DNA of 64,000 nt from Pseudomonas sp. DC1.2 (lineage in GTDB: Bacteria > Pseudomonadota > Gammaproteobacteria > Pseudomonadales > Pseudomonadaceae): the NCBI RefSeq assembly GCF_034351645.1, contig NZ_CP133782.1, forward strand, positions 2,733,001 through 2,797,000. Direction: 5' to 3'. This document shows, in pieces, positions 1 to 64,000 of the stretch. The notes beneath the pieces were generated by a model. The model made no database searches. It was not told the DNA's origin and saw only the letters and a list, made by a program, of their open reading frames with translations. Positions within the stretch are counted from its first letter, which is position 1, and each line of letters begins with the position of its first letter. Both the position numbers and the translations under genes were made by a program.

Positions 1-1363
1 CCCGGCTCGCGTCCAGTTGAAGCTGTGCCAAGTGACCGCGTAATTCACTCTCGGATAATGGTGTGTCGAGCAAGCCTAACTGCTCGACGATAGAGCGTTG
101 ATCGTCGAGCAATGCCAACTGTTGATCGAGAAATGCGCTGGGGAGGTGTGTGATGCATTCGCCGCTCTGCGGTGGATATTCACCCGCCAGCATGCGCAAC
201 AAGGTCGATTTACCGCAGCCGTTCGGCCCTCTGACAGCGACGCGCACAGGTCCGGTTAGCGAGAGGGTCAAGCGCGTCGCGCAGGCTTCTTGCGGTCGCC
301 ATGGCAGTTGCACGTCAATCAGTGTCAGCACCTGCCGAGTGCGCGGTACGGCAGTTCCTGGAAGGTGCATCACGACACCGTCCGCAGGCTGCACCTTGGC
401 ATCGGCGTCTCTTACTTGAGCATCCAGCGTGCTCTTGCGTATTTGATGGGCTTTACGCACCGTGCCCATAATTTGGGTTGCGGCACCTTTCATCGCGGCC
501 CGCTCAAAGCGCGAGACATTGGCGACGCCTGCCTTTTTAAAGGTTCCGGCGGCGCGGCGTTGGATTTTGTCGTGCTCACGTTGCAGGCGAATGCGCTCAC
601 GATTGCGCTCGGTTTTGGCCTGATCGAGCCGCACCTGGACGGCGCCTTGATCAATAGTCCGTTGCACCTGAAACGCTGCGTAGTTGCCGCCAAAGACCCT
701 CGAGCCTAACGAGGTGAGCTCGACGATTCGTTGAATGCCGTTCAGTAGCTGGCGGTCATGGCTGATGACGATCAAACCACCGCGCCACTGTTCGAGCTGA
801 CGCATTAGCCAGCGACGTCCTTCGGTGTCCAGATGATTGGTCGGTTCATCCAGCACTAACAACTCCAGAGGCGTCAGAAACGCCCCTACCAAGGCAATGC
901 GCGCTTGTTGTCCACCGCTCAGTGATTGGGTCAGGTGCTCAGGTTCAATCTGTCTCAACCCGGCTTCATCCAGCAGATGACGCAAGCGTTCTGGCAGGTC
1001 CCAACGATCCGTCAGGGTTTCGAGATCCTCGGCCGATGCTTGGCCGGAATTCAGCCGGGCCAGCGCTTGGAGTGTTGTGGTGCAACCGATGGCGTCGGCG
1101 ACGGTTTGTCCTTCCTTCGAGGGAAATGCTTGCGCTACATAAGCAACTTTTCCGTGGACGTTCAGGGTTCCCGAGGTGGGTTTAAGGTGTCCGGCAATCA
1201 ACTGCGCCAAGACGCTCTTGCCGATGCCATTGCGGCCGACAATCGCAGTGGGAGTGAGGTCGAAACTGAGGTCAAGTGATTCGAAAATCATTTCGCCATT
1301 AGCGAAGCGAAAACCCAGTTGCTTTAATGAAGCGAGTGCAGGCAGACGCGTGACGTGAGTCAT
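1..1363 (-). CDS. ABC-F family ATPase, C-terminal end beyond window
   Basis: The frame is open from an ATG at 1363 to the left edge (454 codons seen) with no stop, so the C-terminus is missing. A strong ribosome site (GGAGG, six bases before ATG) fixes the start. It carries two ABC nucleotide-binding domains and no membrane segment, the ABC-F layout. Domain 1 has Walker A GRNGIGKS near residue 43, signature LSGGQQ, and [12 protein letters not shown] charged linker rich in Arg/Glu/Lys follows. Domain 2 begins with Walker A GPNGCGKST. ABC-F proteins bind the ribosomal E site and rescue stalled or drug-bound ribosomes, or act as translation factors. Which subfamily this belongs to cannot be told from the visible part. 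It differs clearly from the YbiT-type ABC-F at 2.9-4.5 kb. Confidence 0.9.
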   Translation of the reverse strand, partial: MTHVTRLPALASLKQLGFRFANGEMIFESLDLSFDLTPTAIVGRNGIGKSVLAQLIAGHLKPTSGTLNVHGKVAYVAQAFPSKEGQTVADAIGCTTTLQALARLNSGQASAEDLETLTDRWDLPERLRHLLDEAGLRQIEPEHLTQSLSGGQQARIALVGAFLTPLELLVLDEPTNHLDTEGRRWLMRQLEQWRGGLIVISHDRQLLNGIQRIVELTSLGSRVFGGNYAAFQVQRTIDQGAVQVRLDQAKTERNRERIRLQREHDKIQRRAAGTFKKAGVANVSRFERAAMKGAATQIMGTVRKAHQIRKSTLDAQVRDADAKVQPADGVVMHLPGTAVPRTRQVLTLIDVQLPWRPQEACATRLTLSLTGPVRVAVRGPNGCGKSTLLRMLAGEYPPQSGECITHLPSAFLDQQLALLDDQRSIVEQLGLLDTPLSESELRGHLAQLQLDASR

Positions 1364-1507
1364 CGGCACCTCCATAAAATGTCGAAAAACTAACAAGCGC
1401 CGTGGGCAGCTTGTCTCGAAAACATTTTGGAAGGCTCAGTTGTTCACGTTTGCAATCGTCCTGGTAAGTGAGAGGTCGCAATCCTAGTCGACGAAGCAGC
1501 TTGGATC

Positions 1508-1528
1508 AAGACGGCCTGGAGCCGTCTT
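1508..1528 (-). terminator. Hairpin downstream of the MFS gene
   Basis: A perfect 8-bp stem AAGACGGC/GCCGTCTT with a 5-nt loop lies just past the stop of the MFS transporter. The T-run after it on the minus strand is weak, so this is a possible rather than certain intrinsic terminator. Confidence 0.4.
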
Positions 1529-1533
1529 CTGTA

Positions 1534-2721
1534 TCAGGTCATGACACGGCGACTTAGCATTAAGGTCAAACCAAGCCCGGTCATCGACAACAACGCCGCG
1601 CTGAAGAAAATCCATGAATAGCCCAGGTTCAGCGCCACTGCGCCCATCATGGGGCCAGCAATGGCCAAGGCCAGATCGAAAAACACGGCATAAGCGCTCA
1701 GTCCCGCGCCGCGACTGGAGTTGGGTACTTGCTTGATCGCTTCTACGCCCAGTGCGGGGTACACCAGCGATAGGCCGAACCCGGTCAGGCCGGCGCCGAT
1801 CAATGCGTAACCCGTGGAAGGTGCCAGCCACAGCAACATCAGGCCAACGGTTTCGATGCTCATGCAGGCAATCGCCGAGTTGAAGCCGCCGAAGCGGCTG
1901 ATACTGGAGATGAACAACAAGCGCGACACAATAAAACAGACGCCGAACACCGTCAGGCAATAGGCCGCGCCGGTCCAGCCACGGTTGAGGTAATACAGCG
2001 TAATAAACGTGGTCAGGGTGCCATAGCCGATGGACGCCAGACTCAGGCCTGCACCGAACGGCGCGATGCGCCCGAAGACCGCCCAGAATGGCAGGCGTTC
2101 GCCGCGAATCACCGGCACCGACGGTTTGTTACGGATCAACAGCAACGCGCCCATGGCCAATATCGACAGGGTAATCCCCAGGCTTGCAAACCCGTACTCA
2201 CCGACCATCACCACACCTAGCGGCGCACCTATGGCGATAGCACCGTAGGAAGCGATGCCGTTCCAGGAAATCGATCGAGCCGTGTGCTCGACACCCACTT
2301 GGCCCATGCACCAACTGATGGTGCCCACGCCAATCAAGCCTTGAGCAACGCCCAGCAGCAAACGCCCAACGATCAGCATCAACAGGCTTGGCAGCGGCGT
2401 ACTTTGCAGCAAGGTTGACAGTAGCGTCAGCAGGCCACTGAGCACAATTCCCGACAACCCTAAAACGATTGCCCGCTTGGTGCCGATGTTGTCTGACATG
2501 CGTCCGGCCATCGGTCGACTGAGCAGGGTCGCCAGGTATTGGCAGCCAATGGTCACCCCGGCAACGATGGCACTGAAGCCCAACTGCTCGTGGACATAAC
2601 CCGGTAGTACCGCGATCGGTAGGCCGATGCAGAGAAAGGCAATAAAGGTATAGAAGACAATGGAGACGATCTGCAGAGTGATCGCCGTCGAGCTTTGCGG
2701 GGGCAGTTGCTGCACAGACAT
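1534..2721 (-). CDS. MFS transporter, YfcJ/YhhS-like
   Basis: This 395-residue inner-membrane protein has about twelve hydrophobic helices and matches major facilitator superfamily sugar/drug efflux permeases. The loop between helices 2 and 3 carries the MFS motif A pattern (SRPMAGRMSDNIGTKRA, residues 68-84). A short hydrophilic N-terminus precedes helix 1, and length fits the family's usual 390-400. The substrate cannot be read from sequence; YfcJ/YhhS relatives are generally annotated as arabinose-efflux-like permeases. It sits alone between two ABC-F genes on the same strand, with a hairpin after its stop. Confidence 0.85.
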   Translation of the reverse strand: MSVQQLPPQSSTAITLQIVSIVFYTFIAFLCIGLPIAVLPGYVHEQLGFSAIVAGVTIGCQYLATLLSRPMAGRMSDNIGTKRAIVLGLSGIVLSGLLTLLSTLLQSTPLPSLLMLIVGRLLLGVAQGLIGVGTISWCMGQVGVEHTARSISWNGIASYGAIAIGAPLGVVMVGEYGFASLGITLSILAMGALLLIRNKPSVPVIRGERLPFWAVFGRIAPFGAGLSLASIGYGTLTTFITLYYLNRGWTGAAYCLTVFGVCFIVSRLLFISSISRFGGFNSAIACMSIETVGLMLLWLAPSTGYALIGAGLTGFGLSLVYPALGVEAIKQVPNSSRGAGLSAYAVFFDLALAIAGPMMGAVALNLGYSWIFFSAALLSMTGLGLTLMLSRRVMT

Positions 2722-2845
2722 GAGGGCTCGTTCGCGGGCGGCGGTGTGAGGAGCGCATCATGGCGTGGGCGCAAAATAAAAGGAAGCAGGCTAAGTACTT
2801 ATTGATCGTTACCGCGCCCTGCATTGGAAGGGGTGATCGAGCAAT

Positions 2846-2875
2846 AAAAAGCCCCGTCACCAGGACAGGGCTTTT
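2846..2875 (-). terminator. Intrinsic terminator of the ybiT-like gene
   Basis: AAAAGCCC pairs with GGGCTTTT, and the stem continues inward to about 12 bp with one G-U pair. It is closed by a short loop and followed on the minus strand by a T-run. It lies 16 bases past the stop of the YbiT homologue. A-rich and T-rich flanks on both sides could let it act in both directions. Confidence 0.85.
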
Positions 2876-2891
2876 CAGTGCTAACGGACGC

Positions 2892-4481
2892 TTAGAAAAC
2901 CACGCCTTGGCTACGCAGGTAATCGTCGTAGGTGCCGCTGAAGTCGATCACGCCGCTTGGGCTCAACTCGATGATGCGGGTGGCCAGGGACGATACGAAC
3001 TCGCGGTCGTGGCTGACGAAGATCAGCGTGCCTGGGTAGTTCTCCAACGCCAGGTTAAGCGCTTCGATGGATTCCATGTCCAAGTGGTTGGTCGGTTCGT
3101 CCATGATCAATACGTTCGGCTTTTGCAGGATCAGCTTGCCGAACAGCATACGACCTTGCTCACCACCGGAGATAACCTTGACCGACTTGAGAATGTCATC
3201 GTTGGAGAACAGCATCCGGCCCAGGGTGCCGCGAACGATTTGCTCGCCGCCTTGGGTCCATTGACCCATCCAGTCGAACAGATTGCTGTCATCTTCGAAG
3301 TCATGCGCGTGATCTTGAGCGTAATAGCCCAGTTCGGCTGCGTCGGTCCATTTCACAGTGCCGGCATCCGGGGTCAGTTCATTGACCAAGGTGCGCAGCA
3401 AGGTGGTTTTACCGATACCGTTCGGGCCGATAATCGCTACGCGTTCGCCAGCCTCAACGGTGAAGCTGAAGTCTTTGAACAGTTCCTTGCCGTCGAAGCC
3501 TTTGGCCATACGTTCGACGATGACCGCCTGACGGTGCAGCTTCTTGGTCTGTTCGAAGCGGATAAACGGGCTCACGCGGCTCGAAGGCTTGACCTCGGCC
3601 AGTTGGATCTTGTCGATCTGCTTGGCGCGGGAAGTAGCCTGCTTGGCTTTCGAGGCGTTGGCCGAGAAGCGGCTGACGAACGATTGCAGTTCCGAGATTT
3701 GCGCCTTCTTCTTGGCGTTGTCCGACAGCAGTTGCTCGCGGGACTGGGTCGCCACGGTCATGTACTCGTCGTAGTTGCCCGGGAACAGACGCAGTTCGCC
3801 GTAGTCCAGGTCAGCGACGTGGGTGCATACGCTGTTCAGGAAGTGACGGTCGTGAGAGATGATGATCATCAGGCTGGTGCGCTGGGTCAGAATGTTTTCC
3901 AACCAGCGGATGGTGTTGATGTCCAGGTGGTTGGTAGGTTCATCGAGCAACAGCACTTCAGGATCAGAGAACAGCGCCTGAGCCAGCAATACGCGCAATT
4001 TCCAGCCTGGGGAAACCTCGCTCATCGGGCCAAAGTGCTGCTCGATGCCGATACCCAGGCCGAGCAGAAGTTCGCCAGCACGTGATTCAGCGGTGTAACC
4101 GTCCATTTCGGCGAACTCGGTTTCGAGTTCAGCAACGGCCATGCCGTCTTCTTCGGTCATTTCCGGCAGCGAGTAGATGCGATCACGCTCAGCCTTGACC
4201 TTCCACAGCTCTTCGTGACCCATGATCACGGTGTCGATGACCGAGAATTCTTCGTAGGCGAACTGGTCCTGGCGCAACTTACCCAGACGCACGTTCGGTT
4301 CCAGCATGACTTGGCCGCCGGACGGCTCGAGGTCGTCACCGAGGATCTTCATGAAGGTCGACTTGCCGCAACCGTTGGCGCCGATCAGGCCATAGCGGTT
4401 GCCCGCTGCGAATTTGACCGAAACGTTCTCGAATAACGGCTTGGCGCCGAACTGCATCGTGATGTTAGCTGTAGAAATCAA
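2892..4481 (-). CDS. ybiT: ABC-F ATPase, YbiT homologue
   Basis: This 529-residue protein follows E. coli YbiT (530 aa) closely along its whole length: [19 protein letters not shown] at the start, Walker [10 protein letters not shown] (residues 34-42), [11 protein letters not shown], second Walker [10 protein letters not shown], signature SGGEQGRM and a second MDEPTNHLD. The linker between domains is the lysine/arginine-rich YbiT type. It is cytoplasmic with no membrane segments. YbiT-type ABC-F proteins associate with ribosomes and act in translation. The gene has its own terminator and is divergent from lpxO, with about 490 bases between them. Confidence 0.93.
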
Positions 4482-4973
4482 AGGTTTTTCCTGCGAAGCA
4501 TTCAGAGTAGCTAGGGGTGCGGCAGTACCGATTCAGTACCCGGTTCCGGTATCCAAACCACGGGAAATGCATCCCGGTCAGAAGCGGAAGGTCCATCTGG
4601 CAATAAGTGGACAGCAGCAATGGAGCGCTTGGCCCGAGTGAAATTGCGCTGAGGCGGGATTCATTCCCGTCATCAACCAAGGGGGGCGCGTAATGTTTGG
4701 CGGCGATTGTACTGGTCTGGCTCTTTAAACGATAGGGCGTTGAGACCCTGCGAGCCCTTTGGTGGTATCAGCGGACAATTTTTAACAGCTGAAGGTTAAC
4801 TATTGGTTACAAACTGAGGCTAAAATGCCGCTTATTCGCCCGGCGCGTTTGCATGAACATGTGTTACAGATCGCCGTCGGGTTCGCTGTTTAGTATTTCA
4901 GATGCTGCATGACCCTTACGCCGCTTGGCTGGCCGTGGGCGCAGTTTTTTCATTTCTGACGTGTGACGATTTC
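4482..4973. other. Intergenic region between ybiT and lpxO
   Basis: About 490 bases separate the divergent ybiT and lpxO starts and must hold both promoters. A 71-codon minus-strand frame (4465-4680) reads into ybiT and looks like chance. No well-spaced -35/-10 pair, hairpin or repeat could be assigned with confidence. The final 72 bases (4902-4973) are in frame with lpxO and could be a longer N-terminus. Confidence 0.5.
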
Positions 4974-5873
4974 GTGAAACTGATCATTGCCGCTATTTAC
5001 GTTGTATCCATCGCGTATGTGCATCTTCGCGGTCGCGTGCGCCATAAGCTGGGTCGCCAACTAAGCGACCACTCGACTTTCCTGGCACCCATCAATTGCT
5101 TCCTGTATCTGTTCTCGAAAATCCCCGGGAAGCCTTACCTTGAGCCGGCTGACTTTCCAGACCTGAGCCCGTTGCAAGCTCATTGGGAAGACATTCGCAG
5201 CGAAGCCCTGAGCCTGCTCAGGGCGGGGGAGATCAAGCGTTCGGACCAATACGATGATGTGGGTTTCAACTCCTTCTTCAAGAGTGGCTGGAAACGTTTT
5301 TATTTGAAGTGGTATGGCGATAGCCACCCTTCGGCGATGAAACTTTGCCCGCGTACCACTGAACTTGTGCAAAGCATTGGTTCTATTAAAGCCGCTATGT
5401 TTGCCGAGCTGCCGCCGGGTTCCAAGTTGGTCCGCCATCGTGATCCTTATGCCGGTTCATACCGTTATCACTTGGGACTGGACACCCCCAACGACGCCGG
5501 TTGCTACATCAATGTTGACGGCGAGCATTACCATTGGCGTAATGGCGAAGCGGTGTTATTCGATGAGACGTACATTCATTACGCCGAAAACGCCACGCAG
5601 CAAAACCGCATCATTCTGTTCTGTGACGTCGAACGACCACTGAAATACCGCTGGGCGACAGCGCTCAACGGCTGGTTCAGCCGTAACGTCATGTCTGCCG
5701 CAGGCGCCCCCAACGAGGTGGGTGACAGGACCGGTGCGATCAATCGGTTGTTTACCAAAATTTACAAGGTTCGCCTGCGTGGCAAGGAACTGAAAAAACG
5801 TAACCGCGCCCGTTACTACCTTGAAAAATGGGTGATTTTTGGCGGGTTGCTGGCGTTTTTTGTGCTGATCTGA
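4974..5873 (+). CDS. lpxO: Lipid A 2-hydroxylase LpxO (aspartyl/asparaginyl beta-hydroxylase family)
   Basis: LpxO is an Fe(II)/2-oxoglutarate dioxygenase that hydroxylates the C2 of a secondary acyl chain on lipid A at the inner membrane. The chosen GTG start gives 299 residues starting (M/V)KLIIAAIYVVSIAYVHLRGR, which matches the start and length I recall for P. aeruginosa LpxO. An in-frame ATG at 4902 would add 24 residues with no family support. The iron/cosubstrate motif VRHRDPYAGSYRYHLGL and the distal YIHYAENAT...NRIILFCDVERP segment are intact. There is a hydrophobic segment at each end. Neither start has a strong ribosome site, so the start is uncertain; the function is fairly sure. 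Confidence 0.88.
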   Translation: MKLIIAAIYVVSIAYVHLRGRVRHKLGRQLSDHSTFLAPINCFLYLFSKIPGKPYLEPADFPDLSPLQAHWEDIRSEALSLLRAGEIKRSDQYDDVGFNSFFKSGWKRFYLKWYGDSHPSAMKLCPRTTELVQSIGSIKAAMFAELPPGSKLVRHRDPYAGSYRYHLGLDTPNDAGCYINVDGEHYHWRNGEAVLFDETYIHYAENATQQNRIILFCDVERPLKYRWATALNGWFSRNVMSAAGAPNEVGDRTGAINRLFTKIYKVRLRGKELKKRNRARYYLEKWVIFGGLLAFFVLI

Positions 5874-5934
5874 TTTGACGAGGTGCTTGTTGGTGGCTTC
5901 CTTGCCCGTGGCCTGGCGAGAAAATTTCAGTCAT

Positions 5935-5960
5935 CAGCGGCCCCAGGCCCCAGGCCGCTG
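5935..5960 (+). terminator. Hairpin downstream of lpxO
   Basis: A perfect 8-bp stem CAGCGGCC/GGCCGCTG with a 10-nt loop lies about 60 bases past the lpxO stop. No T-run follows, so it may be only an mRNA 3'-end structure. Confidence 0.35.
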
Positions 5961-6083
5961 GCGGATCGGCCGCGCCGTCAACTCGTGTTACATCTTGTGG
6001 AAGAGGTTTCAGTTAACAAATCCGAACCTCGGGCGTAGCGTGCAATCGAAGACTCTAATCACGTGGACGTACAGAGGCTCCTC

Positions 6084-6407
6084 ATGAACAGATGTGTACT
6101 CGGCTGCACGGTATGGGCGTTGAGCGGCTTGCTCGGCCAAGCGGCCCAAGCTCAGAGCCCGACGAGCACTAGCAACAACAACCCCTACAACAGCCCAATT
6201 CACCGGGCCAACCCCAATAGCATGCAAGGCACGCAACCCAATGCCCCGGCCATTCCGCAGCCGACCTTTGCACCGGTGCCGCGTCCGCCTACGGTGGAAA
6301 ACGGAGGTGTCGGCAATCGCTATCCGCAAGGTCAAACGGCACCCGCTGCCCCACCGAAATTTATCCCCAATCCGCCGCCCCGGGACTCCGACAACAGCAA
6401 CCGTTGA
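6084..6407 (+). CDS. Small proline/asparagine-rich exported protein
   Basis: The ATG at 6084 is preceded by AGAGG at good spacing and gives 107 residues; an upstream in-frame start at 6063 lacks this. Residues 1-24 form a signal peptide ending QAAQAQS (likely cut after AQA). The rest is low-complexity, rich in Pro, Asn, Thr and Gln, without predicted fold, ending in PPPRDSDNSNR. It lies 66 bases before the PQQ-type dehydrogenase on the same strand, so co-transcription is likely. I recognise no family. It may be a periplasmic linker or chaperone-like partner, but nothing in the sequence proves this. Confidence 0.7.
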   Translation: MNRCVLGCTVWALSGLLGQAAQAQSPTSTSNNNPYNSPIHRANPNSMQGTQPNAPAIPQPTFAPVPRPPTVENGGVGNRYPQGQTAPAAPPKFIPNPPPRDSDNSNR

Positions 6408-6473
6408 GCGTCAGGACTGAAGTTCAGTCAGCCATTCAAACGACAACGCCGTTAACGACAAAAGGAATCGTGC

Positions 6474-7625
6474 ATGTTGCGTAAAACCCTCTTGGCCACC
6501 TTCTGCGCCAGCGCACTGATCACCGCCGCCGCGCCCGTTTTCGCGGCGCCCCCCCAAGAACTGCAAAGCGAACAAGGCACCCTCGAGGTCACACCCATTA
6601 CAAAAGGCCTCGAACACCCATGGGCCCTGGCGTTTCTCCCCGATCGGCAAGGCATGCTTGTGACCGAACGGCCAGGCAACCTGCGGGTAATCAGTGTCGA
6701 CGGCAAACACTCGGCACCGGTCACCGGGGTGCCCACGGTCTGGGCCAAAGGGCAGGGCGGTTTGTTGGATGTAGTGTTGTCGCCGGACTTCAAGCAGGAC
6801 CGCTTGGTTTATCTGTCCTACGCCGAAGCTGGTGGTGAAGGCGATAAGGCCGGGACCGCGGTCGGGCGCGGGCGTTTGTCCGAAGACCTGACGACTCTCA
6901 AGGATTTCAAAGTGATCTTCCGTCAGGAGCCGAAGTTATCGGTGGGCAACCACTTTGGCTCTCGACTGGTGTTCGACCGTGATGGTTACTTGTTCATCAC
7001 GTTGGGCGAGAACAATGATCGTCTGACTGCCCAAGACCTCGACAAGCTGCAAGGTAAGGTCGTGAGGATTTACCCTGACGGCAAAGTGCCGGACGACAAC
7101 CCTTTTGTTGGCCAGTCCGGCGTGCGCCCGGAAATCTGGTCCTACGGTCATCGCAATCCCCAAGGCGCTGCGCTCAACCCCTGGAGCGGTACACTTTGGG
7201 AAAACGAGCACGGCCCCAAGGGCGGAGACGAAATCAACATCATCGAGCGTGGTAAAAATTACGGCTGGCCGTTTGCAACCCACGGCATCAACTATTCCGG
7301 CGAGCCGATTCCAGAGTCCAAGGGCAAGACGGTAGAGGGCACTGTGGCCCCGCACCACGTTTGGGAAAAGTCCCCCGGCGTCAGCGGCATGGCGTTCTAT
7401 GACGCTGATCGCTTCAAGCCTTGGCAACACAACGTGTTTATCGGGGCGCTAGCGAGTCAGGAGCTGATCCGGCTGCAATTCGATGGCGACAAAGTGGTTC
7501 ATGAGGAGCGCCTGCTCGGCGAACTCAAATCACGGATTCGCGACGTGCGTCAGGGGCCGGACGGGTATTTGTACGTGCTGACGGATGAAGCGGATGGAGC
7601 GTTGTATAAAGTCGGTTTGAAGTAA
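6474..7625 (+). CDS. Periplasmic PQQ-dependent aldose/sugar dehydrogenase (YliI/Asd-like)
   Basis: This 383-residue protein has a signal peptide (MLRKTLLATFCAS...APVFA, cut near residue 24). It then follows the soluble glucose dehydrogenase beta-propeller family: GLEHPWALAFLPDRQGMLVTERPG near the start, NHFGSRLVFDRDGYLFITLGE in the middle, WSYGHRNPQGAALNPWSGTLWENEHGPKGGDEIN, and FIGALASQELIRL near the end. These include the His/Arg/Asn positions that bind PQQ and calcium in the family. It would oxidise aldose sugars in the periplasm with PQQ as cofactor. The substrate is unknown. PQQ synthesis genes are not in the window. Confidence 0.88.
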   Translation: MLRKTLLATFCASALITAAAPVFAAPPQELQSEQGTLEVTPITKGLEHPWALAFLPDRQGMLVTERPGNLRVISVDGKHSAPVTGVPTVWAKGQGGLLDVVLSPDFKQDRLVYLSYAEAGGEGDKAGTAVGRGRLSEDLTTLKDFKVIFRQEPKLSVGNHFGSRLVFDRDGYLFITLGENNDRLTAQDLDKLQGKVVRIYPDGKVPDDNPFVGQSGVRPEIWSYGHRNPQGAALNPWSGTLWENEHGPKGGDEINIIERGKNYGWPFATHGINYSGEPIPESKGKTVEGTVAPHHVWEKSPGVSGMAFYDADRFKPWQHNVFIGALASQELIRLQFDGDKVVHEERLLGELKSRIRDVRQGPDGYLYVLTDEADGALYKVGLK

Positions 7626-7640
7626 CGCGTTACTGATTGT

Positions 7641-7688
7641 GCCCACGCGCCGCCTCCCAAGAGGTCGTTAAGCGCCGGCGCGTGGGGC
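7641..7688. terminator. Long GC-rich inverted repeat between convergent genes
   Basis: GCCCACGCGCC (7641-7651) pairs with GGCGCGTGGGGC (7677-7688), enclosing a 25-nt loop, between two convergent genes. It lacks a T-run but is well placed as a shared transcription end structure. Confidence 0.45.
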
Positions 7689-7694
7689 CGATCT

Positions 7695-8792
7695 TCACTG
7701 TCGGCGATAGAGAATCACCGCTGCCCGCAACTTTCCTCTGCCGAAACTGCACATTTTCTCGAACTCCCCATGGCTGACCGGCAGATGCTGGCAGTCCATG
7801 GACTGGCGATGTTGACTGTGATCCACGTCTGGATCGTGCAGATAAACGAACTCTTCGTCGCAATCGGTGACCATCACCCAGTGCGGCGCCTTGGAGCGGG
7901 TCAGGCGATAGCTACTGATCAGCACCAAGGGCTGCCCGCCGTCATCCAGCAGCCTTGGCAAATCCAGTGGCCCGCCAATCGCTTGTTCGACGTCGGTGTC
8001 AAGTAACTGCCCCGTGAACTCCTCGTGTACCAGGCGCATTACGTCTTTTTTATGCTCGTCGCGCACCCCATCAAGAAACAGTGGCCCGGCCATGCTCAGT
8101 TGCAAACGCACGCGAAACCCGCGACGCCATGCCGCTAGTGCCAGCCCCTGAGGGCTGCAACCACCATGGCCCGATGTCATGAACACCGTGGTCGCCTCAC
8201 GCCAGATTTGCAGCTCTTCCCGACGCTCCAGCAACCGATCCTGTTGCAGCGCCCCCATCGCCATCAGCAGGCAGGCCGGGCCGCAGGTAAAATCGGTGGT
8301 CTGTTGATACCAGGGCACGTTGATGTTGCGCGAGTCGCGATGTTGCAGGATGCGTTTTTCCAGGCGCAGCGCGTCGGCATGGTCTTGGTAATAGTCATGA
8401 ATCAGGGCAAAACGGCGGTAACCGTTGCGTTCGTAAAGCGCAATGGCGGCCGGATTGTCGATGCGCACTTCCAGCCGTAAATAGGCGCAGTCGTGCTCCA
8501 GGGCGCAGGCCTCGATTCGTTCTAGCAATTGTTTGCCCAGTCCGCTACCGCGTGCCTGGGCAGCAATTGCAATTGAATAGAGCCGAGCCAACGACGTCCC
8601 ACGGTGGAACAACACCACGGCATAACCCACAAGATTTTCCTCGCGCTGTGCGACCAGCAACTGGCCGTGGGCACGGGTGATCATCCACTGAAAACTGCGA
8701 CTGTTGAGTCGATCCGTCGTGAAACACTGCTCTTCGAGTTCCAGCAGCGCCGGTAAATCTTCAACTACCGCCAAGCGAAATACAGTGTTCAT
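7695..8792 (-). CDS. GNAT acetyltransferase fused to C39-like cysteine peptidase
   Basis: Residues 1-150 form a RimI-like GNAT domain with the acetyl-CoA loop QARGSGLGKQLL (79-90). Residues 155-365 form a papain/C39-like peptidase domain with Cys170 (in TDFTCGPACLL), His304 (KAPHWVMV) and Asp320 (YLHDPD) as a likely catalytic triad. The ATG at 8792 gives 365 residues; a longer frame to 8879 adds 29 residues unlike GNAT starts. It is divergent from the ATP-grasp gene, 92 bases apart. From memory, comparative-genomics work on amidoligases linked RLAN/ATP-grasp genes with such GNAT-peptidase proteins, suggesting that one enzyme makes an amide or peptide link and the other trims or acetylates it. 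No substrate is known to me. Confidence 0.85.
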   Translation of the reverse strand: MNTVFRLAVVEDLPALLELEEQCFTTDRLNSRSFQWMITRAHGQLLVAQREENLVGYAVVLFHRGTSLARLYSIAIAAQARGSGLGKQLLERIEACALEHDCAYLRLEVRIDNPAAIALYERNGYRRFALIHDYYQDHADALRLEKRILQHRDSRNINVPWYQQTTDFTCGPACLLMAMGALQQDRLLERREELQIWREATTVFMTSGHGGCSPQGLALAAWRRGFRVRLQLSMAGPLFLDGVRDEHKKDVMRLVHEEFTGQLLDTDVEQAIGGPLDLPRLLDDGGQPLVLISSYRLTRSKAPHWVMVTDCDEEFVYLHDPDVDHSQHRQSMDCQHLPVSHGEFEKMCSFGRGKLRAAVILYRRQ

Positions 8793-8884
8793 ATGACCGC
8801 CGTAAAAGTTGCGTAACGAAACGGGACTTTCGAAAAAGTTCGTGCTTAATAGGAATGGTCTTGTTCTCCAACGGATCAATCACT

Positions 8885-10471
8885 ATGTCAGCGGTACAAG
8901 GTCATTGGCGCGAAGTATCCGAGCAAACTTTGCCGACAGCAATCACTTCTGCAACCTATTTAAATGATGCCCCTAGAACTTCAAGCCAATTGATTATCAT
9001 CGTCGAACGCAAGGAAGACTGGGCTTCGTACTTCCCCAGCGAGGACATCGTGACCGCTCAGGAATACCTCGAACAGACCCGCGATAACGAGCAAGGCAAG
9101 CGAGTCCAAGTAATTAATCTGTGCCGCAGCTACAAGTACCTTGGGCACGGTTACTACTGCTCCCTGCTCGCCGAAGCCCGAGGGCATAAAGTGATTCCTT
9201 CCGTGCGCACCATCAGCGAGCTGACGCGAAAGTCGCTGTATGGGTTGGCACTGGACGACCTGGATAAACCACTGGAAAAAGCCCTTAGTAATCACCTCTA
9301 CAGTGATACGGAAGGGTTTACCCTAACGCTTTATTTTGGCAAGACCAATATAGAGCCGTTGCAGGACTTGGCTCGGCAGTTATTTGAAGTCTTTCCGTGC
9401 CCAATACTGCTCGTTGAGTTTCGACGAACTAACGGCTGGCACATTGAAGGCATAAAGTCTGGCGCGCTGCATAAATTACGTGAAGATCAAGAAGATCAGT
9501 TCGCCAACTCTCTAGACAGTTTCAGTCGAAAAATCTGGCGCGTGCCACGCTCGCGGCAATTGGCCCGTTACGACCTGGCCATCCTGCATGACCCACAGGA
9601 AGCGTTGCCGCCATCCAACGCCAAGGCGCTGGATAACTTCGTCCGGGTCGGCAAAACACTGGGCATCGACGTCGAGCTTATTGAGCGCAAAGATTACGCT
9701 CGTATCGCCGAATACGACGGGCTGTTAATCCGCGAGACCACCAGTGTCGACAACCATACCTACCGCTTCGCCAAAAAAGCCGAGAGCGAAGGGCTGGTGG
9801 TGATGGACGACCCGGCGTCGATCCTGCGCTGCACTAACAAGGTCTACCTGACTGATTTGCTTAAAAGCCATCAACTGGGCATGCCCGCCACCGAAATTCT
9901 TTACAAGGAACGACCGGAAGACTTCGAACGAGTCGGCGAGCGCTTAGGTTTTCCACTGGTATTGAAAATTCCTGACGGCTGCTTCTCCCGGGGCGTCATC
10001 AAGGTCGAAAGTCAGCAAGCGCTGCTCGAAGCTACCGCTGAGCTGTTCGAACACTCGGTGCTGTTGCTGGCCCAGGAATTTTTCTACACCGAGTACGACT
10101 GGCGTATTGGCGTGCTCAACCGCAAACCGATCTTCGCCTGCCAATACTTCATGTCCAAAGGTCACTGGCAGATCTACAACCACAAGGCCAAAGGTCAGGA
10201 CGTCAATGGAGAATGCCGCACGCTGGCGGTCCACGAAGCGCCGCGAGCAGTGGTCGAACTTGCGGTGAAGACGGCCAACTTGATCGGCGATGGCCTGTAC
10301 GGCGTTGACCTCAAGCAGTCCGGCGACAAAGTGGTGGTGATCGAGGTCAACGACAACCCGAACATGGACGCCGGCATCGAAGACGCCTACTTGCAAGACG
10401 ACTTGTACTCACTGGTCCTTGAAGAGTTCGTCCGACGTCTGGAACTCAAACGGCGTGGTCAAGCCTGGTGA
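8885..10471 (+). CDS. RimK-like ATP-grasp ligase with N-terminal RLAN domain
   Basis: The ATG at 8885 gives 528 residues. Residues 30-190 resemble the RLAN domain found before RimK-like ATP-grasp modules (QLIIIVERKEDWASYFPSEDIVTAQEYL; NLCRSYKYLGHGYYCSLLAEARGHKVIPS). The C-terminal half is an ATP-grasp domain. It has the nucleotide-binding segment LVLKIPDGCFSRGVIKVE, EFFYTEYDWRIGVLN, and the metal site VIEVNDNPNMDAGIED. Such enzymes join a carboxylate to an amine through an acyl-phosphate; RimK itself adds glutamates to ribosomal protein S6, but this is a different, larger family whose substrate is unknown. The CorA-family gene starts 8 bases after its stop, so they form an operon. Confidence 0.88.
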   Translation: MSAVQGHWREVSEQTLPTAITSATYLNDAPRTSSQLIIIVERKEDWASYFPSEDIVTAQEYLEQTRDNEQGKRVQVINLCRSYKYLGHGYYCSLLAEARGHKVIPSVRTISELTRKSLYGLALDDLDKPLEKALSNHLYSDTEGFTLTLYFGKTNIEPLQDLARQLFEVFPCPILLVEFRRTNGWHIEGIKSGALHKLREDQEDQFANSLDSFSRKIWRVPRSRQLARYDLAILHDPQEALPPSNAKALDNFVRVGKTLGIDVELIERKDYARIAEYDGLLIRETTSVDNHTYRFAKKAESEGLVVMDDPASILRCTNKVYLTDLLKSHQLGMPATEILYKERPEDFERVGERLGFPLVLKIPDGCFSRGVIKVESQQALLEATAELFEHSVLLLAQEFFYTEYDWRIGVLNRKPIFACQYFMSKGHWQIYNHKAKGQDVNGECRTLAVHEAPRAVVELAVKTANLIGDGLYGVDLKQSGDKVVVIEVNDNPNMDAGIEDAYLQDDLYSLVLEEFVRRLELKRRGQAW

Positions 10472-10478
10472 GCGGTCG

Positions 10479-11402
10479 ATGATCAAGAGCTTTCAGCTGA
10501 TTCAAGGCGCGCTCCACGCCGTCGATAGGCTTGATGCGCAAGTGATGCTGTTCAGCAACCCCGATGCCGCCGAACGGGACGTGTTGTACAGCGATTTCAA
10601 ACTCGATGAACACGCGCTGGCTTCAGCGCTTGATCCTGACGAGGTGTCGCGCATCGAGTTTCACCCCGACAATCTGTTTCTGATTTGGAAACGCCCGGAA
10701 AACTACTCCGGTGGCGGCAGCCTGTCGTTCGAAGTGTCGTCTTGCGGTTTGCTGTTTTCGGCGCAGCGTCTGTTGGTGATCGCAACCGACGACTCGCCCC
10801 TGCATGGGCTGGGTACCAGGCAGCGACTGAACACGCCGCTGGATGTGTTGCTGGATTTGCTGTTCAACAATATCCATCACTACTTGGGTCACCTCAAGGT
10901 GATCAAACTGGTTGCCCGGGAGTTGCAGCAGAAATTCAACGCTTCGATGCAAAACCAGCACCTGATCCAGATGTTCAACCTCAGTGAAAGCCTGATCTAT
11001 TACATCAACGCCATCCACAGTAACGGCGCTGTGCTGACCCGCCTGCGCAACCACGCAGAAAAGGAACACTTCAGCGCCGAGTCCCTCAGCCTGATTGACG
11101 ACTTGATCATCGAAAATAACCAGTGCTACAAACAGGCGGAAATCTATTCCACGGTGTTCTCCGGGCTCATCGACGCCCGGGGCAACCTGATGAACAACAG
11201 CATGAACAACCTGTTGCGCAAACTGACATTGATCAACGTGGTGTTTTTGCCACTGAACCTGATCGCGAGCATTGGTGGCATGTCGGAATTCAGCATGATG
11301 ACGTCCGGAACGCCTTGGTGGGTGTCGTATCCGCTGTTTCTGACGGTGATGCTGTTGGGGGCCGGGGGGATGGTGCTGGGTCTCAGGCGGTTGGCGAGAT
11401 GA
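10479..11402 (+). CDS. CorA-family membrane transporter with GMS instead of GMN
   Basis: This 307-residue protein has the CorA layout: a large cytoplasmic domain, a long helix, and two C-terminal membrane helices (NVVFLPLNLIASIGG, and VSYPLFLTVMLLGAGGMVLGL). The ATG at 10479 is 8 bases after the ATP-grasp stop and has GAGCGG upstream. The signature between the helices, normally (Y/F)GMN, reads GGMSEFSMM, so the pore-mouth Asn that contacts hydrated Mg2+ is Ser. It is probably a divalent cation transporter, but its ion may differ from Mg2+. Its place in an operon with an ATP-grasp enzyme suggests that it serves that enzyme's pathway or supplies its metal. Confidence 0.85.
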   Translation: MIKSFQLIQGALHAVDRLDAQVMLFSNPDAAERDVLYSDFKLDEHALASALDPDEVSRIEFHPDNLFLIWKRPENYSGGGSLSFEVSSCGLLFSAQRLLVIATDDSPLHGLGTRQRLNTPLDVLLDLLFNNIHHYLGHLKVIKLVARELQQKFNASMQNQHLIQMFNLSESLIYYINAIHSNGAVLTRLRNHAEKEHFSAESLSLIDDLIIENNQCYKQAEIYSTVFSGLIDARGNLMNNSMNNLLRKLTLINVVFLPLNLIASIGGMSEFSMMTSGTPWWVSYPLFLTVMLLGAGGMVLGLRRLAR

Positions 11403-11484
11403 TTGCCTCACCTTTTAGGCCGCCATTGCGAGCTGACTCGCGATTAGCCAATGCGCTGTACGGCCTCCTGGTATGCGAAATACG

Positions 11485-11790
11485 TCATGCCAACAGCGGG
11501 CGCAGAAACGTTCGCTCGTAGCTGACAATAAACTTTTTCGCGACCAGCGATGCTACCAGCGCGATGCTTTCGGGATCTGTCATCGCGATATGGCGGTAGC
11601 TTTCGTAGTCCGCCAGCGAAGGAAAGCTGAACAGGCAGTAGGCGATATTACTCGCGCCTTCTGACGGCAGGAAATACCCATGATGCGTCCCGCCCAAACG
11701 CTCGACAATACCTAGCCATGCCTTGGCATAGGCTTCAAAGTCGCTCAGTTGATAGGGATCGATCACATATTTGACGTGGCAGGTTATCAA
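11485..11790 (-). CDS. NIPSNAP family protein
   Basis: A TTG start at 11790 with AGGAG eight bases upstream gives 101 residues beginning (M)ITCHVKYVIDPYQLSDFEAYAKAWLGIVERLGGTHHGYFLP. This is the usual start and pattern of bacterial NIPSNAP proteins, which are single ferredoxin-like dimeric alpha-beta barrels. Upstream in-frame codons to 11853 encode sequence unlike the family. The function of bacterial NIPSNAPs is not settled. It lies 20 bases after ecotin on the same strand. Confidence 0.8.
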   Translation of the reverse strand: MITCHVKYVIDPYQLSDFEAYAKAWLGIVERLGGTHHGYFLPSEGASNIAYCLFSFPSLADYESYRHIAMTDPESIALVASLVAKKFIVSYERTFLRPLLA

Positions 11791-11810
11791 TGTGCGGCTC
11801 CTGTGGTGGC

Positions 11811-12293
11811 TTATTCCTGAACGGCGTTCTCGACCTTGCCGGAGGCCGACCAAATCCGATAGCGAACTTCCACGTCTTTGGGCACATAGAGCACGATAGG
11901 CAACTTGCTGTTATAGCGCAGCATGAAGCCATCACCGACCACCGCTACGAAGTCTTTTCTACGTTTGCCATCGGGGCAGGCCATCAGTGTGCTCATCGGA
12001 CCGATGACGGTTTCCAGTCGGTAGAAAGGATAGCCCCAGCCCTCAAGGTTTTTCTCTTCAAGCATGCCACCCAGGCGCTGCCGATTGCAGTCGACGGACA
12101 ACGTCTTGCCGGCCAAAATCTCGACCTGATAGGCGTCTTCCTGATTTTGAGCGGGAAGGTGAATGACCTGGCGGGTAAAACCGTTTTCAGGGTTGGGAAA
12201 CGGCGCAACCTCTTCGAGTTTCGCGGCATGGGCAGCGCACGATAGCCCGGCAACAATCAGCCCGACGGTCGTGTGTAAAGTCAAAGAACCCAT
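11811..12293 (-). CDS. eco: Ecotin, periplasmic serine protease inhibitor
   Basis: The ATG at 12293 follows a strong AGGAGG and gives 160 residues (E. coli ecotin has 162). Residues 1-22 form a signal peptide ([13 protein letters not shown]). The reactive loop [10 protein letters not shown] keeps Met as the P1 residue with the flanking Cys, and the second Cys (SVDCN) that forms the disulfide is present. The conserved [25 protein letters not shown] block follows. Ecotin dimers block trypsin, elastase and related proteases in the periplasm, protecting against host or predator enzymes. Confidence 0.93.
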
Positions 12294-12679
12294 ATTGCCT
12301 CCTTGCTTGTGTGGTTGGGCGGCGGATACTTGAAACGCCTGCGCGCATTCTTGCTGCCGCGTGTGGGCAATGTAAACCGGACTGTGGGAGGGTTGCGAAT
12401 TGCAGTGCCAAATAAGGATGTTCTTGCACATTGCATGAGGCCATTTGCTTGCTATTTGGCTAAGCCATTGATTCTTCTATAACGCACACAGCGAAATGTT
12501 CGGCATGATCTATGCTCTATTTTGTTCTTAAGCTGACCTGCGATTCATATTGAGTCGGCGTTGAAGCACAAGAACGAACAGTAGCTGAAGTGACGTGACC
12601 CGCATGGAAACAGCGGGTGATTTCAGCACTGATCGATATTTATGTTGATTGGCTATCTCACAATAAGGAGAGGGTCGCC
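12294..12679. other. Intergenic region, divergent ecotin and DUF1652 promoters
   Basis: About 385 bases lie between two divergent starts. Overlapping in-frame extensions of ecotin and of the DUF1652 gene reach into it but lack family support. No hairpin, repeat or clear operator was recognised. Confidence 0.4.
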
Positions 12680-12949
12680 ATGTTTCTTTCTGCCCTGGAA
12701 CTACGCAACATCATTGAAAGCAGCTTTTTACCTAAACGTTGTCAATGCACGCTGTCGCCAGACATGTCGATGACTGTGAAGGTATACGCCGACCGACAGA
12801 CCGATCAATTGGACTTAATGGTCACTGGCATCAACGCCAAACGGCTCAACGGTAGTCGCCAAATCAACGACCTGATCGCGGAGCTGCGATCGGACCTTGA
12901 GCGACGTTTACTGTCCCAGCCACGCCACGCCAGTGGTCGGGCGTTTTAA
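12680..12949 (+). CDS. DUF1652 family small protein
   Basis: The ATG at 12680 is preceded by AAGGAG and gives 89 residues. MFLSALELRNIIESSFLPKRCQCTLSPDMSMTVKVY is the pattern of the Pseudomonas DUF1652 family, soluble proteins of unknown role. The sequence shows no signal peptide or membrane segment. Its stop overlaps tail to tail with the broken membrane gene on the other strand. Confidence 0.8.
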   Translation: MFLSALELRNIIESSFLPKRCQCTLSPDMSMTVKVYADRQTDQLDLMVTGINAKRLNGSRQINDLIAELRSDLERRLLSQPRHASGRAF

Positions 12950-13342
12950 CCTAAGGTTTCGAGCTCTACGGAACCGCGCCGGGCCTGGAGAAATCCGAGG
13001 CCCAGCGCCAGCTCGACCACCACCGCCGGCAAAATAGCCGGGCCAGCATGGCCATTGAGCCATTCGCCAAAACCCAGCATAGCGAGCCCCCAGCAACCGA
13101 CGATAAAGCCATTGCTCAGCGCACTTCGGCTTGCAGAAAGTGGTTCGTTGCGCACCAGATAAAACATCACCCCCAGTGCCGCAAACACTACCGCGCTACG
13201 TCGTGCCACAAATCCTGCGGCCGACGAATATTCGATACTCCAAATCGCCAGCAAGCGTTCCGGCATGCCCCCCCCAAATCAATGCCAATAGAAAACATAA
13301 CGCTGCGGTAAACGTCGACAACGAACGAAATGAAAACTGCAT
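12946..13342 (-). pseudogene. Small membrane protein gene split by a one-base change in a G8 run
   Basis: An ATG at 13342 with AAGGA upstream opens MQFSFRSLSTFTAALCFLLALIWGG, a good first membrane helix, then the frame breaks at a run of eight G (13268-13275, read as C on the given strand). With seven G the frame would continue into MPERLLAIWSIEYSSAAGF...LGFLQARRGSVELETLG, with helices at VVFAALGVMFYLV, GFIVGCWGLAMLG and ILPAVVVELALGLGFL. The joined product would be about 131 residues with four membrane helices. The family is not recognised. The break could be a real null allele, a phase-variable tract or a sequencing error in a homopolymer. The downstream half alone has an ATG at 13266 and might be translated separately. 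Confidence 0.75.
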
Positions 13343-13431
13343 GGCGAATCCTTGCGGCAGTGAGGATGCACCCGAGCATAGCCGGTGGACACTCCAACGC
13401 CTACCGCAAAGTACCGATTCAGAGCCTTCTG

Positions 13432-13701
13432 TCAATTCTGGAAGCTACAGGCGTCTGACAATTTCCGGTAAGTGATCTCTTCAGGCTTGCCCGAGGTGCT
13501 ATCGATGTACTTCATATCCGCCTTGATGACTTTGCAGTCCGGAGTTGAGTGTTCCGTCATGGCAATGACTTTGCCCACATTCAGCGGCATGCCGTAGCGA
13601 TAAGGCACTGCTTGAGTCGAGGACGTATCGGCAGCCTGGGCCATCCCGGCAAATGCGGTGAAGGCGAGGGTGGTGGTGATCAGCAAAGTGCGCATGTTCA
13701 T
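13432..13701 (-). CDS. DUF2790 family small periplasmic protein
   Basis: The ATG at 13701 (GGAGAT upstream) gives 89 residues with a signal peptide MNMRTLLITTTLAFTAFAGMAQA. The mature part AVPYRYGMPLNVGKVIAMTE...CKVIKADMKYIDSTSGKPEEITYRKLSDAC has the spacing of the Pseudomonas DUF2790 family, with two Cys that may pair. Members are small periplasmic proteins, often reported as induced by metals or envelope stress; the exact function is unknown. A direct repeat typical of OmpR-type regulators lies upstream. Confidence 0.8.
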   Translation of the reverse strand: MNMRTLLITTTLAFTAFAGMAQAADTSSTQAVPYRYGMPLNVGKVIAMTEHSTPDCKVIKADMKYIDSTSGKPEEITYRKLSDACSFQN

Positions 13702-13789
13702 GGGATATCTCCAGTACAGACGGAAAGTCAGCCCGACGTGAAACACGACGAACCTGCCGCACTGGGTATCAGAAAGAGTCTGAAGGCGT

Positions 13790-13814
13790 GCGGTCCAGTA
13801 CAGGTTTGGACCGC
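13790..13814. repeat. Inverted repeat upstream of the DUF2790 gene
   Basis: GCGGTCCA (13790-13797) pairs with TGGACCGC (13807-13814) around a 9-nt centre, about 90 bases upstream of the DUF2790 start. It may be an operator or a 5' leader hairpin. Confidence 0.45.
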
Positions 13815-13815
13815 G

Positions 13816-13836
13816 GGGTTAAGCGATGGTTAAGCC
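13816..13836 (-). promoter_or_regulatory. Candidate OmpR-family (PmrA-like) operator
   Basis: On the minus strand the sequence reads CTTAAC-N5-CTTAAC, a direct repeat with an 11-bp period. The consensus I recall for PmrA boxes is CTTAA(T/G)-N5-CTTAA(T/G). It lies about 115 bases upstream of the DUF2790 start and in the right orientation. The regulator is inferred, not seen. Confidence 0.45.
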
Positions 13837-13837
13837 G

Positions 13838-14211
13838 ATAGGGTGCTACCTGTTATTAGGGGTTTTCTGACAGAGGTTTCATGTGAGCGAAAAAACTGCC
13901 GGAGGTAAGGCGTATTCCTACAGGGCTGGACGCTTTGTCTTCTATCGGTATCTGGGCTGGACCGATTACTGTTTGGCTTCGCTGCAAAATCAGCGATCGG
14001 GTTTGGTCACCTGATGCCATCGCACATATGTGTGCCATCATTCGCTCTGCGGACATCTATGTCTTCGTAGTGCGTTGAAATGGCGGCTGTGTGCGGGACG
14101 CCTTCGGGCGAGCCGAGTTGATGGTATCGGTTGACCAAGCCTGTACACAGTCCGCCTCCCATCGTTTGGTCACGGTGCTGGCGGTAATTTACTAATCATC
14201 GAGTAATCACT
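13838..14211. other. Intergenic region between the DUF2790 and DUF6124-like genes
   Basis: No convincing gene was found. A 66-codon minus-strand frame (13856-14056) lacks a ribosome site and family features. CACATATGTG near 14025 is a short palindrome of unknown meaning. Confidence 0.4.
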
Positions 14212-14511
14212 ATGCCAACGCTAAATCCCTTTCCTGATCGCTACCGCTCAATCAAAAGCAGCGTCACCGACACAAACCCCTTGGTCATCGACACCCAGGC
14301 CAATCCCCAAGACATTCTCGAAGCCGCTCTACAGCGCATCCGTGCCGGCAGCAATTTGCTGGAAACGCTTCATTGCCACTGCTTCAAGGACGGCGATGTG
14401 CAGGACATTCCGCACATAACCCATGCGCTGTATTTATTGACGCAGGATGGGTGCGATCTGTTGCAGGTAGCGCAGCAGCGGATGTTGGGGTGGAAGAAGG
14501 CGCCGGTCTGA
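14212..14511 (+). CDS. Small Pseudomonas protein, DUF6124/DUF3077-like
   Basis: This 99-residue soluble protein starts MPTLNPFPDRYRSIKSSVTDTNPLVIDTQANPQDILEAALQRIRAGSNLLETL and ends with a helix ITHALYLLTQDGCDLLQVAQQRML. The two-helix pattern and a disordered N-terminus fit the DUF6124/DUF3077 group common in Pseudomonas, whose function is unknown. The ribosome site is weak. The assignment rests on remembered pattern only. Confidence 0.65.
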   Translation: MPTLNPFPDRYRSIKSSVTDTNPLVIDTQANPQDILEAALQRIRAGSNLLETLHCHCFKDGDVQDIPHITHALYLLTQDGCDLLQVAQQRMLGWKKAPV

Positions 14512-14529
14512 CGCTACATGGTAAGGAGG

Positions 14530-14554
14530 GGAAGCAGTCTTTGTAGCTGCTTCC
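14530..14554 (+). terminator. Hairpin after the DUF6124-like gene
   Basis: GGAAGCAG (14530-14537) pairs with CTGCTTCC (14547-14554) in a perfect 8-bp stem, 18 bases past the stop. The following bases are only partly T-rich. Confidence 0.4.
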
Positions 14555-14757
14555 TATTCCATAGCAACTGCTGAGTTGTAGGGTTGTTCGCGTTCTGGTC
14601 AGAAGATACATAAACCAGCCTTCAGCGACTTAGCTTGTCAGGGAAAAATACTCGAAGTGACATGGGTTTTCCTTACTGAAGCGGGCTTTGCGTTAACCTC
14701 GAAAAATATTCCTACTACAGCAAGGGCTGCGAAAAAATACATTCTTATATTGGTTAT

Positions 14758-15741
14758 TTATAACTTGTCAGGGAAGAAGGACAGTGGGGGATGAGAGTCT
14801 TTCCACTCTTTAGAAACCATTTTCGCTTTTTCTATTTGCTTCGGACTCATTTTGTCGGAAATGTTGGGAAGTACATAGTTCACGTAGTCCGGCATTCCTC
14901 CGCCACCATCTAACTCAAGCAGTAGATGAAGTAATGCATAAGATTTGACCGGGTCATAAGTGTATCCGAACTCTGATGATTCCTTTCCTATGTCAGATCC
15001 ATATCCAAATATTGCCGTTGCGTAGCCAGTTTCTGCCGCTTTCTCGTTCCAAAATCTAAATCCTTGCAGGTCCTTTTTTTCCGCCAAAATTGCCCCGTAT
15101 TCCAACATTCCTTGTGGATAACCCCCTTCAGCGGAAGCTTTCATTAAACGCTCAACAACTTCTGCCCGACTGGATGGTAATATAAAAAAGCCTCGGCCTT
15201 CACGATAGCTGACCCCTAAAAAATATTGCGCAAATGCGTAACCTTTTTCAGCGGATTTTTCCAGCCATTTATCATCGCCAGTAACTATAAACATAAGATA
15301 CATCGCTTCTGCGTTCCCCTTCGCAGCTTCTACGCCTGCAGTATCTATAGCCATTTTTCCCCATTCGCCAGGTTCTTTTCTACCTTTAGGACAGTTGCCC
15401 ATAGCAACGCAGAGATCATTTTTCTCTCCCGCAAGTCTTATCATTGAGTATATATCGCCTTGGAGCGCCGATGCTTCATACGCGCTTAGTGCTTCAGGTG
15501 TCATATATTTTTTATTTTTGCGAATGGCTTCGCCGAGATAATATTGGGCCTCGTGATCGCCAGCATCTGCAGCAATTTTTAGCTGTGGTGTCGCGGATAT
15601 AGCTTTGAACTGATTGTACAGTTCTATTCCCTTGTTTTTGGCTGCTAGCTGATCTTGGGAAAGCTCTGCTTGCACATTAGTGCTAAAAAATAAAATACAA
15701 AGTAAAAAACTAAGGGCGGATTTCAATTTTGATGATTTCAA
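14758..15741 (-). CDS. Periplasmic Sel1-repeat protein, candidate immunity to the adjacent T6SS effector
   Basis: This 327-residue protein has a signal peptide (MKSSKLKSALSFLLCILFFSTNVQA) and several Sel1-like repeats with the A-x-x-G-x-x-x-A-Q-Y/M-x-L-G pattern: LKIAADAGDHEAQYYLGEAI, AEKGYAFAQYFLGVSYREG, KASAEGGYPQGMLEYG, AAETGYATAIFGYG. The start is 12 bases after the effector stop on the same strand, so they are in one operon. Sel1-repeat proteins encoded next to T6SS effectors are often their immunity proteins. Export to the periplasm implies that the effector acts in the periplasm or on the membrane. The gene is visibly AT-richer than flanking genes, consistent with transfer. No test of binding is possible from sequence. 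Confidence 0.75.
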   Translation of the reverse strand: MKSSKLKSALSFLLCILFFSTNVQAELSQDQLAAKNKGIELYNQFKAISATPQLKIAADAGDHEAQYYLGEAIRKNKKYMTPEALSAYEASALQGDIYSMIRLAGEKNDLCVAMGNCPKGRKEPGEWGKMAIDTAGVEAAKGNAEAMYLMFIVTGDDKWLEKSAEKGYAFAQYFLGVSYREGRGFFILPSSRAEVVERLMKASAEGGYPQGMLEYGAILAEKKDLQGFRFWNEKAAETGYATAIFGYGSDIGKESSEFGYTYDPVKSYALLHLLLELDGGGGMPDYVNYVLPNISDKMSPKQIEKAKMVSKEWKDSHPPLSFFPDKL

Positions 15742-15753
15742 TTAATGAGTTCC

Positions 15754-18700
15754 TTAAGGGCCGATATATTTCATGGTGCTGAAAGGAAGGTACCTGTTTT
15801 CATGGAGGTCGAATTTGCAGGATCCATCAAGACGTTGCCCAAGCTTTTTGACATTATCCTTGTACATAGCTCTATCGATATCACCTTCTTGCCGTGATAG
15901 ACGTAATACGGCATTTGCCATGAAGATGTCTAATTTGTGTTTGTTTTCGCAGTATGCTTGCCCGGGATTTTTCTCTTGGGTGCCAAATTTGTTCATGGAC
16001 TTACACGCGTCTTCGAATTGCTGTTGAGCCAAGAGCAGCGTCCCGGTTTTTTGAGAGTTCGTTGTTATCCAGCTGATTATTCTATTGATGGCTCTTTGTT
16101 GCAGTAGACAAGCTTGATCTCGACTGTATTCCTTTTTCACATCTTTAGACGTGCCATCGCTATTGCTAATTGTAGTCACGTTGAAACCTTTCGGATCCGA
16201 TATCAGTGTCATAAGAATTGGCCCTAACGCCTCCGGTGTTGCTTCCACGAACCACTGTCTCAATTCATCCTGGTTTTCATATTCAACGATGGTATGAGCT
16301 ATAGCTCCACCCTTACCCGCACTTGTCATCGCCTCATAGAGATTCATAATGGCATCTATCCCCATCATGTAAACCATAGCGACATCAAGCCCAATTGCAC
16401 CCAACGCATTCAGATTGGAAGCCTGCTCAGCCGCCTCCGGCGTAATCCAACTAATCGAAGCGCCCTTGGCCTTATACAACTCACGCCGATAGATATTGAT
16501 TAGCTCTACAACAGCCTCATAACCCACCTCAAATTTGAAACCACCACTTGCGCCCGGTCCGAGCACAACGGTTGCTTTCAAATTAAGGATGAATTTGCCC
16601 TTATCCAGTGATATTTGAGCGTTGCCCTGCACACCCGCGCCATACGCGGCGCCTGCGGAGCCACTAAGGTTGGCAAGCGTCAGCCATTGGCTGGCGCTAG
16701 TAGCCTCTTTGCTGTTGTTAACACCGGTTGAAGGGGCTGAGCGCAACGCGGCCAGCGCTTTCGGTGGAGCCCAGTTCAAGGCTCCCGTCAGTTCGATGCC
16801 CGCTTGTACACCCGCGAACAAATTGAAGTTGGCTTTTATGCCATTTTCAATTTGTACGTTGGCTGCTTTGCCCGTCATGACTTGGCCCGAGGATTTGGTC
16901 TCGACTTTAGTCATCTCGCCCTTGGATTTGTATTCAAGGTCTGGAGTCGGGCTGGTATCGCCATTGGCGGCTTTGGTTTTGATAGTTTCTTCGTGGGTCG
17001 CTCTTTCGGCCCTCGCTTCAGCATCTTCGCGTTGTGCAGGTTTGACAGGGCTGAGTGTCGCCCCGTATTTGGCGTTGCCGTTTATCGGGGACAGTTCAAT
17101 GCTACCGGCGAGCATGAGCGACGCACCGGCGTATCCCCATGCACGGGCGCCGAAGTGGAAGGACATGCGGCCGAGGTTCAAGGTTTGAAGCTGAGGATTA
17201 CCTTCAAGGTAGTAATCGATGGTTACGTCTTTGGCCTTCTCGCGCTCTGGCATGTCGACTTTCAGTAGTTCAACTTCACCGCGCGCCAGGTCATAGCTCA
17301 GCGATGCGCTGGTCGAGATCTTGAAGCCTTCAGCGGCAGAGAAAGAGGGGCCTTCCGCCTTCACTTCGCCATGCAGTTTTTTCTGCGGAGGGGCCAGGCA
17401 GCGGACGAATTGAGCTTGCGGGCTATTGTCAAAAAGCCTCACTTCGCCGCGAATGCTCTTTTTGAAGACGACCTGCTTGAGATGCTCGCCCCATTCTTTG
17501 CGTTTGCCGGCATCTTCGAGCTCAGTGACTTTGTAGCCACTGCTGTCCAGGAACTTGTAGAACTCGTCGATGTTGAACCAGCCAGTGGTGTCAAACCAGT
17601 CGCCGACCTGGTCGCCAATTCTTAGCGCACCCTGGCTTTCCAGCCACTGCCCAAATACCTTCTGCGCGCTGTTTTTACTGGCACCGCCATCACCGTTCTT
17701 GGGGATGCCTTCAATTTTTCCGACTTTCTTCGCAGCTTTTTCCATGTCTTCTTTTAGAAGTTTTGGCACACCCCTGATGTTCAGCAAGCTGAGCCATCTT
17801 AGCGGCGTGCCGCTTGCGCTGAGCGTGCTGACTTCCCTGAGCGGAAAGCCATCCTTGACCAAGCGATCAATAGGCTGCGGCTCAAACTGTTCTGGTTCCC
17901 AGAGCAAGTGACGTCGAACGGTATCGGCAGCGACTTTTTGCTTGGCTTTTTCATGCAAACCTTGTTTTACGGTTTGCAAACGGTCCCATTCAGCACGTTC
18001 GACTTCGACTAACCCGGCCGGTGCCTGGGCGTTTTGCCCCGTCGCTTCGATCCAGTTTTTGTATTTTTCACGCAGCCGAGTGTTGATCTCCGATTGCCGT
18101 TTTTCAGTGTCGAGGTACAACTTGAACTGCTCGATCCCCGTGGTGATGTCATCACCGCTGATCAGCGCGAACTCAGGCAATGCAAGCCCGTATTCCGATA
18201 CTTTGGCAATCGAATCGGTGTATTCGTGATAGGCGAACGACTTGGCTTCGCCGTGCTTCCATGCCAGATAGGCGTAAGTGTCGCCTTCGCAGGTTTGGAG
18301 GCATTTCTGCAGTTCGTCACGCTTTTTCTTGTCTGTTTCCAGGAGTTTGGCGATGTCTTCCTGCGCCTGTGGCGCGATTCCGCCTTCACTGATCAGCGTC
18401 TTGCGTTTTTCCAGGTAGTTTTGAACACGTGCGCGGGCTTCAATGGCCCCTGCGGAAAACAATGCCCCGTTCTCATAGGTATTACCTTTTTCTTTTGCCG
18501 CGGCGATGGCCAGTTTCTTAAGTTCAAGATACTCACGACGTAACTTAATCAGTGCGCTGTAATCGTCGTGAATACGGTTTTGACCATCAATCTCCGACTG
18601 AAGTTGGTCGATACGCGAGCGTTGAGTATTAACTTTTGGCTCTTCGGCCTTTGGCGTCTCTTTTTCTTTTGCGAGTTTTACTTCTTTGCGGCTGCGAAGG

Positions 18701-19131
18701 ACCATGCCTGGGTCCATCTCGATATTCGGTTCCTGAGCTTCAATCGCCTCCATTCGCTGGCGCTGTTCGCCTTGGAGGAAAGTGCTGAGCTTTGGCTCAA
18801 GGAAGTATTCCAGTAATCCGCTCTCGTCTAATCCCTTAATGCGTGCGTCACGGGACTTACTCGGTGCAATCTGATTTTCCAGAGCATGCATGGCTTCCTT
18901 CATCGAGGAGGCAGCGCGCTCGGGCAGCAGCCAAAACTCTTGCTCTTCAGTTGCATAAATTGCAGTGCCGAATGTATTGGAGCAAGGCTTGGGTTGATCC
19001 TTGTGGTTCGTAGTACATGCTTCTGTGAAGTCTTTTTTCGGCCCCAGGTTCAGGGGGGCTGGCCCGGGCGCTGTCGCTGATTGTTTGGTAGTTTCCATGA
19101 TGCTTCCGTTCTGTTGTTGCGTCGGGTTCAT
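15754..19131 (-). CDS. Large candidate type VI secretion effector, unrecognised family
   Basis: The protein has 1125 residues. Residues 1-90 are Pro/Ala/Cys-containing; residues about 150-420 are highly charged and helical (KEVKLAKEKETPKAEE, LRREYLELKKLAIAAAKEKG). Residues about 600-870 look beta-rich (GARAWGYAGASLMLAGSIELSP, SGSAGAAYGAGVQGN). Residues about 905-945 are hydrophobic (GAIGLDVAMVYMMGIDAIM), and the C-terminus is helical with several Cys. The ATG overlaps the DUF4123 stop (ATGA), a second start at 19098 is possible. Position after vgrG and a DUF4123 adaptor, before a periplasmic candidate immunity gene, is the basis for calling it an effector. I do not recognise a nuclease, lipase or peptidase motif. 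The hydrophobic region would fit a membrane-disrupting toxin. Confidence 0.75.
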   Translation of the reverse strand: MNPTQQQNGSIMETTKQSATAPGPAPLNLGPKKDFTEACTTNHKDQPKPCSNTFGTAIYATEEQEFWLLPERAASSMKEAMHALENQIAPSKSRDARIKGLDESGLLEYFLEPKLSTFLQGEQRQRMEAIEAQEPNIEMDPGMVLRSRKEVKLAKEKETPKAEEPKVNTQRSRIDQLQSEIDGQNRIHDDYSALIKLRREYLELKKLAIAAAKEKGNTYENGALFSAGAIEARARVQNYLEKRKTLISEGGIAPQAQEDIAKLLETDKKKRDELQKCLQTCEGDTYAYLAWKHGEAKSFAYHEYTDSIAKVSEYGLALPEFALISGDDITTGIEQFKLYLDTEKRQSEINTRLREKYKNWIEATGQNAQAPAGLVEVERAEWDRLQTVKQGLHEKAKQKVAADTVRRHLLWEPEQFEPQPIDRLVKDGFPLREVSTLSASGTPLRWLSLLNIRGVPKLLKEDMEKAAKKVGKIEGIPKNGDGGASKNSAQKVFGQWLESQGALRIGDQVGDWFDTTGWFNIDEFYKFLDSSGYKVTELEDAGKRKEWGEHLKQVVFKKSIRGEVRLFDNSPQAQFVRCLAPPQKKLHGEVKAEGPSFSAAEGFKISTSASLSYDLARGEVELLKVDMPEREKAKDVTIDYYLEGNPQLQTLNLGRMSFHFGARAWGYAGASLMLAGSIELSPINGNAKYGATLSPVKPAQREDAEARAERATHEETIKTKAANGDTSPTPDLEYKSKGEMTKVETKSSGQVMTGKAANVQIENGIKANFNLFAGVQAGIELTGALNWAPPKALAALRSAPSTGVNNSKEATSASQWLTLANLSGSAGAAYGAGVQGNAQISLDKGKFILNLKATVVLGPGASGGFKFEVGYEAVVELINIYRRELYKAKGASISWITPEAAEQASNLNALGAIGLDVAMVYMMGIDAIMNLYEAMTSAGKGGAIAHTIVEYENQDELRQWFVEATPEALGPILMTLISDPKGFNVTTISNSDGTSKDVKKEYSRDQACLLQQRAINRIISWITTNSQKTGTLLLAQQQFEDACKSMNKFGTQEKNPGQAYCENKHKLDIFMANAVLRLSRQEGDIDRAMYKDNVKKLGQRLDGSCKFDLHENRYLPFSTMKYIGP

Positions 19132-19994
19132 TGGGGATTGGCGGATGCGATTTGCATCAGCTGTTCAACCTTGATGAACGACTCTTCCTTGGATTGCAGG
19201 ATGGCAATGGCTTCTGGTCTTGTTTCAAGCGGCGGTCCGTTAACCACCGAGGCCAGCTTGAGAAGATGGTCACCTTCGTAGATGTTGTTTTTTAGCAAAA
19301 GATCCAGGTTCTCAGCAATTTCATTGATCCGGTCGTCACCCGGTTCACCGAATGCTGCATATTGCTCATCGACCCAGTACAGCCAACCCAGCCGCGCTTG
19401 AATCTTTGCTGCGTTGTCGGGCAGGTTAAACGCCGGGCCGTCGCCATGCCATATCGGTTCCTTGTCGGCCATCCACGACAGCCAGGCGCCGCGCTCCCTA
19501 CCGAAGTGGCTGGGTGAAGGGCTGTAGACCGCTTGCCAAGGACCGAATAGTTGAATCGACGTGTCGCCAGCGGTATAGGCCAGCGCGGCCCAAAGGCTTG
19601 GTTTGTGATAGCTGAGCAGGCTCTGGCCGCCGGAGCCGTCGTTGGCTTTCAGTAACCAACGCGCATGCGCGAGGGCCAGATTGGCATCTTCTGAAGTCAG
19701 GGCAATTCCTGAATGGTTTTCTTCGCACAGTCGCGCGGCCTCGGCTGCCAACTGGCTACCCCACGGTGCGGTCAGCCACAGGGGACCTTCATTGACGATA
19801 TCGGCAAACTCAGTGCTGCTGAACAAGGCTTGAGCATTCATCGGTTCGCCGACGCGATAAAGGCACGACATGGCCTCGGGCTGGCGTCCGCGATCTATGA
19901 TGAAACACAGAACCTGATTGGACTGTTCCCTCGGCAGCGACTCGAATTCATAACGAGGTGCGGCCAGTAGGGCGTTCATCGCGGTTACATGCAT
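19128..19994 (-). CDS. DUF4123 T6SS effector adaptor/chaperone
   Basis: The ATG at 19994 has AAGGA six bases upstream and gives 288 residues; a TTG at 20000 is also in frame. The N-terminal half has the DUF4123 pattern: FIIDRGRQPEAMSCLYRVGEPMNAQALF, GPLWLTAPWGSQLAAE, SLLSYHKPSLWAALAYTAG, and FGPWQAVYSPS. DUF4123 proteins (also called TEC or Tap) load a specific effector on its VgrG and are not themselves secreted. It overlaps vgrG upstream by 10 bases and the effector downstream by 4, so the three genes are translationally coupled. Confidence 0.88.
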   Translation of the reverse strand: MHVTAMNALLAAPRYEFESLPREQSNQVLCFIIDRGRQPEAMSCLYRVGEPMNAQALFSSTEFADIVNEGPLWLTAPWGSQLAAEAARLCEENHSGIALTSEDANLALAHARWLLKANDGSGGQSLLSYHKPSLWAALAYTAGDTSIQLFGPWQAVYSPSPSHFGRERGAWLSWMADKEPIWHGDGPAFNLPDNAAKIQARLGWLYWVDEQYAAFGEPGDDRINEIAENLDLLLKNNIYEGDHLLKLASVVNGPPLETRPEAIAILQSKEESFIKVEQLMQIASANPQ

Positions 19995-22033
19995 GTGCAA
20001 TCCTTACGGCTGCAAGCGCCGTTGCTCTGTTTGCCGCACAACGGCGTGATACCTGACTCGTTGAGGCGGGAAGGGAGAGGGGCTTTGCCCGCGACATCTG
20101 CAGCCGCCACCTTCATCGGTCCCGGCAATAATGGTGCAGCCGGCGTCCCCGACCCCGGAGAACCGCCCGAGTTGGTCTTGACCTGCGCGCCACTAATCGT
20201 TACGCCACCGGCGTCGATTTTGACGAAACTGCCGCCTGCTTTGGCTGTCAGTTCCATGCCGCCTTCCACGACTACTTTTTCCCCGGCGTTGTAGTGGATC
20301 TCGGTGCCGGCCTCGACAAACTGAGCCGTTCCGACTTTCAGGTGCCGGGTTACGCCCACGGTCAGGTGGTCGTCTGCGCGCGCTTCAGTCTTGCGATCCA
20401 GATACGTGATTCGATGCTCTTCGACCTTGAATTCGCTGAAGGCGTTGGCCTCGACGGTGTCGTGCCGTTCATTGCCGATGTGGATTTTCTGGTCGTGCTC
20501 GATGCTTTCATCCCAGTCGCGCTGGGCGTGGAGGTAGATCTGTTCCGCGCCTTTTTTGTCTTCGATGCGAAATTCGTTGTAGCCCTTGCCTCCCGGTGAG
20601 CTGAGCGTCTTGAAGGTGCTGCGGGTTTTGTTGGCTGGCAGGTCGTAGGGCACGACGTTTTCTTTGTGGTACAGGCAGCCGGTGATCAGCGGCTTATCTG
20701 GATCACCTTCCATAAACGACACCAGCACTTCCATGCCGATGCGTGGGAGGGTGATGCCGCCGTAGGCATTACCCGCCCAACCGGTGGCGACGCGCAGCCA
20801 GCAGGTGGTGTTTTCGTCACCCTGGCCGTCGCGATCCCAGAAAAACTGCACTTTGACGCGGCCATATTGGTCGGTGTGAATTTCTTCGCCGGCGGGGCCG
20901 GTAACGATGGCGGTCTGGCTGCCGAGGACTTTGGGTTTCGGGTGTTCGAGGGCAGGGCGGTAGTGCGCGTCCCACGGGGTGGCGAGGAAACGGTTGCGGT
21001 AGCCCTGGTGGAAATCGTCTTTGTCGTCGGTGACGTCGCTGGTGATGTTTTCGCTGAGTACTTGCGGCTGTTTACCCTCGTGGATGACTTCGAGCAGTAA
21101 CCACAGGTCGTTCCATTCGGCGCGCGGGTGTTCGCCCAGCGTCATGAAGTGGCCGCTGGCCAAGGTCGGCTCGTCGCCTTTGCCTTCGGCGAGTTTGTAG
21201 TCGCTGCGATGGCGCTCTAGTGCGCGGGTCGCCAATTGCTTGCCGCGCTCGCGGTCGGTGAAGCGGCCGGGGTAGTCGTAGTCTTCCAGGTCAGGCGCGA
21301 ACGCGCTTTTGGCGGCGCCTTCCGGGAGGATGCGCGGTTTTTCAAAATCGTAATCGCGGCGGCTGACGCGGGTGGTGCGGGTTTCAAGGCGTAGGTTGAA
21401 GCGCTTGATCACCGGTTTCTCGGCGGCCATCCCGGAGTCTTGCTGGTAGACCACGGGCGCCAGTTTGCGAAACACGGTCTGGTCATCGCCGAACACCAGT
21501 TTGTGTCCGCTGGCCGAGTGCTGGAAGTGGAAGTGAATGCCTTCTTCTTCGCACAGGCGCTGGATGAAATGCAGGTCGGACTCGTCGTACTGCACGCAGT
21601 AGTCGCGTTCCGGGTAGGTCGCGCCAAGCTGGAAGTTGTAGGCGTCGGACAGAATGCCCCGGGCTTCCAGGACTTGAGCGATGATCTTCGGCACCGGTAA
21701 GTGCTGGAAGATCTGCTGGTCATGGTTGTGCCGCAGGTAGGCGAGTTGCGGAACCAGGCTGATGCTGTAGCGAGTCAGCTTCTTGCCGGAATCACCTTGT
21801 TCAATGCGATAGACCAGGCCGTGGATGATGCCTTTGCCGGTGGCGCCGAAGGTCAGGCAGCCGGGCTTGTGCAACAGCTCTTCAAGTTTCAGGTCGGGGC
21901 GCGCGCTGACCAGTTCGATGTCAAAACAGAACGGTTGGTTGAGGGCTTCGCGACCGACGAAACTGAGCACTTGCAGGTCGGCGGAAACGCCTTCGAGCGT
22001 GAGGGAAATATGGGTTGCGTTCGCGTCCAGCAT
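19985..22033 (-). CDS. vgrG: VgrG, type VI secretion spike protein
   Basis: The protein has 682 residues and the full VgrG core: gp27-like N-terminus (SFVGREALNQPFCFDIELVS, FIQRLCEEEGIHFHF), then gp5 OB fold and spike (DQYGRVKVQFFWDRDG, CWLRVATGWAGNAYGG, LPRIGMEVLVSFMEGDPDKPLITG, RIEDKKGAEQIYLHAQRDW). After the beta-helix a short Cys-rich tail ends CGKQSNGACSRKDCTCM; it has no toxin domain. Trimers form the puncturing tip of the T6SS. No hcp, sheath or baseplate genes are nearby, so this is an orphan vgrG island that must use a T6SS encoded elsewhere. A perfect palindrome lies 95 bases upstream. Confidence 0.95.
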   Translation of the reverse strand: MLDANATHISLTLEGVSADLQVLSFVGREALNQPFCFDIELVSARPDLKLEELLHKPGCLTFGATGKGIIHGLVYRIEQGDSGKKLTRYSISLVPQLAYLRHNHDQQIFQHLPVPKIIAQVLEARGILSDAYNFQLGATYPERDYCVQYDESDLHFIQRLCEEEGIHFHFQHSASGHKLVFGDDQTVFRKLAPVVYQQDSGMAAEKPVIKRFNLRLETRTTRVSRRDYDFEKPRILPEGAAKSAFAPDLEDYDYPGRFTDRERGKQLATRALERHRSDYKLAEGKGDEPTLASGHFMTLGEHPRAEWNDLWLLLEVIHEGKQPQVLSENITSDVTDDKDDFHQGYRNRFLATPWDAHYRPALEHPKPKVLGSQTAIVTGPAGEEIHTDQYGRVKVQFFWDRDGQGDENTTCWLRVATGWAGNAYGGITLPRIGMEVLVSFMEGDPDKPLITGCLYHKENVVPYDLPANKTRSTFKTLSSPGGKGYNEFRIEDKKGAEQIYLHAQRDWDESIEHDQKIHIGNERHDTVEANAFSEFKVEEHRITYLDRKTEARADDHLTVGVTRHLKVGTAQFVEAGTEIHYNAGEKVVVEGGMELTAKAGGSFVKIDAGGVTISGAQVKTNSGGSPGSGTPAAPLLPGPMKVAAADVAGKAPLPSRLNESGITPLCGKQSNGACSRKDCTCM

Positions 22034-22127
22034 GCCTTGAATTCCGTCCTTTGAATAAGCTGGGGCGAATGGTGCAGGATTAACCGACCTCGTTCAAGGC
22101 GCAAATCCTGTAGGTACAGACGCGACC

Positions 22128-22152
22128 GTATATAGGGGTAACCCCTATATAC
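22128..22152. promoter_or_regulatory. Perfect palindrome upstream of vgrG
   Basis: GTATATAGGGG (22128-22138) and CCCCTATATAC (22142-22152) are exact reverse complements around a TAA centre, 95 bases upstream of the vgrG start. It may be an operator for a dimeric regulator or a transcript hairpin; no matching known site comes to mind. The rest of 22034-22338 shows no gene. Confidence 0.6.
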
Positions 22153-22338
22153 AAGGTTTAGGCCAATGAACTCTGGCTGTTCCAGCGCTTGCCTCCCTTT
22201 GCGTACAACCTGCGATCAAGCACTGATAATCATTTTTTTTGCAAAGTCTTCTTTATTACTTCAACGCCTGCTACCACGATTAGCGTAAAGGTCTGTGAAT
22301 CAACTTCATCCTGCTTGGTAACTGTTCTGTTGATTCGA

Positions 22339-23550
22339 TCAAGGCAGCGGGGCGAAAAATGCCCTCGGATCGGCCGTATCATTTGTTTTCGAATATCCGG
22401 CACCCACCGTGCCAGATACCGACACCGAGCGCGCTCTATAAATAGTCGTTCCTTGCGCAGGCTCTACGCTGCTCAGGCCACCATTAGGCGTCCAACTGAA
22501 TACGGTCACCGGCACATTAAAGTCGTTGGCGGCACAGGTCATGATCAAAGTGTTGGCAGCTTGGGAGAAATCATTGGCCTTGCATGTATTGAAATTCGCC
22601 GGGATGGGAATTTGTTGCGTAATGTTCGATGTAGCCACCCAAAAAATCGGCAGTGTTTGACTAGCTGACGCTGTCGCGTTAACGATGATGGATCCTTGTT
22701 CGTTAAGAAACGCCGATGCAGTTGGTAAGCGGTCCGTGGATATCAACGTAGTAGGTTCGCCGTCGAAGGAAGACCAGAAGGTAGCGATGGGGTTGTTGGC
22801 GTAATAGCAACTGCCTGCCGCCTGATTCTGATTGTTGATGGCGATAACCTCGCAGTATTGCGCACCGGTGGGTAACCGTAATGGTTTCAAGACAAAATGA
22901 GTGCCGTCGTAAATGGCTACTTCTGCGGACGAGTTGGTTAGAAGATGTGGGCAGTTGAGTGCGACGTAGGGATAACCATTACTCAGGGCATCTGAAATGT
23001 CGGCACTTTGACAGTTGTCGTTTCGAGCGGAGACTTGCGTAGGTGTACCGGTATCTTGAAGACGCCAGACAACAGCGGTGTTACCTAGAAGGCTGATGCT
23101 TTGACCGGCAACGTGACCGAACTGTGTCGCACCATTGATGGTTGCCCCGGTATCCAGCGGTAAGGGCAGAAGCTTTGTGGGCGAGCTCGCGGGACTGGCC
23201 ACGGACCAAGTTACCGGTACTTTTCCGAGTACAGTTCCTAGCAATTGGTCGCACGTTCCACTCATGACATTGATGCCCAAATAATCACTTACGCAGGATT
23301 GCCCTGCTTGCAGGGGTGGCAGACCGGTGAACGAGGTCGAGCTTGTTGCATACCAAGCCTGATTCACTCCGCTCGTGTTGCAATAGCCCAAGACCGAAGA
23401 TTGGTTTGACACGGAGGTTGGCGTGCATTTTCCGACGCTGGGTCCTACGTTCTGAGGCGGTGAAGCCTGGGCCCAAGGCGATATAACGATGGTAGACAGT
23501 AGAGCCGCGGTGACGATAAAAGGAGTGTGCCTTTTTACGAAGATATTCAT
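22339..23550 (-). CDS. Exported protein of unknown function
   Basis: The protein has 403 residues with a signal peptide (HTPFIVTAALLSTIVISPWAQASP). The rest is rich in Ser, Thr, Asn and Ala with about ten Cys, and looks beta-rich. Repeated phrases of the type GYxxxxVAINNQNQAAGSCY, WSSFDGEPTTL, FLNEQGSIIVNA and FSWTPNGG recall the short HAF/propeller-like repeats of extracellular proteins, but I do not recognise a family. It reads in the same direction as vgrG but starts about 300 bases after its own stop on the far side, so it is probably a separate unit. It may be secreted or periplasmic. Confidence 0.75.
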   Translation of the reverse strand: MNIFVKRHTPFIVTAALLSTIVISPWAQASPPQNVGPSVGKCTPTSVSNQSSVLGYCNTSGVNQAWYATSSTSFTGLPPLQAGQSCVSDYLGINVMSGTCDQLLGTVLGKVPVTWSVASPASSPTKLLPLPLDTGATINGATQFGHVAGQSISLLGNTAVVWRLQDTGTPTQVSARNDNCQSADISDALSNGYPYVALNCPHLLTNSSAEVAIYDGTHFVLKPLRLPTGAQYCEVIAINNQNQAAGSCYYANNPIATFWSSFDGEPTTLISTDRLPTASAFLNEQGSIIVNATASASQTLPIFWVATSNITQQIPIPANFNTCKANDFSQAANTLIMTCAANDFNVPVTVFSWTPNGGLSSVEPAQGTTIYRARSVSVSGTVGAGYSKTNDTADPRAFFAPLP

Positions 23551-23893
23551 GAAATGCCTTCCCTGAATTATTGAACCGAAGTATCTGGCAGCAGGGCGAG
23601 GTGTACTTCTTAGGCGCCACCTTTCTGATTACCATCAGCCGTTCGCAACTGCGGCGCCAGCTTCGATTCAGTTAAAACAAACAAGGAAACATGCGCAACT
23701 GTCATAGCTGACAGGTGACTAGCAGCAGAGAATGTGCATTTGCATCGAACAAGGCGCAAAGAGCTCTGCACACTGAGGAGCGCTCATCAGCGCTCCTCTA
23801 TTACCTGTGCGATTTTGAAGCGTTGGTAGGCGCTGCCTCGTATGACGTGAGGCGAATGCCAGAAACGGCTTCAGAAGATGCGCTTCCAAGCGC
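23551..23893. other. Intergenic region downstream of mtlZ, with hairpin
   Basis: This 343-base gap holds the promoter of the exported protein and the end of the mtl operon. GAGGAGCGCT/AGCGCTCCTC (23775-23798) is a perfect 10-bp stem with a 4-nt loop about 95 bases past mtlZ. It is a possible operon end, though no T-run follows. A 63-codon plus-strand frame here looks like chance. Confidence 0.5.
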
Positions 23894-24832
23894 TCAAGGC
23901 AGTTGATGACGATACGGCAGGTCAGGCCCGGTCTTGCTGCACGTCAACGCCGCGGCTTGCACCGCAAACGTGAGCATCCCGTCAATCTGCTCACGGCTCA
24001 GCCGCTGCACGCCGTCCACCGAGTCCATTTGATGCTCGGTCAACCACGTAATCAGCGCCGCCTGAAAAGTATCGCCAGCCCCCACGGTATCGGCAGTTTT
24101 CACAGTGCAGGCCGGCACCGACCAGGAACCGTGCGCTCGACTGAACACCGTTGCACCCTCACCACCTCGTGTCAGGAACACCAATTGGCAGCGATGCTGA
24201 AGCCAGCCTTCGATGACGCGCTGAGGGTCCTGTTCGGGATACAGCAGGCTGAGGTCTTCATCGCTGACTTTGATCAAGTCGGCCAACTCAACCAACTCGG
24301 CGATTCGCGAGCGCCATAGGTCGATATTGGGTTGCGGATTCAGGCGCACATTGGGATCAAGGCTGATCAAGCGCTTGCCGCTTTCGCGCTGCACCAACGC
24401 CAGCAACGTATTGGCAATCGGTTGCACTACCAGCGAGAACGAGCCGATGTGCAGGCCGCGTACTTCAGGGCCCAGTTGCGGCAGATGCGCGAGGCTCAAC
24501 TGCCGATCAGCGCAGCCTTCGCCCCGGAAACTGTAATGCGGTGAGCCATTAGCGCCGACCGCGACCATGGCCAAGGTAGTAGGCGCCGCAAAATCCACGA
24601 GATAGTCGGCGCGTACCCCTTCATCCTGTAGCACTTTTTGCAAGCGTCGGCCGAGGTAGTCGGTCGACAACCCGGCAAACAGTGCCGAGTCCACGCCCAG
24701 ACGCCGCAAACCGACGGCCACGTTAAACGGAGAGCCACCCGCAATCGCCTTGAAATTGACATTGGACGCCAGCCCGCAGGCATCGTCTTCACTGAAAAAA
24801 TCGAACAGCGCTTCGCCACACACCAGATACAT
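23894..24832 (-). CDS. mtlZ: Fructokinase MtlZ (PfkB family)
   Basis: The ATG at 24832 gives 312 residues starting MYLVCGEALFDFFSEDDACG, the start I recall for P. fluorescens MtlZ; a longer frame to 24904 would overlap mtlY. PfkB/ribokinase signatures are present: AGGSPFNVAVGLRRLG (residues 32-47) and the catalytic DTVGAGDTFQAALITWL near the end, with Asp as base. It phosphorylates the fructose made by MtlD from mannitol. It is the last gene of the operon, 13 bases after mtlY. Confidence 0.92.
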   Translation of the reverse strand: MYLVCGEALFDFFSEDDACGLASNVNFKAIAGGSPFNVAVGLRRLGVDSALFAGLSTDYLGRRLQKVLQDEGVRADYLVDFAAPTTLAMVAVGANGSPHYSFRGEGCADRQLSLAHLPQLGPEVRGLHIGSFSLVVQPIANTLLALVQRESGKRLISLDPNVRLNPQPNIDLWRSRIAELVELADLIKVSDEDLSLLYPEQDPQRVIEGWLQHRCQLVFLTRGGEGATVFSRAHGSWSVPACTVKTADTVGAGDTFQAALITWLTEHQMDSVDGVQRLSREQIDGMLTFAVQAAALTCSKTGPDLPYRHQLP

Positions 24833-24845
24833 AATTGTTCGCTCG

Positions 24846-26342
24846 TTAAAGGGTTGCGACATACCGTTGATAGCGTTCGTAGGCCTGCTGACAGTCCGCA
24901 ACATTGTTGGCTATCGGCAAGGTTTCACTGGTCAGGTCAAGCTTCACGCACCGCGCGCAGAGGTCGGCCAGTGTTTCCTCATGGCCGGTTGCCCAGGACG
25001 TGCACCATGCCGCTTGAATGGCCGCGCCGAGGGCGGCGGCTTCGCTGTGTTCGGTGCAGATGACCGGGGTGTTCATGATGTCGGCGACGATCTGCCGCCA
25101 CACTGCGCTTTTTGAGCCTCCACCGATTAAGCAAATGCTGCGGCTTTGTAAGCCATTTTGGCGTAGCAGGTCCAGCCCGTAACGCAGGCCGAAGGTCGTG
25201 CCTTCGACCACCGCACGGCAGAGGTTAGCCTGTGTCAGGTTGGTCATGGTCAGCCCCAGCAGACTGCCGGTGGCGTGGGGCAGGGCAGGCACGCGTTCTC
25301 CATTGAGGAACGGCAGCATGCACACGCCTTCGGCGCCAATCGGGGCTTGGGCGATGAGGCTGTTGAATTGATCGATATCGAGGTCAAACAAGTCACGGAT
25401 CACGCCCGTGGCATTGGTCAGGTTCATGGTGCAGATTAACGGTAACCAGCCGCCACTGGAGGCGCAGAAGGTCGCGACCGCAGCATCCGGGCTGACCCTG
25501 GGTTGGTCGGCATAGGCGTAGACCGTGCCCGAAGAGCCGAGGCTCATGGTGATTGCGCCGGGCTTTATGTTGCCGGTGCCGATGGCGCCCAGCATATTGT
25601 CGCCGCCGCCGCTGGACACGCGTGCCTGAGGGTTGAGGCCTAAGTGCTCGGCGATGCTCGGCAGCAGCGTACCGACCGGGTGGTGGGCGTCAATCAGCTC
25701 CGGCAGTGCGGCTTGCAGACGTCCGCTCGGATCGATATCGCGCACTAGCTGCAAGTCCCATTGACGGGTGCGCACGTTGAAGTAGCCGGTACCCGAGGCG
25801 TCGCCATACTCGCTGCAACTGCGGCCGGTGAGCCAGTAGTTGAGGTAGTCGTGTGGCAGCAGGATGCGGGCGATTCGGGAAAAAATCTGCGGATGATGTT
25901 CCTTGGTCCAAAGCAGTTTGGACACGGTGTAGCCCGGTGCGATCACCACGCCGAGGCGTTCCAGCGAACCCTTTTCACCCCCCAAGTGAACCAACAAACG
26001 GTCGTTCTGCGGTGTGGATTCGGTGTCGCACCAAAGTTTGGCCGGGCGCAGGACCTGGCCTTGGTCGTCCAGTATCACCAAGCCGTGTTGCTGGCCTGAA
26101 ACGCCAATGCCCAGGATGTCCTGACCGCTGACGTTCGCCGCAAACAGCGCGCTGCGGGTCGCCAAAGTGAACGAGTCTAGCCATTGTGTGGTGTCTTGCT
26201 CACGACGGCCGTCAGCGCCACTGATCAAGGTATGGGCGGCGGCACCCTGGCCCAGCACCTGACCGCTGGTGGCATCGAGAATGATCGCTTTGGTGCCTTG
26301 GGTGCCGCAGTCGATACCCAGGAATAATTGTTGGTTTGCCAT
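24846..26342 (-). CDS. mtlY: Xylulokinase MtlY (FGGY family)
   Basis: The protein has 498 residues, the usual xylulokinase length. It begins FLGIDCGTQGTKAIILD (phosphate loop). It has GVSGQQHGLVILD with the catalytic-side residues, GGGDNMLGAIGTGNIKPGAITMSLGSSGTVYAY, and the FGGY C-terminal LIGGGSKSAVWRQIVADI and EAAALGAAIQAAW. It phosphorylates D-xylulose formed from D-arabitol by MtlD. A 110-bp palindromic repeat separates it from mtlD. Confidence 0.93.
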   Translation of the reverse strand: MANQQLFLGIDCGTQGTKAIILDATSGQVLGQGAAAHTLISGADGRREQDTTQWLDSFTLATRSALFAANVSGQDILGIGVSGQQHGLVILDDQGQVLRPAKLWCDTESTPQNDRLLVHLGGEKGSLERLGVVIAPGYTVSKLLWTKEHHPQIFSRIARILLPHDYLNYWLTGRSCSEYGDASGTGYFNVRTRQWDLQLVRDIDPSGRLQAALPELIDAHHPVGTLLPSIAEHLGLNPQARVSSGGGDNMLGAIGTGNIKPGAITMSLGSSGTVYAYADQPRVSPDAAVATFCASSGGWLPLICTMNLTNATGVIRDLFDLDIDQFNSLIAQAPIGAEGVCMLPFLNGERVPALPHATGSLLGLTMTNLTQANLCRAVVEGTTFGLRYGLDLLRQNGLQSRSICLIGGGSKSAVWRQIVADIMNTPVICTEHSEAAALGAAIQAAWCTSWATGHEETLADLCARCVKLDLTSETLPIANNVADCQQAYERYQRYVATL

Positions 26343-26359
26343 GTCATGACCCTACCGAA

Positions 26360-26469
26360 GATCGCTCCCATGCTCTGCGTGGGAATGCCTCATGGACGCT
26401 CTGCGTCCGCTTTTGGAGGGGACGCGGAGCGTCCCGGGCTGCATTCCCACGCAGAGCGTGGGAATGATC
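26360..26469. repeat. Composite palindromic repeat between mtlD and mtlY
   Basis: The ends (26360-26388 and 26441-26469) are near-perfect inverted copies of 29 bp with three mismatches; each contains a hairpin of the form CCCACGC-N3-GCGTGGG. Two inner hairpins share the core GGACGC-N3-GCGTCC. The element starts on the mtlD stop codon. It resembles MITE/BIME-type repeats dispersed in P. fluorescens genomes, and its hairpins could affect the amounts of mtlYZ mRNA. Confidence 0.8.
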
Positions 26470-27940
26470 AGGCGAGTACCTTTTCCAACGTCCGTGTCAC
26501 GCCCACTTCACGCAAGCTGTTAACGCACCATTCAAACGCCGCCACAAATTCAGGCGAACGCGGTATCGCCATGCCAAAGACCTCCTCAACCGCCAGCAAT
26601 CGCTGACTGATCAACTCGTCATCCGCCACCAACGCCTGACAGAACGTCGCGCGCGGATCAGGAATCGAGTAGGTATCGCCATTCTCATCCACGCCCTTCA
26701 AGTACAGCGCCCAGGCGGCGACCACCAACGCCGCGCGCTTGGTTTCCTGACCATCGGCAATCAGACGGTTGATCGTCGGCACGGTGAATTTTGGAAACTT
26801 CGACGAGCCATCCGAGCACACTCGTTCCAGTTGATCGGCAATCGCCTGATTGGAAAACCGCGCCACCAGGGTGTTTTTGTATTCGGTGAGATCAATCCCG
26901 GGCACGGGTGCCAGTTGCGGCGTCACGTCCAAGTCCATGTAAGCGCGCATATAACGCACGAACAGCGGGTCGTTCATGGTTTCGTGAACGAAGCGGTAAC
27001 CCTTCAAAAAGCCCAGATACGTCAGCGCCAAGTGGCTGCCGTTGAGCAGTTTTATTTTCATCTCTTCATACGGTGTGACGTCGTCGGTGAACTGTACGCC
27101 GACTTTTTCCCAGGCCGGACGACCGTTAACGAAGTTGTCTTCGAGTACCCATTGCACAAACGGTTCGCAAACCACCGGCCAGGCGTCATCGACCGCATGT
27201 TTGTCGGCCAGTTGCAGGCGGTGCTCGGTGCTGGTCATCGGCGTAATGCGATCAACCATGGCATTTGGGAAACTAACGTTGGTATCGATCCAGTCGCGCA
27301 AATTGGCATCGCGCAGGGCCGCGAACGCCAGCAGGGCTTTGCGGGTGACCGCGCCGTTGTGTGGCAAGTTATCGCAGGACATCAACGTGAACGCAGGCGT
27401 ACCGGCTGAACGACGTTTGGCCAATGCGGCGCAGAGAAAACCGAACACCGTTTTGGGTGCATTTGGGTGTGCCAGGTCGTGCTGGATCTGTGGCAGATGG
27501 GCCATGAACTCGCCGCTGCTGTCATCGATGCAGTAGCCGCCCTCGGTGATGGTCAGGGAGACGATGCGGATCTGCGGGCTGGCCAGTTTTTCGATCAGTG
27601 CTTCGGCGCCATCTTCGGCCAATAGCATGTCGCGAATCGCGCCGATAACCCGCACTTCGGTGCTGTCGGTGTCGCCCAGCTCGAACAGCGTGAACAGGTA
27701 ATCCTGCTCTTTCAAATCATCTCGCGCCCGGCGATCTTCGGCGCGCAAGCCGACGCCGCAAATCGCCCAATCCAGGCCTTCGCCGGTATTCATCAACGCA
27801 TCGGTGTAATACGCCTGATGCGCCCGATGGAAACCACCGACGCCGATATGCGCGATGCCTTGGCGCGTGTCGCTCAGGGCATAGGCGGGCAGGACCACCT
27901 CGGGGGCGAGGCGATTGAGGTTCTGTTTATTCAGTTTCAT
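26468..27940 (-). CDS. mtlD: Mannitol/arabitol 2-dehydrogenase MtlD
   Basis: This 490-residue enzyme is of the polyol-specific long-chain dehydrogenase family. Lys295, Asn300 and His303 in YEEMKIKLLNGSHLALTYLG fall at the same numbers as the catalytic residues recalled for P. fluorescens mannitol 2-dehydrogenase. The N-terminal NAD site HIGVGGFHRAHQAYY is intact. It oxidises D-mannitol to fructose, D-arabitol to xylulose and glucitol in the cytoplasm. It lies 15 bases downstream of mtlK. Confidence 0.95.
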   Translation of the reverse strand: MKLNKQNLNRLAPEVVLPAYALSDTRQGIAHIGVGGFHRAHQAYYTDALMNTGEGLDWAICGVGLRAEDRRARDDLKEQDYLFTLFELGDTDSTEVRVIGAIRDMLLAEDGAEALIEKLASPQIRIVSLTITEGGYCIDDSSGEFMAHLPQIQHDLAHPNAPKTVFGFLCAALAKRRSAGTPAFTLMSCDNLPHNGAVTRKALLAFAALRDANLRDWIDTNVSFPNAMVDRITPMTSTEHRLQLADKHAVDDAWPVVCEPFVQWVLEDNFVNGRPAWEKVGVQFTDDVTPYEEMKIKLLNGSHLALTYLGFLKGYRFVHETMNDPLFVRYMRAYMDLDVTPQLAPVPGIDLTEYKNTLVARFSNQAIADQLERVCSDGSSKFPKFTVPTINRLIADGQETKRAALVVAAWALYLKGVDENGDTYSIPDPRATFCQALVADDELISQRLLAVEEVFGMAIPRSPEFVAAFEWCVNSLREVGVTRTLEKVLA

Positions 27941-27955
27941 CGCGGGCTCTCTAAA

Positions 27956-29059
27956 TCAGGCTGCGGCGCGTAACGGGCGGGTCAGCGCCACGCCGTCGGC
28001 ATCGAATAAATGGCAGTGTTCGGCAGCCAAATGTAGGCTCAGCGCTTCGCCATAACGGCTGGCCAAGTCACCGCGAACGCGCATGGTCAACGCTTCGCCG
28101 GACGAGGTCACGACATGGCAGAAGGTGTCGCTGCCCAGGCGTTCGCTGACGTCGGCGGTGACTTGCAAAGTGCAGTCGCCGGTTTGCGCCAGGTTCAGGT
28201 GTTCCGGGCGGATCCCCAGCGTCACAGCACTGCCAACGCTCAAGCTGAGACGGCTTAATGGCAAGGTGATGCGGGTGCCGGCGTCCAGCAGCACTTCGCA
28301 ATTCTGGCTTTCGACGCGGGTGACTCGGCCCTTGAGAAAACCCATTTTCGGCGTGCCGAGGAACCCGGCGACAAACAGGTTGGCTGGCTGGTGATACAGG
28401 TCCAGCGGCGAGCCGACCTGTTCGATTTTGCCGCCATTGAGCACCACGACTTTGTCGGCCATGGTCATGGCTTCGACCTGGTCGTGTGTCACGTAGATCA
28501 TCGTGGCTTGCAGCTCTTTGTGCAGGCGCAACAGTTCCAGGCGCATCTGCACCCGCAGGGCGGCGTCCAGGTTGGACAGCGGTTCGTCGAACAGGAAGAT
28601 TTTCGGGTTGCGCACAATCGCCCGGCCGATTGCCACGCGCTGACGCTGGCCGCCGGACAGCTGTTTCGGCTTGCGCTCCAGCATCGGCCCAAGTTCGAGG
28701 ATGCGTGCCGCTTCGCCGACTTTCTTCTCGACTTCGGCTTTCGGAACACCGGCCAGATCGAGGGCGAACGACATGTTCTTTTTCACGGTCATGTGCGGGT
28801 ATAGCGCGTAAGTCTGGAACACCATCGCCAAATCGCGCTTGGCGGGGCTGACTTCAGTAATGTCACGGCCATCAAGTTCGATGGTGCCGTCGCTGACCTC
28901 TTCCAGGCCGGCGATCAGGCGCAGCAGCGTGGATTTGCCGCAGCCCGAGGGGCCGACGAACACCACGAATTCCTTGTCGTTCACTTCCAGGTCTATGCCT
29001 TTGATGATGGAAAAGCCTTCGAAGCCTTTTTGCAGATTCTTGATTTTCAGGTTGGCCAT
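27956..29059 (-). CDS. mtlK: Polyol ABC transporter ATPase MtlK
   Basis: The protein has 367 residues of the MalK/UgpC type. It has Walker [10 protein letters not shown] (residues 36-44), Q loop [14 protein letters not shown], signature [14 protein letters not shown], Walker [13 protein letters not shown] and H loop [10 protein letters not shown]-terminal regulatory OB/TOBE region ([14 protein letters not shown]) follows. It powers uptake of mannitol, arabitol and glucitol with MtlE, MtlF and MtlG. Confidence 0.94.
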
Positions 29060-29091
29060 GGTGGCGCTCCTTTATGCGAATTCTTAGAGGG

Positions 29092-29922
29092 CTATTTCAC
29101 AGCGCCGAACGACAGGCCGCGGACCAGTTGTTTCTGACTGATCCAGCCGAAGATCAGAATCGGCGCGCAGGCCAGTGTCGAGACCGCCGACAACTTGGCC
29201 CAGAACAGTCCTTCTGGGCTGGAGTACGAGGCGATCAACGCGGTCAGTGGCGCGGCTTTGGACGAGGTCAGGTTCAATGACCAGAACGCTTCGTTCCAGC
29301 ACAGGATCAGTGACAGCAACACCGTGGACGCCAGGCCTCCTTTGGCGATGGGTAGCAGCACCCGGATCATTTCCTGCCACAGCGTCGCGCCGTCGAGGCG
29401 GGCGGCTTCGAGGATATCTTTCGGAATGTCCTTGAAGTAGGTGTAAATCATCCAGACCACAATCGGCAGGTTGATCAGCGTGTAGATCACGATCAGGGCA
29501 GTGCGCGTATCGAGTAGGCCGAAGCTCTTGGCCAGCAGGTAGATCGGCATCAGCACGCCCACCGGCGGCAGCATTTTGGTGGAGAGCATCCACAACAAGG
29601 TGCCTTTGGTGCGTTTGGTTTCGTAGAACGCCATGGAGTAGGCGGCTGGCACCGCGATGAGCAGGCACAGCGCCGTGGCGCTGAAGGAAATCACCACCGA
29701 GTTCCAAGCAAAACTGAAGTAGTCGCTGCGCTCGTTGATGTGCAGGTAGTTCTCTAGCGTCGGCGTGAAAATGAACTGCGGCGGTGTGGCGAACGCGTCG
29801 ATTTCGGTTTTGAAACTGGTCAGCACCATCCAGAAAATCGGGAAGAAGATCAGGATCGCGATGGCCCAGGCCAGGGTGCCGAGCAGCAGGCTTTGCAGAC
29901 GGCGGGATTGTTGAAGAGTCAT
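29092..29922 (-). CDS. mtlG: Polyol ABC transporter permease MtlG
   Basis: This 276-residue inner-membrane protein has six predicted helices, starting with LLLGTLAWAIAILIFFPIFWMVLTSF. The coupling motif of binding-protein-dependent permeases (EAARLDGATLWQEMIRVLLPIAKGGL) contacts MtlK. It resembles MalG-type subunits. It is 32 bases before mtlK and 10 bases after mtlF. Confidence 0.93.
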   Translation of the reverse strand: MTLQQSRRLQSLLLGTLAWAIAILIFFPIFWMVLTSFKTEIDAFATPPQFIFTPTLENYLHINERSDYFSFAWNSVVISFSATALCLLIAVPAAYSMAFYETKRTKGTLLWMLSTKMLPPVGVLMPIYLLAKSFGLLDTRTALIVIYTLINLPIVVWMIYTYFKDIPKDILEAARLDGATLWQEMIRVLLPIAKGGLASTVLLSLILCWNEAFWSLNLTSSKAAPLTALIASYSSPEGLFWAKLSAVSTLACAPILIFGWISQKQLVRGLSFGAVK

Positions 29923-29932
29923 GGCGCGGGCC

Positions 29933-30859
29933 TCAGGCTTTGTCTGTCAGGTTTTTGCCGATCATGCGCACCAGCACGATGGCCGCGATGTTGGCAATCA
30001 CCACCGCAATCAAACCGCCGGCGGACGCCATGCCGACGTCAAACTGCACCAGCGCCTGGTTGTAGATCAGGTAGGCGAGGTTGGTTGAGGCATAACCGGG
30101 ACCACCGTTGGTGGTGGTAAAGATTTCGGCGAACACCGACAGCAGAAAGATCGTCTCTATCATCACGACCACCGCAATCGGTCGCGCCAGATGTGGAAGT
30201 GTCAGGTGCCAGAAAATCGCAATGGGTCCGGCACCGTCCAGGCGCGCTGCTTCTTTCTGCTCTTGGTCGAGGGACTGCATGGCGGTCATCAGAATCAGGA
30301 TCGCGAAGGGCAGCCATTGCCACGACACAATGATGATGATCGACAGCAACGGGTAGTGCGCCAGCCAGTCCACCGGTTGCGCACCGAACAGCTTCCAGGC
30401 GTAGGCGAGAATCCCGGAGACCGGGTGGAAGATCAGGTTTTTCCAGATCAGCGCACCGACCGTGGGCATGATGAAGAACGGCGAGATCAGCATGACCCGC
30501 ACGATACCGCGCCCCATAAACTCACTGGCCTCAAGCAACGCACTGATCAAAACGCCGAACACCACACTGATCAGCAGCACGCTACCCACCAGCAACAGCG
30601 TGTTGGTGGCGCCCGGCAGGAAACCCGAGTCACTCAGGAAGTAAGTGAAGTTTTCCAGCCCAACGAATTGGTTTTCACCGGGGTAGAGCAGGTTGTAGCG
30701 GATCAACGAAAAGTACAGAGTCATGCCCAGTGGCACGATCATCCACAGCAGTAGCAACGCCACTGACGGGCTGACCAGAAACCAGCCAGGGTTGGCCAGA
30801 CGGTTTTTACGCACCGGCTGGGCAATGTCCAGGTGAGTGTTTGCAGTTGAAATATTCAT
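29933..30859 (-). CDS. mtlF: Polyol ABC transporter permease MtlF
   Basis: This 308-residue MalF-type permease has a short cytoplasmic N-terminus, then six helices beginning GWFLVSPSVALLLLWMIVPLGMTLYFSL. The coupling loop is EAARLDGAGPIAIFWHLTLPHLARP. It pairs with MtlG in the membrane. A REP element lies between it and mtlE. Confidence 0.93.
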   Translation of the reverse strand: MNISTANTHLDIAQPVRKNRLANPGWFLVSPSVALLLLWMIVPLGMTLYFSLIRYNLLYPGENQFVGLENFTYFLSDSGFLPGATNTLLLVGSVLLISVVFGVLISALLEASEFMGRGIVRVMLISPFFIMPTVGALIWKNLIFHPVSGILAYAWKLFGAQPVDWLAHYPLLSIIIIVSWQWLPFAILILMTAMQSLDQEQKEAARLDGAGPIAIFWHLTLPHLARPIAVVVMIETIFLLSVFAEIFTTTNGGPGYASTNLAYLIYNQALVQFDVGMASAGGLIAVVIANIAAIVLVRMIGKNLTDKA

Positions 30860-30897
30860 GGCATTAAAACCGAGTCATGCAGACCTATGAAGATCCG

Positions 30898-30955
30898 ATG
30901 TAGGAGCGGGCTTGCTCGCGAGTAAGCCTGCTCCCACCGCGGGTGGGAGCAGGTT
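30898..30955. repeat. REP-type palindromic element between mtlE and mtlF
   Basis: It begins TGTAGGAGCGGGCTTGCTCG, the common Pseudomonas REP core. It continues into CCTGCTCCCACC (30928-30939) and GGTGGGAGCAGG (30943-30954), a perfect 12-bp stem with a 3-nt loop. It lies just after the mtlE stop. Such elements protect upstream mRNA from 3' decay or partly terminate transcription. Confidence 0.85.
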
Positions 30956-30961
30956 TCGGGA

Positions 30962-32275
30962 CTACTTGGGGTAACCGGCGCGCTTCATCTCACGCTCGGT
31001 GGTTTGCTGGGCGTCCGCTAAGGCCTTGTCGACGGTTGTGGTGCCGACCAAGGCGCCTGAGAACAGCTTGCCAACCTGCGTCCCCACCGCCTGGAACTCG
31101 GGAATCGTTACGAGCTGGATACCAATGTACGGGACGGGTTTGAGCGTAGGCTTGCTGGGGTCCGCTGCTTTCAGCGACTCAAGGGTTACTTTGGCGAACG
31201 GCGCGGCGGCCATGTAAGCCTCGCTGTAGGTGGAAACGCGTGTGCCTGGCGGCACATTCGCGATGCCATCTTTTTCGGCGACCAGCGTACCGTAAGCCTT
31301 GGAAGTGGCCCAGGCACTGAACGTTTTCGCTGCGTCCTTGGCCTTTGAACTGGTCGGAATGGCCAGCGCCCAGGAATACAGCCACGCCGAGCCCTTATCC
31401 GTGACTTGGTGCGGTGCGTAGGTAAAACCGACGTGATCGCTGACTTTGCTTTGGGTTTTGTCGGTGACGAAAGAACCGGCAACACTGGCGTCGACCCAAA
31501 TTGCACATTTGCCGCTGTTGAACAACGCGAGATTTTCGTTGAAACCGTTGCTTGATGCGCCCGGTGGGCCGGATTTCTTCATGGTGTCGACGTAGAAGTT
31601 GAGTGCGTTTTTCCACTCGGTCCCGGTGAATTCCGGTTGCCATTTCTCATCGAACCAGCGCGCACCGTAGGCGTTGGCAATGGTCGTGATCAGCGCCATG
31701 TTTTCGCCCCAACCAGCCTTGCCGCGCAGGCAGATACCGTACTGCTCTTGATCGGGCTTGTTGAGTTTGCTGGCGAATTCGCCGATCTGTTCCCAGGTCG
31801 GGTGCTCAGGCATCGTCAGTCCAGCGTCCTTGAACAGGTCGGTGCGGTAATAAGTGATGGAGCTTTCAGCATAGAACGGCAATGCGTAAAGCGAGCCTTT
31901 GACTGATAGGCCTTCACGCACTGATGGGAAAACATCGTCGAGGGCGTAACTGGCCGGCAGGTCCTTCATGGGCTCTAACCAACCCTTTGCACCCCAGAGT
32001 GCGGCTTCGTACATGCCGATGGTCAGCACATCGAACTGCCCGCCTTGGGTGGCGATGTCGGTGGTCAGGCGTTGGCGCAGGACGTTTTCTTCGAGCACCA
32101 CCCAATTGAGCTTGATGTCCGGATGTTCGGCTTCGAAGGTTTTCGAGAGCTTTTGCATGCGGATCATGTCGCTGTTGTTGACGGTGGCGATTGTCAGAGT
32201 CTGAGCGCCGAGGCTGACGCTACTGAGGGTCATGCAGGTAAGGGCAAGCAGCGCTTTTACAGAAGGTTGCATCAT
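30962..32275 (-). CDS. mtlE: Polyol-binding periplasmic protein MtlE
   Basis: The protein has 437 residues with signal peptide VKALLALTCMTLSSVSLGAQ. The mature part TLTIATVNNSDMIRMQKLSKTFEAEHPDIKLNWVVLEENVLRQRLTTDIATQGGQFDVLTIGMYEAALW is a family 1 solute-binding fold. A strong AAGGAG site precedes ATGATG. It captures mannitol, arabitol and glucitol and delivers them to MtlFG. As first gene of the operon it is followed by a REP hairpin, which fits the higher binding-protein levels usual for ABC systems. Confidence 0.94.
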   Translation of the reverse strand: MMQPSVKALLALTCMTLSSVSLGAQTLTIATVNNSDMIRMQKLSKTFEAEHPDIKLNWVVLEENVLRQRLTTDIATQGGQFDVLTIGMYEAALWGAKGWLEPMKDLPASYALDDVFPSVREGLSVKGSLYALPFYAESSITYYRTDLFKDAGLTMPEHPTWEQIGEFASKLNKPDQEQYGICLRGKAGWGENMALITTIANAYGARWFDEKWQPEFTGTEWKNALNFYVDTMKKSGPPGASSNGFNENLALFNSGKCAIWVDASVAGSFVTDKTQSKVSDHVGFTYAPHQVTDKGSAWLYSWALAIPTSSKAKDAAKTFSAWATSKAYGTLVAEKDGIANVPPGTRVSTYSEAYMAAAPFAKVTLESLKAADPSKPTLKPVPYIGIQLVTIPEFQAVGTQVGKLFSGALVGTTTVDKALADAQQTTEREMKRAGYPK

Positions 32276-32499
32276 GCACTCCTTTTCTGCCCCCGGAGGG
32301 TGACAGAAGGACAGTTATTGTTTTTGTGTCTTCCGAAGGCAGGAAGAATGTGCGCTGATTACAGCCTTCAATTGGTGTGTTGACAAATCATCCATCGCAC
32401 TTAAATCGATACTTTTTTGCACTCGGGTTTAGAGAGCGCTTGTCTGCCTTTTGTACCCACTTCATGCATACAGGTGTCGAGTGCGGGATCTCTCGAGGG
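32276..32499 (-). promoter_or_regulatory. mtl operon promoter region
   Basis: These 224 bases separate mtlR (same strand) from mtlE and must hold the MtlR-activated promoter. I could not pick one clear -35/-10 pair or assign MtlR half-sites from sequence alone. Confidence 0.4.
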
Positions 32500-33405
32500 T
32501 TAACCCAGGTTTTGCTCGGTCAACCGTTGCACCGCCAATCGACGGTAATGGGAGGGTGTCATTCCCTTGAGTTGCTGGAAACGTCGATTAAAGTTGGAAA
32601 TATTGTTGAAACCCGACTCAAAGCACACATCAGTCACCGGTTTATCACCATCAGCCAGCAGTTCGCAGGATTTGCTGATGCGCAGGCGATTAACGAACTC
32701 GATGAAGCAGCGCCCGGTGGCTTGCTTGAATACTCGGCTGAAGTACGTGGGCTTCATGCCAAGGTGCTCGGCGACTTCCTCCAGCGGCAGTTCTCGGGCG
32801 TAGTGCGCGAAGATGTAATCGACTGCGCGGTTGGTGCGCTCGATATTGTGCTCATCAGCTAGTTGCGGGGTTGTGGCGCCTGACAGCAATTGGTAATCAT
32901 CAGAGGCTGCCAGCAGCTCCAGCAAAATGAAAAAGTGCCCGAGGCGAGTGACCCCCTGGGTGTCGGCGATACGCTGCATCAGGCTCATCGCCTGACGTAT
33001 CGTGCGCTTGCAGCGAAACTCAATGCCGTATTGCGCACGCTCCAGCAGGGGCGTCAGGGTCTTGAGTTCGGCGAAGACCAACAGACCACTGTCGAACAAC
33101 TCGTCAGTGAAGTTGACCAGCATGTCGCGCTTGGGCACCACTTCGTCTTCTCCCACCTGGCTGATCCAGTTGTGGGGGAGGTTGGGGGCCGTGAGAAAAA
33201 GCGTTTCCGGGTAGAAATTACCGATGTAATCACCGATGAACACCTTGCCGGAGCTGGCGACGATCAGATGCAGTTCGTATTCCTTATGGAAATGCCAGCG
33301 CACCAAAGGGCAGGGAAATCCGTGCTCACGGTAGATGATGGACAACCCGTTATGGTCGTCCATCAATTCGTAGGAGGGGTCGGTAATTTTCGCGGTGCGT
33401 GTCAT
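32500..33405 (-). CDS. mtlR: AraC-family activator MtlR of the mannitol operon
   Basis: The protein has 301 residues. The N-terminal cupin sensor includes WHFHKEYELHLIVASSGKVFIGDYIGNFYPETLFLTAPNLPHNWI. The C-terminal AraC DNA-binding domain has two helix-turn-helix motifs (LPLEEVAEHLGMKPTYFSRVFKQATGRCFIEFVNRLRIS and DVCFESGFNNISNFNRRFQQLKGMTPSHYR). It matches P. fluorescens MtlR, which activates mtlE-Z when polyols are present. It lies upstream of mtlE in the same direction, with its own promoter. Confidence 0.92.
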   Translation of the reverse strand: MTRTAKITDPSYELMDDHNGLSIIYREHGFPCPLVRWHFHKEYELHLIVASSGKVFIGDYIGNFYPETLFLTAPNLPHNWISQVGEDEVVPKRDMLVNFTDELFDSGLLVFAELKTLTPLLERAQYGIEFRCKRTIRQAMSLMQRIADTQGVTRLGHFFILLELLAASDDYQLLSGATTPQLADEHNIERTNRAVDYIFAHYARELPLEEVAEHLGMKPTYFSRVFKQATGRCFIEFVNRLRISKSCELLADGDKPVTDVCFESGFNNISNFNRRFQQLKGMTPSHYRRLAVQRLTEQNLG

Positions 33406-33463
33406 ATCAGGGCACTTTTATTGTTATAGCGCCTTGATCATGCCTCTTTCAAAGGCAATAACG

Positions 33464-34348
33464 CTAGCCAGCCGGGGTATGCAAACGGCTGCCGTAAACC
33501 GCTTTCATGCTGGAGGCGCTCCAGCAGTAGGTCACGATGTTGGATTCCTCAAAGAAATCTGTACTGATGATGCTACAGCGTGTGACCCAATCACGAGAGG
33601 TCGCAAACCAGTCGTTGATGTGGTGTTTTATGTCCTGGGGGCCGCCAAGAAGTGTGTAGCAGGTGGCGGGGAGTGACCATAGAAATGGCGTGTTAGGCGT
33701 GGACGACAGCGTTGCGGATATATGATTTTTCAGCTCGTGCGTATTGGTAAACGTCATGCCGCTCCACTTGTGGGGGATGCGCGGCCAGAAGTACAGGTCA
33801 TTCAGTTCTCGGTGAGGAGGGCCAGACAATATGATCCTGCGACGGCAACTGGCTCGCTTGAGTTCACCGACGGTTTTTAATGCATCAGTGCAGGGAATAA
33901 GCCGCTGGGATAGCCGGCTCATCAGTAGGTCATTCATTTTTTTAAAGGCAAACGGCTTCTCAGCGTCGCCCAGTTGATGAAAATCGAAAACAATGAACTC
34001 TTCCGGGTAAAGGTCGAGAAATGTGGTGACGGCGCTGATCAGTTCATCCAGCACGCGATGTGACTGATAGCCATTGTGATGGAAGTAAAAAATTGATTGA
34101 TCCGCACCCTCGGTATAACCCAGTCGGATATCGAAAGCACGTGCGCCATGGCTCAACTGCCAGGAAAACGAATCGTTTTGACACGTGCCCCAGTTTCCGA
34201 AAACAACTTCATAGTTAGGCGATTTTTTATCCATCCCACTGTTATGCGTGCAGGGCCAGACAATATCGGTCAGCAGGATGCTATTGATATCAAGCACATT
34301 ACTCATCCAGGTGTTTTTATTCAAATAGTCTTGTCTGAACTGTGGCAT
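33464..34348 (-). CDS. PI-PLC-like phosphodiesterase, copy 1
   Basis: The protein has 294 residues and no signal peptide; GGAGG precedes the ATG. It has the X-domain layout of bacterial phosphatidylinositol-specific phospholipase C: VWPCTHNSG (His35), GARAFDIRLGY (Asp73, Arg75), YFHHNGY (His90/91), EEFIVFDFHQL. The two His are the expected general base and acid. No calcium-binding C2 or EF-hand domain is present. It is a paralogue of the next gene upstream. Substrate and place of action are unknown; secretion would need a non-Sec route such as type VI or type III. Confidence 0.8.
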   Translation of the reverse strand: MPQFRQDYLNKNTWMSNVLDINSILLTDIVWPCTHNSGMDKKSPNYEVVFGNWGTCQNDSFSWQLSHGARAFDIRLGYTEGADQSIFYFHHNGYQSHRVLDELISAVTTFLDLYPEEFIVFDFHQLGDAEKPFAFKKMNDLLMSRLSQRLIPCTDALKTVGELKRASCRRRIILSGPPHRELNDLYFWPRIPHKWSGMTFTNTHELKNHISATLSSTPNTPFLWSLPATCYTLLGGPQDIKHHINDWFATSRDWVTRCSIISTDFFEESNIVTYCWSASSMKAVYGSRLHTPAG

Positions 34349-34372
34349 CGGTAACCTCCATGTATTATTTTA

Positions 34373-34381
34373 CCCCCCCCC
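34373..34381. repeat. Nine-base C tract upstream of PI-PLC-like gene 1
   Basis: A run of nine C (G on the coding strand) lies 25 bases upstream of the start codon and directly before TAAAAT, a possible -10 box. Runs this long are prone to slippage. Confidence 0.6.
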
Positions 34382-34554
34382 TTCTTGGATAGGCGCGCCC
34401 ATAGGCTGGCACTGCTCGATACGAGCTATCTATCGTTCAGAAAGCGAGCCTGTCAGAGAAGCATAGAGGTGATAGGTCGTAGCGCAAGCGCCGGAAACAT
34501 CTTAATAAACATAGCCAATGCATGACGCGCTAACAGTGTTGAAGGAAGGTCAGT

Positions 34555-35454
34555 TTATGAGTGTTTAGTGCTGGCCGACTTGATCAGGTTTGCGGCCCGA
34601 CAATATTCAACAAGTTTTGACTCTTCAAAGAAATCCGCATTGACGATACTGCTTTTTAGGATCCAGTCACTGTTTAAAGGGTTAAACCACTTGTTGAGAT
34701 ACTCCTTGATATCCACCGGGCCGCCCGCGATCGTATAGCTGGTGGCAGAGAGAGACCAAGGCATCACGCTCCTTGGGGGGTATTTCATAACCTCGGTAAT
34801 ATGGGCATGCAGGCGATCAGTGCTGGTCAGCCCTACGCCGCTCCATTTATGTTCGATTTTTCGACAAAAATAGTAGTCGTTTAAATTAGGGTGCCATTCG
34901 GCAGCTAACATTATTCGCTGTAGGGGACTGATGCGCTTCAGTTCATTCAGGCTCAAATCGACGTTGACGAAGGGAATGATCCGACGCCCCAACTGAGTGA
35001 TGAGGGTTGTCTGAAATTCTTGGTAGTCGAACGGTGTATTACCTGACTGGAGTTCGTGGAAGTCCAGAATGATAAATTCATCCGGGTTCTCATGAAGAAA
35101 TCTTGCGACATCCGTGACCAGGTTGTCGAGTGTTCGAGAGGAGCGAATACCACTGTGGTGAAATCGATAAGTGTCAACGCGGGCGTTAATGTTGTATTCA
35201 AGTCGGATGTCCAGTGCGCGAGCACCATTGATCAGTTGGTAATAAAAAGATTGATTCTGGCAGGCCGTCCAATGACGAACAGGCGCGAAAGCGTAACTTG
35301 CCGCCAAGTCAACACCGCAGTTGTGAGCGCCAGGTAAAATCAGTTCGCCCAGCGATAATAAATCCATCCCCGGCGCGCTGCTCATCCATTGGTTAAGTGG
35401 GAATGTGCCTTGATCGGGCGAGGTCGATAAGGCGTGGTGGGTTGCGCTGTTCAT
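34555..35454 (-). CDS. PI-PLC-like phosphodiesterase, copy 2
   Basis: The ATG at 35454 has AAGGA six bases upstream and gives 299 residues; a start 15 bases earlier would overlap that site. It parallels copy 1 throughout: LPGAHNCGV (His44), GARALDIRLEY (Asp82, Arg84), YRFHHSGI (His99/100), DEFIILDFHEL, NDYYFCRKIEHKWSG, SATSYTIAGGPVDIKEYLNKWF. There is no signal peptide. The two copies have clearly diverged (about half of positions by eye), so the duplication is old. About 205 AT-rich bases separate them. Confidence 0.8.
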   Translation of the reverse strand: MNSATHHALSTSPDQGTFPLNQWMSSAPGMDLLSLGELILPGAHNCGVDLAASYAFAPVRHWTACQNQSFYYQLINGARALDIRLEYNINARVDTYRFHHSGIRSSRTLDNLVTDVARFLHENPDEFIILDFHELQSGNTPFDYQEFQTTLITQLGRRIIPFVNVDLSLNELKRISPLQRIMLAAEWHPNLNDYYFCRKIEHKWSGVGLTSTDRLHAHITEVMKYPPRSVMPWSLSATSYTIAGGPVDIKEYLNKWFNPLNSDWILKSSIVNADFFEESKLVEYCRAANLIKSASTKHS

Positions 35455-35628
35455 GAGGCATCCTTGCATTAAATATTAGTGGGTTTAATCGTAAATAAAA
35501 AAGTGAGCGCCCCGTAGTGAGTGAAGGCCGTCCTTGGTCTTACTTATACCTTTAATAGCGATTACAAAAAGCGGCCACGTTGTACAAGACATTTCTTTTG
35601 GGGGGCGGCGTCAGTTGGCAAGCGCTCT

Positions 35629-36927
35629 TTATAGTTTTGGTGGGTGGGTATTTTTCGCTTCAATCCACTGGGCCATGTATTGAGTGCTCTTGTGTTGGTG
35701 ATGCCGTAACATACTGCCCGTAAAGTTATTCCGACGTAGTTGCGCCATGTGCTCTTTGCAATACAGTAGTTTTTCGATGAGTGCAGGACCGTGTACGTGG
35801 CGCTGGTAACGACTGAGTAACAGTTCGAGGCCGAGCGCCTGTGCCTGGTTCCATTGCGTCTTGTCTTTGTAGAGTTGCACGGCGCAATCGGCAAACTCGC
35901 GCGCTGTTCGGGTCACGGCCCCCGGCCATGCGGCCTCTCCGTGCATGGCTTCGGCACCTGTAGGGGTGGTGACGTTGGGGGTGCCACAGATCATCGCATC
36001 GACGATTTTGCCTTTGATACCCGCGCCAAAGCGCAACGGCGCGAGGCAGACACGGGCCGCTGACATAACCTGAAGGGCATCCTCTGCCCAGTTCATGATG
36101 TGAAAGCCTTGGGCCGCGTTGTGCAGCGCGGTTGCCTTGGGCGGCGTATACGCGCCATAGATGTGCAACTGCGCGCCAGGAAGCTGTTCGCGAATAAGTG
36201 GCCAGATCACGGTTTTCATCCATAACACCGCGTCCCAATTGGGTGCGTGGCGGAAGTTGCCGATACTCAGGAAGTGCGCGCGATCTTCAAACGAAGCGGG
36301 CGTAGCCGTCGGTGGGTCGACCATTAGCGGACACCAATGCAGCAAATGGCGCGGCAGTTTGAACTGCTCCACGAGCAACTCGATTTCCACTTCAGAGATC
36401 ATCAAGCTCAGATCACAGCGGTACAGCGCGGCAACTTCGCGCAGGGCCAAATCGGTTTCGGCCATCAGTTCGAACTCTTCACGCAAGGCCGGTGCAAACA
36501 ATTCACTGAAATTATCAGTGTCATTGCTGTTTTTGAGGCGTTCCTTGAGGCGTTGCTGCCTGGCGTGACGCAGGCTTTGCAAGTCGGAGGTTTCAAGGAC
36601 ACGCAAGGCATTCGGGCAGTGTTGTTCGACGCGCCAGCCGAACTGCTCCTCCATCATGAATTGATCGAATAGCACGATGTCCGGCGCGAGTTCATGGACG
36701 AAAACATCAAACGTACTGCTGTTGAGCTCAATAGGGACTTCGCGAATGCCGAGTTGCGCCAGATCAGCCTTGTGTTCGCCAATCCCGGCAGGGCTGCTGA
36801 AGGTTACCTTCCAGCCTTGCTGTAAAAATGCCTCAAGGATTTGCATCACATGACCGCTGGCCGCCGAAGAACGGGGTTCGGGCCAAACGTAACCGATGAC
36901 CAGAACGTTAATTGCGGGCTGACTCAT
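35629..36927 (-). CDS. Glycosyltransferase, GT4-like
   Basis: The ATG at 36927, with AAGGA eight bases upstream, gives 432 residues. It has a GT-B layout: N-terminal Rossmann-like INVLVIGYVWPEPRSSAASGHVMQILEAFLQQGWKVTFSSP with the acceptor-site Gly-rich turn. The C-terminal nucleotide-sugar half has FLSIGNFRHAPNWDAVLWM, HIYGAY, FHIMNWAEDALQVMSAARVCLAPLRFGAGIKGKIVDAMICGTPNVTTPTGAEAM. The sugar donor and acceptor are unknown. It lies upstream of the PI-PLC pair in the same direction, so the three may act on a shared lipid- or glycan-linked substrate, but the spacing (about 175 and 205 bases) does not prove an operon. Confidence 0.82.
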   Translation of the reverse strand: MSQPAINVLVIGYVWPEPRSSAASGHVMQILEAFLQQGWKVTFSSPAGIGEHKADLAQLGIREVPIELNSSTFDVFVHELAPDIVLFDQFMMEEQFGWRVEQHCPNALRVLETSDLQSLRHARQQRLKERLKNSNDTDNFSELFAPALREEFELMAETDLALREVAALYRCDLSLMISEVEIELLVEQFKLPRHLLHWCPLMVDPPTATPASFEDRAHFLSIGNFRHAPNWDAVLWMKTVIWPLIREQLPGAQLHIYGAYTPPKATALHNAAQGFHIMNWAEDALQVMSAARVCLAPLRFGAGIKGKIVDAMICGTPNVTTPTGAEAMHGEAAWPGAVTRTAREFADCAVQLYKDKTQWNQAQALGLELLLSRYQRHVHGPALIEKLLYCKEHMAQLRRNNFTGSMLRHHQHKSTQYMAQWIEAKNTHPPKL

Positions 36928-37173
36928 GAACAATTTCCTTGGCGGCAAGCGGAGTTAGTCGTGAAAAAAGGCACCAATTAGACCATAAGCCACAGGACGA
37001 AGGCGGGGATCATCGAGGTTCTATGAACTAGACACTTCCTGTAGAGCGCTAACTTTCTGACGGAAGGTAAGTGAAACTCGATTCCACTTTCAAAACTGCT
37101 GATACTGACAGTAGTTGTCGGGCCCGAGGAGGTATTTGATAGAGACTCATGAATTGCAGACGAAGCTCAGCCA

Positions 37174-38682
37174 ATGACGCTTAAACGCCAACCCAGTGTT
37201 CGACTGATTCAATCGATTAGCCTGCTGTTGCTCGCAGTGACCGGTGCTGGTTGTTACACGTCAGGTTCGCCTACGGTGTCGGCCAAGCAATGCTTTGAAC
37301 TCAGCGGAAATGATTTCAGTGAGGCGTTGGCCTGTTACAACAAGGCTGAAGCCGCACGTCCCCTGAATTACGTCAGCCACGGACAGACAAGTGAGCCGGG
37401 GCTGACCATCAGCCGTTTCGAACTGACGTCGCAGTCCTGGGCTCCGGATGCCAGCGTTGCTCCTCAGGATTGGAAGCATGAGGTGAGTATTTACCGTCCG
37501 GTGGATGCTCTTGCCGGTCCGGCCTTGTTGGTGATCAACGACGGCATCAACCATGCGGCGCCGGATAACGCGGCCCAGCCGCCGGATGACTTTACCGAGC
37601 CAACACTCAAGAACATCGCGCTCAAGACCCGCACTGTCGTGGTCTCAGTCAGTAATGTCCCCAATCAATACCTGACGTACAGCGATGATCACGTTCCACG
37701 TCAAGAGGACGACAGTGTCGCCCACAGTTGGGCCCTGTTCCTGAAGGCACCGCAGGATCGTCCCTTTATAGCGCTGCAAGTACCGATGACGATTGCGGTT
37801 ATAAAGACCATGGATCTGGTGCAGAAAGAGACAGCGCAGGATCCGATAAAAACATTCACCCTGACCGGTGCTTCAAAACGCGGCTGGAGCACTTGGCTGG
37901 TGGCTATCCTGGATCCACGCGTCACCGGTATCGTGCCCTTTGTCATTGATATTTTGAATGCCGATAAAGTGTTCGATCACACCTATGCGGTCTATGCCAA
38001 CAACTGGCCGCTGGCGTTCATTGACTACTACAGACAGGGTGTTATCGCTCAACGCAAATCCAGGGCCTTTGAGCAGTTGATGCAAGTTCAGGATCCGATG
38101 CGTTATTTGCACAGTGCCTATGCCGATCGTCTATCGATTCCCAAGTACATTGTTAATGCCAGTGGCGATGATTTTTTCCTGCCGGACAACACGCGTGAGT
38201 ACTACGCCGAATTACGCGCAGAGAAAGCACTGCGGGTGCTGCCCAATACGCCGCATGACGTAACGCCTTTCATCGAGGACACGCTGATTCCATACCTCAA
38301 TCGACAACATTCCAAACGGGCAATGCCGACGATCACAGTGCAGGAGTCTGAGCGGGGTAAGAACAGTAAAATACTGTCGCTTCATCTGTCCGAAGTCCCC
38401 GTCAAGGTGACCCATTGGACAGCTATCAATCGGGCGGCTCGTGATTTTCGTTACAACTGCGGCATCCGCTATACACCGACCGCTCTTGTTGCATCCCAAA
38501 ATGTTCAGGTCACATTTAAGGCGCCCTCTACAGGATGGTCTGCACAATTCGTGGAAACCCACTACGCCGATGGGTTCGTTACCACCACGGACGTCCAGGT
38601 GCTGCCCGACACCTATCCCGTCAACGCACCACCTTCGGACGGCAAACTCTGTCAAACGTTGCCTGGCGCGCCAGGCAATTAA
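37174..38682 (+). CDS. PhoPQ-activated pathogenicity-related (PqaA) family protein
   Basis: The protein has 502 residues with a hydrophobic signal (LIQSISLLLLAVTGAGC), possibly lipoprotein-like although the lipobox is poor. The rest follows the PhoPQ_related family, an alpha/beta-hydrolase-like fold: HEVSIYRPVDALAGPALLVINDGINH, TFTLTGASKRGWSTWLVAILDPRVTGIVPFVIDILN with Ser234 as possible nucleophile, IPKYIVNASGDDFFLPDNTREYYAEL, VLPNTPHDV with a candidate His. The prototype PqaA of Salmonella is under PhoPQ control and linked to antimicrobial peptide resistance. The enzymatic reaction is not established. The ribosome site is weak. Confidence 0.82.
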   Translation: MTLKRQPSVRLIQSISLLLLAVTGAGCYTSGSPTVSAKQCFELSGNDFSEALACYNKAEAARPLNYVSHGQTSEPGLTISRFELTSQSWAPDASVAPQDWKHEVSIYRPVDALAGPALLVINDGINHAAPDNAAQPPDDFTEPTLKNIALKTRTVVVSVSNVPNQYLTYSDDHVPRQEDDSVAHSWALFLKAPQDRPFIALQVPMTIAVIKTMDLVQKETAQDPIKTFTLTGASKRGWSTWLVAILDPRVTGIVPFVIDILNADKVFDHTYAVYANNWPLAFIDYYRQGVIAQRKSRAFEQLMQVQDPMRYLHSAYADRLSIPKYIVNASGDDFFLPDNTREYYAELRAEKALRVLPNTPHDVTPFIEDTLIPYLNRQHSKRAMPTITVQESERGKNSKILSLHLSEVPVKVTHWTAINRAARDFRYNCGIRYTPTALVASQNVQVTFKAPSTGWSAQFVETHYADGFVTTTDVQVLPDTYPVNAPPSDGKLCQTLPGAPGN

Positions 38683-38707
38683 TGAGTGAAGGCGATTGGG
38701 CGCGGTT

Positions 38708-39079
38708 TCAGCTGTTTGTTCTGGCCAAGATGCCTCGCACCTTGTCCCGCAACTGGTCAATGGAAAACGGCTTGCCGATCACTGACATCCCTGGCGGCGC
38801 CTGAATACTCTCGGCGTAACCACTGGCGAACAGGATTGGCAGTGCAGGGCGCAGGAGGCGAGCCTGGGTGGCCAGTTCGCGACCATCCATCACCGGCAGC
38901 CCAACATCCGTCATCATCAGGTCGATGTGCTGATCTTCATTGTTGAGAAACTCCAGCGCTTTCTCACTACCGTCCGCCTCGAGCACCCGGAACTCCAGTT
39001 CCTCCAGCACATCGACGATCAGCATACGTACGATGGCATCGTCTTCGACGACGAGGATGATGGGCGCGTTGTAGGACAT
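38708..39079 (-). CDS. Single-domain response regulator
   Basis: The ATG at 39079 gives 123 residues forming one receiver domain: VVEDDAIVRML (acidic pair), phosphoacceptor Asp58 in LMMTDVGLPVMDG, LPILFASGYAE (Thr/Ser position is Ala-Ser), and Lys in VIGKPFSID. There is no output domain, so it works by protein-protein contact or phosphate transfer. It is divergent from the hybrid kinase that starts at 39342, and the pair may form a circuit. Confidence 0.88.
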   Translation of the reverse strand: MSYNAPIILVVEDDAIVRMLIVDVLEELEFRVLEADGSEKALEFLNNEDQHIDLMMTDVGLPVMDGRELATQARLLRPALPILFASGYAESIQAPPGMSVIGKPFSIDQLRDKVRGILARTNS

Positions 39080-39341
39080 AGTGAGACTCTCGAAGATTAA
39101 ATGTGCGATTGCCGGTCGATCAAAATTGCCGGGCTCATGCTTGAGTAAATATCGGACCCCGACAAGTTCCCGACCCGGTATAAAAAACATGAGCAGTAAA
39201 ACAACGCGCAAGGATAGCGCGCCCGATTGTCCAAGCGCAGCTAATTGAAAAAATTTGCTGTCAGCGCTGTCATAAAAAATGGATCAATGCGCCAGTTTTG
39301 GGCAAACTCCGTAGCTTTCAATAGTTCGACAAGGCCTTCCC

Positions 39342-42300
39342 ATGACGTCTGCGTCCGCGGTTGACGAGCAACGATTCCGTAAACTTCTGGCCCGCAACGT
39401 CAGCTTGCCGCTGGGTGTGGGTGTGCTCAGTGCGGTTTTCTTCGTGTCGCTCATTACTTATCTGTTGTCCGTTATCCAGTGGGTCGAACACACGGACCGA
39501 GTGATCAATAATGCCAATGAAGCGGTGAAGCTAACCGTTGATCTGGAAACCGGGATGCGCGGCTTTCTGCTGAGCGGCGACGAGCACTTTCTTGATCCCT
39601 ATGAAACGGCGAAGCCGAGAATAGCGGTCGCACTCAATACCTTGCTTGAACTGACGGCCGACAACCCGGTGCAGACTGACCGTCTGCGCCGGCTTCAGGC
39701 GTTGCAGACGGAATGGGCTGCCTACGCGCAATCGATGATCGATCTACAGCGCTCCAGTGGCGACTACCGGGCAGCGGTCAAGGCCGGGCATGGCAAGCGG
39801 TTGACCGACGAGATTCGCAATCAGTTTGACGACGTGATCGACATGGAGCAGCAGTTGCGCGTTACGCGTAACGAAGACGTGCGCCGTACCACGATCTGGA
39901 GCATCACCCTCTACTTGTTATTCGTGGCGGGTATCAGCGGTTTGCTGGCTTTTATTGGCCGGCGCGACTTGCTCACCCTGTCGCAGAGCTACAGTGCCAA
40001 CCTTGCTGCGCAGCAGGCCAGCGCCGAGCGTCTGGAGAAGCAAGCCTGGTTGCGCAGTGGCCAGACTGAATTGGCAGAGCAGGTGCTGGGGCAATTGACC
40101 CTGAACCTGCTGGGCCGAAATATTCTGCAGTTTTGCGCACAGTATCTAGGCACCGCGGTGGCCGCCATTTATGTGCGTGAAGAACACGGTGGCCTTAAGC
40201 GTGTTGCCTCCTATGGCCTGTCCCGCGAGCAGGAACTACAGGAACAGACCCTTTACAGTGGCGAAGGGATTGTCGGACAGGCCGTGCAGCAGGCGCAATT
40301 GATTCGCCTGGACAATGTGCCGGCCAATTACTTCAAGATCAGTTCTGGTCTTGGCGAAGGCTTGCCACACAGTGTGCTGGTGGTGCCGACCACTGACGAC
40401 GACCAAGTGAACGGCGTGATCGAATTGGGCTTCCTGCGCCCCTTGAACGTGCGCGACATTGAATTGCTTGAGCTGATCGCCGGTAACATCGGGACCTCAA
40501 TCGAAGCCGCCCGTTATCGTCAGCGTTTGCAGGAAGTGCTGGCTGAAACCCAACAACTCAACGAGGAGTTGCAGGTTCAGCAGGAGGAGATCAAAACCGC
40601 CAACGAAGAGCTGGAAGAACAGTCGCGAATTCTCAAGGAGTCTCAGGCACACCTGGAAACCCAGCAGGTTGAGCTGGAGCAAACCAACGAGCAACTCGCC
40701 GAGCAGGCCCAGACCCTGGCCGAGCAACGCGATGCCATGGACCTGAAAAACACTGAACTGAATCAGGCCCAAGTCGAACTTGAAGAGCGCGCGCAAGAGC
40801 TTCAGCGCTCAAGCAAGTACAAGTCCGAATTTCTCGCCAACATGTCCCATGAGCTGCGCACGCCGCTGAACAGCTCGTTGATCCTGGCCAAGTTACTGGC
40901 AGAGAATCCTCAGGAAAATCTGAGCGCCGAGCAGGTCAAATTCGCCGAGTCGATCTACTCGGCGGGCAATGATTTGCTCAATCTGATCAACGACATTCTC
41001 GATATTTCCAAAGTTGAAGCCGGCAAGCTGGAAATGCGCCCGGAAAACACCAGCGTGGCGCGACTGGTGGACGGTCTGCGCGGAATGTTCGAGCCGATGG
41101 CGGCAGACAAGAAGCTGGCATTCCACGTCGAGTTGCAGCCCGGTGCGCCAATGATGCTGTTCACTGACCGTCAGCGATTGGAGCAAGTCATCAAGAACCT
41201 GCTCTCCAACGCAGTGAAGTTCACCGAAACGGGGACTGTCAGTCTAACGGTCAGTGCGCAGCCAGGCGATGGCATTGCCTTCATCGTTCGAGACTCCGGG
41301 ATTGGCATTGCAGCGGATCAGTTGGAGAGCATTTTCGAAGCCTTCCGCCAGGCCGACGGCACCACCAACCGCCGCTATGGCGGTACGGGACTGGGGTTGT
41401 CGATCTCCAGGGATTTGGCCAATTTGCTGGGCGGTTCCATCAGCGTCACCAGCGAACCCGGAGAGGGCAGCGTGTTTACGCTGGTGTTGCCACAACAGTA
41501 CGTCGAACCGGGTGAGGAGCGTGTCGAGCCGATGCGAACCATTGCGGTAGCCACCGCGGCACCCGTGGCCGCGGCTCCGGTGCCGCTGATCGCTGAAGTC
41601 GATATCCCACGATTTGACGATGACCGTGCCCAGGCGCCGTTCACCACCCGCTGCATCCTGGTGGTGGAAGACGAGGCAAATTTTGCGCATATCCTCTACG
41701 ACCTGGCCCACGAATTGGGCTATCAGTGCCTGGTAGCGCACGGCGCGGACGAGGGGTATGACCTGGCCAGGGAGTTCATACCGGATGCCATTCTGCTGGA
41801 CATGCGTTTGCCAGACCATTCGGGGCTCACTGTGCTACAGCGGTTGAAAGAACATGCGCAAACCCGACATATCCCGGTTCACGTGATCTCCGTCGAGGAC
41901 CGTGTGGAAGCGGCGATGCACATGGGCGCCATCGGTTATGCGATCAAACCGACCACCCGTGAAGAGCTGAAGGACGTGTTTTCCCGCCTGGAAGCCAAGC
42001 TGACGCAGAAGGTCAAACGCATCCTGCTGGTGGAAGACGATGACTTGCAGCGCGACAGCATTGCTCGTCTGATCGGCGACGATGACATCGAGATCACTGC
42101 CGTTGGCCTCGCCCAGGATGCCTTGGACTTGCTGCGCACCACTGTTTTCGACTGCATGATCATCGACCTCAAACTGCCAGACATGCTCGGCAATGACCTG
42201 CTCAAACGTATGTCGACTGAGGACATTTGTTCCTTTCCGCCAGTGATCGTCTACACCGGGCGTAACCTGACGCGGGATGAAGAGACCGAACTGCGCAAGT

Positions 42301-42830
42301 ATTCGCGTTCGATCATCATCAAGGGCGCACGCTCACCTGAACGCTTGCTGGATGAGGTCACACTTTTTCTGCACAAAGTCGAATCCCAGTTGTCCCATGA
42401 TCGACAAAAGATGCTCAAGACCGCTCGCAGTCGCGACAAAGTCTTTGAGGGTCGCAAAGTGCTGTTGGTGGACGACGACGTGCGCAACATTTTTGCCCTG
42501 ACCAGTGCGCTGGAGCAAAAGGGCGCCGTTGTGGTCATTGGTCGTAATGGCCGTGAAGCGATTGAACGATTGAATGAGGTGGAGGACATCGACTTGGTAT
42601 TGATGGACGTGATGATGCCGGAGATGGACGGCTTCGAGGCCACAGCGTTGATCCGCCAGGACCCGCGCTGGCGCAAATTGCCGATCATTGCAGTCACCGC
42701 CAAGGCGATGAAGGACGATCAGGAACGGTGCCTTGCGGCGGGCTCCAACGATTACCTGGCCAAACCCATCGACCTGGATCGGCTGTTCTCGCTGATTCGT
42801 GTGTGGTTGCCCAAGATGGAACGTATCTAA
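39342..42830 (+). CDS. Hybrid sensor histidine kinase: CHASE3-GAF-HisKA-HATPase-REC-REC-REC
   Basis: The protein has 1162 residues. A membrane helix (about 20-45) precedes a periplasmic CHASE3 domain (about 45-185, with DLETGMRGFLLSGDEHFLDPY), a second helix (about 188-208), GAF (about 240-395) and a long Gln/Glu coiled coil (about 395-490). The dimerisation site is ANMSHELRTPLNS with His503. The ATP domain has NLLSNAVKFTE and GTGLGLSI. Three receivers follow, with Asp820, Asp942 and Asp1089. The cheR gene starts right at its stop. Such kinases sense envelope or redox-type signals; the ligand is unknown. Confidence 0.92.
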   Translation: MTSASAVDEQRFRKLLARNVSLPLGVGVLSAVFFVSLITYLLSVIQWVEHTDRVINNANEAVKLTVDLETGMRGFLLSGDEHFLDPYETAKPRIAVALNTLLELTADNPVQTDRLRRLQALQTEWAAYAQSMIDLQRSSGDYRAAVKAGHGKRLTDEIRNQFDDVIDMEQQLRVTRNEDVRRTTIWSITLYLLFVAGISGLLAFIGRRDLLTLSQSYSANLAAQQASAERLEKQAWLRSGQTELAEQVLGQLTLNLLGRNILQFCAQYLGTAVAAIYVREEHGGLKRVASYGLSREQELQEQTLYSGEGIVGQAVQQAQLIRLDNVPANYFKISSGLGEGLPHSVLVVPTTDDDQVNGVIELGFLRPLNVRDIELLELIAGNIGTSIEAARYRQRLQEVLAETQQLNEELQVQQEEIKTANEELEEQSRILKESQAHLETQQVELEQTNEQLAEQAQTLAEQRDAMDLKNTELNQAQVELEERAQELQRSSKYKSEFLANMSHELRTPLNSSLILAKLLAENPQENLSAEQVKFAESIYSAGNDLLNLINDILDISKVEAGKLEMRPENTSVARLVDGLRGMFEPMAADKKLAFHVELQPGAPMMLFTDRQRLEQVIKNLLSNAVKFTETGTVSLTVSAQPGDGIAFIVRDSGIGIAADQLESIFEAFRQADGTTNRRYGGTGLGLSISRDLANLLGGSISVTSEPGEGSVFTLVLPQQYVEPGEERVEPMRTIAVATAAPVAAAPVPLIAEVDIPRFDDDRAQAPFTTRCILVVEDEANFAHILYDLAHELGYQCLVAHGADEGYDLAREFIPDAILLDMRLPDHSGLTVLQRLKEHAQTRHIPVHVISVEDRVEAAMHMGAIGYAIKPTTREELKDVFSRLEAKLTQKVKRILLVEDDDLQRDSIARLIGDDDIEITAVGLAQDALDLLRTTVFDCMIIDLKLPDMLGNDLLKRMSTEDICSFPPVIVYTGRNLTRDEETELRKYSRSIIIKGARSPERLLDEVTLFLHKVESQLSHDRQKMLKTARSRDKVFEGRKVLLVDDDVRNIFALTSALEQKGAVVVIGRNGREAIERLNEVEDIDLVLMDVMMPEMDGFEATALIRQDPRWRKLPIIAVTAKAMKDDQERCLAAGSNDYLAKPIDLDRLFSLIRVWLPKMERI

Positions 42831-43646
42831 GTGGAGCGAAATACTGAAATCGAGCTCAGGCTGTTGATTGAGGCGATCTACCTCAAATACAGCTATGACT
42901 TTCGCGACTACTCTGGCGCTTCGATCAAGCGACGGGTTAACCATGCCTTGAGTCAGTTCGAGTGCGCGACCATTTCCGCTTTGCAGGAAAAGGTCCTGCA
43001 CGATCCGACCGCGTTCATGCAGCTGCTGCAATTGCTGACGATCCCGGTCAGCGAGATGTTTCGCGACCCTTCGCACTTTCTGGCGATCCGTCAGGAAGTG
43101 GTGCCGTTGCTCAAGACCTACCCCTCGATCAAGGTCTGGATTGCCGGGTGCAGCACTGGCGAAGAGGTTTATTCGATGGCAATCCTGCTGCGCGAAGAAG
43201 GCCTGCTCGATCGCACCATCATCTATGCCACCGACATCAACCCACGCTCGCTGGACAAGGCCAAGCAGGGGATTTTCTCCATGGAGAACGTCCGCGCCTA
43301 CACCGCTAATTATCAGAAGGCCGGTGGGCAGCGTTCTTTCGCCGATTACTACACCGCGGCCTACGGTTACGCGATCTTCGACAAGAGCCTTTGTGAGAAT
43401 GTGACGTTCGCTGATCACAGCCTGGCAACGGACAGCGTATTCTCTGAAACCCAATTAATTTCGTGTCGTAACGTATTGATTTATTTCAATAAAAAACTTC
43501 AGGATCGGGCGTTCGGCTTGTTTCACGAGTCGTTGTGCCACCGCGGTTTCCTGGTGTTGGGCAGCAAGGAAACCCTGGATTTTTCGTCTTACGGTAATCA
43601 GTTCGAGCCGTTGGTAAAACAAGAACGGATCTATCGCAAATCATGA
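42831..43646 (+). CDS. CheR-type protein methyltransferase
   Basis: The GTG start directly follows the kinase stop and gives 271 residues. The N-terminal helical CheR domain (YLKYSYDFRDYSGASIKRRVNHAL) leads into the SAM-binding domain: VWIAGCSTGEEVYSMAILL (motif I), IIYATDINPRSLDKAKQGIF, LISCRNVLIYFNKKLQ, FLVLGSKETL. CheR enzymes methylate glutamates of chemoreceptors. No methyl-accepting protein gene is in the window, so the target may be the adjacent coiled-coil kinase or another protein. Confidence 0.92.
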   Translation: MERNTEIELRLLIEAIYLKYSYDFRDYSGASIKRRVNHALSQFECATISALQEKVLHDPTAFMQLLQLLTIPVSEMFRDPSHFLAIRQEVVPLLKTYPSIKVWIAGCSTGEEVYSMAILLREEGLLDRTIIYATDINPRSLDKAKQGIFSMENVRAYTANYQKAGGQRSFADYYTAAYGYAIFDKSLCENVTFADHSLATDSVFSETQLISCRNVLIYFNKKLQDRAFGLFHESLCHRGFLVLGSKETLDFSSYGNQFEPLVKQERIYRKS

Positions 43647-44236
43647 ACACTGCCGCGAGTTTGCCTCGTGTAGAAGCTATTGTGATTGGCGCCTCCGCTG
43701 GCGGTGTCGAAGCGTTGCTGAGCATTCTCGGCCCTCTGCGCGAAGGCTTCGTATTGCCGATCATTGTGGTGTTGCACCTGCCGGATGAGCGCCGCAGCCA
43801 ATTGGCCGAGGTGTTCTCTCGGCGAGTGTCGTTGCCGGTGATCGAAGCCCGTGATAAGACGGTGGTTGAAGCGGGCACGCTCTATTTCGCGGCTCCTGGC
43901 TATCACTTGTCAGTGGAGCAGGACCGTAGCTTTTCTTTGAGCCTTGAAGACCGTGTGCATCACTCGCGACCGGCTATCGACTATCTATTCGAATCCGCTG
44001 CCGATGCCTATGGCCCGTTGCTCGCCGCCATATTGTTGACCGGTGCCAACCGCGATGGCGCCTGCGGCATGGCCCAGATCAAGCACCGTGGAGGATTGAC
44101 CGTCGTGCAAGACCCGGACGAAGCCCAGGTCGCCACCATGCCCCAAGCTGCACTGGCGCTGCACCAGCCAGACTACATACTTCCTATACACGGCATCGGC
44201 CGTTTGCTTGTCGAGCTGGAACGAATCGCATGCTAA
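43643..44236 (+). CDS. CheB-type methylesterase without receiver
   Basis: The protein has 197 residues and contains only the catalytic CheB domain: VIGASAGGVEALLSIL (catalytic Ser in GASAGG), VLHLPDERRS (catalytic His), and LLTGANRDGACGMAQIKHRGGLTVVQDP with the active-site Asp near GANRDGA. The usual N-terminal receiver is absent. It overlaps cheR by 4 bases and the next kinase by 7, so translation is coupled. It would reverse CheR methylation or deamidate Gln; its control may come from a receiver on a partner protein. Confidence 0.9.
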   Translation: MNTAASLPRVEAIVIGASAGGVEALLSILGPLREGFVLPIIVVLHLPDERRSQLAEVFSRRVSLPVIEARDKTVVEAGTLYFAAPGYHLSVEQDRSFSLSLEDRVHHSRPAIDYLFESAADAYGPLLAAILLTGANRDGACGMAQIKHRGGLTVVQDPDEAQVATMPQAALALHQPDYILPIHGIGRLLVELERIAC

Positions 44237-45411
44237 GTAATATCCAAGCCAAACTCTTGATCGTCGACGATCTGCCCGAGAACCTGTTGGCCCTCGAAGC
44301 GCTGATTAGGCGCGAAGACCGCACGGTCTACAAAGCGCTGTCCGCGGACGAAGCTTTGTCGCTGTTGCTGCAACACGAATTTGCCATGGCCATTCTCGAC
44401 GTGCAGATGCCGGGCATGAACGGCTTCGAGCTGGCCGAGCTGATGCGTGGTACGGAAAAAACCAAGAACATCCCGATTGTTTTCGTCAGTGCTGCCGGCC
44501 GTGAATTGAACTACGCGTTCAAGGGCTATGAAAGCGGCGCCGTGGACTTCTTGCACAAACCCTTGGATATCCACGCGGTAAAGAGCAAGGTCAATGTCTT
44601 TGTCGATCTGTACCGCCAGAGCAAGGCGATGAAACAACAGGTCGAGGCACTTGAGCAGAGCCGGCGCGAGCAGGAAGCGCTGCTCAAACAATTGCAGAAC
44701 ACTCAGAACGAACTGGAGCAAGCCGTGCGCATGCGCGATGACTTCATGTCAATCGTTGCCCACGAAGTGCGCACGCCGCTGAATGGCCTGATCCTCGAAA
44801 CGCAGTTGCGCAAAATGCACCTGGCGCGGGACAACGCCGCAGCCTTCACTCTGGATAAGATGCACGCCATGGTCGATCGCGACGAGCGACAGATCAAAAG
44901 CTTGATCCGCCTGATCGAAGACATGCTCGACGTCTCGCGTATTCGCACCGGCAAGTTGTCGATTAGGCCAAACCGGTTCGACCTCGTGCAACTGGTGAGT
45001 AATCTGCTGCAAAACTTTGCGCCGCAGGTCGATGCTGCGGAATGCTCAGTGACGCTTTCGGCTGATGCGCCGGTGGAAGGTCAGTGGGACGAGTTCCGTA
45101 TTGAGCAGGTAATCTCCAACCTGCTGACCAACGCATTGCGATATGGTGGCAAGAGTCCGATAGACGTGAGGGTTTACCGTCATGAAGGCCAGGCTTTCGT
45201 CGAGGTCCAAGACCGCGGCATCGGTATCAGCAAAGAAAACCAGAAACGTATTTTTCAACAGTTTGAACGGGTTTCAGCCAAGACCGTGGTAGCGGGGCTG
45301 GGGTTAGGTCTATTTATTTCCGAGCAAATCGTCACCGCCCATGGCGGTTCTATCGCCGTCGAGAGCAGAATCAACGAAGGCGCGTTATTTCGCGTTTGTC
45401 TGCCGCTGTAG
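44230..45411 (+). CDS. REC-histidine kinase
   Basis: The protein has 393 residues. The receiver at 1-125 has Asp57 in MAILDVQMPGMNGFEL. A coiled linker follows to about 165, then HisKA IVAHEVRTPLNGLI with His178, and the ATP domain with NLLTNALRYGGKSP and VVAGLGLGLFISEQIVTAHGG. No membrane segment is present, so it is a cytosolic kinase that takes phosphate from another kinase. It overlaps cheB. Its closest partners are probably the triple-receiver hybrid kinase and the receiver at 45489. Confidence 0.92.
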   Translation: MLSNIQAKLLIVDDLPENLLALEALIRREDRTVYKALSADEALSLLLQHEFAMAILDVQMPGMNGFELAELMRGTEKTKNIPIVFVSAAGRELNYAFKGYESGAVDFLHKPLDIHAVKSKVNVFVDLYRQSKAMKQQVEALEQSRREQEALLKQLQNTQNELEQAVRMRDDFMSIVAHEVRTPLNGLILETQLRKMHLARDNAAAFTLDKMHAMVDRDERQIKSLIRLIEDMLDVSRIRTGKLSIRPNRFDLVQLVSNLLQNFAPQVDAAECSVTLSADAPVEGQWDEFRIEQVISNLLTNALRYGGKSPIDVRVYRHEGQAFVEVQDRGIGISKENQKRIFQQFERVSAKTVVAGLGLGLFISEQIVTAHGGSIAVESRINEGALFRVCLPL

Positions 45412-45488
45412 GAAAACAGCCAGAGAGACGCAACCTCTGATCGACCCCATGGTCGTATCAGCAGCAATTGACCGAACAAAGGCTTCCC

Positions 45489-45866
45489 ATGAGTGAAGAT
45501 GCACAAGATGTAGTACTCATCGTCGAGGATGACCCCTCGATTTTGATGGTGTTATCAGCGTATCTGTCGGGTGAGGGTTATCGAGTGCTGCAAGCTGAAA
45601 ACGGCGAGCAGGCCTTTGAAATTCTTGCGAGCAAGCCACACCTGGACATGATGATCACGGACTTCCGTCTGCCTGGCGGAATTTCTGGTGTGCAAATTGC
45701 CGAGCCTGCGGTGAAGCTTCGACCCGAACTCAAAGTGATTTTTATCAGCGGCTATCCGCAGGAAATCCGCGAGACAGACAGCCCGATTACGCGCAAGGCG
45801 CCGATTCTGGGCAAACCGTTTGATCTGGATGTGCTGCAGGAAATCATGCAGGAGATGTTGTCGTAA
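45489..45866 (+). CDS. Single-domain response regulator
   Basis: The ATG at 45489 with AAAGG upstream gives 125 residues; a TTG 21 bases earlier is less likely. It is a receiver with VEDDPSILMVL, Asp58 in MMITDFRLPGG, IFISGYPQE, and Lys in ILGKPFDLD. There is no output domain. It ends the plus-strand signalling run, about 75 bases after the REC-kinase. Confidence 0.88.
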   Translation: MSEDAQDVVLIVEDDPSILMVLSAYLSGEGYRVLQAENGEQAFEILASKPHLDMMITDFRLPGGISGVQIAEPAVKLRPELKVIFISGYPQEIRETDSPITRKAPILGKPFDLDVLQEIMQEMLS

Positions 45867-46065
45867 GCACGACAACTGATTCGCGGCGGTATGGGGTACG
45901 TGTGCAACGTTGACGCCCCAGGCATCATCTGGCGTGCATCGACCGGCCACTGTCTACGATCACAAGTGCTGTTTACCTGCTGTTTTCAGCCTGTCAGGGC
46001 GCAGCGTTTTCTGGCAATGCGCTTCAGAGTTGTTGCCGATGGACGGTGCTCACGCGCGTTAAATG

Positions 46066-47736
46066 CTACTGCTTGATCATCTCCCTGACCTTTACGGTCA
46101 GCAGGTCGAAGGTAAACGGCTTGGTGATCATTTGCATGCCCGAGTCCAGGAACCCGCCGCGCACCGCCGCGTGTTCGGCATAGCCGGTGATGAACAGGAC
46201 CTTGAGGTCCGGCCGATACTGCCGGCCAATTTCCGCCAGTTGCCGGCCGTTCATGCCGGGCAGGCCGACGTCGCTGATCAACAAGTCGATACGCTGGGCC
46301 GAGCCTAGAATCGGTACGGCGCTGTCGGCATCGCTGGCCTCGACGAAGGCATAACCCAATTCACTCAATACCGTACACACCAATACGCGCACGGCTGGGT
46401 CGTCTTCGACGATCAGGACAGTTTCGCCGTTCTTTGCGTAAGGTGCGTGCTGGATACCCGCGACCGCATCTTGCGCCAGGCTGCCGCTGTAGCGGGGCAG
46501 GTAGAGATTAACGGTAGTACCGTTATCAACCTCGCTCTGGATAGCGACATGACCGCGTGATTGTTTGCTGAAACCGTAAATCATCGATAACCCGAGGCCG
46601 GTGCCCTGGCCGATGGGTTTGGTGGTGAAGAACGGGTCGAAAGCTCGGCTAATGGTGCTTTGTGGCATGCCACATCCCGTATCAGTGACGCTCAATACTA
46701 CGTAATCACCGGATTGAAGATTGCCATGGGCTTCGGTATAGCCTGGGTCGAGATGTTGGTTAAAGGTCCTGACCAGCAATTTACCGCCGTCCGGCATTGC
46801 GTCGCGCGCATTGAGTACAAGGTTAAGCAGGGCACTCTCCAACTGGTTGGGGTCCGCCTCAGCCACCCACAATTGGTCGCTCAACTGCATATCCAGATAA
46901 ATGCTTTCGTTGATGCTGCGTTGCAAGAGTTCACCCATCGAGATCACGAGCGTGTTCATCTCGACGGGTTTGGAGTCCAGCGATTGGCGTCTGGAAAACG
47001 CCAGCAAACGGTGAGTCAACCCCGCTGCGCGGTTCGCCGACGTCACCCCGAGATCAATCAGACTATCGAGGTCTTCGGTCCGTCCACGGGCCAGTCGCCG
47101 GCGTAGCAATTCCAGACTGCCGATAATGCCCGTCAGCATGTTATTGAAGTCGTGGGCAATGCCGCCGGTGAGCTGACCGACCGCTTCCATTTTCTGTGCC
47201 TGGCGCAAGGCGTCTTCGTTATGGCGCAGTTGGGCGGTCCGTTCCTCTACCTGCTGTTCAAGCGTTTCGAGGGTGTTTTGCAGGCGCAACTCGCTATTGC
47301 TGAGGTCAATCAACCGATCCCTGGCTTCGTATTGTCGTCGTCGTCCGCGCACGGCGGTGGTGACCAGACTGATCAGGGTCACGGGATGAAAAGGGCGCTC
47401 AAGGAATGTCACGTTCCCCAGTTGCGGACTAAATCGCGACGCCGGATTCTGCTCTGGGCCACCGTGATAGGTCATCAGAATAATCGGCAGATCAGACCAA
47501 GTGGGTTGCTGTTCGATTAGCCCGAACAGCGGTTCGATGTCGGCGCCCAACAACGCTTCGGAAGAGATCAGCAGCACACCGGCACCACGTTCCAATTCAC
47601 TGCACAGCGCGCACAGGTCACGGGTGATCACTCCGTCGTAACCCGCTTCTTTGAGCATCATCAGGGCAATTTGGCTGTCGCGACCCAATGGCGCGAGAAT
47701 GATCGCGCGCTCGGACATCACTGTCAGCGCATTCAC
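46066..47736 (-). CDS. Hybrid histidine kinase with N-terminal pseudo-receiver
   Basis: A GTG at 47736 overlaps the KaiC stop (GTGA) and gives 556 residues. Residues 8-130 have a receiver fold but GVLLISSEALL stands where the phosphoacceptor Asp should be, so this domain probably does not accept phosphate. HisKA has GGIAHDFNNML with His195, the ATP domain has NLVLNARDAMPDGG and GQGTGLGLSMIYGF, and a C-terminal receiver has Asp489 in LLISDVGLPGMNG. The KaiC-kinase coupling implies that the KaiC state is read by this kinase. Confidence 0.92.
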   Translation of the reverse strand: MNALTVMSERAIILAPLGRDSQIALMMLKEAGYDGVITRDLCALCSELERGAGVLLISSEALLGADIEPLFGLIEQQPTWSDLPIILMTYHGGPEQNPASRFSPQLGNVTFLERPFHPVTLISLVTTAVRGRRRQYEARDRLIDLSNSELRLQNTLETLEQQVEERTAQLRHNEDALRQAQKMEAVGQLTGGIAHDFNNMLTGIIGSLELLRRRLARGRTEDLDSLIDLGVTSANRAAGLTHRLLAFSRRQSLDSKPVEMNTLVISMGELLQRSINESIYLDMQLSDQLWVAEADPNQLESALLNLVLNARDAMPDGGKLLVRTFNQHLDPGYTEAHGNLQSGDYVVLSVTDTGCGMPQSTISRAFDPFFTTKPIGQGTGLGLSMIYGFSKQSRGHVAIQSEVDNGTTVNLYLPRYSGSLAQDAVAGIQHAPYAKNGETVLIVEDDPAVRVLVCTVLSELGYAFVEASDADSAVPILGSAQRIDLLISDVGLPGMNGRQLAEIGRQYRPDLKVLFITGYAEHAAVRGGFLDSGMQMITKPFTFDLLTVKVREMIKQ

Positions 47737-49235
47737 TGGTCCTCTTCCCGAAGCAATGGTTTACCGGCACCGAGGTAGGTAGGGACGCCGCGCAGCACGC
47801 CCTGGAATGCATCGAGGGGCTCGCCGATGGTCATCCCGTCACCGCTGATGCGGTACTCGCGGATGGTGGATTCGTGGCTGCCGGTGCGCTTCTTGATGAT
47901 CGAAATCGCCCGACGCACCTTGCCCAGCGCTTCGAAGTAACGCAATAGAATCACTGTGTCGGCCAAGTAGGTGATGTCCACTGGCGCCTGCATGTCACCG
48001 ACCAGCCCATGCTGTGCGACGGTCATAAAGGTCGCAGCGCCCCGACGGTTGAGGTACAGCAGCAACTCATGCATGTGCAGCACCAGCGCGTTTTCTTCGG
48101 GCATCGCGGCCTGGTAGCCGTTGATGCTGTCGATGACCACGGTTTTGATATGACGCTCGTCGACGCAGCGGCGAACCCGGTGGGAAAACTCGCCGGGTGA
48201 CAACTCAGCCGCATCCACTTGTTCGATTAGCAAGTTGCCGGTGTCTTGCAGGGCTTGCAGGTCGATGCCTATGTTTTTCATGCGCTCGAACAGTAAGCCC
48301 AGCTCCTCATCGAAGATGAACAACGCGGCTTTTTCGCCACGTCCCACGGCGGCCGCCGCGAAGATCATCGAAATCAGGGATTTGCCAGTACCGGCGGGGC
48401 CTAGGATCAATGTGCTCGAACCTGTTTCGATACCGCCACCGAGCAACGCATCCATTTCCCTGATGCCGCTGGTCAACTGCTGGCGGACATAGCCGCCACG
48501 GTGTTCAGCCGCCACCAGGCGTGGGAATACATGGACGCCGTCACCCATGATGGTGAAGTCGTGGAAGCCGCCACGGTACTTTTGACCGCGATATTTCACT
48601 ACGCGAATTCTTCGACGTTCGGCGCCGTAATTGGGCGTCAGTTCCTCAAGGCGAATCACCCCGTGGGCGACACTGTGTACGGTCTTGTCGAGGGATTCGG
48701 TGGTCAGGTCATCGAGCAACACCACGGTGGCGTCATAGCGCACGAAGTAGTGTTTAATGGCCAAAATCTGCCGGCGATAGCGCAGGGAACTCTGAGCCAG
48801 CAAGCGGATTTCGGACAGGCTATCTAGGACCACACGCGTCGGTTTGACCCGTTCGACTGCCTCGAAAATCTGCCTGGTGGCCTCGCCCAGCTCAAGGTCG
48901 GAGGAGTACAGCAGACTCTGCTGATGCTCGGCATTGAGCAGACTTTCCGGCGGGGTCAGTTCGAAGATATGGATGTTCTCATCCAACTCCCAACCGTGGG
49001 ACAACGCCCCTTGACGCAGCTCCCGCTCGGTTTCTGACAACGTGATGTACAACGAGCGCTCGCCGGCACGCGCGCCGGCCAATAGAAAATGCAAAGCGAC
49101 GGTGGTTTTGCCGGTTCCGGGTTCACCCTCCAGCAAAAACACATGTCCGCGGGACAATCCACCGGCCAGGATGTCATCCAGACCTTCGATGCCGGTGGCG
49201 GCTTTTACACTGAACAACTCGTTAGATGTAGACAA
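47733..49235 (-). CDS. KaiC-like double-domain RecA ATPase
   Basis: A TTG at 49235, six bases after GAGAGGG, gives 500 residues starting (M)STSNELFSVKAATGIEGLDDILAGG, the usual start of KaiC-like proteins; an ATG at 49250 is the alternative. Walker A motifs lie at about 36-45 (EGEPGTGKTT) and 279-286 (GPAGTGKS). Acidic catalytic residues are at LSETE and FDEE. By hand alignment to cyanobacterial KaiC, the two phosphosites Ser431-Thr432 become Thr422-Tyr423 (PVDITYLADT). KaiA and KaiB are missing. KaiC-like proteins without the clock are widespread next to histidine kinases, and probably act as ATP-driven stress switches. Confidence 0.9.
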   Translation of the reverse strand: MSTSNELFSVKAATGIEGLDDILAGGLSRGHVFLLEGEPGTGKTTVALHFLLAGARAGERSLYITLSETERELRQGALSHGWELDENIHIFELTPPESLLNAEHQQSLLYSSDLELGEATRQIFEAVERVKPTRVVLDSLSEIRLLAQSSLRYRRQILAIKHYFVRYDATVVLLDDLTTESLDKTVHSVAHGVIRLEELTPNYGAERRRIRVVKYRGQKYRGGFHDFTIMGDGVHVFPRLVAAEHRGGYVRQQLTSGIREMDALLGGGIETGSSTLILGPAGTGKSLISMIFAAAAVGRGEKAALFIFDEELGLLFERMKNIGIDLQALQDTGNLLIEQVDAAELSPGEFSHRVRRCVDERHIKTVVIDSINGYQAAMPEENALVLHMHELLLYLNRRGAATFMTVAQHGLVGDMQAPVDITYLADTVILLRYFEALGKVRRAISIIKKRTGSHESTIREYRISGDGMTIGEPLDAFQGVLRGVPTYLGAGKPLLREEDQ

Positions 49236-49368
49236 AAAATGCCCTCTCATGACTAGGGGAAGCGAGGCAGCAGGTCTGAAGTGCCTGAATTGACTGCCTA
49301 TTCACTTGACCTTTGGCCGAGACGACGGTTCCACAGAATTTTCAGTCACCAGTGGTTTACCGCCGGGA

Positions 49369-50424
49369 TTACAGGCCCTGCTGCAACGCCGGATCATCTG
49401 GGTTGAGTTGTTCCAGTTGCGCCAGAAGAATCTGTACATTCTGCAACTGGCCGCTTTCTTTCCAGTAATTGATCAACAAAACCCGCGCCTTACGGTCGGC
49501 CGGGTGACGTTGAACAATTTCCTGCAGCTGTTTCTGCGCTGCTTCCAGCTCTTGCTGGCCGTGCAACGTGGTGGCGAGGTCGTAGCGGTATTCCTTATTG
49601 TTCGGCTCCAGCTCCACGGCCTTTGACAGCCCCAGCAAGGCGTACTCGTTTTGCTCATGGTGAAGCAACCATAGACCGAGGGCATGTTGCAGGTAGGCCG
49701 AGTCTGGCTGGGCCTGTAACTGCCTGGCCAGAAGTTGTCGGGCGGCATCGCTCTGGCCCTGTTTATCCAGCACATCGATCTGCATCACCAGCGCCGGCAG
49801 GTTGCCTGGCTCCAGTTGTAAGGTGCGCTCAAGGGACTGCTGAGCTTCTTTAAAACGTGCGTTGTGTAAATTCAGACGTGCCAGTTGATAGTGTGCATCC
49901 GCACTCTCAGGGGTCTTTTCAAGCACCTGCTCCCACGCGTCGATGGCTTGCTGCAAAGGGCCGAAGTACAAGCCCAGATCGTCCGGTGAAAGTCCCAGCA
50001 GCGCGTTGATGGCAGCAAAGCGCACCCCTTGTTCGCCGTCATCGAGCAGGGGGCCGAGCAATAGGCTGCGTTGTCCGCCGGGCACTAGCCCGACAATACT
50101 TTTGATGGCCGCTATACGGACCTCTGGCGCGGTGTTTTGCAGATCGGAATCCGCCAGTTTCAGTGCCTGAGGGCTAGGGTAATTGGGCAGTTCAGCCAGC
50201 AACAAGCCTTGCCGTTTAGCGGTCAGGTCAGGACGCCCGAGTTGCTGGTAGAGCACCCGCGCTGCGCCTGGTTGGCCGGTACGTGCCATGGTCAGCGCTT
50301 CACCGTAGCCGTGCTTGATGGCTTCTGACACCACCGGCGCAGTGCTGCGTAAAAAAAACCACGCGATGAAAATGGCAAACAGGGCGCAAAGGCTAATGAG
50401 CAGGTAGCGGCGGGACTGGGTCAT
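49369..50424 (-). CDS. Membrane-anchored HEAT/TPR repeat protein
   Basis: The protein has 351 residues. One N-terminal membrane helix (LLISLCALFAIFIAWFFL) is followed by HEAT-like repeats (DLQNTAPEVRIAAIKSIVGLVPGGQ, DDGEQGVRFAAINALLG). From residue 155 on come at least five TPRs: AWEQVLEKTPESADAHYQLARLNL, LERTLQLEPGNLPALV, AQPDSAYLQHALGLWLL, LSKAVELEPNNKEYRYDLATTL, and QLNPDDPALQQ. It is probably a periplasm-facing scaffold. It follows the KaiC gene's upstream side on the same strand, about 120 bases away, and may belong to the same signalling island. Confidence 0.82.
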   Translation of the reverse strand: MTQSRRYLLISLCALFAIFIAWFFLRSTAPVVSEAIKHGYGEALTMARTGQPGAARVLYQQLGRPDLTAKRQGLLLAELPNYPSPQALKLADSDLQNTAPEVRIAAIKSIVGLVPGGQRSLLLGPLLDDGEQGVRFAAINALLGLSPDDLGLYFGPLQQAIDAWEQVLEKTPESADAHYQLARLNLHNARFKEAQQSLERTLQLEPGNLPALVMQIDVLDKQGQSDAARQLLARQLQAQPDSAYLQHALGLWLLHHEQNEYALLGLSKAVELEPNNKEYRYDLATTLHGQQELEAAQKQLQEIVQRHPADRKARVLLINYWKESGQLQNVQILLAQLEQLNPDDPALQQGL

Positions 50425-50500
50425 GCAGGAATCCGGAAGCTGGCAGGCTTGTGCAAAGCCATCAGCTTCGGTCAGGCGTGGCTGTGAGTCAAACCCTGAC

Positions 50501-51400
50501 TCAGTTCAATAGGTAATCGACCGGTTCCAGGGCTGGCGGTAAATCGGTTTGCCCCAATGCCGCCAATACTTCGCGCTCTACGGTGCGCAAAATCGCGTCG
50601 CACGGCAGATCGTTTTCATCGAAGCCGAACGGGTCTTCCAGATCGTCGCCGATTTCGTCCAGGCCCAGGAACGTGTAACTGACAATGGCCGTGAACACGG
50701 GCGTCAGCCACCCTAGAGGTTCAGCCATGGCGAATGGCAACAGGATACAGAACAGGTAAATGGTGCGGTGCAGCAACAGTGTGTAAGGGAAGGGCAGCGG
50801 CGTGTGTTTGATCCGCTCGCAACTGGCCTGAACCTGGCTCAGGCTGATCAGTCTGGTTTCCAGCTGCGTGTAGCGCCATTCGCTGATCTGACCGCTCTTG
50901 GCCAGCGATGAACAACGAGCGCCAATGCGCTGTAACAAGGCGTCAGTGATGTTCGGGTGGTGGCTATCGATAGGGGGCTCCGTCCAGTCACGGACCGCGT
51001 TTGTTTCATTTTCATGGCGCAGGCGGGCGATCAAGCCATGAGCAAAACCGCAGAGTTCGCGCAGCAGACGTTCGCGCTCGGCGTCAGCCATGAGTTCCTG
51101 GGTTTGACGCAGTAATGAGCGCACGTCGATGATCAATTGCCCGAGTTGCTTGCGACCTTCCCACCAGCGGTCGTAGCAGGCGTTGTTGCGAAAGCTCATG
51201 AAAATCGACAACGACAGTCCCAACAGGGTGAAGGGTGTGGCGTTGACCTTGGAGAAGAAGGCTGGGTGCCAGGTTTCCACCAGCACAATCGCGCACGCAA
51301 GCAGCGTTACCAGCAGACAGCGTAAGGCTATGCGCTTGGCGATCGAACCTTTGAGGGAAAACAGAATGCCGATCAGGTTCGGCTTGGGACGCACAATCAT
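50501..51400 (-). CDS. Bestrophin-like channel (YneE/UPF0187 family)
   Basis: An ATG at 51400 gives 299 residues starting MIVRPKPNLIGILF, which matches the start of E. coli YneE; an ATG at 51469 would add 23 residues. Family features include TPFTLLGLSLSIFMSFRNNACYDRWWEGRK, CERIKHTPLPFPYTLLLHRTIYLFCILLPFA and the acidic LDEIGDDLEDPFGFDENDLP. Bacterial bestrophins are pentameric ion channels of the inner membrane. No ribosome site is strong at either start. Confidence 0.87.
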   Translation of the reverse strand: MIVRPKPNLIGILFSLKGSIAKRIALRCLLVTLLACAIVLVETWHPAFFSKVNATPFTLLGLSLSIFMSFRNNACYDRWWEGRKQLGQLIIDVRSLLRQTQELMADAERERLLRELCGFAHGLIARLRHENETNAVRDWTEPPIDSHHPNITDALLQRIGARCSSLAKSGQISEWRYTQLETRLISLSQVQASCERIKHTPLPFPYTLLLHRTIYLFCILLPFAMAEPLGWLTPVFTAIVSYTFLGLDEIGDDLEDPFGFDENDLPCDAILRTVEREVLAALGQTDLPPALEPVDYLLN

Positions 51401-51539
51401 TGGCAGGGCTTTATCGAAGGACGCTTTCGCAGCGATTTGAGCGTAGGAGTTTGCGGGCTTTATGTCCAATCGCTATGGCTGACCGGGTGATCGAACGGGT
51501 TGATCAGCCGTCGTCTCTGCAACCCACCGTCAAATGAGC

Positions 51540-51572
51540 AAAAAAAACCCCGCAACCAAATGAGGCGCGGGG
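51540..51572 (-). terminator. Second intrinsic terminator after oprN
   Basis: CCCCGC and GCGGGG form a 6-bp GC stem followed by eight T on the minus strand. It lies about 50 bases past the oprN stop and just downstream of a first hairpin with its own T-run. Confidence 0.85.
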
Positions 51573-51573
51573 C

Positions 51574-51601
51574 AAAAAATTGGTTGGTTGCGGCCAACCA
51601 A
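51574..51601 (-). terminator. First intrinsic terminator after oprN
   Basis: TTGGTTGG and CCAACCAA form a perfect 8-bp stem with a 6-nt loop, followed by six T on the minus strand, 18 bases past the oprN stop. With the next hairpin it makes a tandem terminator closing the mexEF-oprN operon. Confidence 0.8.
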
Positions 51602-51618
51602 AGGAGCTCTTTAAAGCG

Positions 51619-53040
51619 TTACTGGCTGGCGACCGTCTCCGGTGCCCAGCCGCCACCAAGTGCTTTGTAGATGGCCACAATGCCGCGATACAGATCGACT
51701 TCTGCCTGGGCCTGGGTATCTTCGGCTGCCAAACGCTCGCGCTGAGCATCCAGTAGCACCAGGAAGTCGGCGCTGCCTTCGCGGTAGCGAATTTCGGCCA
51801 GGTCCGCCGCTGCACGGCTCGACTCGCTCTGACGGATCAGCGCAATCAAGCGTTGCTGACGTTTGCCGTAGTCGCTGAAGGCGTTTTCCGATTCTTCGAG
51901 CGCTAACAACACTTGCTGCTCATAGGTCGCGAGGGCGCCTTCGGCATCGGCGTCGGCGCCGCGCAAACGGGCGCGCACACTGCCCAGGTCGAACGCGGCC
52001 CAGGTAATGCTTGGGCCCAGTGCCCACGCGTTGGCCGCCGATGAGCCGATCTGCGAACCACGTCCGGCGGTGAAGCCCAGAAAGCCGCTAAGACTGACGC
52101 GCGGGAACAAATCAGCTTTAGCCACGCCGATACGAGCCGTGGCAGAGGCCAGTTTGCGTTCGGCACTGAGAATGTCTGGACGACGCTGCAACAGTTGCCC
52201 CGGATCGCCGATCGGCAAGGCCTTGGCAATCGCTGGCAAATCTTTCGGGCTGAGGTCCACGGTCAGTGCTTGCGGACGCTCACCCAGCAGGGTGGCGATG
52301 CGGTTGCGCTGGCGGATTTGCTCGGCTTGAAGTTGCGGCACGCTGGCTTCGACAGACGCTAGGCGTGCGTCGGCACGCACCACATCGAGTTGGTCGCCGA
52401 CGCCAGCATCACGCAGGCTGACGGTGATCTTGCTCGACTCTTGCTGATTTTTCAGGTTGGCCAGGGCGATTTTTTCACGCAGTTGCGCGCCACGCAGTTG
52501 GCCATAGGCGTCCACCAGCTCGGCAATCATGCTGACTTGCAGTTGGTACAGATCGGCTTCAGCCGCTTGCTGCTCGGCGTTGGCCGATTCCAGATTACGC
52601 TGGATGCGGCCGAACAAATCGATCTCCCACGCCATGTCCAGGCCCAGGTCGTAGCGTTCGCTGTTAACCCGTTGGTTGGTCTGGCCGGGGATTTGTCCCT
52701 TGGCCAGGTCACTGCTGGCCCGGCTGGTGATCGTTGGCATCTGGTCTGTGGCGACGTCATCGCGAATCGCTCGCGCCGCTTTCCAGCGGGCGAAGGCAAC
52801 ATGCAAATCACGGTTGCCTTGCAGCGATTGCATCACCAACTGGTTCAGTGTCGGGTCTTCAAATTGCTGCCACCAAATACCTTCAAAACGCGAGCGATCG
52901 AAGTTTTTCTGGCCATTGGCACCCTCCGCGGCTGCGATGATGTTGGCGGGTGGCGTTGCTGGGGTCTTGTAGTCCGGGCCTACGGCACAGGCGCTTAACG
53001 CCAATACCAAGAGGCTCGGCAGGAAGGCTTTTAAACTCAT
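51619..53040 (-). CDS. oprN: Outer membrane efflux channel OprN
   Basis: The protein has 473 residues; a lipoprotein signal ends LSAC with Cys18. The TolC/OprM fold has two repeats with the NodT-family blocks FDRSRFEGIWWQQFEDPTLNQLV, SERYDLGLDMAWEIDLFGRI, LLQRRPDILSAERKLASATARIGVAKADLFPRVSLSG, and ALEESENAFSDYGKRQQRL. It forms the trimeric exit duct for MexEF. Its ATG overlaps the mexF stop (TAATG). Confidence 0.93.
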   Translation of the reverse strand: MSLKAFLPSLLVLALSACAVGPDYKTPATPPANIIAAAEGANGQKNFDRSRFEGIWWQQFEDPTLNQLVMQSLQGNRDLHVAFARWKAARAIRDDVATDQMPTITSRASSDLAKGQIPGQTNQRVNSERYDLGLDMAWEIDLFGRIQRNLESANAEQQAAEADLYQLQVSMIAELVDAYGQLRGAQLREKIALANLKNQQESSKITVSLRDAGVGDQLDVVRADARLASVEASVPQLQAEQIRQRNRIATLLGERPQALTVDLSPKDLPAIAKALPIGDPGQLLQRRPDILSAERKLASATARIGVAKADLFPRVSLSGFLGFTAGRGSQIGSSAANAWALGPSITWAAFDLGSVRARLRGADADAEGALATYEQQVLLALEESENAFSDYGKRQQRLIALIRQSESSRAAADLAEIRYREGSADFLVLLDAQRERLAAEDTQAQAEVDLYRGIVAIYKALGGGWAPETVASQ

Positions 53041-56000
53041 TACTGCGCCTCCAGTTTCAGGGCTTTGGCTGCTTTGCGTGCTTCACCGCGCTCCACAAAG
53101 TTACGAATCAACACGTAGAACACCGGCGTCAGCAGCAGACCAAAGAAGGTCACCCCAAGCATCCCGGAGAACACCGCCACACCCATGGCATGGCGCATTT
53201 CTGCACCGGCACCGCTGGAGAACACGAGAGGCACTACGCCCATGATGAAGGCGAAGGAGGTCATCAGGATCGGTCGCAAACGCAGACGGCAAGCTTCCAG
53301 CACCGCAGCCAGCGGGCTAAGGCCTTCTTGCTGTTTATCCTTGGCGAACTCGACGATCAGAATCGCGTTTTTACAGGCAAGCCCCACCAATACAATCAAA
53401 CCGATCTGGGTAAAGATGTTGTTGTCTCCGCCCGAGGCAATCACCCCGGTAATGGCCGACAGCAGGGTCATCGGTACGATCAGGATTACCGCCAACGGCA
53501 GGCTCCAGCTTTCGTACTGAGCTGCGAGCACCAGGAACGCCAGCAATACGCAGAGCGGGAACACAAACAGCGCGGTGTTACCGGACAGAATCTGCTGGTA
53601 GGTCAGGTCGGTCCACTCGTAGGTCATCCCGTTAGGGAGTTCGTCCTTGAGCAGTTTCTCGATGGCTATTTGGGCTTGGCCGGAGCTGTAGCCTGGGGCA
53701 GCTGCTCCGTTGATTTCAGCGGTGATGAAGCCGTTGTAGTGCATTACGCGGTCCGGGCCCGAGGTGTTGCTGACCTTGATAAAGGTCGCCAGCGGGATCA
53801 TTTCGCCTTTGTTGTTACGCACTTTCAGCTGGCCGATCTGCTCGGGCTCAAGGCGGAATTGTTGCTCAGCCTGAACGTTGACCTGATAGGTGCGACCAAA
53901 GCGATTGAAGTCGTTGGCATACAGCGAACCCAGGTAAATCTGCAGGGTGTCGAAGATGTCGCTGACAGCGACGCCGTGGGTCTTGGCCTTTTCACGGTCG
54001 ATGGCGGCATCGACCTGCGGCACGTTCACGGTGTAGCTGGTGAACAAGCCCGCCAGTTCCGGCACGTTGTGGCTCTTGGTGATGATGTTCATGGTTTCTT
54101 TGTACAGCTCGTCGTAGCCCAGGTTGCCCCGGTCCTCGATTTGCAGGCGGAAACCACCGATGGTGCCCAGGCCTTGTACCGGCGGCGGCGGGAAGATCGC
54201 CATGTAGGCTTCTTCAATCCCGGCGAACTTGCCGTTCAAGGCACCGGCAATCGCTCCGGCGGACATGCTTGCGTCTTTACGCTCGTCGAACGGTTTCAAC
54301 GTCACGAACACGATGCCGGCGTTCGGGCTGTTGGTGAAGCCGTTGATCGACAGGCCCGGGAAGGCCACCGCACTTTCCACGCCAGGCTGTTTGAGCGCCA
54401 GGTCGGACATGCGCTTAATAACATCTTCGGTACGGTCGAGGCTCGCGGCGTCCGGCAGTTGTGCGAAGGCCACCAGGTATTGCTTGTCTTGGCCAGGCAC
54501 AAAACCGGTCGGGGTGTGGGCAAAACCGAAGAAAGTCAGCACCATCAAACCCGCATATAAGAGCAGGGCGATACCGCTGCTGCGGATAACCCGACCCACG
54601 GTGCCGACGTAGCCATGGCTAGCCTTCTCGAAGAACCGGTTGAACGGACGGAACAACCAGCCACCGAAGATCTTGTCGAGTACCTTGGAGAAGCGATCCT
54701 TCGGCGCGTCATGGCTTTTGAGCAATACTGCCGCCAGCGCTGGCGACAGGGTCAGCGAGTTGAAGGCCGAGATTACCGTCGAGATCGCGATGGTCAGGGC
54801 GAACTGTTTATAGAATTGTCCAGTCAACCCGGAGATGAATGCCGCCGGGATAAACACCGCACATAGCACCAGCGCTGTCGCAATGATCGGGCCAGTCACT
54901 TCGCGCATGGCGCGTTTGGTGGCTTCGACTGGATTAAGTCCCAGCTCGATATTTCGCTCGACGTTCTCCACCACCACGATTGCATCGTCTACCACGATAC
55001 CGATCGCCAGCACTAAGCCGAAAAGTGACAGGGCGTTTAGCGAGAAGCCGAACAAGTGCATCACGGCAAATGTACCGATCAGCGAAACCGGCACTGCCAC
55101 CAACGGAATGATCGAGGCACGCCAGGTTTGCAGGAACAGGATCACCACCAACACAACGAGGATCAGCGCTTCAAACAGGGTGTGAACTACCGCTTCGATG
55201 GAACCGCGGACGAAGATTGTCGGGTCATAGACGATGCTGAAGTCCATACCTTCCGGGAAGCTCTTCTTCAGTTCGGCCATCTTGGCGCGCACTTCGTTGG
55301 AGATCTCGATGGCGTTGGAGCCTGGACGCTGGAAGATCGGGATCGCTACCGCTGGCTGGTTGTTCAGCAAGGAACGCAGGGCGTACTGGCTGGAACCGAG
55401 TTCGACGCGAGCGATGTCTTTGAGGCGGGTGATTTCACCGTTATCGCCTGCGCGAATAATGATGTTCTCGAACTCTTCCTCGGAGACCAGACGGCCTTGG
55501 GTGTTCACCGACAATTGGAAGCTTTGGGCATTGGGGGCAGGGGGCGCGCCCAGTTGACCGGCTGCGACCTGACGGTTTTGTTCACGAATGGCGGTAACCA
55601 CATCGGTAGCAGTCAGATTGCGCGAAGCAGTTTTGTTCGGATCGAGCCACACCCGCAGAGAGTAATCGCCCATACCGAACAGCTGTACATCACCGACACC
55701 GCCCAGCCGCGCCAGCTCATCCTTGATATTGAGGATCGCATAGTTGGAAAGGTAGAGCATGTCGTAGCGTTTATCCGGCGAGGTCAAGTGGACCACCATG
55801 GTCAGGTCTGGAGAGGCCTTGTCCACGGTGATACCAATGCGCGTCACTTCTTCTGGAAGCTTCGGCTCAGTCCGGGTTACGCGGTTCTGAACCTGCACCT
55901 GTGCGTTGTCCAGGTCGGTGCCAAGCGCAAAGGTGATGGTCAGGGTGATCTTGCCGTCAGCGGTCGACTGCGAGGACATGTACAACATGTTCTCAACACC

Positions 56001-56216
56001 GGTGATGGCTTGCTCCAGCGGAGCGGCCACGGTTTCACCGATGACTTTAGGGTTGGCGCCGGGAAAATTGGCGCGGACCACTACGGTCGGCGGAACGACT
56101 TCGGGGTATTCGCTGATGGGCAGCTGGAACAGCGAGATCGCACCAGCGATCAGGATCAACAGCGACAGCACCGCTGCGAAGATCGGCCGTGAAATGAAGA
56201 ATTGGGAAAAATTCAT
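53040..56216 (-). CDS. mexF: RND multidrug efflux pump MexF
   Basis: The protein has 1058 residues (MexF about 1062) with twelve membrane helices and two large periplasmic loops. The start MNFSQFFISRPIFAAVLSLLILIAGAISLFQLPISEYPEVVPPTVVV is HAE1-type. The proton relay helix keeps GIVVDDAIVVVENVER with the two Asp. With MexE and OprN it exports chloramphenicol, fluoroquinolones and other compounds in P. aeruginosa, and electrophilic metabolites. It is 15 bases after mexE. Confidence 0.95.
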   Translation of the reverse strand: MNFSQFFISRPIFAAVLSLLILIAGAISLFQLPISEYPEVVPPTVVVRANFPGANPKVIGETVAAPLEQAITGVENMLYMSSQSTADGKITLTITFALGTDLDNAQVQVQNRVTRTEPKLPEEVTRIGITVDKASPDLTMVVHLTSPDKRYDMLYLSNYAILNIKDELARLGGVGDVQLFGMGDYSLRVWLDPNKTASRNLTATDVVTAIREQNRQVAAGQLGAPPAPNAQSFQLSVNTQGRLVSEEEFENIIIRAGDNGEITRLKDIARVELGSSQYALRSLLNNQPAVAIPIFQRPGSNAIEISNEVRAKMAELKKSFPEGMDFSIVYDPTIFVRGSIEAVVHTLFEALILVVLVVILFLQTWRASIIPLVAVPVSLIGTFAVMHLFGFSLNALSLFGLVLAIGIVVDDAIVVVENVERNIELGLNPVEATKRAMREVTGPIIATALVLCAVFIPAAFISGLTGQFYKQFALTIAISTVISAFNSLTLSPALAAVLLKSHDAPKDRFSKVLDKIFGGWLFRPFNRFFEKASHGYVGTVGRVIRSSGIALLLYAGLMVLTFFGFAHTPTGFVPGQDKQYLVAFAQLPDAASLDRTEDVIKRMSDLALKQPGVESAVAFPGLSINGFTNSPNAGIVFVTLKPFDERKDASMSAGAIAGALNGKFAGIEEAYMAIFPPPPVQGLGTIGGFRLQIEDRGNLGYDELYKETMNIITKSHNVPELAGLFTSYTVNVPQVDAAIDREKAKTHGVAVSDIFDTLQIYLGSLYANDFNRFGRTYQVNVQAEQQFRLEPEQIGQLKVRNNKGEMIPLATFIKVSNTSGPDRVMHYNGFITAEINGAAAPGYSSGQAQIAIEKLLKDELPNGMTYEWTDLTYQQILSGNTALFVFPLCVLLAFLVLAAQYESWSLPLAVILIVPMTLLSAITGVIASGGDNNIFTQIGLIVLVGLACKNAILIVEFAKDKQQEGLSPLAAVLEACRLRLRPILMTSFAFIMGVVPLVFSSGAGAEMRHAMGVAVFSGMLGVTFFGLLLTPVFYVLIRNFVERGEARKAAKALKLEAQ

Positions 56217-56231
56217 CGAAGTTGTCGTCCC

Positions 56232-57485
56232 TTAACCGCGTGGAGTCGCAGCAGCCAGTTTCACAACCGAACCCGGCGCGACCTTGGCAGGTGCGACTTG
56301 GGGCAGATTGCTGGCTTCCAGCGCTTGTCGTTGTTGAGCCAGAGCGGCGAGGGTTTCTTTGGTGGCCATCGGGATCACTTCGGGAGTGACGGGCGAGCCA
56401 GGCCGAACCCGTTGCAAGCCCTTGACGATGACGGTGTCGTCCTTGTTCAAGCCGCTGCGCACGATACGCAGGCCCTCGATTTTCGGGCCCAGTTCGACGG
56501 CGCGGTAGACGGTCTTGTTGTCAGCATCCATCACCAACACGAACTTTTTACCGAGGTCGGTGCCGACGGCTTCATCATTGATCAGCACGGCGGAGTAAGT
56601 GCCGCTGCCGACCAGTTTCAAGCGTGCATACAGGCCTGGGGTGTAAGTGCCATCGGTGTTGTCGAACACCGCACGACCGCGAATGGTGCCGGTTTTCGGG
56701 TTCACTTGGTTGTCGACGAAGTTCATCACGCCTTGATGAGGGTTGCCGTCTTCATTGGACAGGCCGAGGTACACCGGCGTCGTGGCGCCGCGCTTACCCT
56801 GGCGAGCGAGCTGGGTATATTTCAAGAACACGCGTTCGTCCGCGTCGAAGTAAGCGTAAACCTTGTCGGTGGAGACGACGCTGGTGAGTGCAGTCGTATC
56901 GGCGGTAACCAGGTTACCGGCGGTAATTTCTGCACGGCTGACGCGACCACTGATGGGCGACGTGACACGGGTGAAGCTGAGGTTCAGTTTGGCCAGGTCC
57001 AGTTGCGCCTGCAGGGCACCGACGGCGGCGCGGGCTTCTTGCGAAGCGCTGGTACGCGAATCGGCCAGTTCTGCGGAGATGGCATTGCTGGTGCGCAAAC
57101 GCTCACCGCGCTGGGCTTCGTTTTCGCTGCGTGTAGCGTTGGCTCGGGATTGAGCAACCAGGGCTTCAAGGCGGCGGACCTCAGCCTGGAAAGGGCGCGG
57201 GTCTATCTGGAATAGTAGATCGCCTTTCTTGATCAATGCACCTTCGGTGAAGGCCACTTCATCAATCTGCCCAGAGACACGTGGGCGAATCTCCACGGTT
57301 TCCGGCGCTTCGAGGCGTCCGGTGAATTCGTCCCACTCGTTGACTGGTTGTTCCAGTACCTTGGCCACGCTGACTTTAGCCGCTGGCATCGTGGCGGCAG
57401 TCTGCGGTGCCTTGCCGCAAGCGCTCATGATCACCACGGCCAATAAAGCCAGGGGGAAGCGCAAATGTTTGAGTGATTGTTCCAT
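56232..57485 (-). CDS. mexE: RND periplasmic adaptor MexE
   Basis: The ATG at 57485 gives 417 residues (P. aeruginosa MexE 414). The lipoprotein signal LALLAVVIMSACGKAP has Cys at the MSAC site. The adaptor core has VSVAKVLEQPVNEWDEFTGRLEAPETVEIRPRVSGQIDEVAF (lipoyl half), a helical hairpin (AEVRRLEALVAQSRANATRSENEAQRGERL), and the second half RVTSPISGRVSRAEITAGNLV. It links MexF to OprN. First gene of the operon, under MexT control. Confidence 0.93.
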   Translation of the reverse strand: MEQSLKHLRFPLALLAVVIMSACGKAPQTAATMPAAKVSVAKVLEQPVNEWDEFTGRLEAPETVEIRPRVSGQIDEVAFTEGALIKKGDLLFQIDPRPFQAEVRRLEALVAQSRANATRSENEAQRGERLRTSNAISAELADSRTSASQEARAAVGALQAQLDLAKLNLSFTRVTSPISGRVSRAEITAGNLVTADTTALTSVVSTDKVYAYFDADERVFLKYTQLARQGKRGATTPVYLGLSNEDGNPHQGVMNFVDNQVNPKTGTIRGRAVFDNTDGTYTPGLYARLKLVGSGTYSAVLINDEAVGTDLGKKFVLVMDADNKTVYRAVELGPKIEGLRIVRSGLNKDDTVIVKGLQRVRPGSPVTPEVIPMATKETLAALAQQRQALEASNLPQVAPAKVAPGSVVKLAAATPRG

Positions 57486-57560
57486 GGATGCATCCGCCAA
57501 TATGTTGAGATGGGCGGATGATGCTCGGCAGGTTGGTATCTCACGAATCGAATGAGGCAA

Positions 57561-57583
57561 AGGTAACTATCATTCGGAATGAT
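57561..57583 (-). promoter_or_regulatory. Candidate MexT (nod-box-type) site upstream of mexE
   Basis: ATCATTC-G-GAATGAT (57569-57583) is a perfect 15-bp palindrome of the LysR nod-box form ATC-N9-GAT. On the minus strand it reads ATCA-N5-AATGAT-N4-ACCTT, close to the MexT box I recall (ATCA-N5-GTCGAT-N4-ACYAT). It lies about 85 bases upstream of the mexE start. Confidence 0.7.
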
Positions 57584-57730
57584 ATAAGGCCCGAGGCAGC
57601 CCTCTAGCATGCACCTTTAGTTAGGGGGCTATCAATTTAAATTATGGCCAATCTGTGTTGCCAAGTATTGCAAGCTTAAAGCTTGGGCATTAGTCACGAA
57701 AGCGCCACACGCCCAACTACACCCTCAGGA

Positions 57731-58648
57731 TCAGGCCAAGCTATCGGGATCGCCAAAGAACATCTGAATCCGCGACCTTAACCAACGTTCACCTGGATCG
57801 TTGTCCTGCGACCCGCGCCAAGCCATGTGTAATTCGAAACTGCGCACGGGTAACGGTGGATCTTCAGCCCGAACACCGCCAGCCGCCGTCAGCGCTTCGG
57901 CAGTATAGTCCGGCACAGTGGCGACAATATCTGTTCCGCTGATGAGCGTGCTCAGGCCGTTGAATTGCGGCACCGCAAGGACTACGTGACGCTTGCGTCC
58001 GAGTTTTTCCAGCTCTTCATCAATAAAGCCGCTCAGGTCACCCGCGAATGACACCAGGGCATGAGGTCGCGCACAGAAGTCATCCAGGCTCAGTGGCCCA
58101 GGGACGGTATCGGCCCGCAACAGCTTCGGCATGCTGCGGCGCAGCACTTTGCGCTTGGCGTTGGCAGGCAGGTCAGCGGTGTAGCTGACGCCAATCGAAA
58201 TTTCCCCTGAGGCCAGTAGGCTCGGCATCAGGATGTAGTTGGCCCGGCGCACGACCAACACGATCCCAGGTGATTCTGCACGCAGACGTTTGAGCAACAT
58301 GGGCAGCAACGCGAATTCAACGTCGTCCGACAGGCCGATACGAAACACCGCGGTGCTGGTGGCGGGATCGAACTCCGCTGCACGACTGACCGCCGTGGAA
58401 ATTGAATCCAGTGCAGGAGAGAGCAGGGCGAAGATCTCAACGGCCCGTGCAGACGGTTCCATGCTACGGCCCGTTCGCACAAACAACGGATCGTCGAACA
58501 ACCCGCGCAGGCGTGACAGCGCCGCACTGATGGCAGGCTGGCCGAGAAACAGTTTTTCTGCAGCGCGCGTCACACTGCGTTCGTGCATCAGCGTTTCGAA
58601 TACGATCAACAGGTTCAGGTCGACACGACGCAGGTCATTACGATTCAT
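57731..58648 (-). CDS. mexT: LysR-family activator MexT
   Basis: The ATG at 58648 gives 305 residues starting MNRNDLRRVDLNLLIVFETL, essentially identical to P. aeruginosa MexT as I recall it. The winged helix (RAAEKLFLGQPAISAALSRLR) and the effector domain are intact with no frameshift; the 8-bp insertion that inactivates mexT in some P. aeruginosa strains has no counterpart here. It activates mexEF-oprN and mexS. It lies upstream of mexE on the same strand. Confidence 0.94.
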   Translation of the reverse strand: MNRNDLRRVDLNLLIVFETLMHERSVTRAAEKLFLGQPAISAALSRLRGLFDDPLFVRTGRSMEPSARAVEIFALLSPALDSISTAVSRAAEFDPATSTAVFRIGLSDDVEFALLPMLLKRLRAESPGIVLVVRRANYILMPSLLASGEISIGVSYTADLPANAKRKVLRRSMPKLLRADTVPGPLSLDDFCARPHALVSFAGDLSGFIDEELEKLGRKRHVVLAVPQFNGLSTLISGTDIVATVPDYTAEALTAAGGVRAEDPPLPVRSFELHMAWRGSQDNDPGERWLRSRIQMFFGDPDSLA

Positions 58649-58917
58649 CTGGAGTCCTGGCAGAGTCAGCAAGCTTGACGTGAGCGGCCATATGGGAACA
58701 ATGGCCGGCGTGAATCTTACGGGCAAAGGCTGCTACTCTGCACCGTGTAATTTATTTTTCCTTAAAGGGCTGCCTCGGTTTTTTACGGCATTTGGTGATG
58801 TCGCCGGCGCTGCGGAATCAATGACAGGCATGTCGACTATTAATAGCCACTGATGGTCTTGGGTAAAAAGCCCAGATAGAGTTCGTGGCATTAGAGGTTA
58901 CTTTGACGAGGTTTGCG
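58649..58917. other. Divergent mexT-mexS promoter region
   Basis: Some 270 bases separate the divergent mexT and mexS starts, as in P. aeruginosa. A MexT-type site is expected here for mexS, but I found no convincing match to the recalled consensus. Confidence 0.5.
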
Positions 58918-59940
58918 ATGTCCCGCACGATCCGTTTTCACAAGTTTGGTCCAGCCGAGGTGCTCAAGTGCGAAGAGCATGCGGCCGCTCTGCCTGCACC
59001 CGGTGAAGTGCAGGTGCGCGTCGAAGCAATTGGCATCAGTTGGTATGACATACTCTGGCGCCAAAATCTGGCCCCATCACACGCTCGTCTGCCTTCAGGC
59101 CTCGGCCATGAAATGTCCGGTGTAGTGACAGCGATCGGTAGCGGAGTCGATGACTTGGCACTTGGTGACAAGGTCGCCAGCTTCCCGGCACAAAGCCCCA
59201 ACGATTACCCGGTTTACGGCGAACAGATCGTTCTGCCGCGTTCGGCGTTGACTCGCTACCCGGACGTGCTCAGCCCGATCGAGGCCAGCGTGTATTACAC
59301 GCCGCTGCTGATTGCCTACTTTGCCTACGTCGATCTGGCCCGAGTCAAACCAGGGCAATTCGCCTTGGTGACGGACGCCAGCCACTGTGCCGGCCCATCT
59401 TTTGTACAGCTGGGCAAAGCCCTTGGTGTACGAGTGATTGCAGCGACCAAAACCGCAGAAGAGCGTGAGTATCTGCTGTCCCTCGGGGCTGAAAAAGTCA
59501 TCGTCACCGAAGAGCAGGACCTGCTCATGCAGGTCAACAAACTCACCGATAACCGTGGCGTCGATGTGGTATTCGATGGTCTCGGAGGACCCCAGATGTC
59601 GTTACTTGGCGACGTCTTGGCGCCTCGCGGGAGCCTGGTGCTTTATGGTCTGCAAGGTGGTAATCAGACCCCGTTTCCAGCTTGTGCCGCGTTCCAGAAA
59701 AATATTCAGTTTTTCGTTCACTGCATTGGTAACTTCACCGGCAAGCCGGAGCTGGGCATCATTCAGGACGAGGTTGCATTGCAACGCGCCTTGCGTGACA
59801 TCAACCAACTAACCGCTGACCGCGTGTTGCTGCCGCTCAAAACTCGGGTGTTCCCGTTCGCCGAGTTTGTCGAAGCTCACCGCTACATGGACGAATGCCC
59901 ATGCCGCGAACGTGTTGCTCTTGAGGTTGCGCCTACGTAA
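58918..59940 (+). CDS. mexS: Zinc-independent quinone oxidoreductase MexS
   Basis: The ATG at 58918 (GACGAGG upstream) gives 340 residues (MexS 339), starting MSRTIRFHKFGPAEVLK. It is a medium-chain dehydrogenase/reductase: GLGHEMSGVVTAIGSGVDDLALGDKVASFP, an NADPH site near VTDASHCAGPSFVQLGKALGVRVIAATKTAEE, and GVDVVFDGLGGPQMSLLGDVLAPRGSLVLYG. In P. aeruginosa it detoxifies an electrophilic signal that activates MexT, so mexS loss turns on the pump. The gene looks intact. Confidence 0.92.
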   Translation: MSRTIRFHKFGPAEVLKCEEHAAALPAPGEVQVRVEAIGISWYDILWRQNLAPSHARLPSGLGHEMSGVVTAIGSGVDDLALGDKVASFPAQSPNDYPVYGEQIVLPRSALTRYPDVLSPIEASVYYTPLLIAYFAYVDLARVKPGQFALVTDASHCAGPSFVQLGKALGVRVIAATKTAEEREYLLSLGAEKVIVTEEQDLLMQVNKLTDNRGVDVVFDGLGGPQMSLLGDVLAPRGSLVLYGLQGGNQTPFPACAAFQKNIQFFVHCIGNFTGKPELGIIQDEVALQRALRDINQLTADRVLLPLKTRVFPFAEFVEAHRYMDECPCRERVALEVAPT

Positions 59941-59950
59941 ACCGCCCGCC

Positions 59951-59980
59951 AGAGTCCGTGCCTGCACGGACTCTTTTTTA
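59951..59980 (+). terminator. Intrinsic terminator of mexS
   Basis: AGAGTCCGTG and CACGGACTCT form a perfect 10-bp stem with a 4-nt loop, followed by a run of T, 10 bases past the mexS stop. Confidence 0.95.
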
Positions 59981-60193
59981 GCCTGACCTCCTTCTTTTGT
60001 GTTTTTTTACTGTTGGCAGCTTCTGCTGTTCACGGTGTCTTGTCCCCCGATTAAGCCCCCCTCCCATAGCGCGCTCGATGAAACGGTTCAGCCACTTCGA
60101 CAACTGAACTGGTTTTTGCTCTTATTCTGTATCTTCTAATCATCATCTAAGCCCTGATAATTGAATGATTAATTTCATCTCAAGGAATGAGTC

Positions 60194-60418
60194 ATGGCTG
60201 GGCGTTCGATTGATTGTTTTGAAGAGGCACTAATGACTGGTAAATGGCAAACGCCACATGGCTCAGTTGAAGAAAAATCGTGGATGTCTTCTTTCTTTAT
60301 TTTTTGTACTCAATGTCTGTGGGACGCTGTAAGAATTTTCCTAGGACGCGGCGCTTTGTCTCGAAGTCCTTATTTTACGGGCTTCGCAGGGGAGGTGGCG
60401 AGGAAGGGCTCTAAATAA
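60194..60418 (+). CDS. Possible small protein of unknown function
   Basis: This frame of 74 codons has AAGGA seven bases before its ATG, which is good for a start. The product MAGRSIDCFEEALMTGKWQTP...WMSSFFIFCTQCLWDAVRIFLGRG has one hydrophobic stretch and three Cys. No family is recognised, and codon use looks less typical than in neighbours. It may be a chance frame. Flanking 59981-60193 holds nothing else. An AAGTGCT/AGCACTT inverted repeat (60452-60485) follows. Confidence 0.35.
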   Translation: MAGRSIDCFEEALMTGKWQTPHGSVEEKSWMSSFFIFCTQCLWDAVRIFLGRGALSRSPYFTGFAGEVARKGSK

Positions 60419-60561
60419 GTATAAATATTTCAAACAACTACAAAAAAGTTTAAGTGCTAGCATTTTATGACGAGAGCCAGCACTTCTTTACTGATAATCG
60501 GTCGCGCAGCGTATACCCCTGTTTGCGCGACATCGAACTTCCGAGTACCAGGTAAACACTG

Positions 60562-62052
60562 ATGACCACTACCCATGAGCAGGCAATGAACTATGTTTAT
60601 CAGCAAGTACTGCAAAGACTGCTGAGCTTTTTTTCTCGAGCAGAGCGCACGGCATTGCAGCTTATGATTCAGCGCATGGTGGTGGCTGCCGGAGGCATTG
60701 AGCGCATAGGTGACTACAAGGTCATGGCGATTCAGACCGGGACGTTTGACAGTTGTTACACCTTGGCGCTACTGCGTGCTGCCCAGTTGAGCATCGCCGG
60801 CAGGGCGCCTGCGACCTTTAAACTTCGAGTGGCCACCCTGCGTTTGAGCGGGACAGGCTCGTTAGCGCTGGAAAATATCCACCGTAGTTACAGCGCTTTG
60901 TTTCTCTACGACGATCCGCGTGTCGAATTATTGATGGTGGACAACCGCGAAGTCCTGCCATTCGATCATTTGTTGCCAACCTCCAAGGCCGGGGACGAGT
61001 CCAATAAGCTCAATCTGCTGATGGTCGGTCACTGCCGAGAATGGAATGGCCCCCTTGACCTGTGGGACGACGGATACCTGGCGACTGGCGAGTTCTACGG
61101 GCAGATTGCTCGTTGGGACAGTGGCGTCGATGCCATGATCACCAGCGACACGCCTCGCCAACAAAAACAGTTCCTCGACGGGCTGAGCCGCGCGGCACAA
61201 AAGGCTGGGCTCAAACCTCCTGGCGTCAGCGCCACGGGCTTTGAGAGGTTATTTGCCCTCCTAGATAACCTCGGCGACGACTATTATCGCGAATACTACA
61301 CAGACCATGGGCGAGTGCCGTGGCGTCCCGTCGACCGATTCGAATCATGCCGCCGCGCCACCCACATCGATATTCACGACATGGTGGTCGGTACGCTGGA
61401 GGAACGCTGGCCGCTGCTTGTCGAGTTTCTAGGCTTGCAGTCCGACGAGATGGCGGTGTATCTGAGTGATAACGAATACGTCAGCCCTGCCATTGCGGCG
61501 CACGTGCGCGGGCTAAGGGCCTGGCATATACAGGGTTGCAACTATGAAACAGGGGTCTGCGAATACCTGCAACGGGCATTAGTGATGATGCGCCGCAAGC
61601 GTGTGCCCGAACGGCTCTGCGAGCAGGCGCTCGCAGCGTTCGGCAGCCCGGCCGCTATGGCCGAGCAGCGCGTTCTGGCGGCGGCGGAGGTGCAAAAGAG
61701 CCTTGGTTTGACCGAAACGCAGCTGATATGCCTGCTGTTCACCCCTTTTGTTGGTCGTGGAGCAGGACTGGAACGCTTTCTGCGAAGTTGCCATCCAGGC
61801 ATGCTTGTGGCGATGCCTGACCTGCACAAGGCGATGCAAGGACTTCAGGCACCCGAACAAGTGCTGCAATGGATGGCTGATGTCAGTGGTCTCCCTGTCA
61901 GCCTGATCTGCACGCTTTATCGAATGACGCCGAAAGCTTTTGATGATACCCGGCTGCCTGATAGGCAATCGACCGAGGCATGCAGTTTGTCCGCAGACGA
62001 GGGAGAGGACGATGGCGCTGCCGTGATTGGCGAATTGTCGGCGGGCCGTTAA
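60562..62052 (+). CDS. Unrecognised 496-residue cytoplasmic protein
   Basis: No signal peptide or membrane helix is present. Residues 1-50 are helical (NYVYQQVLQRLLSFFSRAERTALQLMIQRMVVAAGG). The middle is mixed alpha/beta with aromatic and acidic patches (CREWNGPLDLWDDGYLATGEFYGQIARWDSGVDAMI, DDYYREYYTDHGRVPWRP, THIDIHDMVVGTLEERW). The C-terminus is helical and ends in an acidic low-complexity tail. I do not recognise a domain. The stop lies 94 bases before the MocR-type regulator start on the same strand, so they may be co-transcribed. It could be the regulator's target or partner. Confidence 0.75.
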   Translation: MTTTHEQAMNYVYQQVLQRLLSFFSRAERTALQLMIQRMVVAAGGIERIGDYKVMAIQTGTFDSCYTLALLRAAQLSIAGRAPATFKLRVATLRLSGTGSLALENIHRSYSALFLYDDPRVELLMVDNREVLPFDHLLPTSKAGDESNKLNLLMVGHCREWNGPLDLWDDGYLATGEFYGQIARWDSGVDAMITSDTPRQQKQFLDGLSRAAQKAGLKPPGVSATGFERLFALLDNLGDDYYREYYTDHGRVPWRPVDRFESCRRATHIDIHDMVVGTLEERWPLLVEFLGLQSDEMAVYLSDNEYVSPAIAAHVRGLRAWHIQGCNYETGVCEYLQRALVMMRRKRVPERLCEQALAAFGSPAAMAEQRVLAAAEVQKSLGLTETQLICLLFTPFVGRGAGLERFLRSCHPGMLVAMPDLHKAMQGLQAPEQVLQWMADVSGLPVSLICTLYRMTPKAFDDTRLPDRQSTEACSLSADEGEDDGAAVIGELSAGR

Positions 62053-62146
62053 GCGTGGCAGATCCGACACAATTGACGATGATTTCCCCCCGAACTGCGC
62101 CGAGCAACGCACAAGCGTTGGTGGGCGTCGTGCCTGGCCACTTCCC

Positions 62147-63547
62147 ATGAAAGGGCCGAGGGACACCGACTTCGCTTACCAAGCGGTTTACCGTTACCTG
62201 ACCAGCCTGATTAATGAACCGGGCAGCGGCATACAAATCCGTTTGCCATCGTTGCGACAGCTGGCAGGACGTTTAAACGTATCGATCTCGACCATTCAAT
62301 ATGCGTATTCATTGTTGGAGAAGGAAGGGCGCGTCTACTCAGTCGCCAAGTCCGGCTATTACGCACTCCCTGTACCTGTGATTGGCCCGCTTACCGACGG
62401 TAATGATTTGCTCGAAACTGTGTATGTCAACGCCAGACGTCCCGGCATGCTCGTATTAAGTGCCGATGAGCCTGCCTTGTTGCAACCTCTGGACAGCCCG
62501 CTATTGATGTTAGAGCGCGAGCTGCTGCGCCAGTATCCACGCCAGCCGCAACCGCTTTCACAGCCCTGTGGCGAATTGGAACTGCGCACTGCCTTGGCCG
62601 CGCGCTATACCTCTTCGCCGGCGCGTTGCTGGCATGCCGATGAGGTCTATATCGGCGCCGATTTGCGCGGTGTACTGGAAATATTGATTGCCGTCCTGTG
62701 CCTTAAAGACGCCACGGTGGTCGTCGAATCGCCCTGTGACTGGACGATATTGCGACTATTGAAAGAGGCCGATGTAAACGTCATCGAGCTGTCACTGCAA
62801 GCCAACGGTGCATTCGACCTTGAACAACTCAAGGAGCTGCTGGAGACCAAGCCGGTGCGGTTGGTCATGCTGTCATCCGGGCTGAACATGCCACGCGGCA
62901 GTCAGACTCCTCCAGGCAACAGGCAATCGGTCGCGCGCCTGTTGGAGCGTCATGACAGCTGGGTGCTGGAAAATGACTGTGACGGCGAACTCGTTTTTGA
63001 GCCTGGCGGGCTCAAGTTTCGCGACCTGCTGCCCCCCGAACGCTTGATCGTATTTTCGACTTTCGAGAAGTTCATCGGGCCTGAGGCGCCCTACGGTTAT
63101 GTGTTGTCGCGGCGACTGGGCGCCGAATTGCAACGATACTTTCTACTGCGCTCGTTCCGTCTGTCGCCGATCCGCCAGAAAGCCATTGCTCGTCTTTACA
63201 GCAACGGGCGCATCGACCAGCACCTCCATGTGCTGCGGCGGTTGCTCAAGGAGCGCAAGGTGCAAATGACCCAGCTATTAAATGAGCGCCTCGGTGACGC
63301 GCTGCAGTTAGTCGAGCCACAGGGAGGTGCGACGATCTGGGTGCAGTCGTTGCGTCAGGTCAACGTTCGCCGGGTGTTCCAGCGGCTACTCAAACATCAG
63401 GTCGTGATCGCGCCTGGCGAACTGTTCAGCCTGCAAGGCCTATACGGACAGCACCTGCGCCTGAGTCATACGTTCAGCGGCGACCATGACCTCGGCGTCG
63501 CAATGGGTTTGCTGGGAGATGCTTTGCGTCTTGAGTCGGTTGACTGA
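62147..63547 (+). CDS. MocR-type GntR/aminotransferase-like regulator
   Basis: The ATG at 62147 gives 466 residues; an upstream TTG frame overlaps the previous gene and lacks family features. The N-terminal GntR winged helix has IRLPSLRQLAGRLNVSISTIQYAYSLLEKEGRVYSVAKSGYYAL. The rest is a fold-type I aminotransferase-like domain: SSGLNMPRGSQTPPG, VLENDCDGELVFEP and the PLP Lys in TFEKFIGPEAPYGYVLSRRLG. Motifs are somewhat unusual (NDCDGEL instead of EDDYDSE). Such proteins sense an amine or PLP. The regulated gene may be the 496-residue neighbour or pgm. Confidence 0.87.
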   Translation: MKGPRDTDFAYQAVYRYLTSLINEPGSGIQIRLPSLRQLAGRLNVSISTIQYAYSLLEKEGRVYSVAKSGYYALPVPVIGPLTDGNDLLETVYVNARRPGMLVLSADEPALLQPLDSPLLMLERELLRQYPRQPQPLSQPCGELELRTALAARYTSSPARCWHADEVYIGADLRGVLEILIAVLCLKDATVVVESPCDWTILRLLKEADVNVIELSLQANGAFDLEQLKELLETKPVRLVMLSSGLNMPRGSQTPPGNRQSVARLLERHDSWVLENDCDGELVFEPGGLKFRDLLPPERLIVFSTFEKFIGPEAPYGYVLSRRLGAELQRYFLLRSFRLSPIRQKAIARLYSNGRIDQHLHVLRRLLKERKVQMTQLLNERLGDALQLVEPQGGATIWVQSLRQVNVRRVFQRLLKHQVVIAPGELFSLQGLYGQHLRLSHTFSGDHDLGVAMGLLGDALRLESVD

Positions 63548-63657
63548 GCCCCGCCGCAAAACATCCTCGATGTCTCGGATCGTTACCGTCGCACTGTGGT
63601 CGAAGTGTCAGTAAACTGCGCTTCTATTCCTGAACCACTCTATTACAGAGGTTTTGC

Positions 63658-64000
63658 ATGACACTCAGTCCTTTTGCGGGCAAACCGGCACCGGCAGAAC
63701 TGTTGGTCGACATCCCGCGACTGGTAACGGCTTACTACACTGGCCAGCCGGACGCCGCGATCTCTACTCAGCGCGTCGCCTTTGGCACGTCCGGACACCG
63801 AGGCAGCTCGTTCGACTTGAGTTTCAACGAATGGCATGTTCTGGCCATCAGCCAGGCCATCTGTCTGTACCGGGAAGCCCAGGGCATCGATGGTCCACTG
63901 TTCGTTGGCATCGACACCCACGCGCTCTCCACGCCGGCAGGTGCCAGCGCCCTTGAAGTGCTGGCAGCGAACGGCGTTACCGTGATGATTGCCGAAGGCG
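63658..64000 (+). CDS. pgm: Phosphoglucomutase, N-terminal part (cut by window end)
   Basis: The ATG at 63658 has AGAGG upstream; 114 codons are visible with no stop before the window end. The start and [52 protein letters not shown] match the alpha-D-glucose-specific phosphoglucomutase family, including the TSGHRG segment and the DTHALS loop. It interconverts glucose-1- and glucose-6-phosphate for glycogen, trehalose and envelope sugar synthesis. Confidence 0.93.

Follow-up and report, generated by a model that had tools for sequence, protein, structure and literature searches.

A conserved pair of RLAN/ATP-grasp ligase and GNAT acetyltransferase genes, with an optional C39-like peptidase domain, in Pseudomonas and other proteobacteria

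Introduction

In glutathionylspermidine synthetase/amidase, an ATP-grasp-like ligase is joined to a papain-like amidase that undoes the ligation. The genes for N-acetylglutaminylglutamine amide (NAGGN) synthesis (asnO, ngg and a peptidase gene; PA3459-PA3461; TIGR03103) encode a GNAT activity, a ligase activity and a peptidase together; in the section of PMC8070244 that concerns them, Ngg acetylates a glutamine and couples it to a second one, and an aminopeptidase gene adjoins. A RimK-like ATP-grasp ligase and an opposing peptidase, RimB, are described for Pseudomonas in passages of PMC11957791 and PMC12239564, and the rlo operon of P. aeruginosa (RloA, RloB, RloC) likewise encodes an ATP-grasp protein and a peptidase (PMC12239564).

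Here we describe a locus of Pseudomonas sp. DC1.2, contained in a 64,000-nucleotide stretch of the genome (the window), that differs from each of these systems. In TIGR03103 the GNAT and the ligase share one chain, whereas the window module has two genes, and it carries a C39-like domain in place of the aminopeptidase, together with a different, RLAN-bearing ligase. RimB, as presented in those passages, is an aspartic retropepsin, whereas the window peptidase is of the cysteine type. The ligase of the window does not reach the RimK cut-off and carries in front an RLAN domain, which also lies outside the part that aligns with the LysX/ArgX amino-group-carrier ligases. The rlo operon encodes an aspartic protease and an inactive-transglutaminase membrane protein, and the portion of PMC12239564 devoted to it mentions neither GNAT nor RLAN. 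Glutathionylspermidine synthetase/amidase represents other families and another fusion, and nothing at the window points to polyamines.

DUF3335 proteins are described as often GNAT-fused in a passage of PMC10318531 that cites Iyer et al., and the domain association was probably predicted in part by Iyer et al. (2009), as far as that passage conveys it. Among the matches listed from open-licence papers, none tests an RLAN ligase or a GNAT–DUF3335 protein, and a search for 'RLAN' with 'ATP-grasp' gave a single, unrelated match.

Results

The listed ORF starts of all three genes lie too early. ATG 8792 is the most likely start of the GNAT gene and reproduces the earlier numbering of Cys170, His304 and Asp320; for the ligase the start is ATG 8885 or, alternatively, 8855, and for the CorA gene ATG 10479. 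Pfam finds the three genes with the domains that an earlier note on this DNA had assigned them, and the gap between ligase and CorA genes, given there as 8 bases, is 7. Between 7626 and 11484 the largest intergenic gap between annotated genes is 92 bases, too short for a precursor peptide gene to fit between those of the unit.

Table 1. Features of the locus, in window coordinates.
Feature	Position	Strand	Remarks and basis
GNAT–DUF3335 fusion gene	7695..8792	(-)	365 aa; Pfam/NCBIfam, homologue alignments, AF2 model
RimI/Ard1-like GNAT domain, residues 1-150	8343..8792	(-)	Constant partner of the ligase
DUF3335 C39-like peptidase domain, optional	7710..8318	(-)	PF11814 293.7 bits; Cys170, His304, Asp320, Gln164
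Divergent intergenic region, likely shared promoter/operator region	8793..8884	.	Alignment of 26 Pseudomonas-type loci
15-bp dyad GTTGCGTAACGAAAC, weak candidate local operator	8808..8822	.	Genome match count; 26-locus alignment
RLAN + RimK/LysX-like ATP-grasp amide ligase gene	8885..10471	(+)	528 aa; 538 if ATG 8855
RLAN domain of ligase	9056..9508	(+)	PF14401
ATP-grasp catalytic domain	9836..10369	(+)	PF08443; invariant Lys, Asp, Glu, Asn
CorA-family membrane protein gene, GGMSE	10479..11402	(+)	PF01544 114.6 bits; adjacency; motif

The region between the divergent genes is conserved in the alignment and is likely a shared promoter/operator region. The dyad within it is kept in most, not all, of the 26 loci. 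It has one exact match in the whole genome and three further sites that differ from it by one base, whereas the reversed control has more; on these counts we rejected it as a regulon operator, and it is at best a weak candidate for a local one.

The fusion protein combines, in one chain, a DUF3335 domain (cut-off 25 bits), placed among the C39-like peptidases by its score and Cys-His-Asp triad, with a GNAT domain (65.1 bits, cut-off 20.7); the AF2 model has a mean pLDDT of 90.0. The triad proposed earlier is borne out by conservation: in the class set (A1) Cys and His are present in 23/23 sequences and Asp in 22, with Glu in the other, and in set A5 all three are present in 37/37, with Gln164 found throughout both sets. 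Against RimI (TIGR01575, cut-off 86.4 bits) the GNAT scores 89.1, and a solo-GNAT relative 85.8. A structure search, the list from which hardly tests the C39 half, places the GNAT nearest the N-terminal acetyltransferases Ard1/RimI. True RimI function is nonetheless doubtful, because this GNAT is fused to a peptidase and adjoins a ligase. Against the NAGGN synthetase model (TIGR03103, cut-off 569 bits) the GNAT part reaches 26.5 bits, and that model is not among the 25 families, out of 26, listed for the ligase.

The ligase has RLAN (181.4 bits, cut-off 25) followed by a RimK domain (36.8 bits, cut-off 21), the make-up of the RLAN-bearing ATP-grasp ligases, and at 77.5 bits it stays below the 143.4 set for the RimK subfamily (TIGR00768). 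Its catalytic domain is structurally nearest LysX/ArgX/RimK, and its fold-search lists are filled by ATP-grasp proteins. K329, K371, D485, E497 and N499 (numbered from ATG 8855) are invariant in 33/33 and 63/63 homologues. The RLAN profile matched nothing among PDB sequences below E 0.29, and we rejected the idea that RLAN is a duplicated pre-ATP-grasp domain, for which profile comparison gave probabilities of only 0.1 and 0.2%.

Of the genomes sampled, 34 of 143 in the class and 56 of 299 in the phylum encode an RLAN ligase. A GNAT lies at 73 of 80 named ligase loci; for four of the seven without one, the sequence upstream spans less than 0.9 kb. No GNAT is near L152, L168 or L174, each with at least 3.3 kb upstream, nor near class locus L051. 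Loci from Pseudomonas simiae, P. koreensis and P. chlororaphis were among those compared. In the phylum sample, the gene next to the ligase encodes DUF3335 in 44 of the 56 ligase genomes and a solo GNAT in 11, 55 in all; the solo GNAT adjoins the ligase in all ten ligase genomes that lack DUF3335, in G205 and at the three second ligase copies fetched. DUF3335 itself adjoins the ligase in 22/34 (class), 25/28 (genus) and 44/56 (phylum) ligase genomes. Genomes with both DUF3335 and RLAN, DUF3335 only, RLAN only and neither numbered 23, 0, 11 and 109 in the class once four weak partial DUF3335 matches were dropped, and 46, 1, 10 and 242 in the phylum (Fisher p = 1.3e-18 and 4.5e-43, values that treat related genomes as independent, which they are not). 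DUF3335 occurs without RLAN in G206, as extra copies in G389 and G466, and in the control Methanosarcina acetivorans; two DUF3335 proteins located away from RLAN adjoin oligopeptide-type ABC and solute-binding genes. The arrangement of the ligase and GNAT genes takes at least four forms (divergent with or without an inserted gene, co-directional and convergent), and in G060 and G385 both are present on separate contigs. We conclude that ligase and GNAT are an old core that travels together across many proteobacteria.

Of 71 assessable named loci with a GNAT, 26 lack the peptidase domain, a count that leaves out L099 and L123, the sequences of which end before a peptidase could show. On a quick tree of 119 ligases the solo-GNAT state needs nine changes, and the starred branches force at least six (L099, L123 and six unclassified rows left out). 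Because it is repeatedly absent while GNAT and ligase stay together, the peptidase is an optional, not an obligatory, step.

In the sister form that we call type II, the GNAT gives way to a C39 peptidase encoded on its own, together with GCS2 and FGase: these last two are present at seven of nine such loci, and none of the nine has a GNAT match. An M14-like DUF2817 gene accompanies the ligase in a further lineage (16 of 134 loci, four of the 16 having been run through Pfam). GCS2, FGase and DUF2817 are each confined to a minority of loci.

The gene downstream of the ligase belongs to the CorA superfamily (cut-off 27 bits) and falls short of the CorA Mg/Co transporter equivalog (TIGR00383, 71.3 versus 200.75 bits). 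The canonical CorA motif is GMN; all 28 full-length CorA-family sequences read, at least two of them from the same locus, have GGMSE. The gene lies directly downstream of the ligase in 25 of 28 ligase-bearing Pseudomonas genomes, one copy being split over two frames, and the other 31 Pseudomonas genomes showed no full-length orthologue. This pattern lends some credit to a functional third member that imports metal for the module or exports its product, a role we regard as possible and somewhat short of an even chance. By tblastn, however, it is absent from 31/31 other class loci and 52/52 named loci not titled Pseudomonas, all with at least 1.2 kb downstream, on which we rejected CorA as a core part outside Pseudomonas; 7 of 24 Pseudomonas-titled loci lack it too. 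It looks like a local Pseudomonas addition. One neighbour cluster held two ORFs that match CorA distantly and lie about 6 kb from a ligase; we did not count this as linkage.

The earlier note had proposed a three-gene pathway that ligates, cuts or acetylates, and moves an ion. Evidence from several families supports its idea that ligase and acetyltransferase form a linked module with an amide-linked product: the homologues are not scattered and the peptidase triad is conserved, so the outcomes that the note had named as refuting did not arise. The peptidase cannot be kept as an obligatory part, and CorA drops out of the core, with the ion step left weak, because the gene was seen only in Pseudomonas and has GMS where the canonical motif is GMN.

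The window genome (G000) also has its own NAGGN synthetase (C1:3934428-3936050), and 57 of 59 Pseudomonas genomes have one over the cut-off, so we rejected the idea that the module replaces NAGGN. The two without it (G148 and G149) both carry RLAN, too few to interpret. The RimB family (PF05618) occurs in 65 of 143 class genomes; we rejected a RimB-like retropepsin as partner, since the three copies in the window genome are all far from the window.

Discussion

We give about even odds to a small pathway built around GNAT and ligase, with a short N-capped peptide metabolite as its product. The data show which genes, domains and conserved residues exist, how they are linked and which partners each locus has; all reactions, the substrate and the small size of the product are inferred. 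The RLAN/ATP-grasp enzyme would use ATP to activate a carboxylate and attach an amino acid or an amine to it, in the manner of RimK, LysX and D-Ala ligases, and the RimI/Ard1-like GNAT would acetylate the free alpha-amine of the product or a precursor. Where present, the C39-like domain, with Cys170, His304 and Asp320, may re-cleave the amide or transfer an acyl group, allowing turnover. In type II, a gamma-glutamyl ligase (GCS2) would set the N-cap in place of acetyl-CoA, and FGase, or the M14-like DUF2817 protein in the other lineage, may remove the cap or an end residue. Pseudomonas would have added the divergent CorA-family protein, perhaps for ion or product balance. The best reading, which we hold at even strength, is that the pathway resembles NAGGN synthesis with a different ligase.

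A small peptide is favoured by the constancy of the GNAT, the structural kin of both enzymes, partners of small-molecule type, the Ngg precedent and the lack of room for a precursor gene. It is disfavoured by RimI and RimK, the closest relatives of the two enzymes, which modify proteins; by ligase loci without a GNAT (L152, L168, L174, L051 and the nine of type II); by the restriction of GCS2, FGase and DUF2817 to minorities and the occurrence of DUF3335 without RLAN; and by NAGGN synthetase already being encoded in 57 of 59 Pseudomonas genomes.

The main rival, which we consider unlikely, is protein tagging and untagging: the ligase would extend a protein C-terminus, as RimK does on RpsF, the GNAT would acetylate an N-terminus, and the C39 domain would remove the tag as RimB does. 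The GNAT's RimI score and Ard1/RimI-like structure fit such a role, as do the RimK/LysX-like ligase and the precedent of RimK/RimB as a working ligase/protease pair in Pseudomonas (the relevant part of PMC11957791). Yet no target-gene candidate stood out among the recurrent neighbour clusters (built from ORFs of at least 90 aa; a few of them identified), the tree requires six or more changes of the peptidase state although GNAT and ligase stay together, and type II brings in GCS2 and FGase, both from small-molecule families. Much less probable are separate genes held together only through the shared ancestry of the region; several Lysobacterales loci do have further neighbours in common, but the pair is met in four or more arrangements and is split between contigs in G060 and G385. 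About as improbable is a ribosomal, graspetide-like pathway in which the ligase would crosslink a precursor peptide and the C39 domain cut its leader: such pathways employ ATP-grasp ligases and C39 peptidases, but here the peptidase is often absent and no gap between the unit's genes, at most 92 bases, holds a precursor gene.

If the capped-peptide reading is right, then more tentatively the RLAN ligases of about one-fifth of sampled Pseudomonadota might make a widespread, unrecognised class of N-capped peptides (osmolyte, redox or signalling), with interchangeable acetyl (GNAT, type I) and gamma-glutamyl (GCS2, type II) caps and C39 as a removable recycling part. Automatic annotation calls for caution, as the module's GNAT can score as RimI. 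With a constant GNAT, a dispensable peptidase and a GCS2/FGase version, what had been an 'unknown ATP-grasp operon' becomes a testable question about capped peptides.

Results

The earlier note had described a ligase, a GNAT–C39 peptidase protein and a CorA-like gene at 7695–11402 as a single unit, and we found all three genes there with the domains it assigned them. The window comes from a single-contig genome of 5.82 Mb, and its ligase, with an RLAN domain and a RimK/LysX-like ATP-grasp domain, is 97% identical to that of P. laurylsulfatiphila, which points to Pseudomonas as the genus. The unit is flanked upstream by a glucose/sorbosone dehydrogenase gene and downstream by NIPSNAP and ecotin genes. 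A relative (L070) has an ecotin match in two pieces, with the middle part absent. The beta-hydroxylase family gene upstream in the window is also close to the unit in 3 of the 12 Pseudomonas loci searched with it. Farther along, the vgrG-type gene and two ORFs resemble a vgrG island of type VI secretion whose associated proteins are unclassified; Pfam gave no match for either ORF.

Features of the window
Feature	Position	Strand	Remark
Aspartyl/asparaginyl beta-hydroxylase family gene	4902-5873	+	upstream of the unit
GNAT domain followed by DUF3335 (C39-like peptidase)	7695-8792	-	gene confirmed
RLAN followed by RimK-like ATP-grasp	8885-10471	+	gene confirmed
CorA-family protein	10479-11402	+	gene confirmed; starts 7 bases past the ligase stop
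Ecotin-family protease inhibitor gene	11811-12431	-	adjoins NIPSNAP gene, just past CorA gene
327-aa ORF	14758-15741	-	follows the 1125-aa ORF
1125-aa ORF	15754-19131	-	follows the VgrG-type gene
VgrG-type gene	19985-22033	-	putative island spans 14758-22033
Large hybrid histidine kinase	39342-42830	+	CHASE3, GAF and receiver-domain matches

With the Met at 8792 taken as residue 1 of the GNAT–DUF3335 protein, all 23 class sequences and all 37 sequences from the window and named loci keep both Cys170 and His304. Asp320 is kept in all 37 and in 22 of the 23, the sole change being to Glu. By this near-invariance, the Cys170/His304/Asp320 triad proposed earlier is right and under selection. Gln164, likewise invariant in both sets (n=23 and n=37), is a plausible candidate for the oxyanion residue. 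In the ATP-grasp domain, the tabulated Lys, Asp, Glu and Asn positions are invariant in 33/33 and 63/63 ligases.

A neighborhood survey had been suggested as a check on linkage, and the ligase–GNAT pairing indeed recurs in the class, genus and phylum samples. RLAN is present in 34 of 143 class genomes. DUF3335 matched in 27, of which we kept 23 strong matches and dropped 4 short, weak stretches; all 23 genomes carry RLAN, with the two genes adjacent in 22 and on separate contigs in one (G060). Among the remaining 11 RLAN genomes, one (L034) has a solo GNAT, lacking DUF3335, adjoining the ligase, and nine have a sister form, type II, with a stand-alone C39 peptidase upstream of the ligase, as assigned by Pfam on selected proteins and by tblastn matches to those for the rest. 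GCS2 and FGase lie downstream of the ligase in seven of the nine; of the others, L054 stops at a contig end and L059 has neither gene. The GNAT–DUF3335 protein matched nothing in the flanks of the nine type II loci (0/9), a result that serves as a modest internal control. The last locus (L051:1539-5753) has neither GNAT nor C39; its ligase is flanked by a radical SAM gene on one side and a BioA-like aminotransferase gene on the other, neighbors that may be there by chance.

Within Pseudomonas, 28 of 59 genomes carry RLAN and 25 carry DUF3335, every one of them an RLAN genome with the two genes adjacent on opposite strands; the other three (G159, G182 and G189) have a shortened GNAT gene in the same place, with the peptidase part absent. 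Across the phylum sample (299 genomes), RLAN occurs in 56, DUF3335 in 47 and both in 46; because related genomes are not independent, Fisher p-values for this co-occurrence overstate the evidence. By coordinates, DUF3335 adjoins the ligase in 44 of the 46, in open frames of at least 361 aa save one cut at a contig start. Of the exceptions, G385 has the two genes on different contigs, and G205 has a solo GNAT beside its ligase and a GNAT–DUF3335 gene elsewhere, next to a DUF2817-cluster gene. A solo GNAT adjoins the ligase in all 10 RLAN genomes without DUF3335 and at second RLAN copies in three genomes of the same family. DUF3335 occurs without RLAN in one genome (G206), and two others have extra copies distant from RLAN.

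We also examined named loci, the best 80 of at least 583 relatives among at least 591 pattern matches (alignment A3 scan), an uneven sample nearest to the query. It consists largely of Pseudomonas, Lysobacterales, methylotrophs and other Gammaproteobacteria, plus a few members of other groups. GNAT is present in 73/80, and 4 of the 7 loci with none in reach begin less than 0.9 kb from the ligase. DUF3335 accompanies GNAT in 45 of the 73; of the 28 without it, L099 and L123 end too early to be assessed, leaving it absent in 26/71. One locus (L154), from a record titled Pantoea sp. Cy-639, has a ligase 74% identical to the window's that falls within the Pseudomonas part of the tree, reflecting either transfer or a mislabeled record.

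We built a quick tree from 119 ligases (class, 33 including the window's; phylum, 16; named loci, 62 of 80; genus loci, 8 of 12) with SH-aLRT support, without bootstrap, and with several long branches flagged. The eight type II ligases group on the same side of a branch whose SH-aLRT support is 100%. The solo-GNAT state requires nine changes, at least six forced by starred branches, counts that leave out unclassified and unassessable rows and cover changes in either direction, gain versus loss being outside the tree's reach. Since Pseudomonas solo forms are scattered among fused ones, loss of the peptidase is the easiest reading there. From these repeated changes we conclude that, as judged from sequence, GNAT and ligase form the stable unit and the peptidase is a droppable accessory. 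Thus the one-unit claim holds for the GNAT–ligase core, but not for the peptidase, nor for CorA, which in the loci surveyed occurred only in Pseudomonas.

Of the 28 Pseudomonas RLAN genomes, 25 carry a CorA orthologue immediately downstream of the ligase (split over two frames in G153). In G194 the match is no more than a weak, stop-containing stretch, and neither G148 nor G182 has one. Pseudomonas genomes without RLAN yielded nothing beyond a 34-residue match in G144. Among the best 80 named loci CorA occurs in 17, all within the 24 titled Pseudomonas. Canonical CorA proteins carry a GMN motif; GGMSE replaces it in 28/28 full-length Pseudomonas sequences (at least two from the same locus; one further sequence is cut by a contig end). 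The window protein scores 71.3 bits, far under the 200.75-bit cut-off of the NCBI CorA equivalog, and is a divergent family member, whose cargo may be Mg, another ion or something else.

A further partner, a gene of ~370 aa, occurs in 16/134 loci and in most of these separates GNAT–DUF3335 from the ligase; all four scanned of the 16 are DUF2817, one also matching AstE/AspA and M14 profiles. Two DUF3335 proteins of one genome (L095:2017-13397), away from RLAN and with no Pfam GNAT match, show a second context for this peptidase family: their neighbors encode a LysR regulator, an oligopeptide-type ABC ATPase and two solute-binding proteins.

Discussion

The best precedent for the module is NAGGN synthesis, in which Ngg acetylates one glutamine and joins it to a second; the operon also includes an aminopeptidase gene (PMC8070244). 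For another ATP-grasp group, comparative work (PMC4431377) proposes that the products may be capped by a linked GNAT. On these grounds, we propose that ligase and GNAT may jointly make a small N-capped peptide, which the C39 peptidase, where present, would recycle. Protein tagging, along the lines of RimI, RimK and RimB, is less probable but a serious rival, because RimI and RimK both act on ribosomal proteins; the DUF2817, ABC and solute-binding partners would be a better match for small peptides than for a protein target.

The GNAT–DUF3335 association itself is not new: the earlier note's statement that it had been predicted is probably right, as PMC10318531 notes such fusions, citing Iyer et al. 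2009. Parts of what we add may already stand in that work: the exchange of partners in type II, the lineage with DUF2817, a CorA neighbor restricted to Pseudomonas in our loci, and a constant GNAT–ligase core with an optional peptidase.
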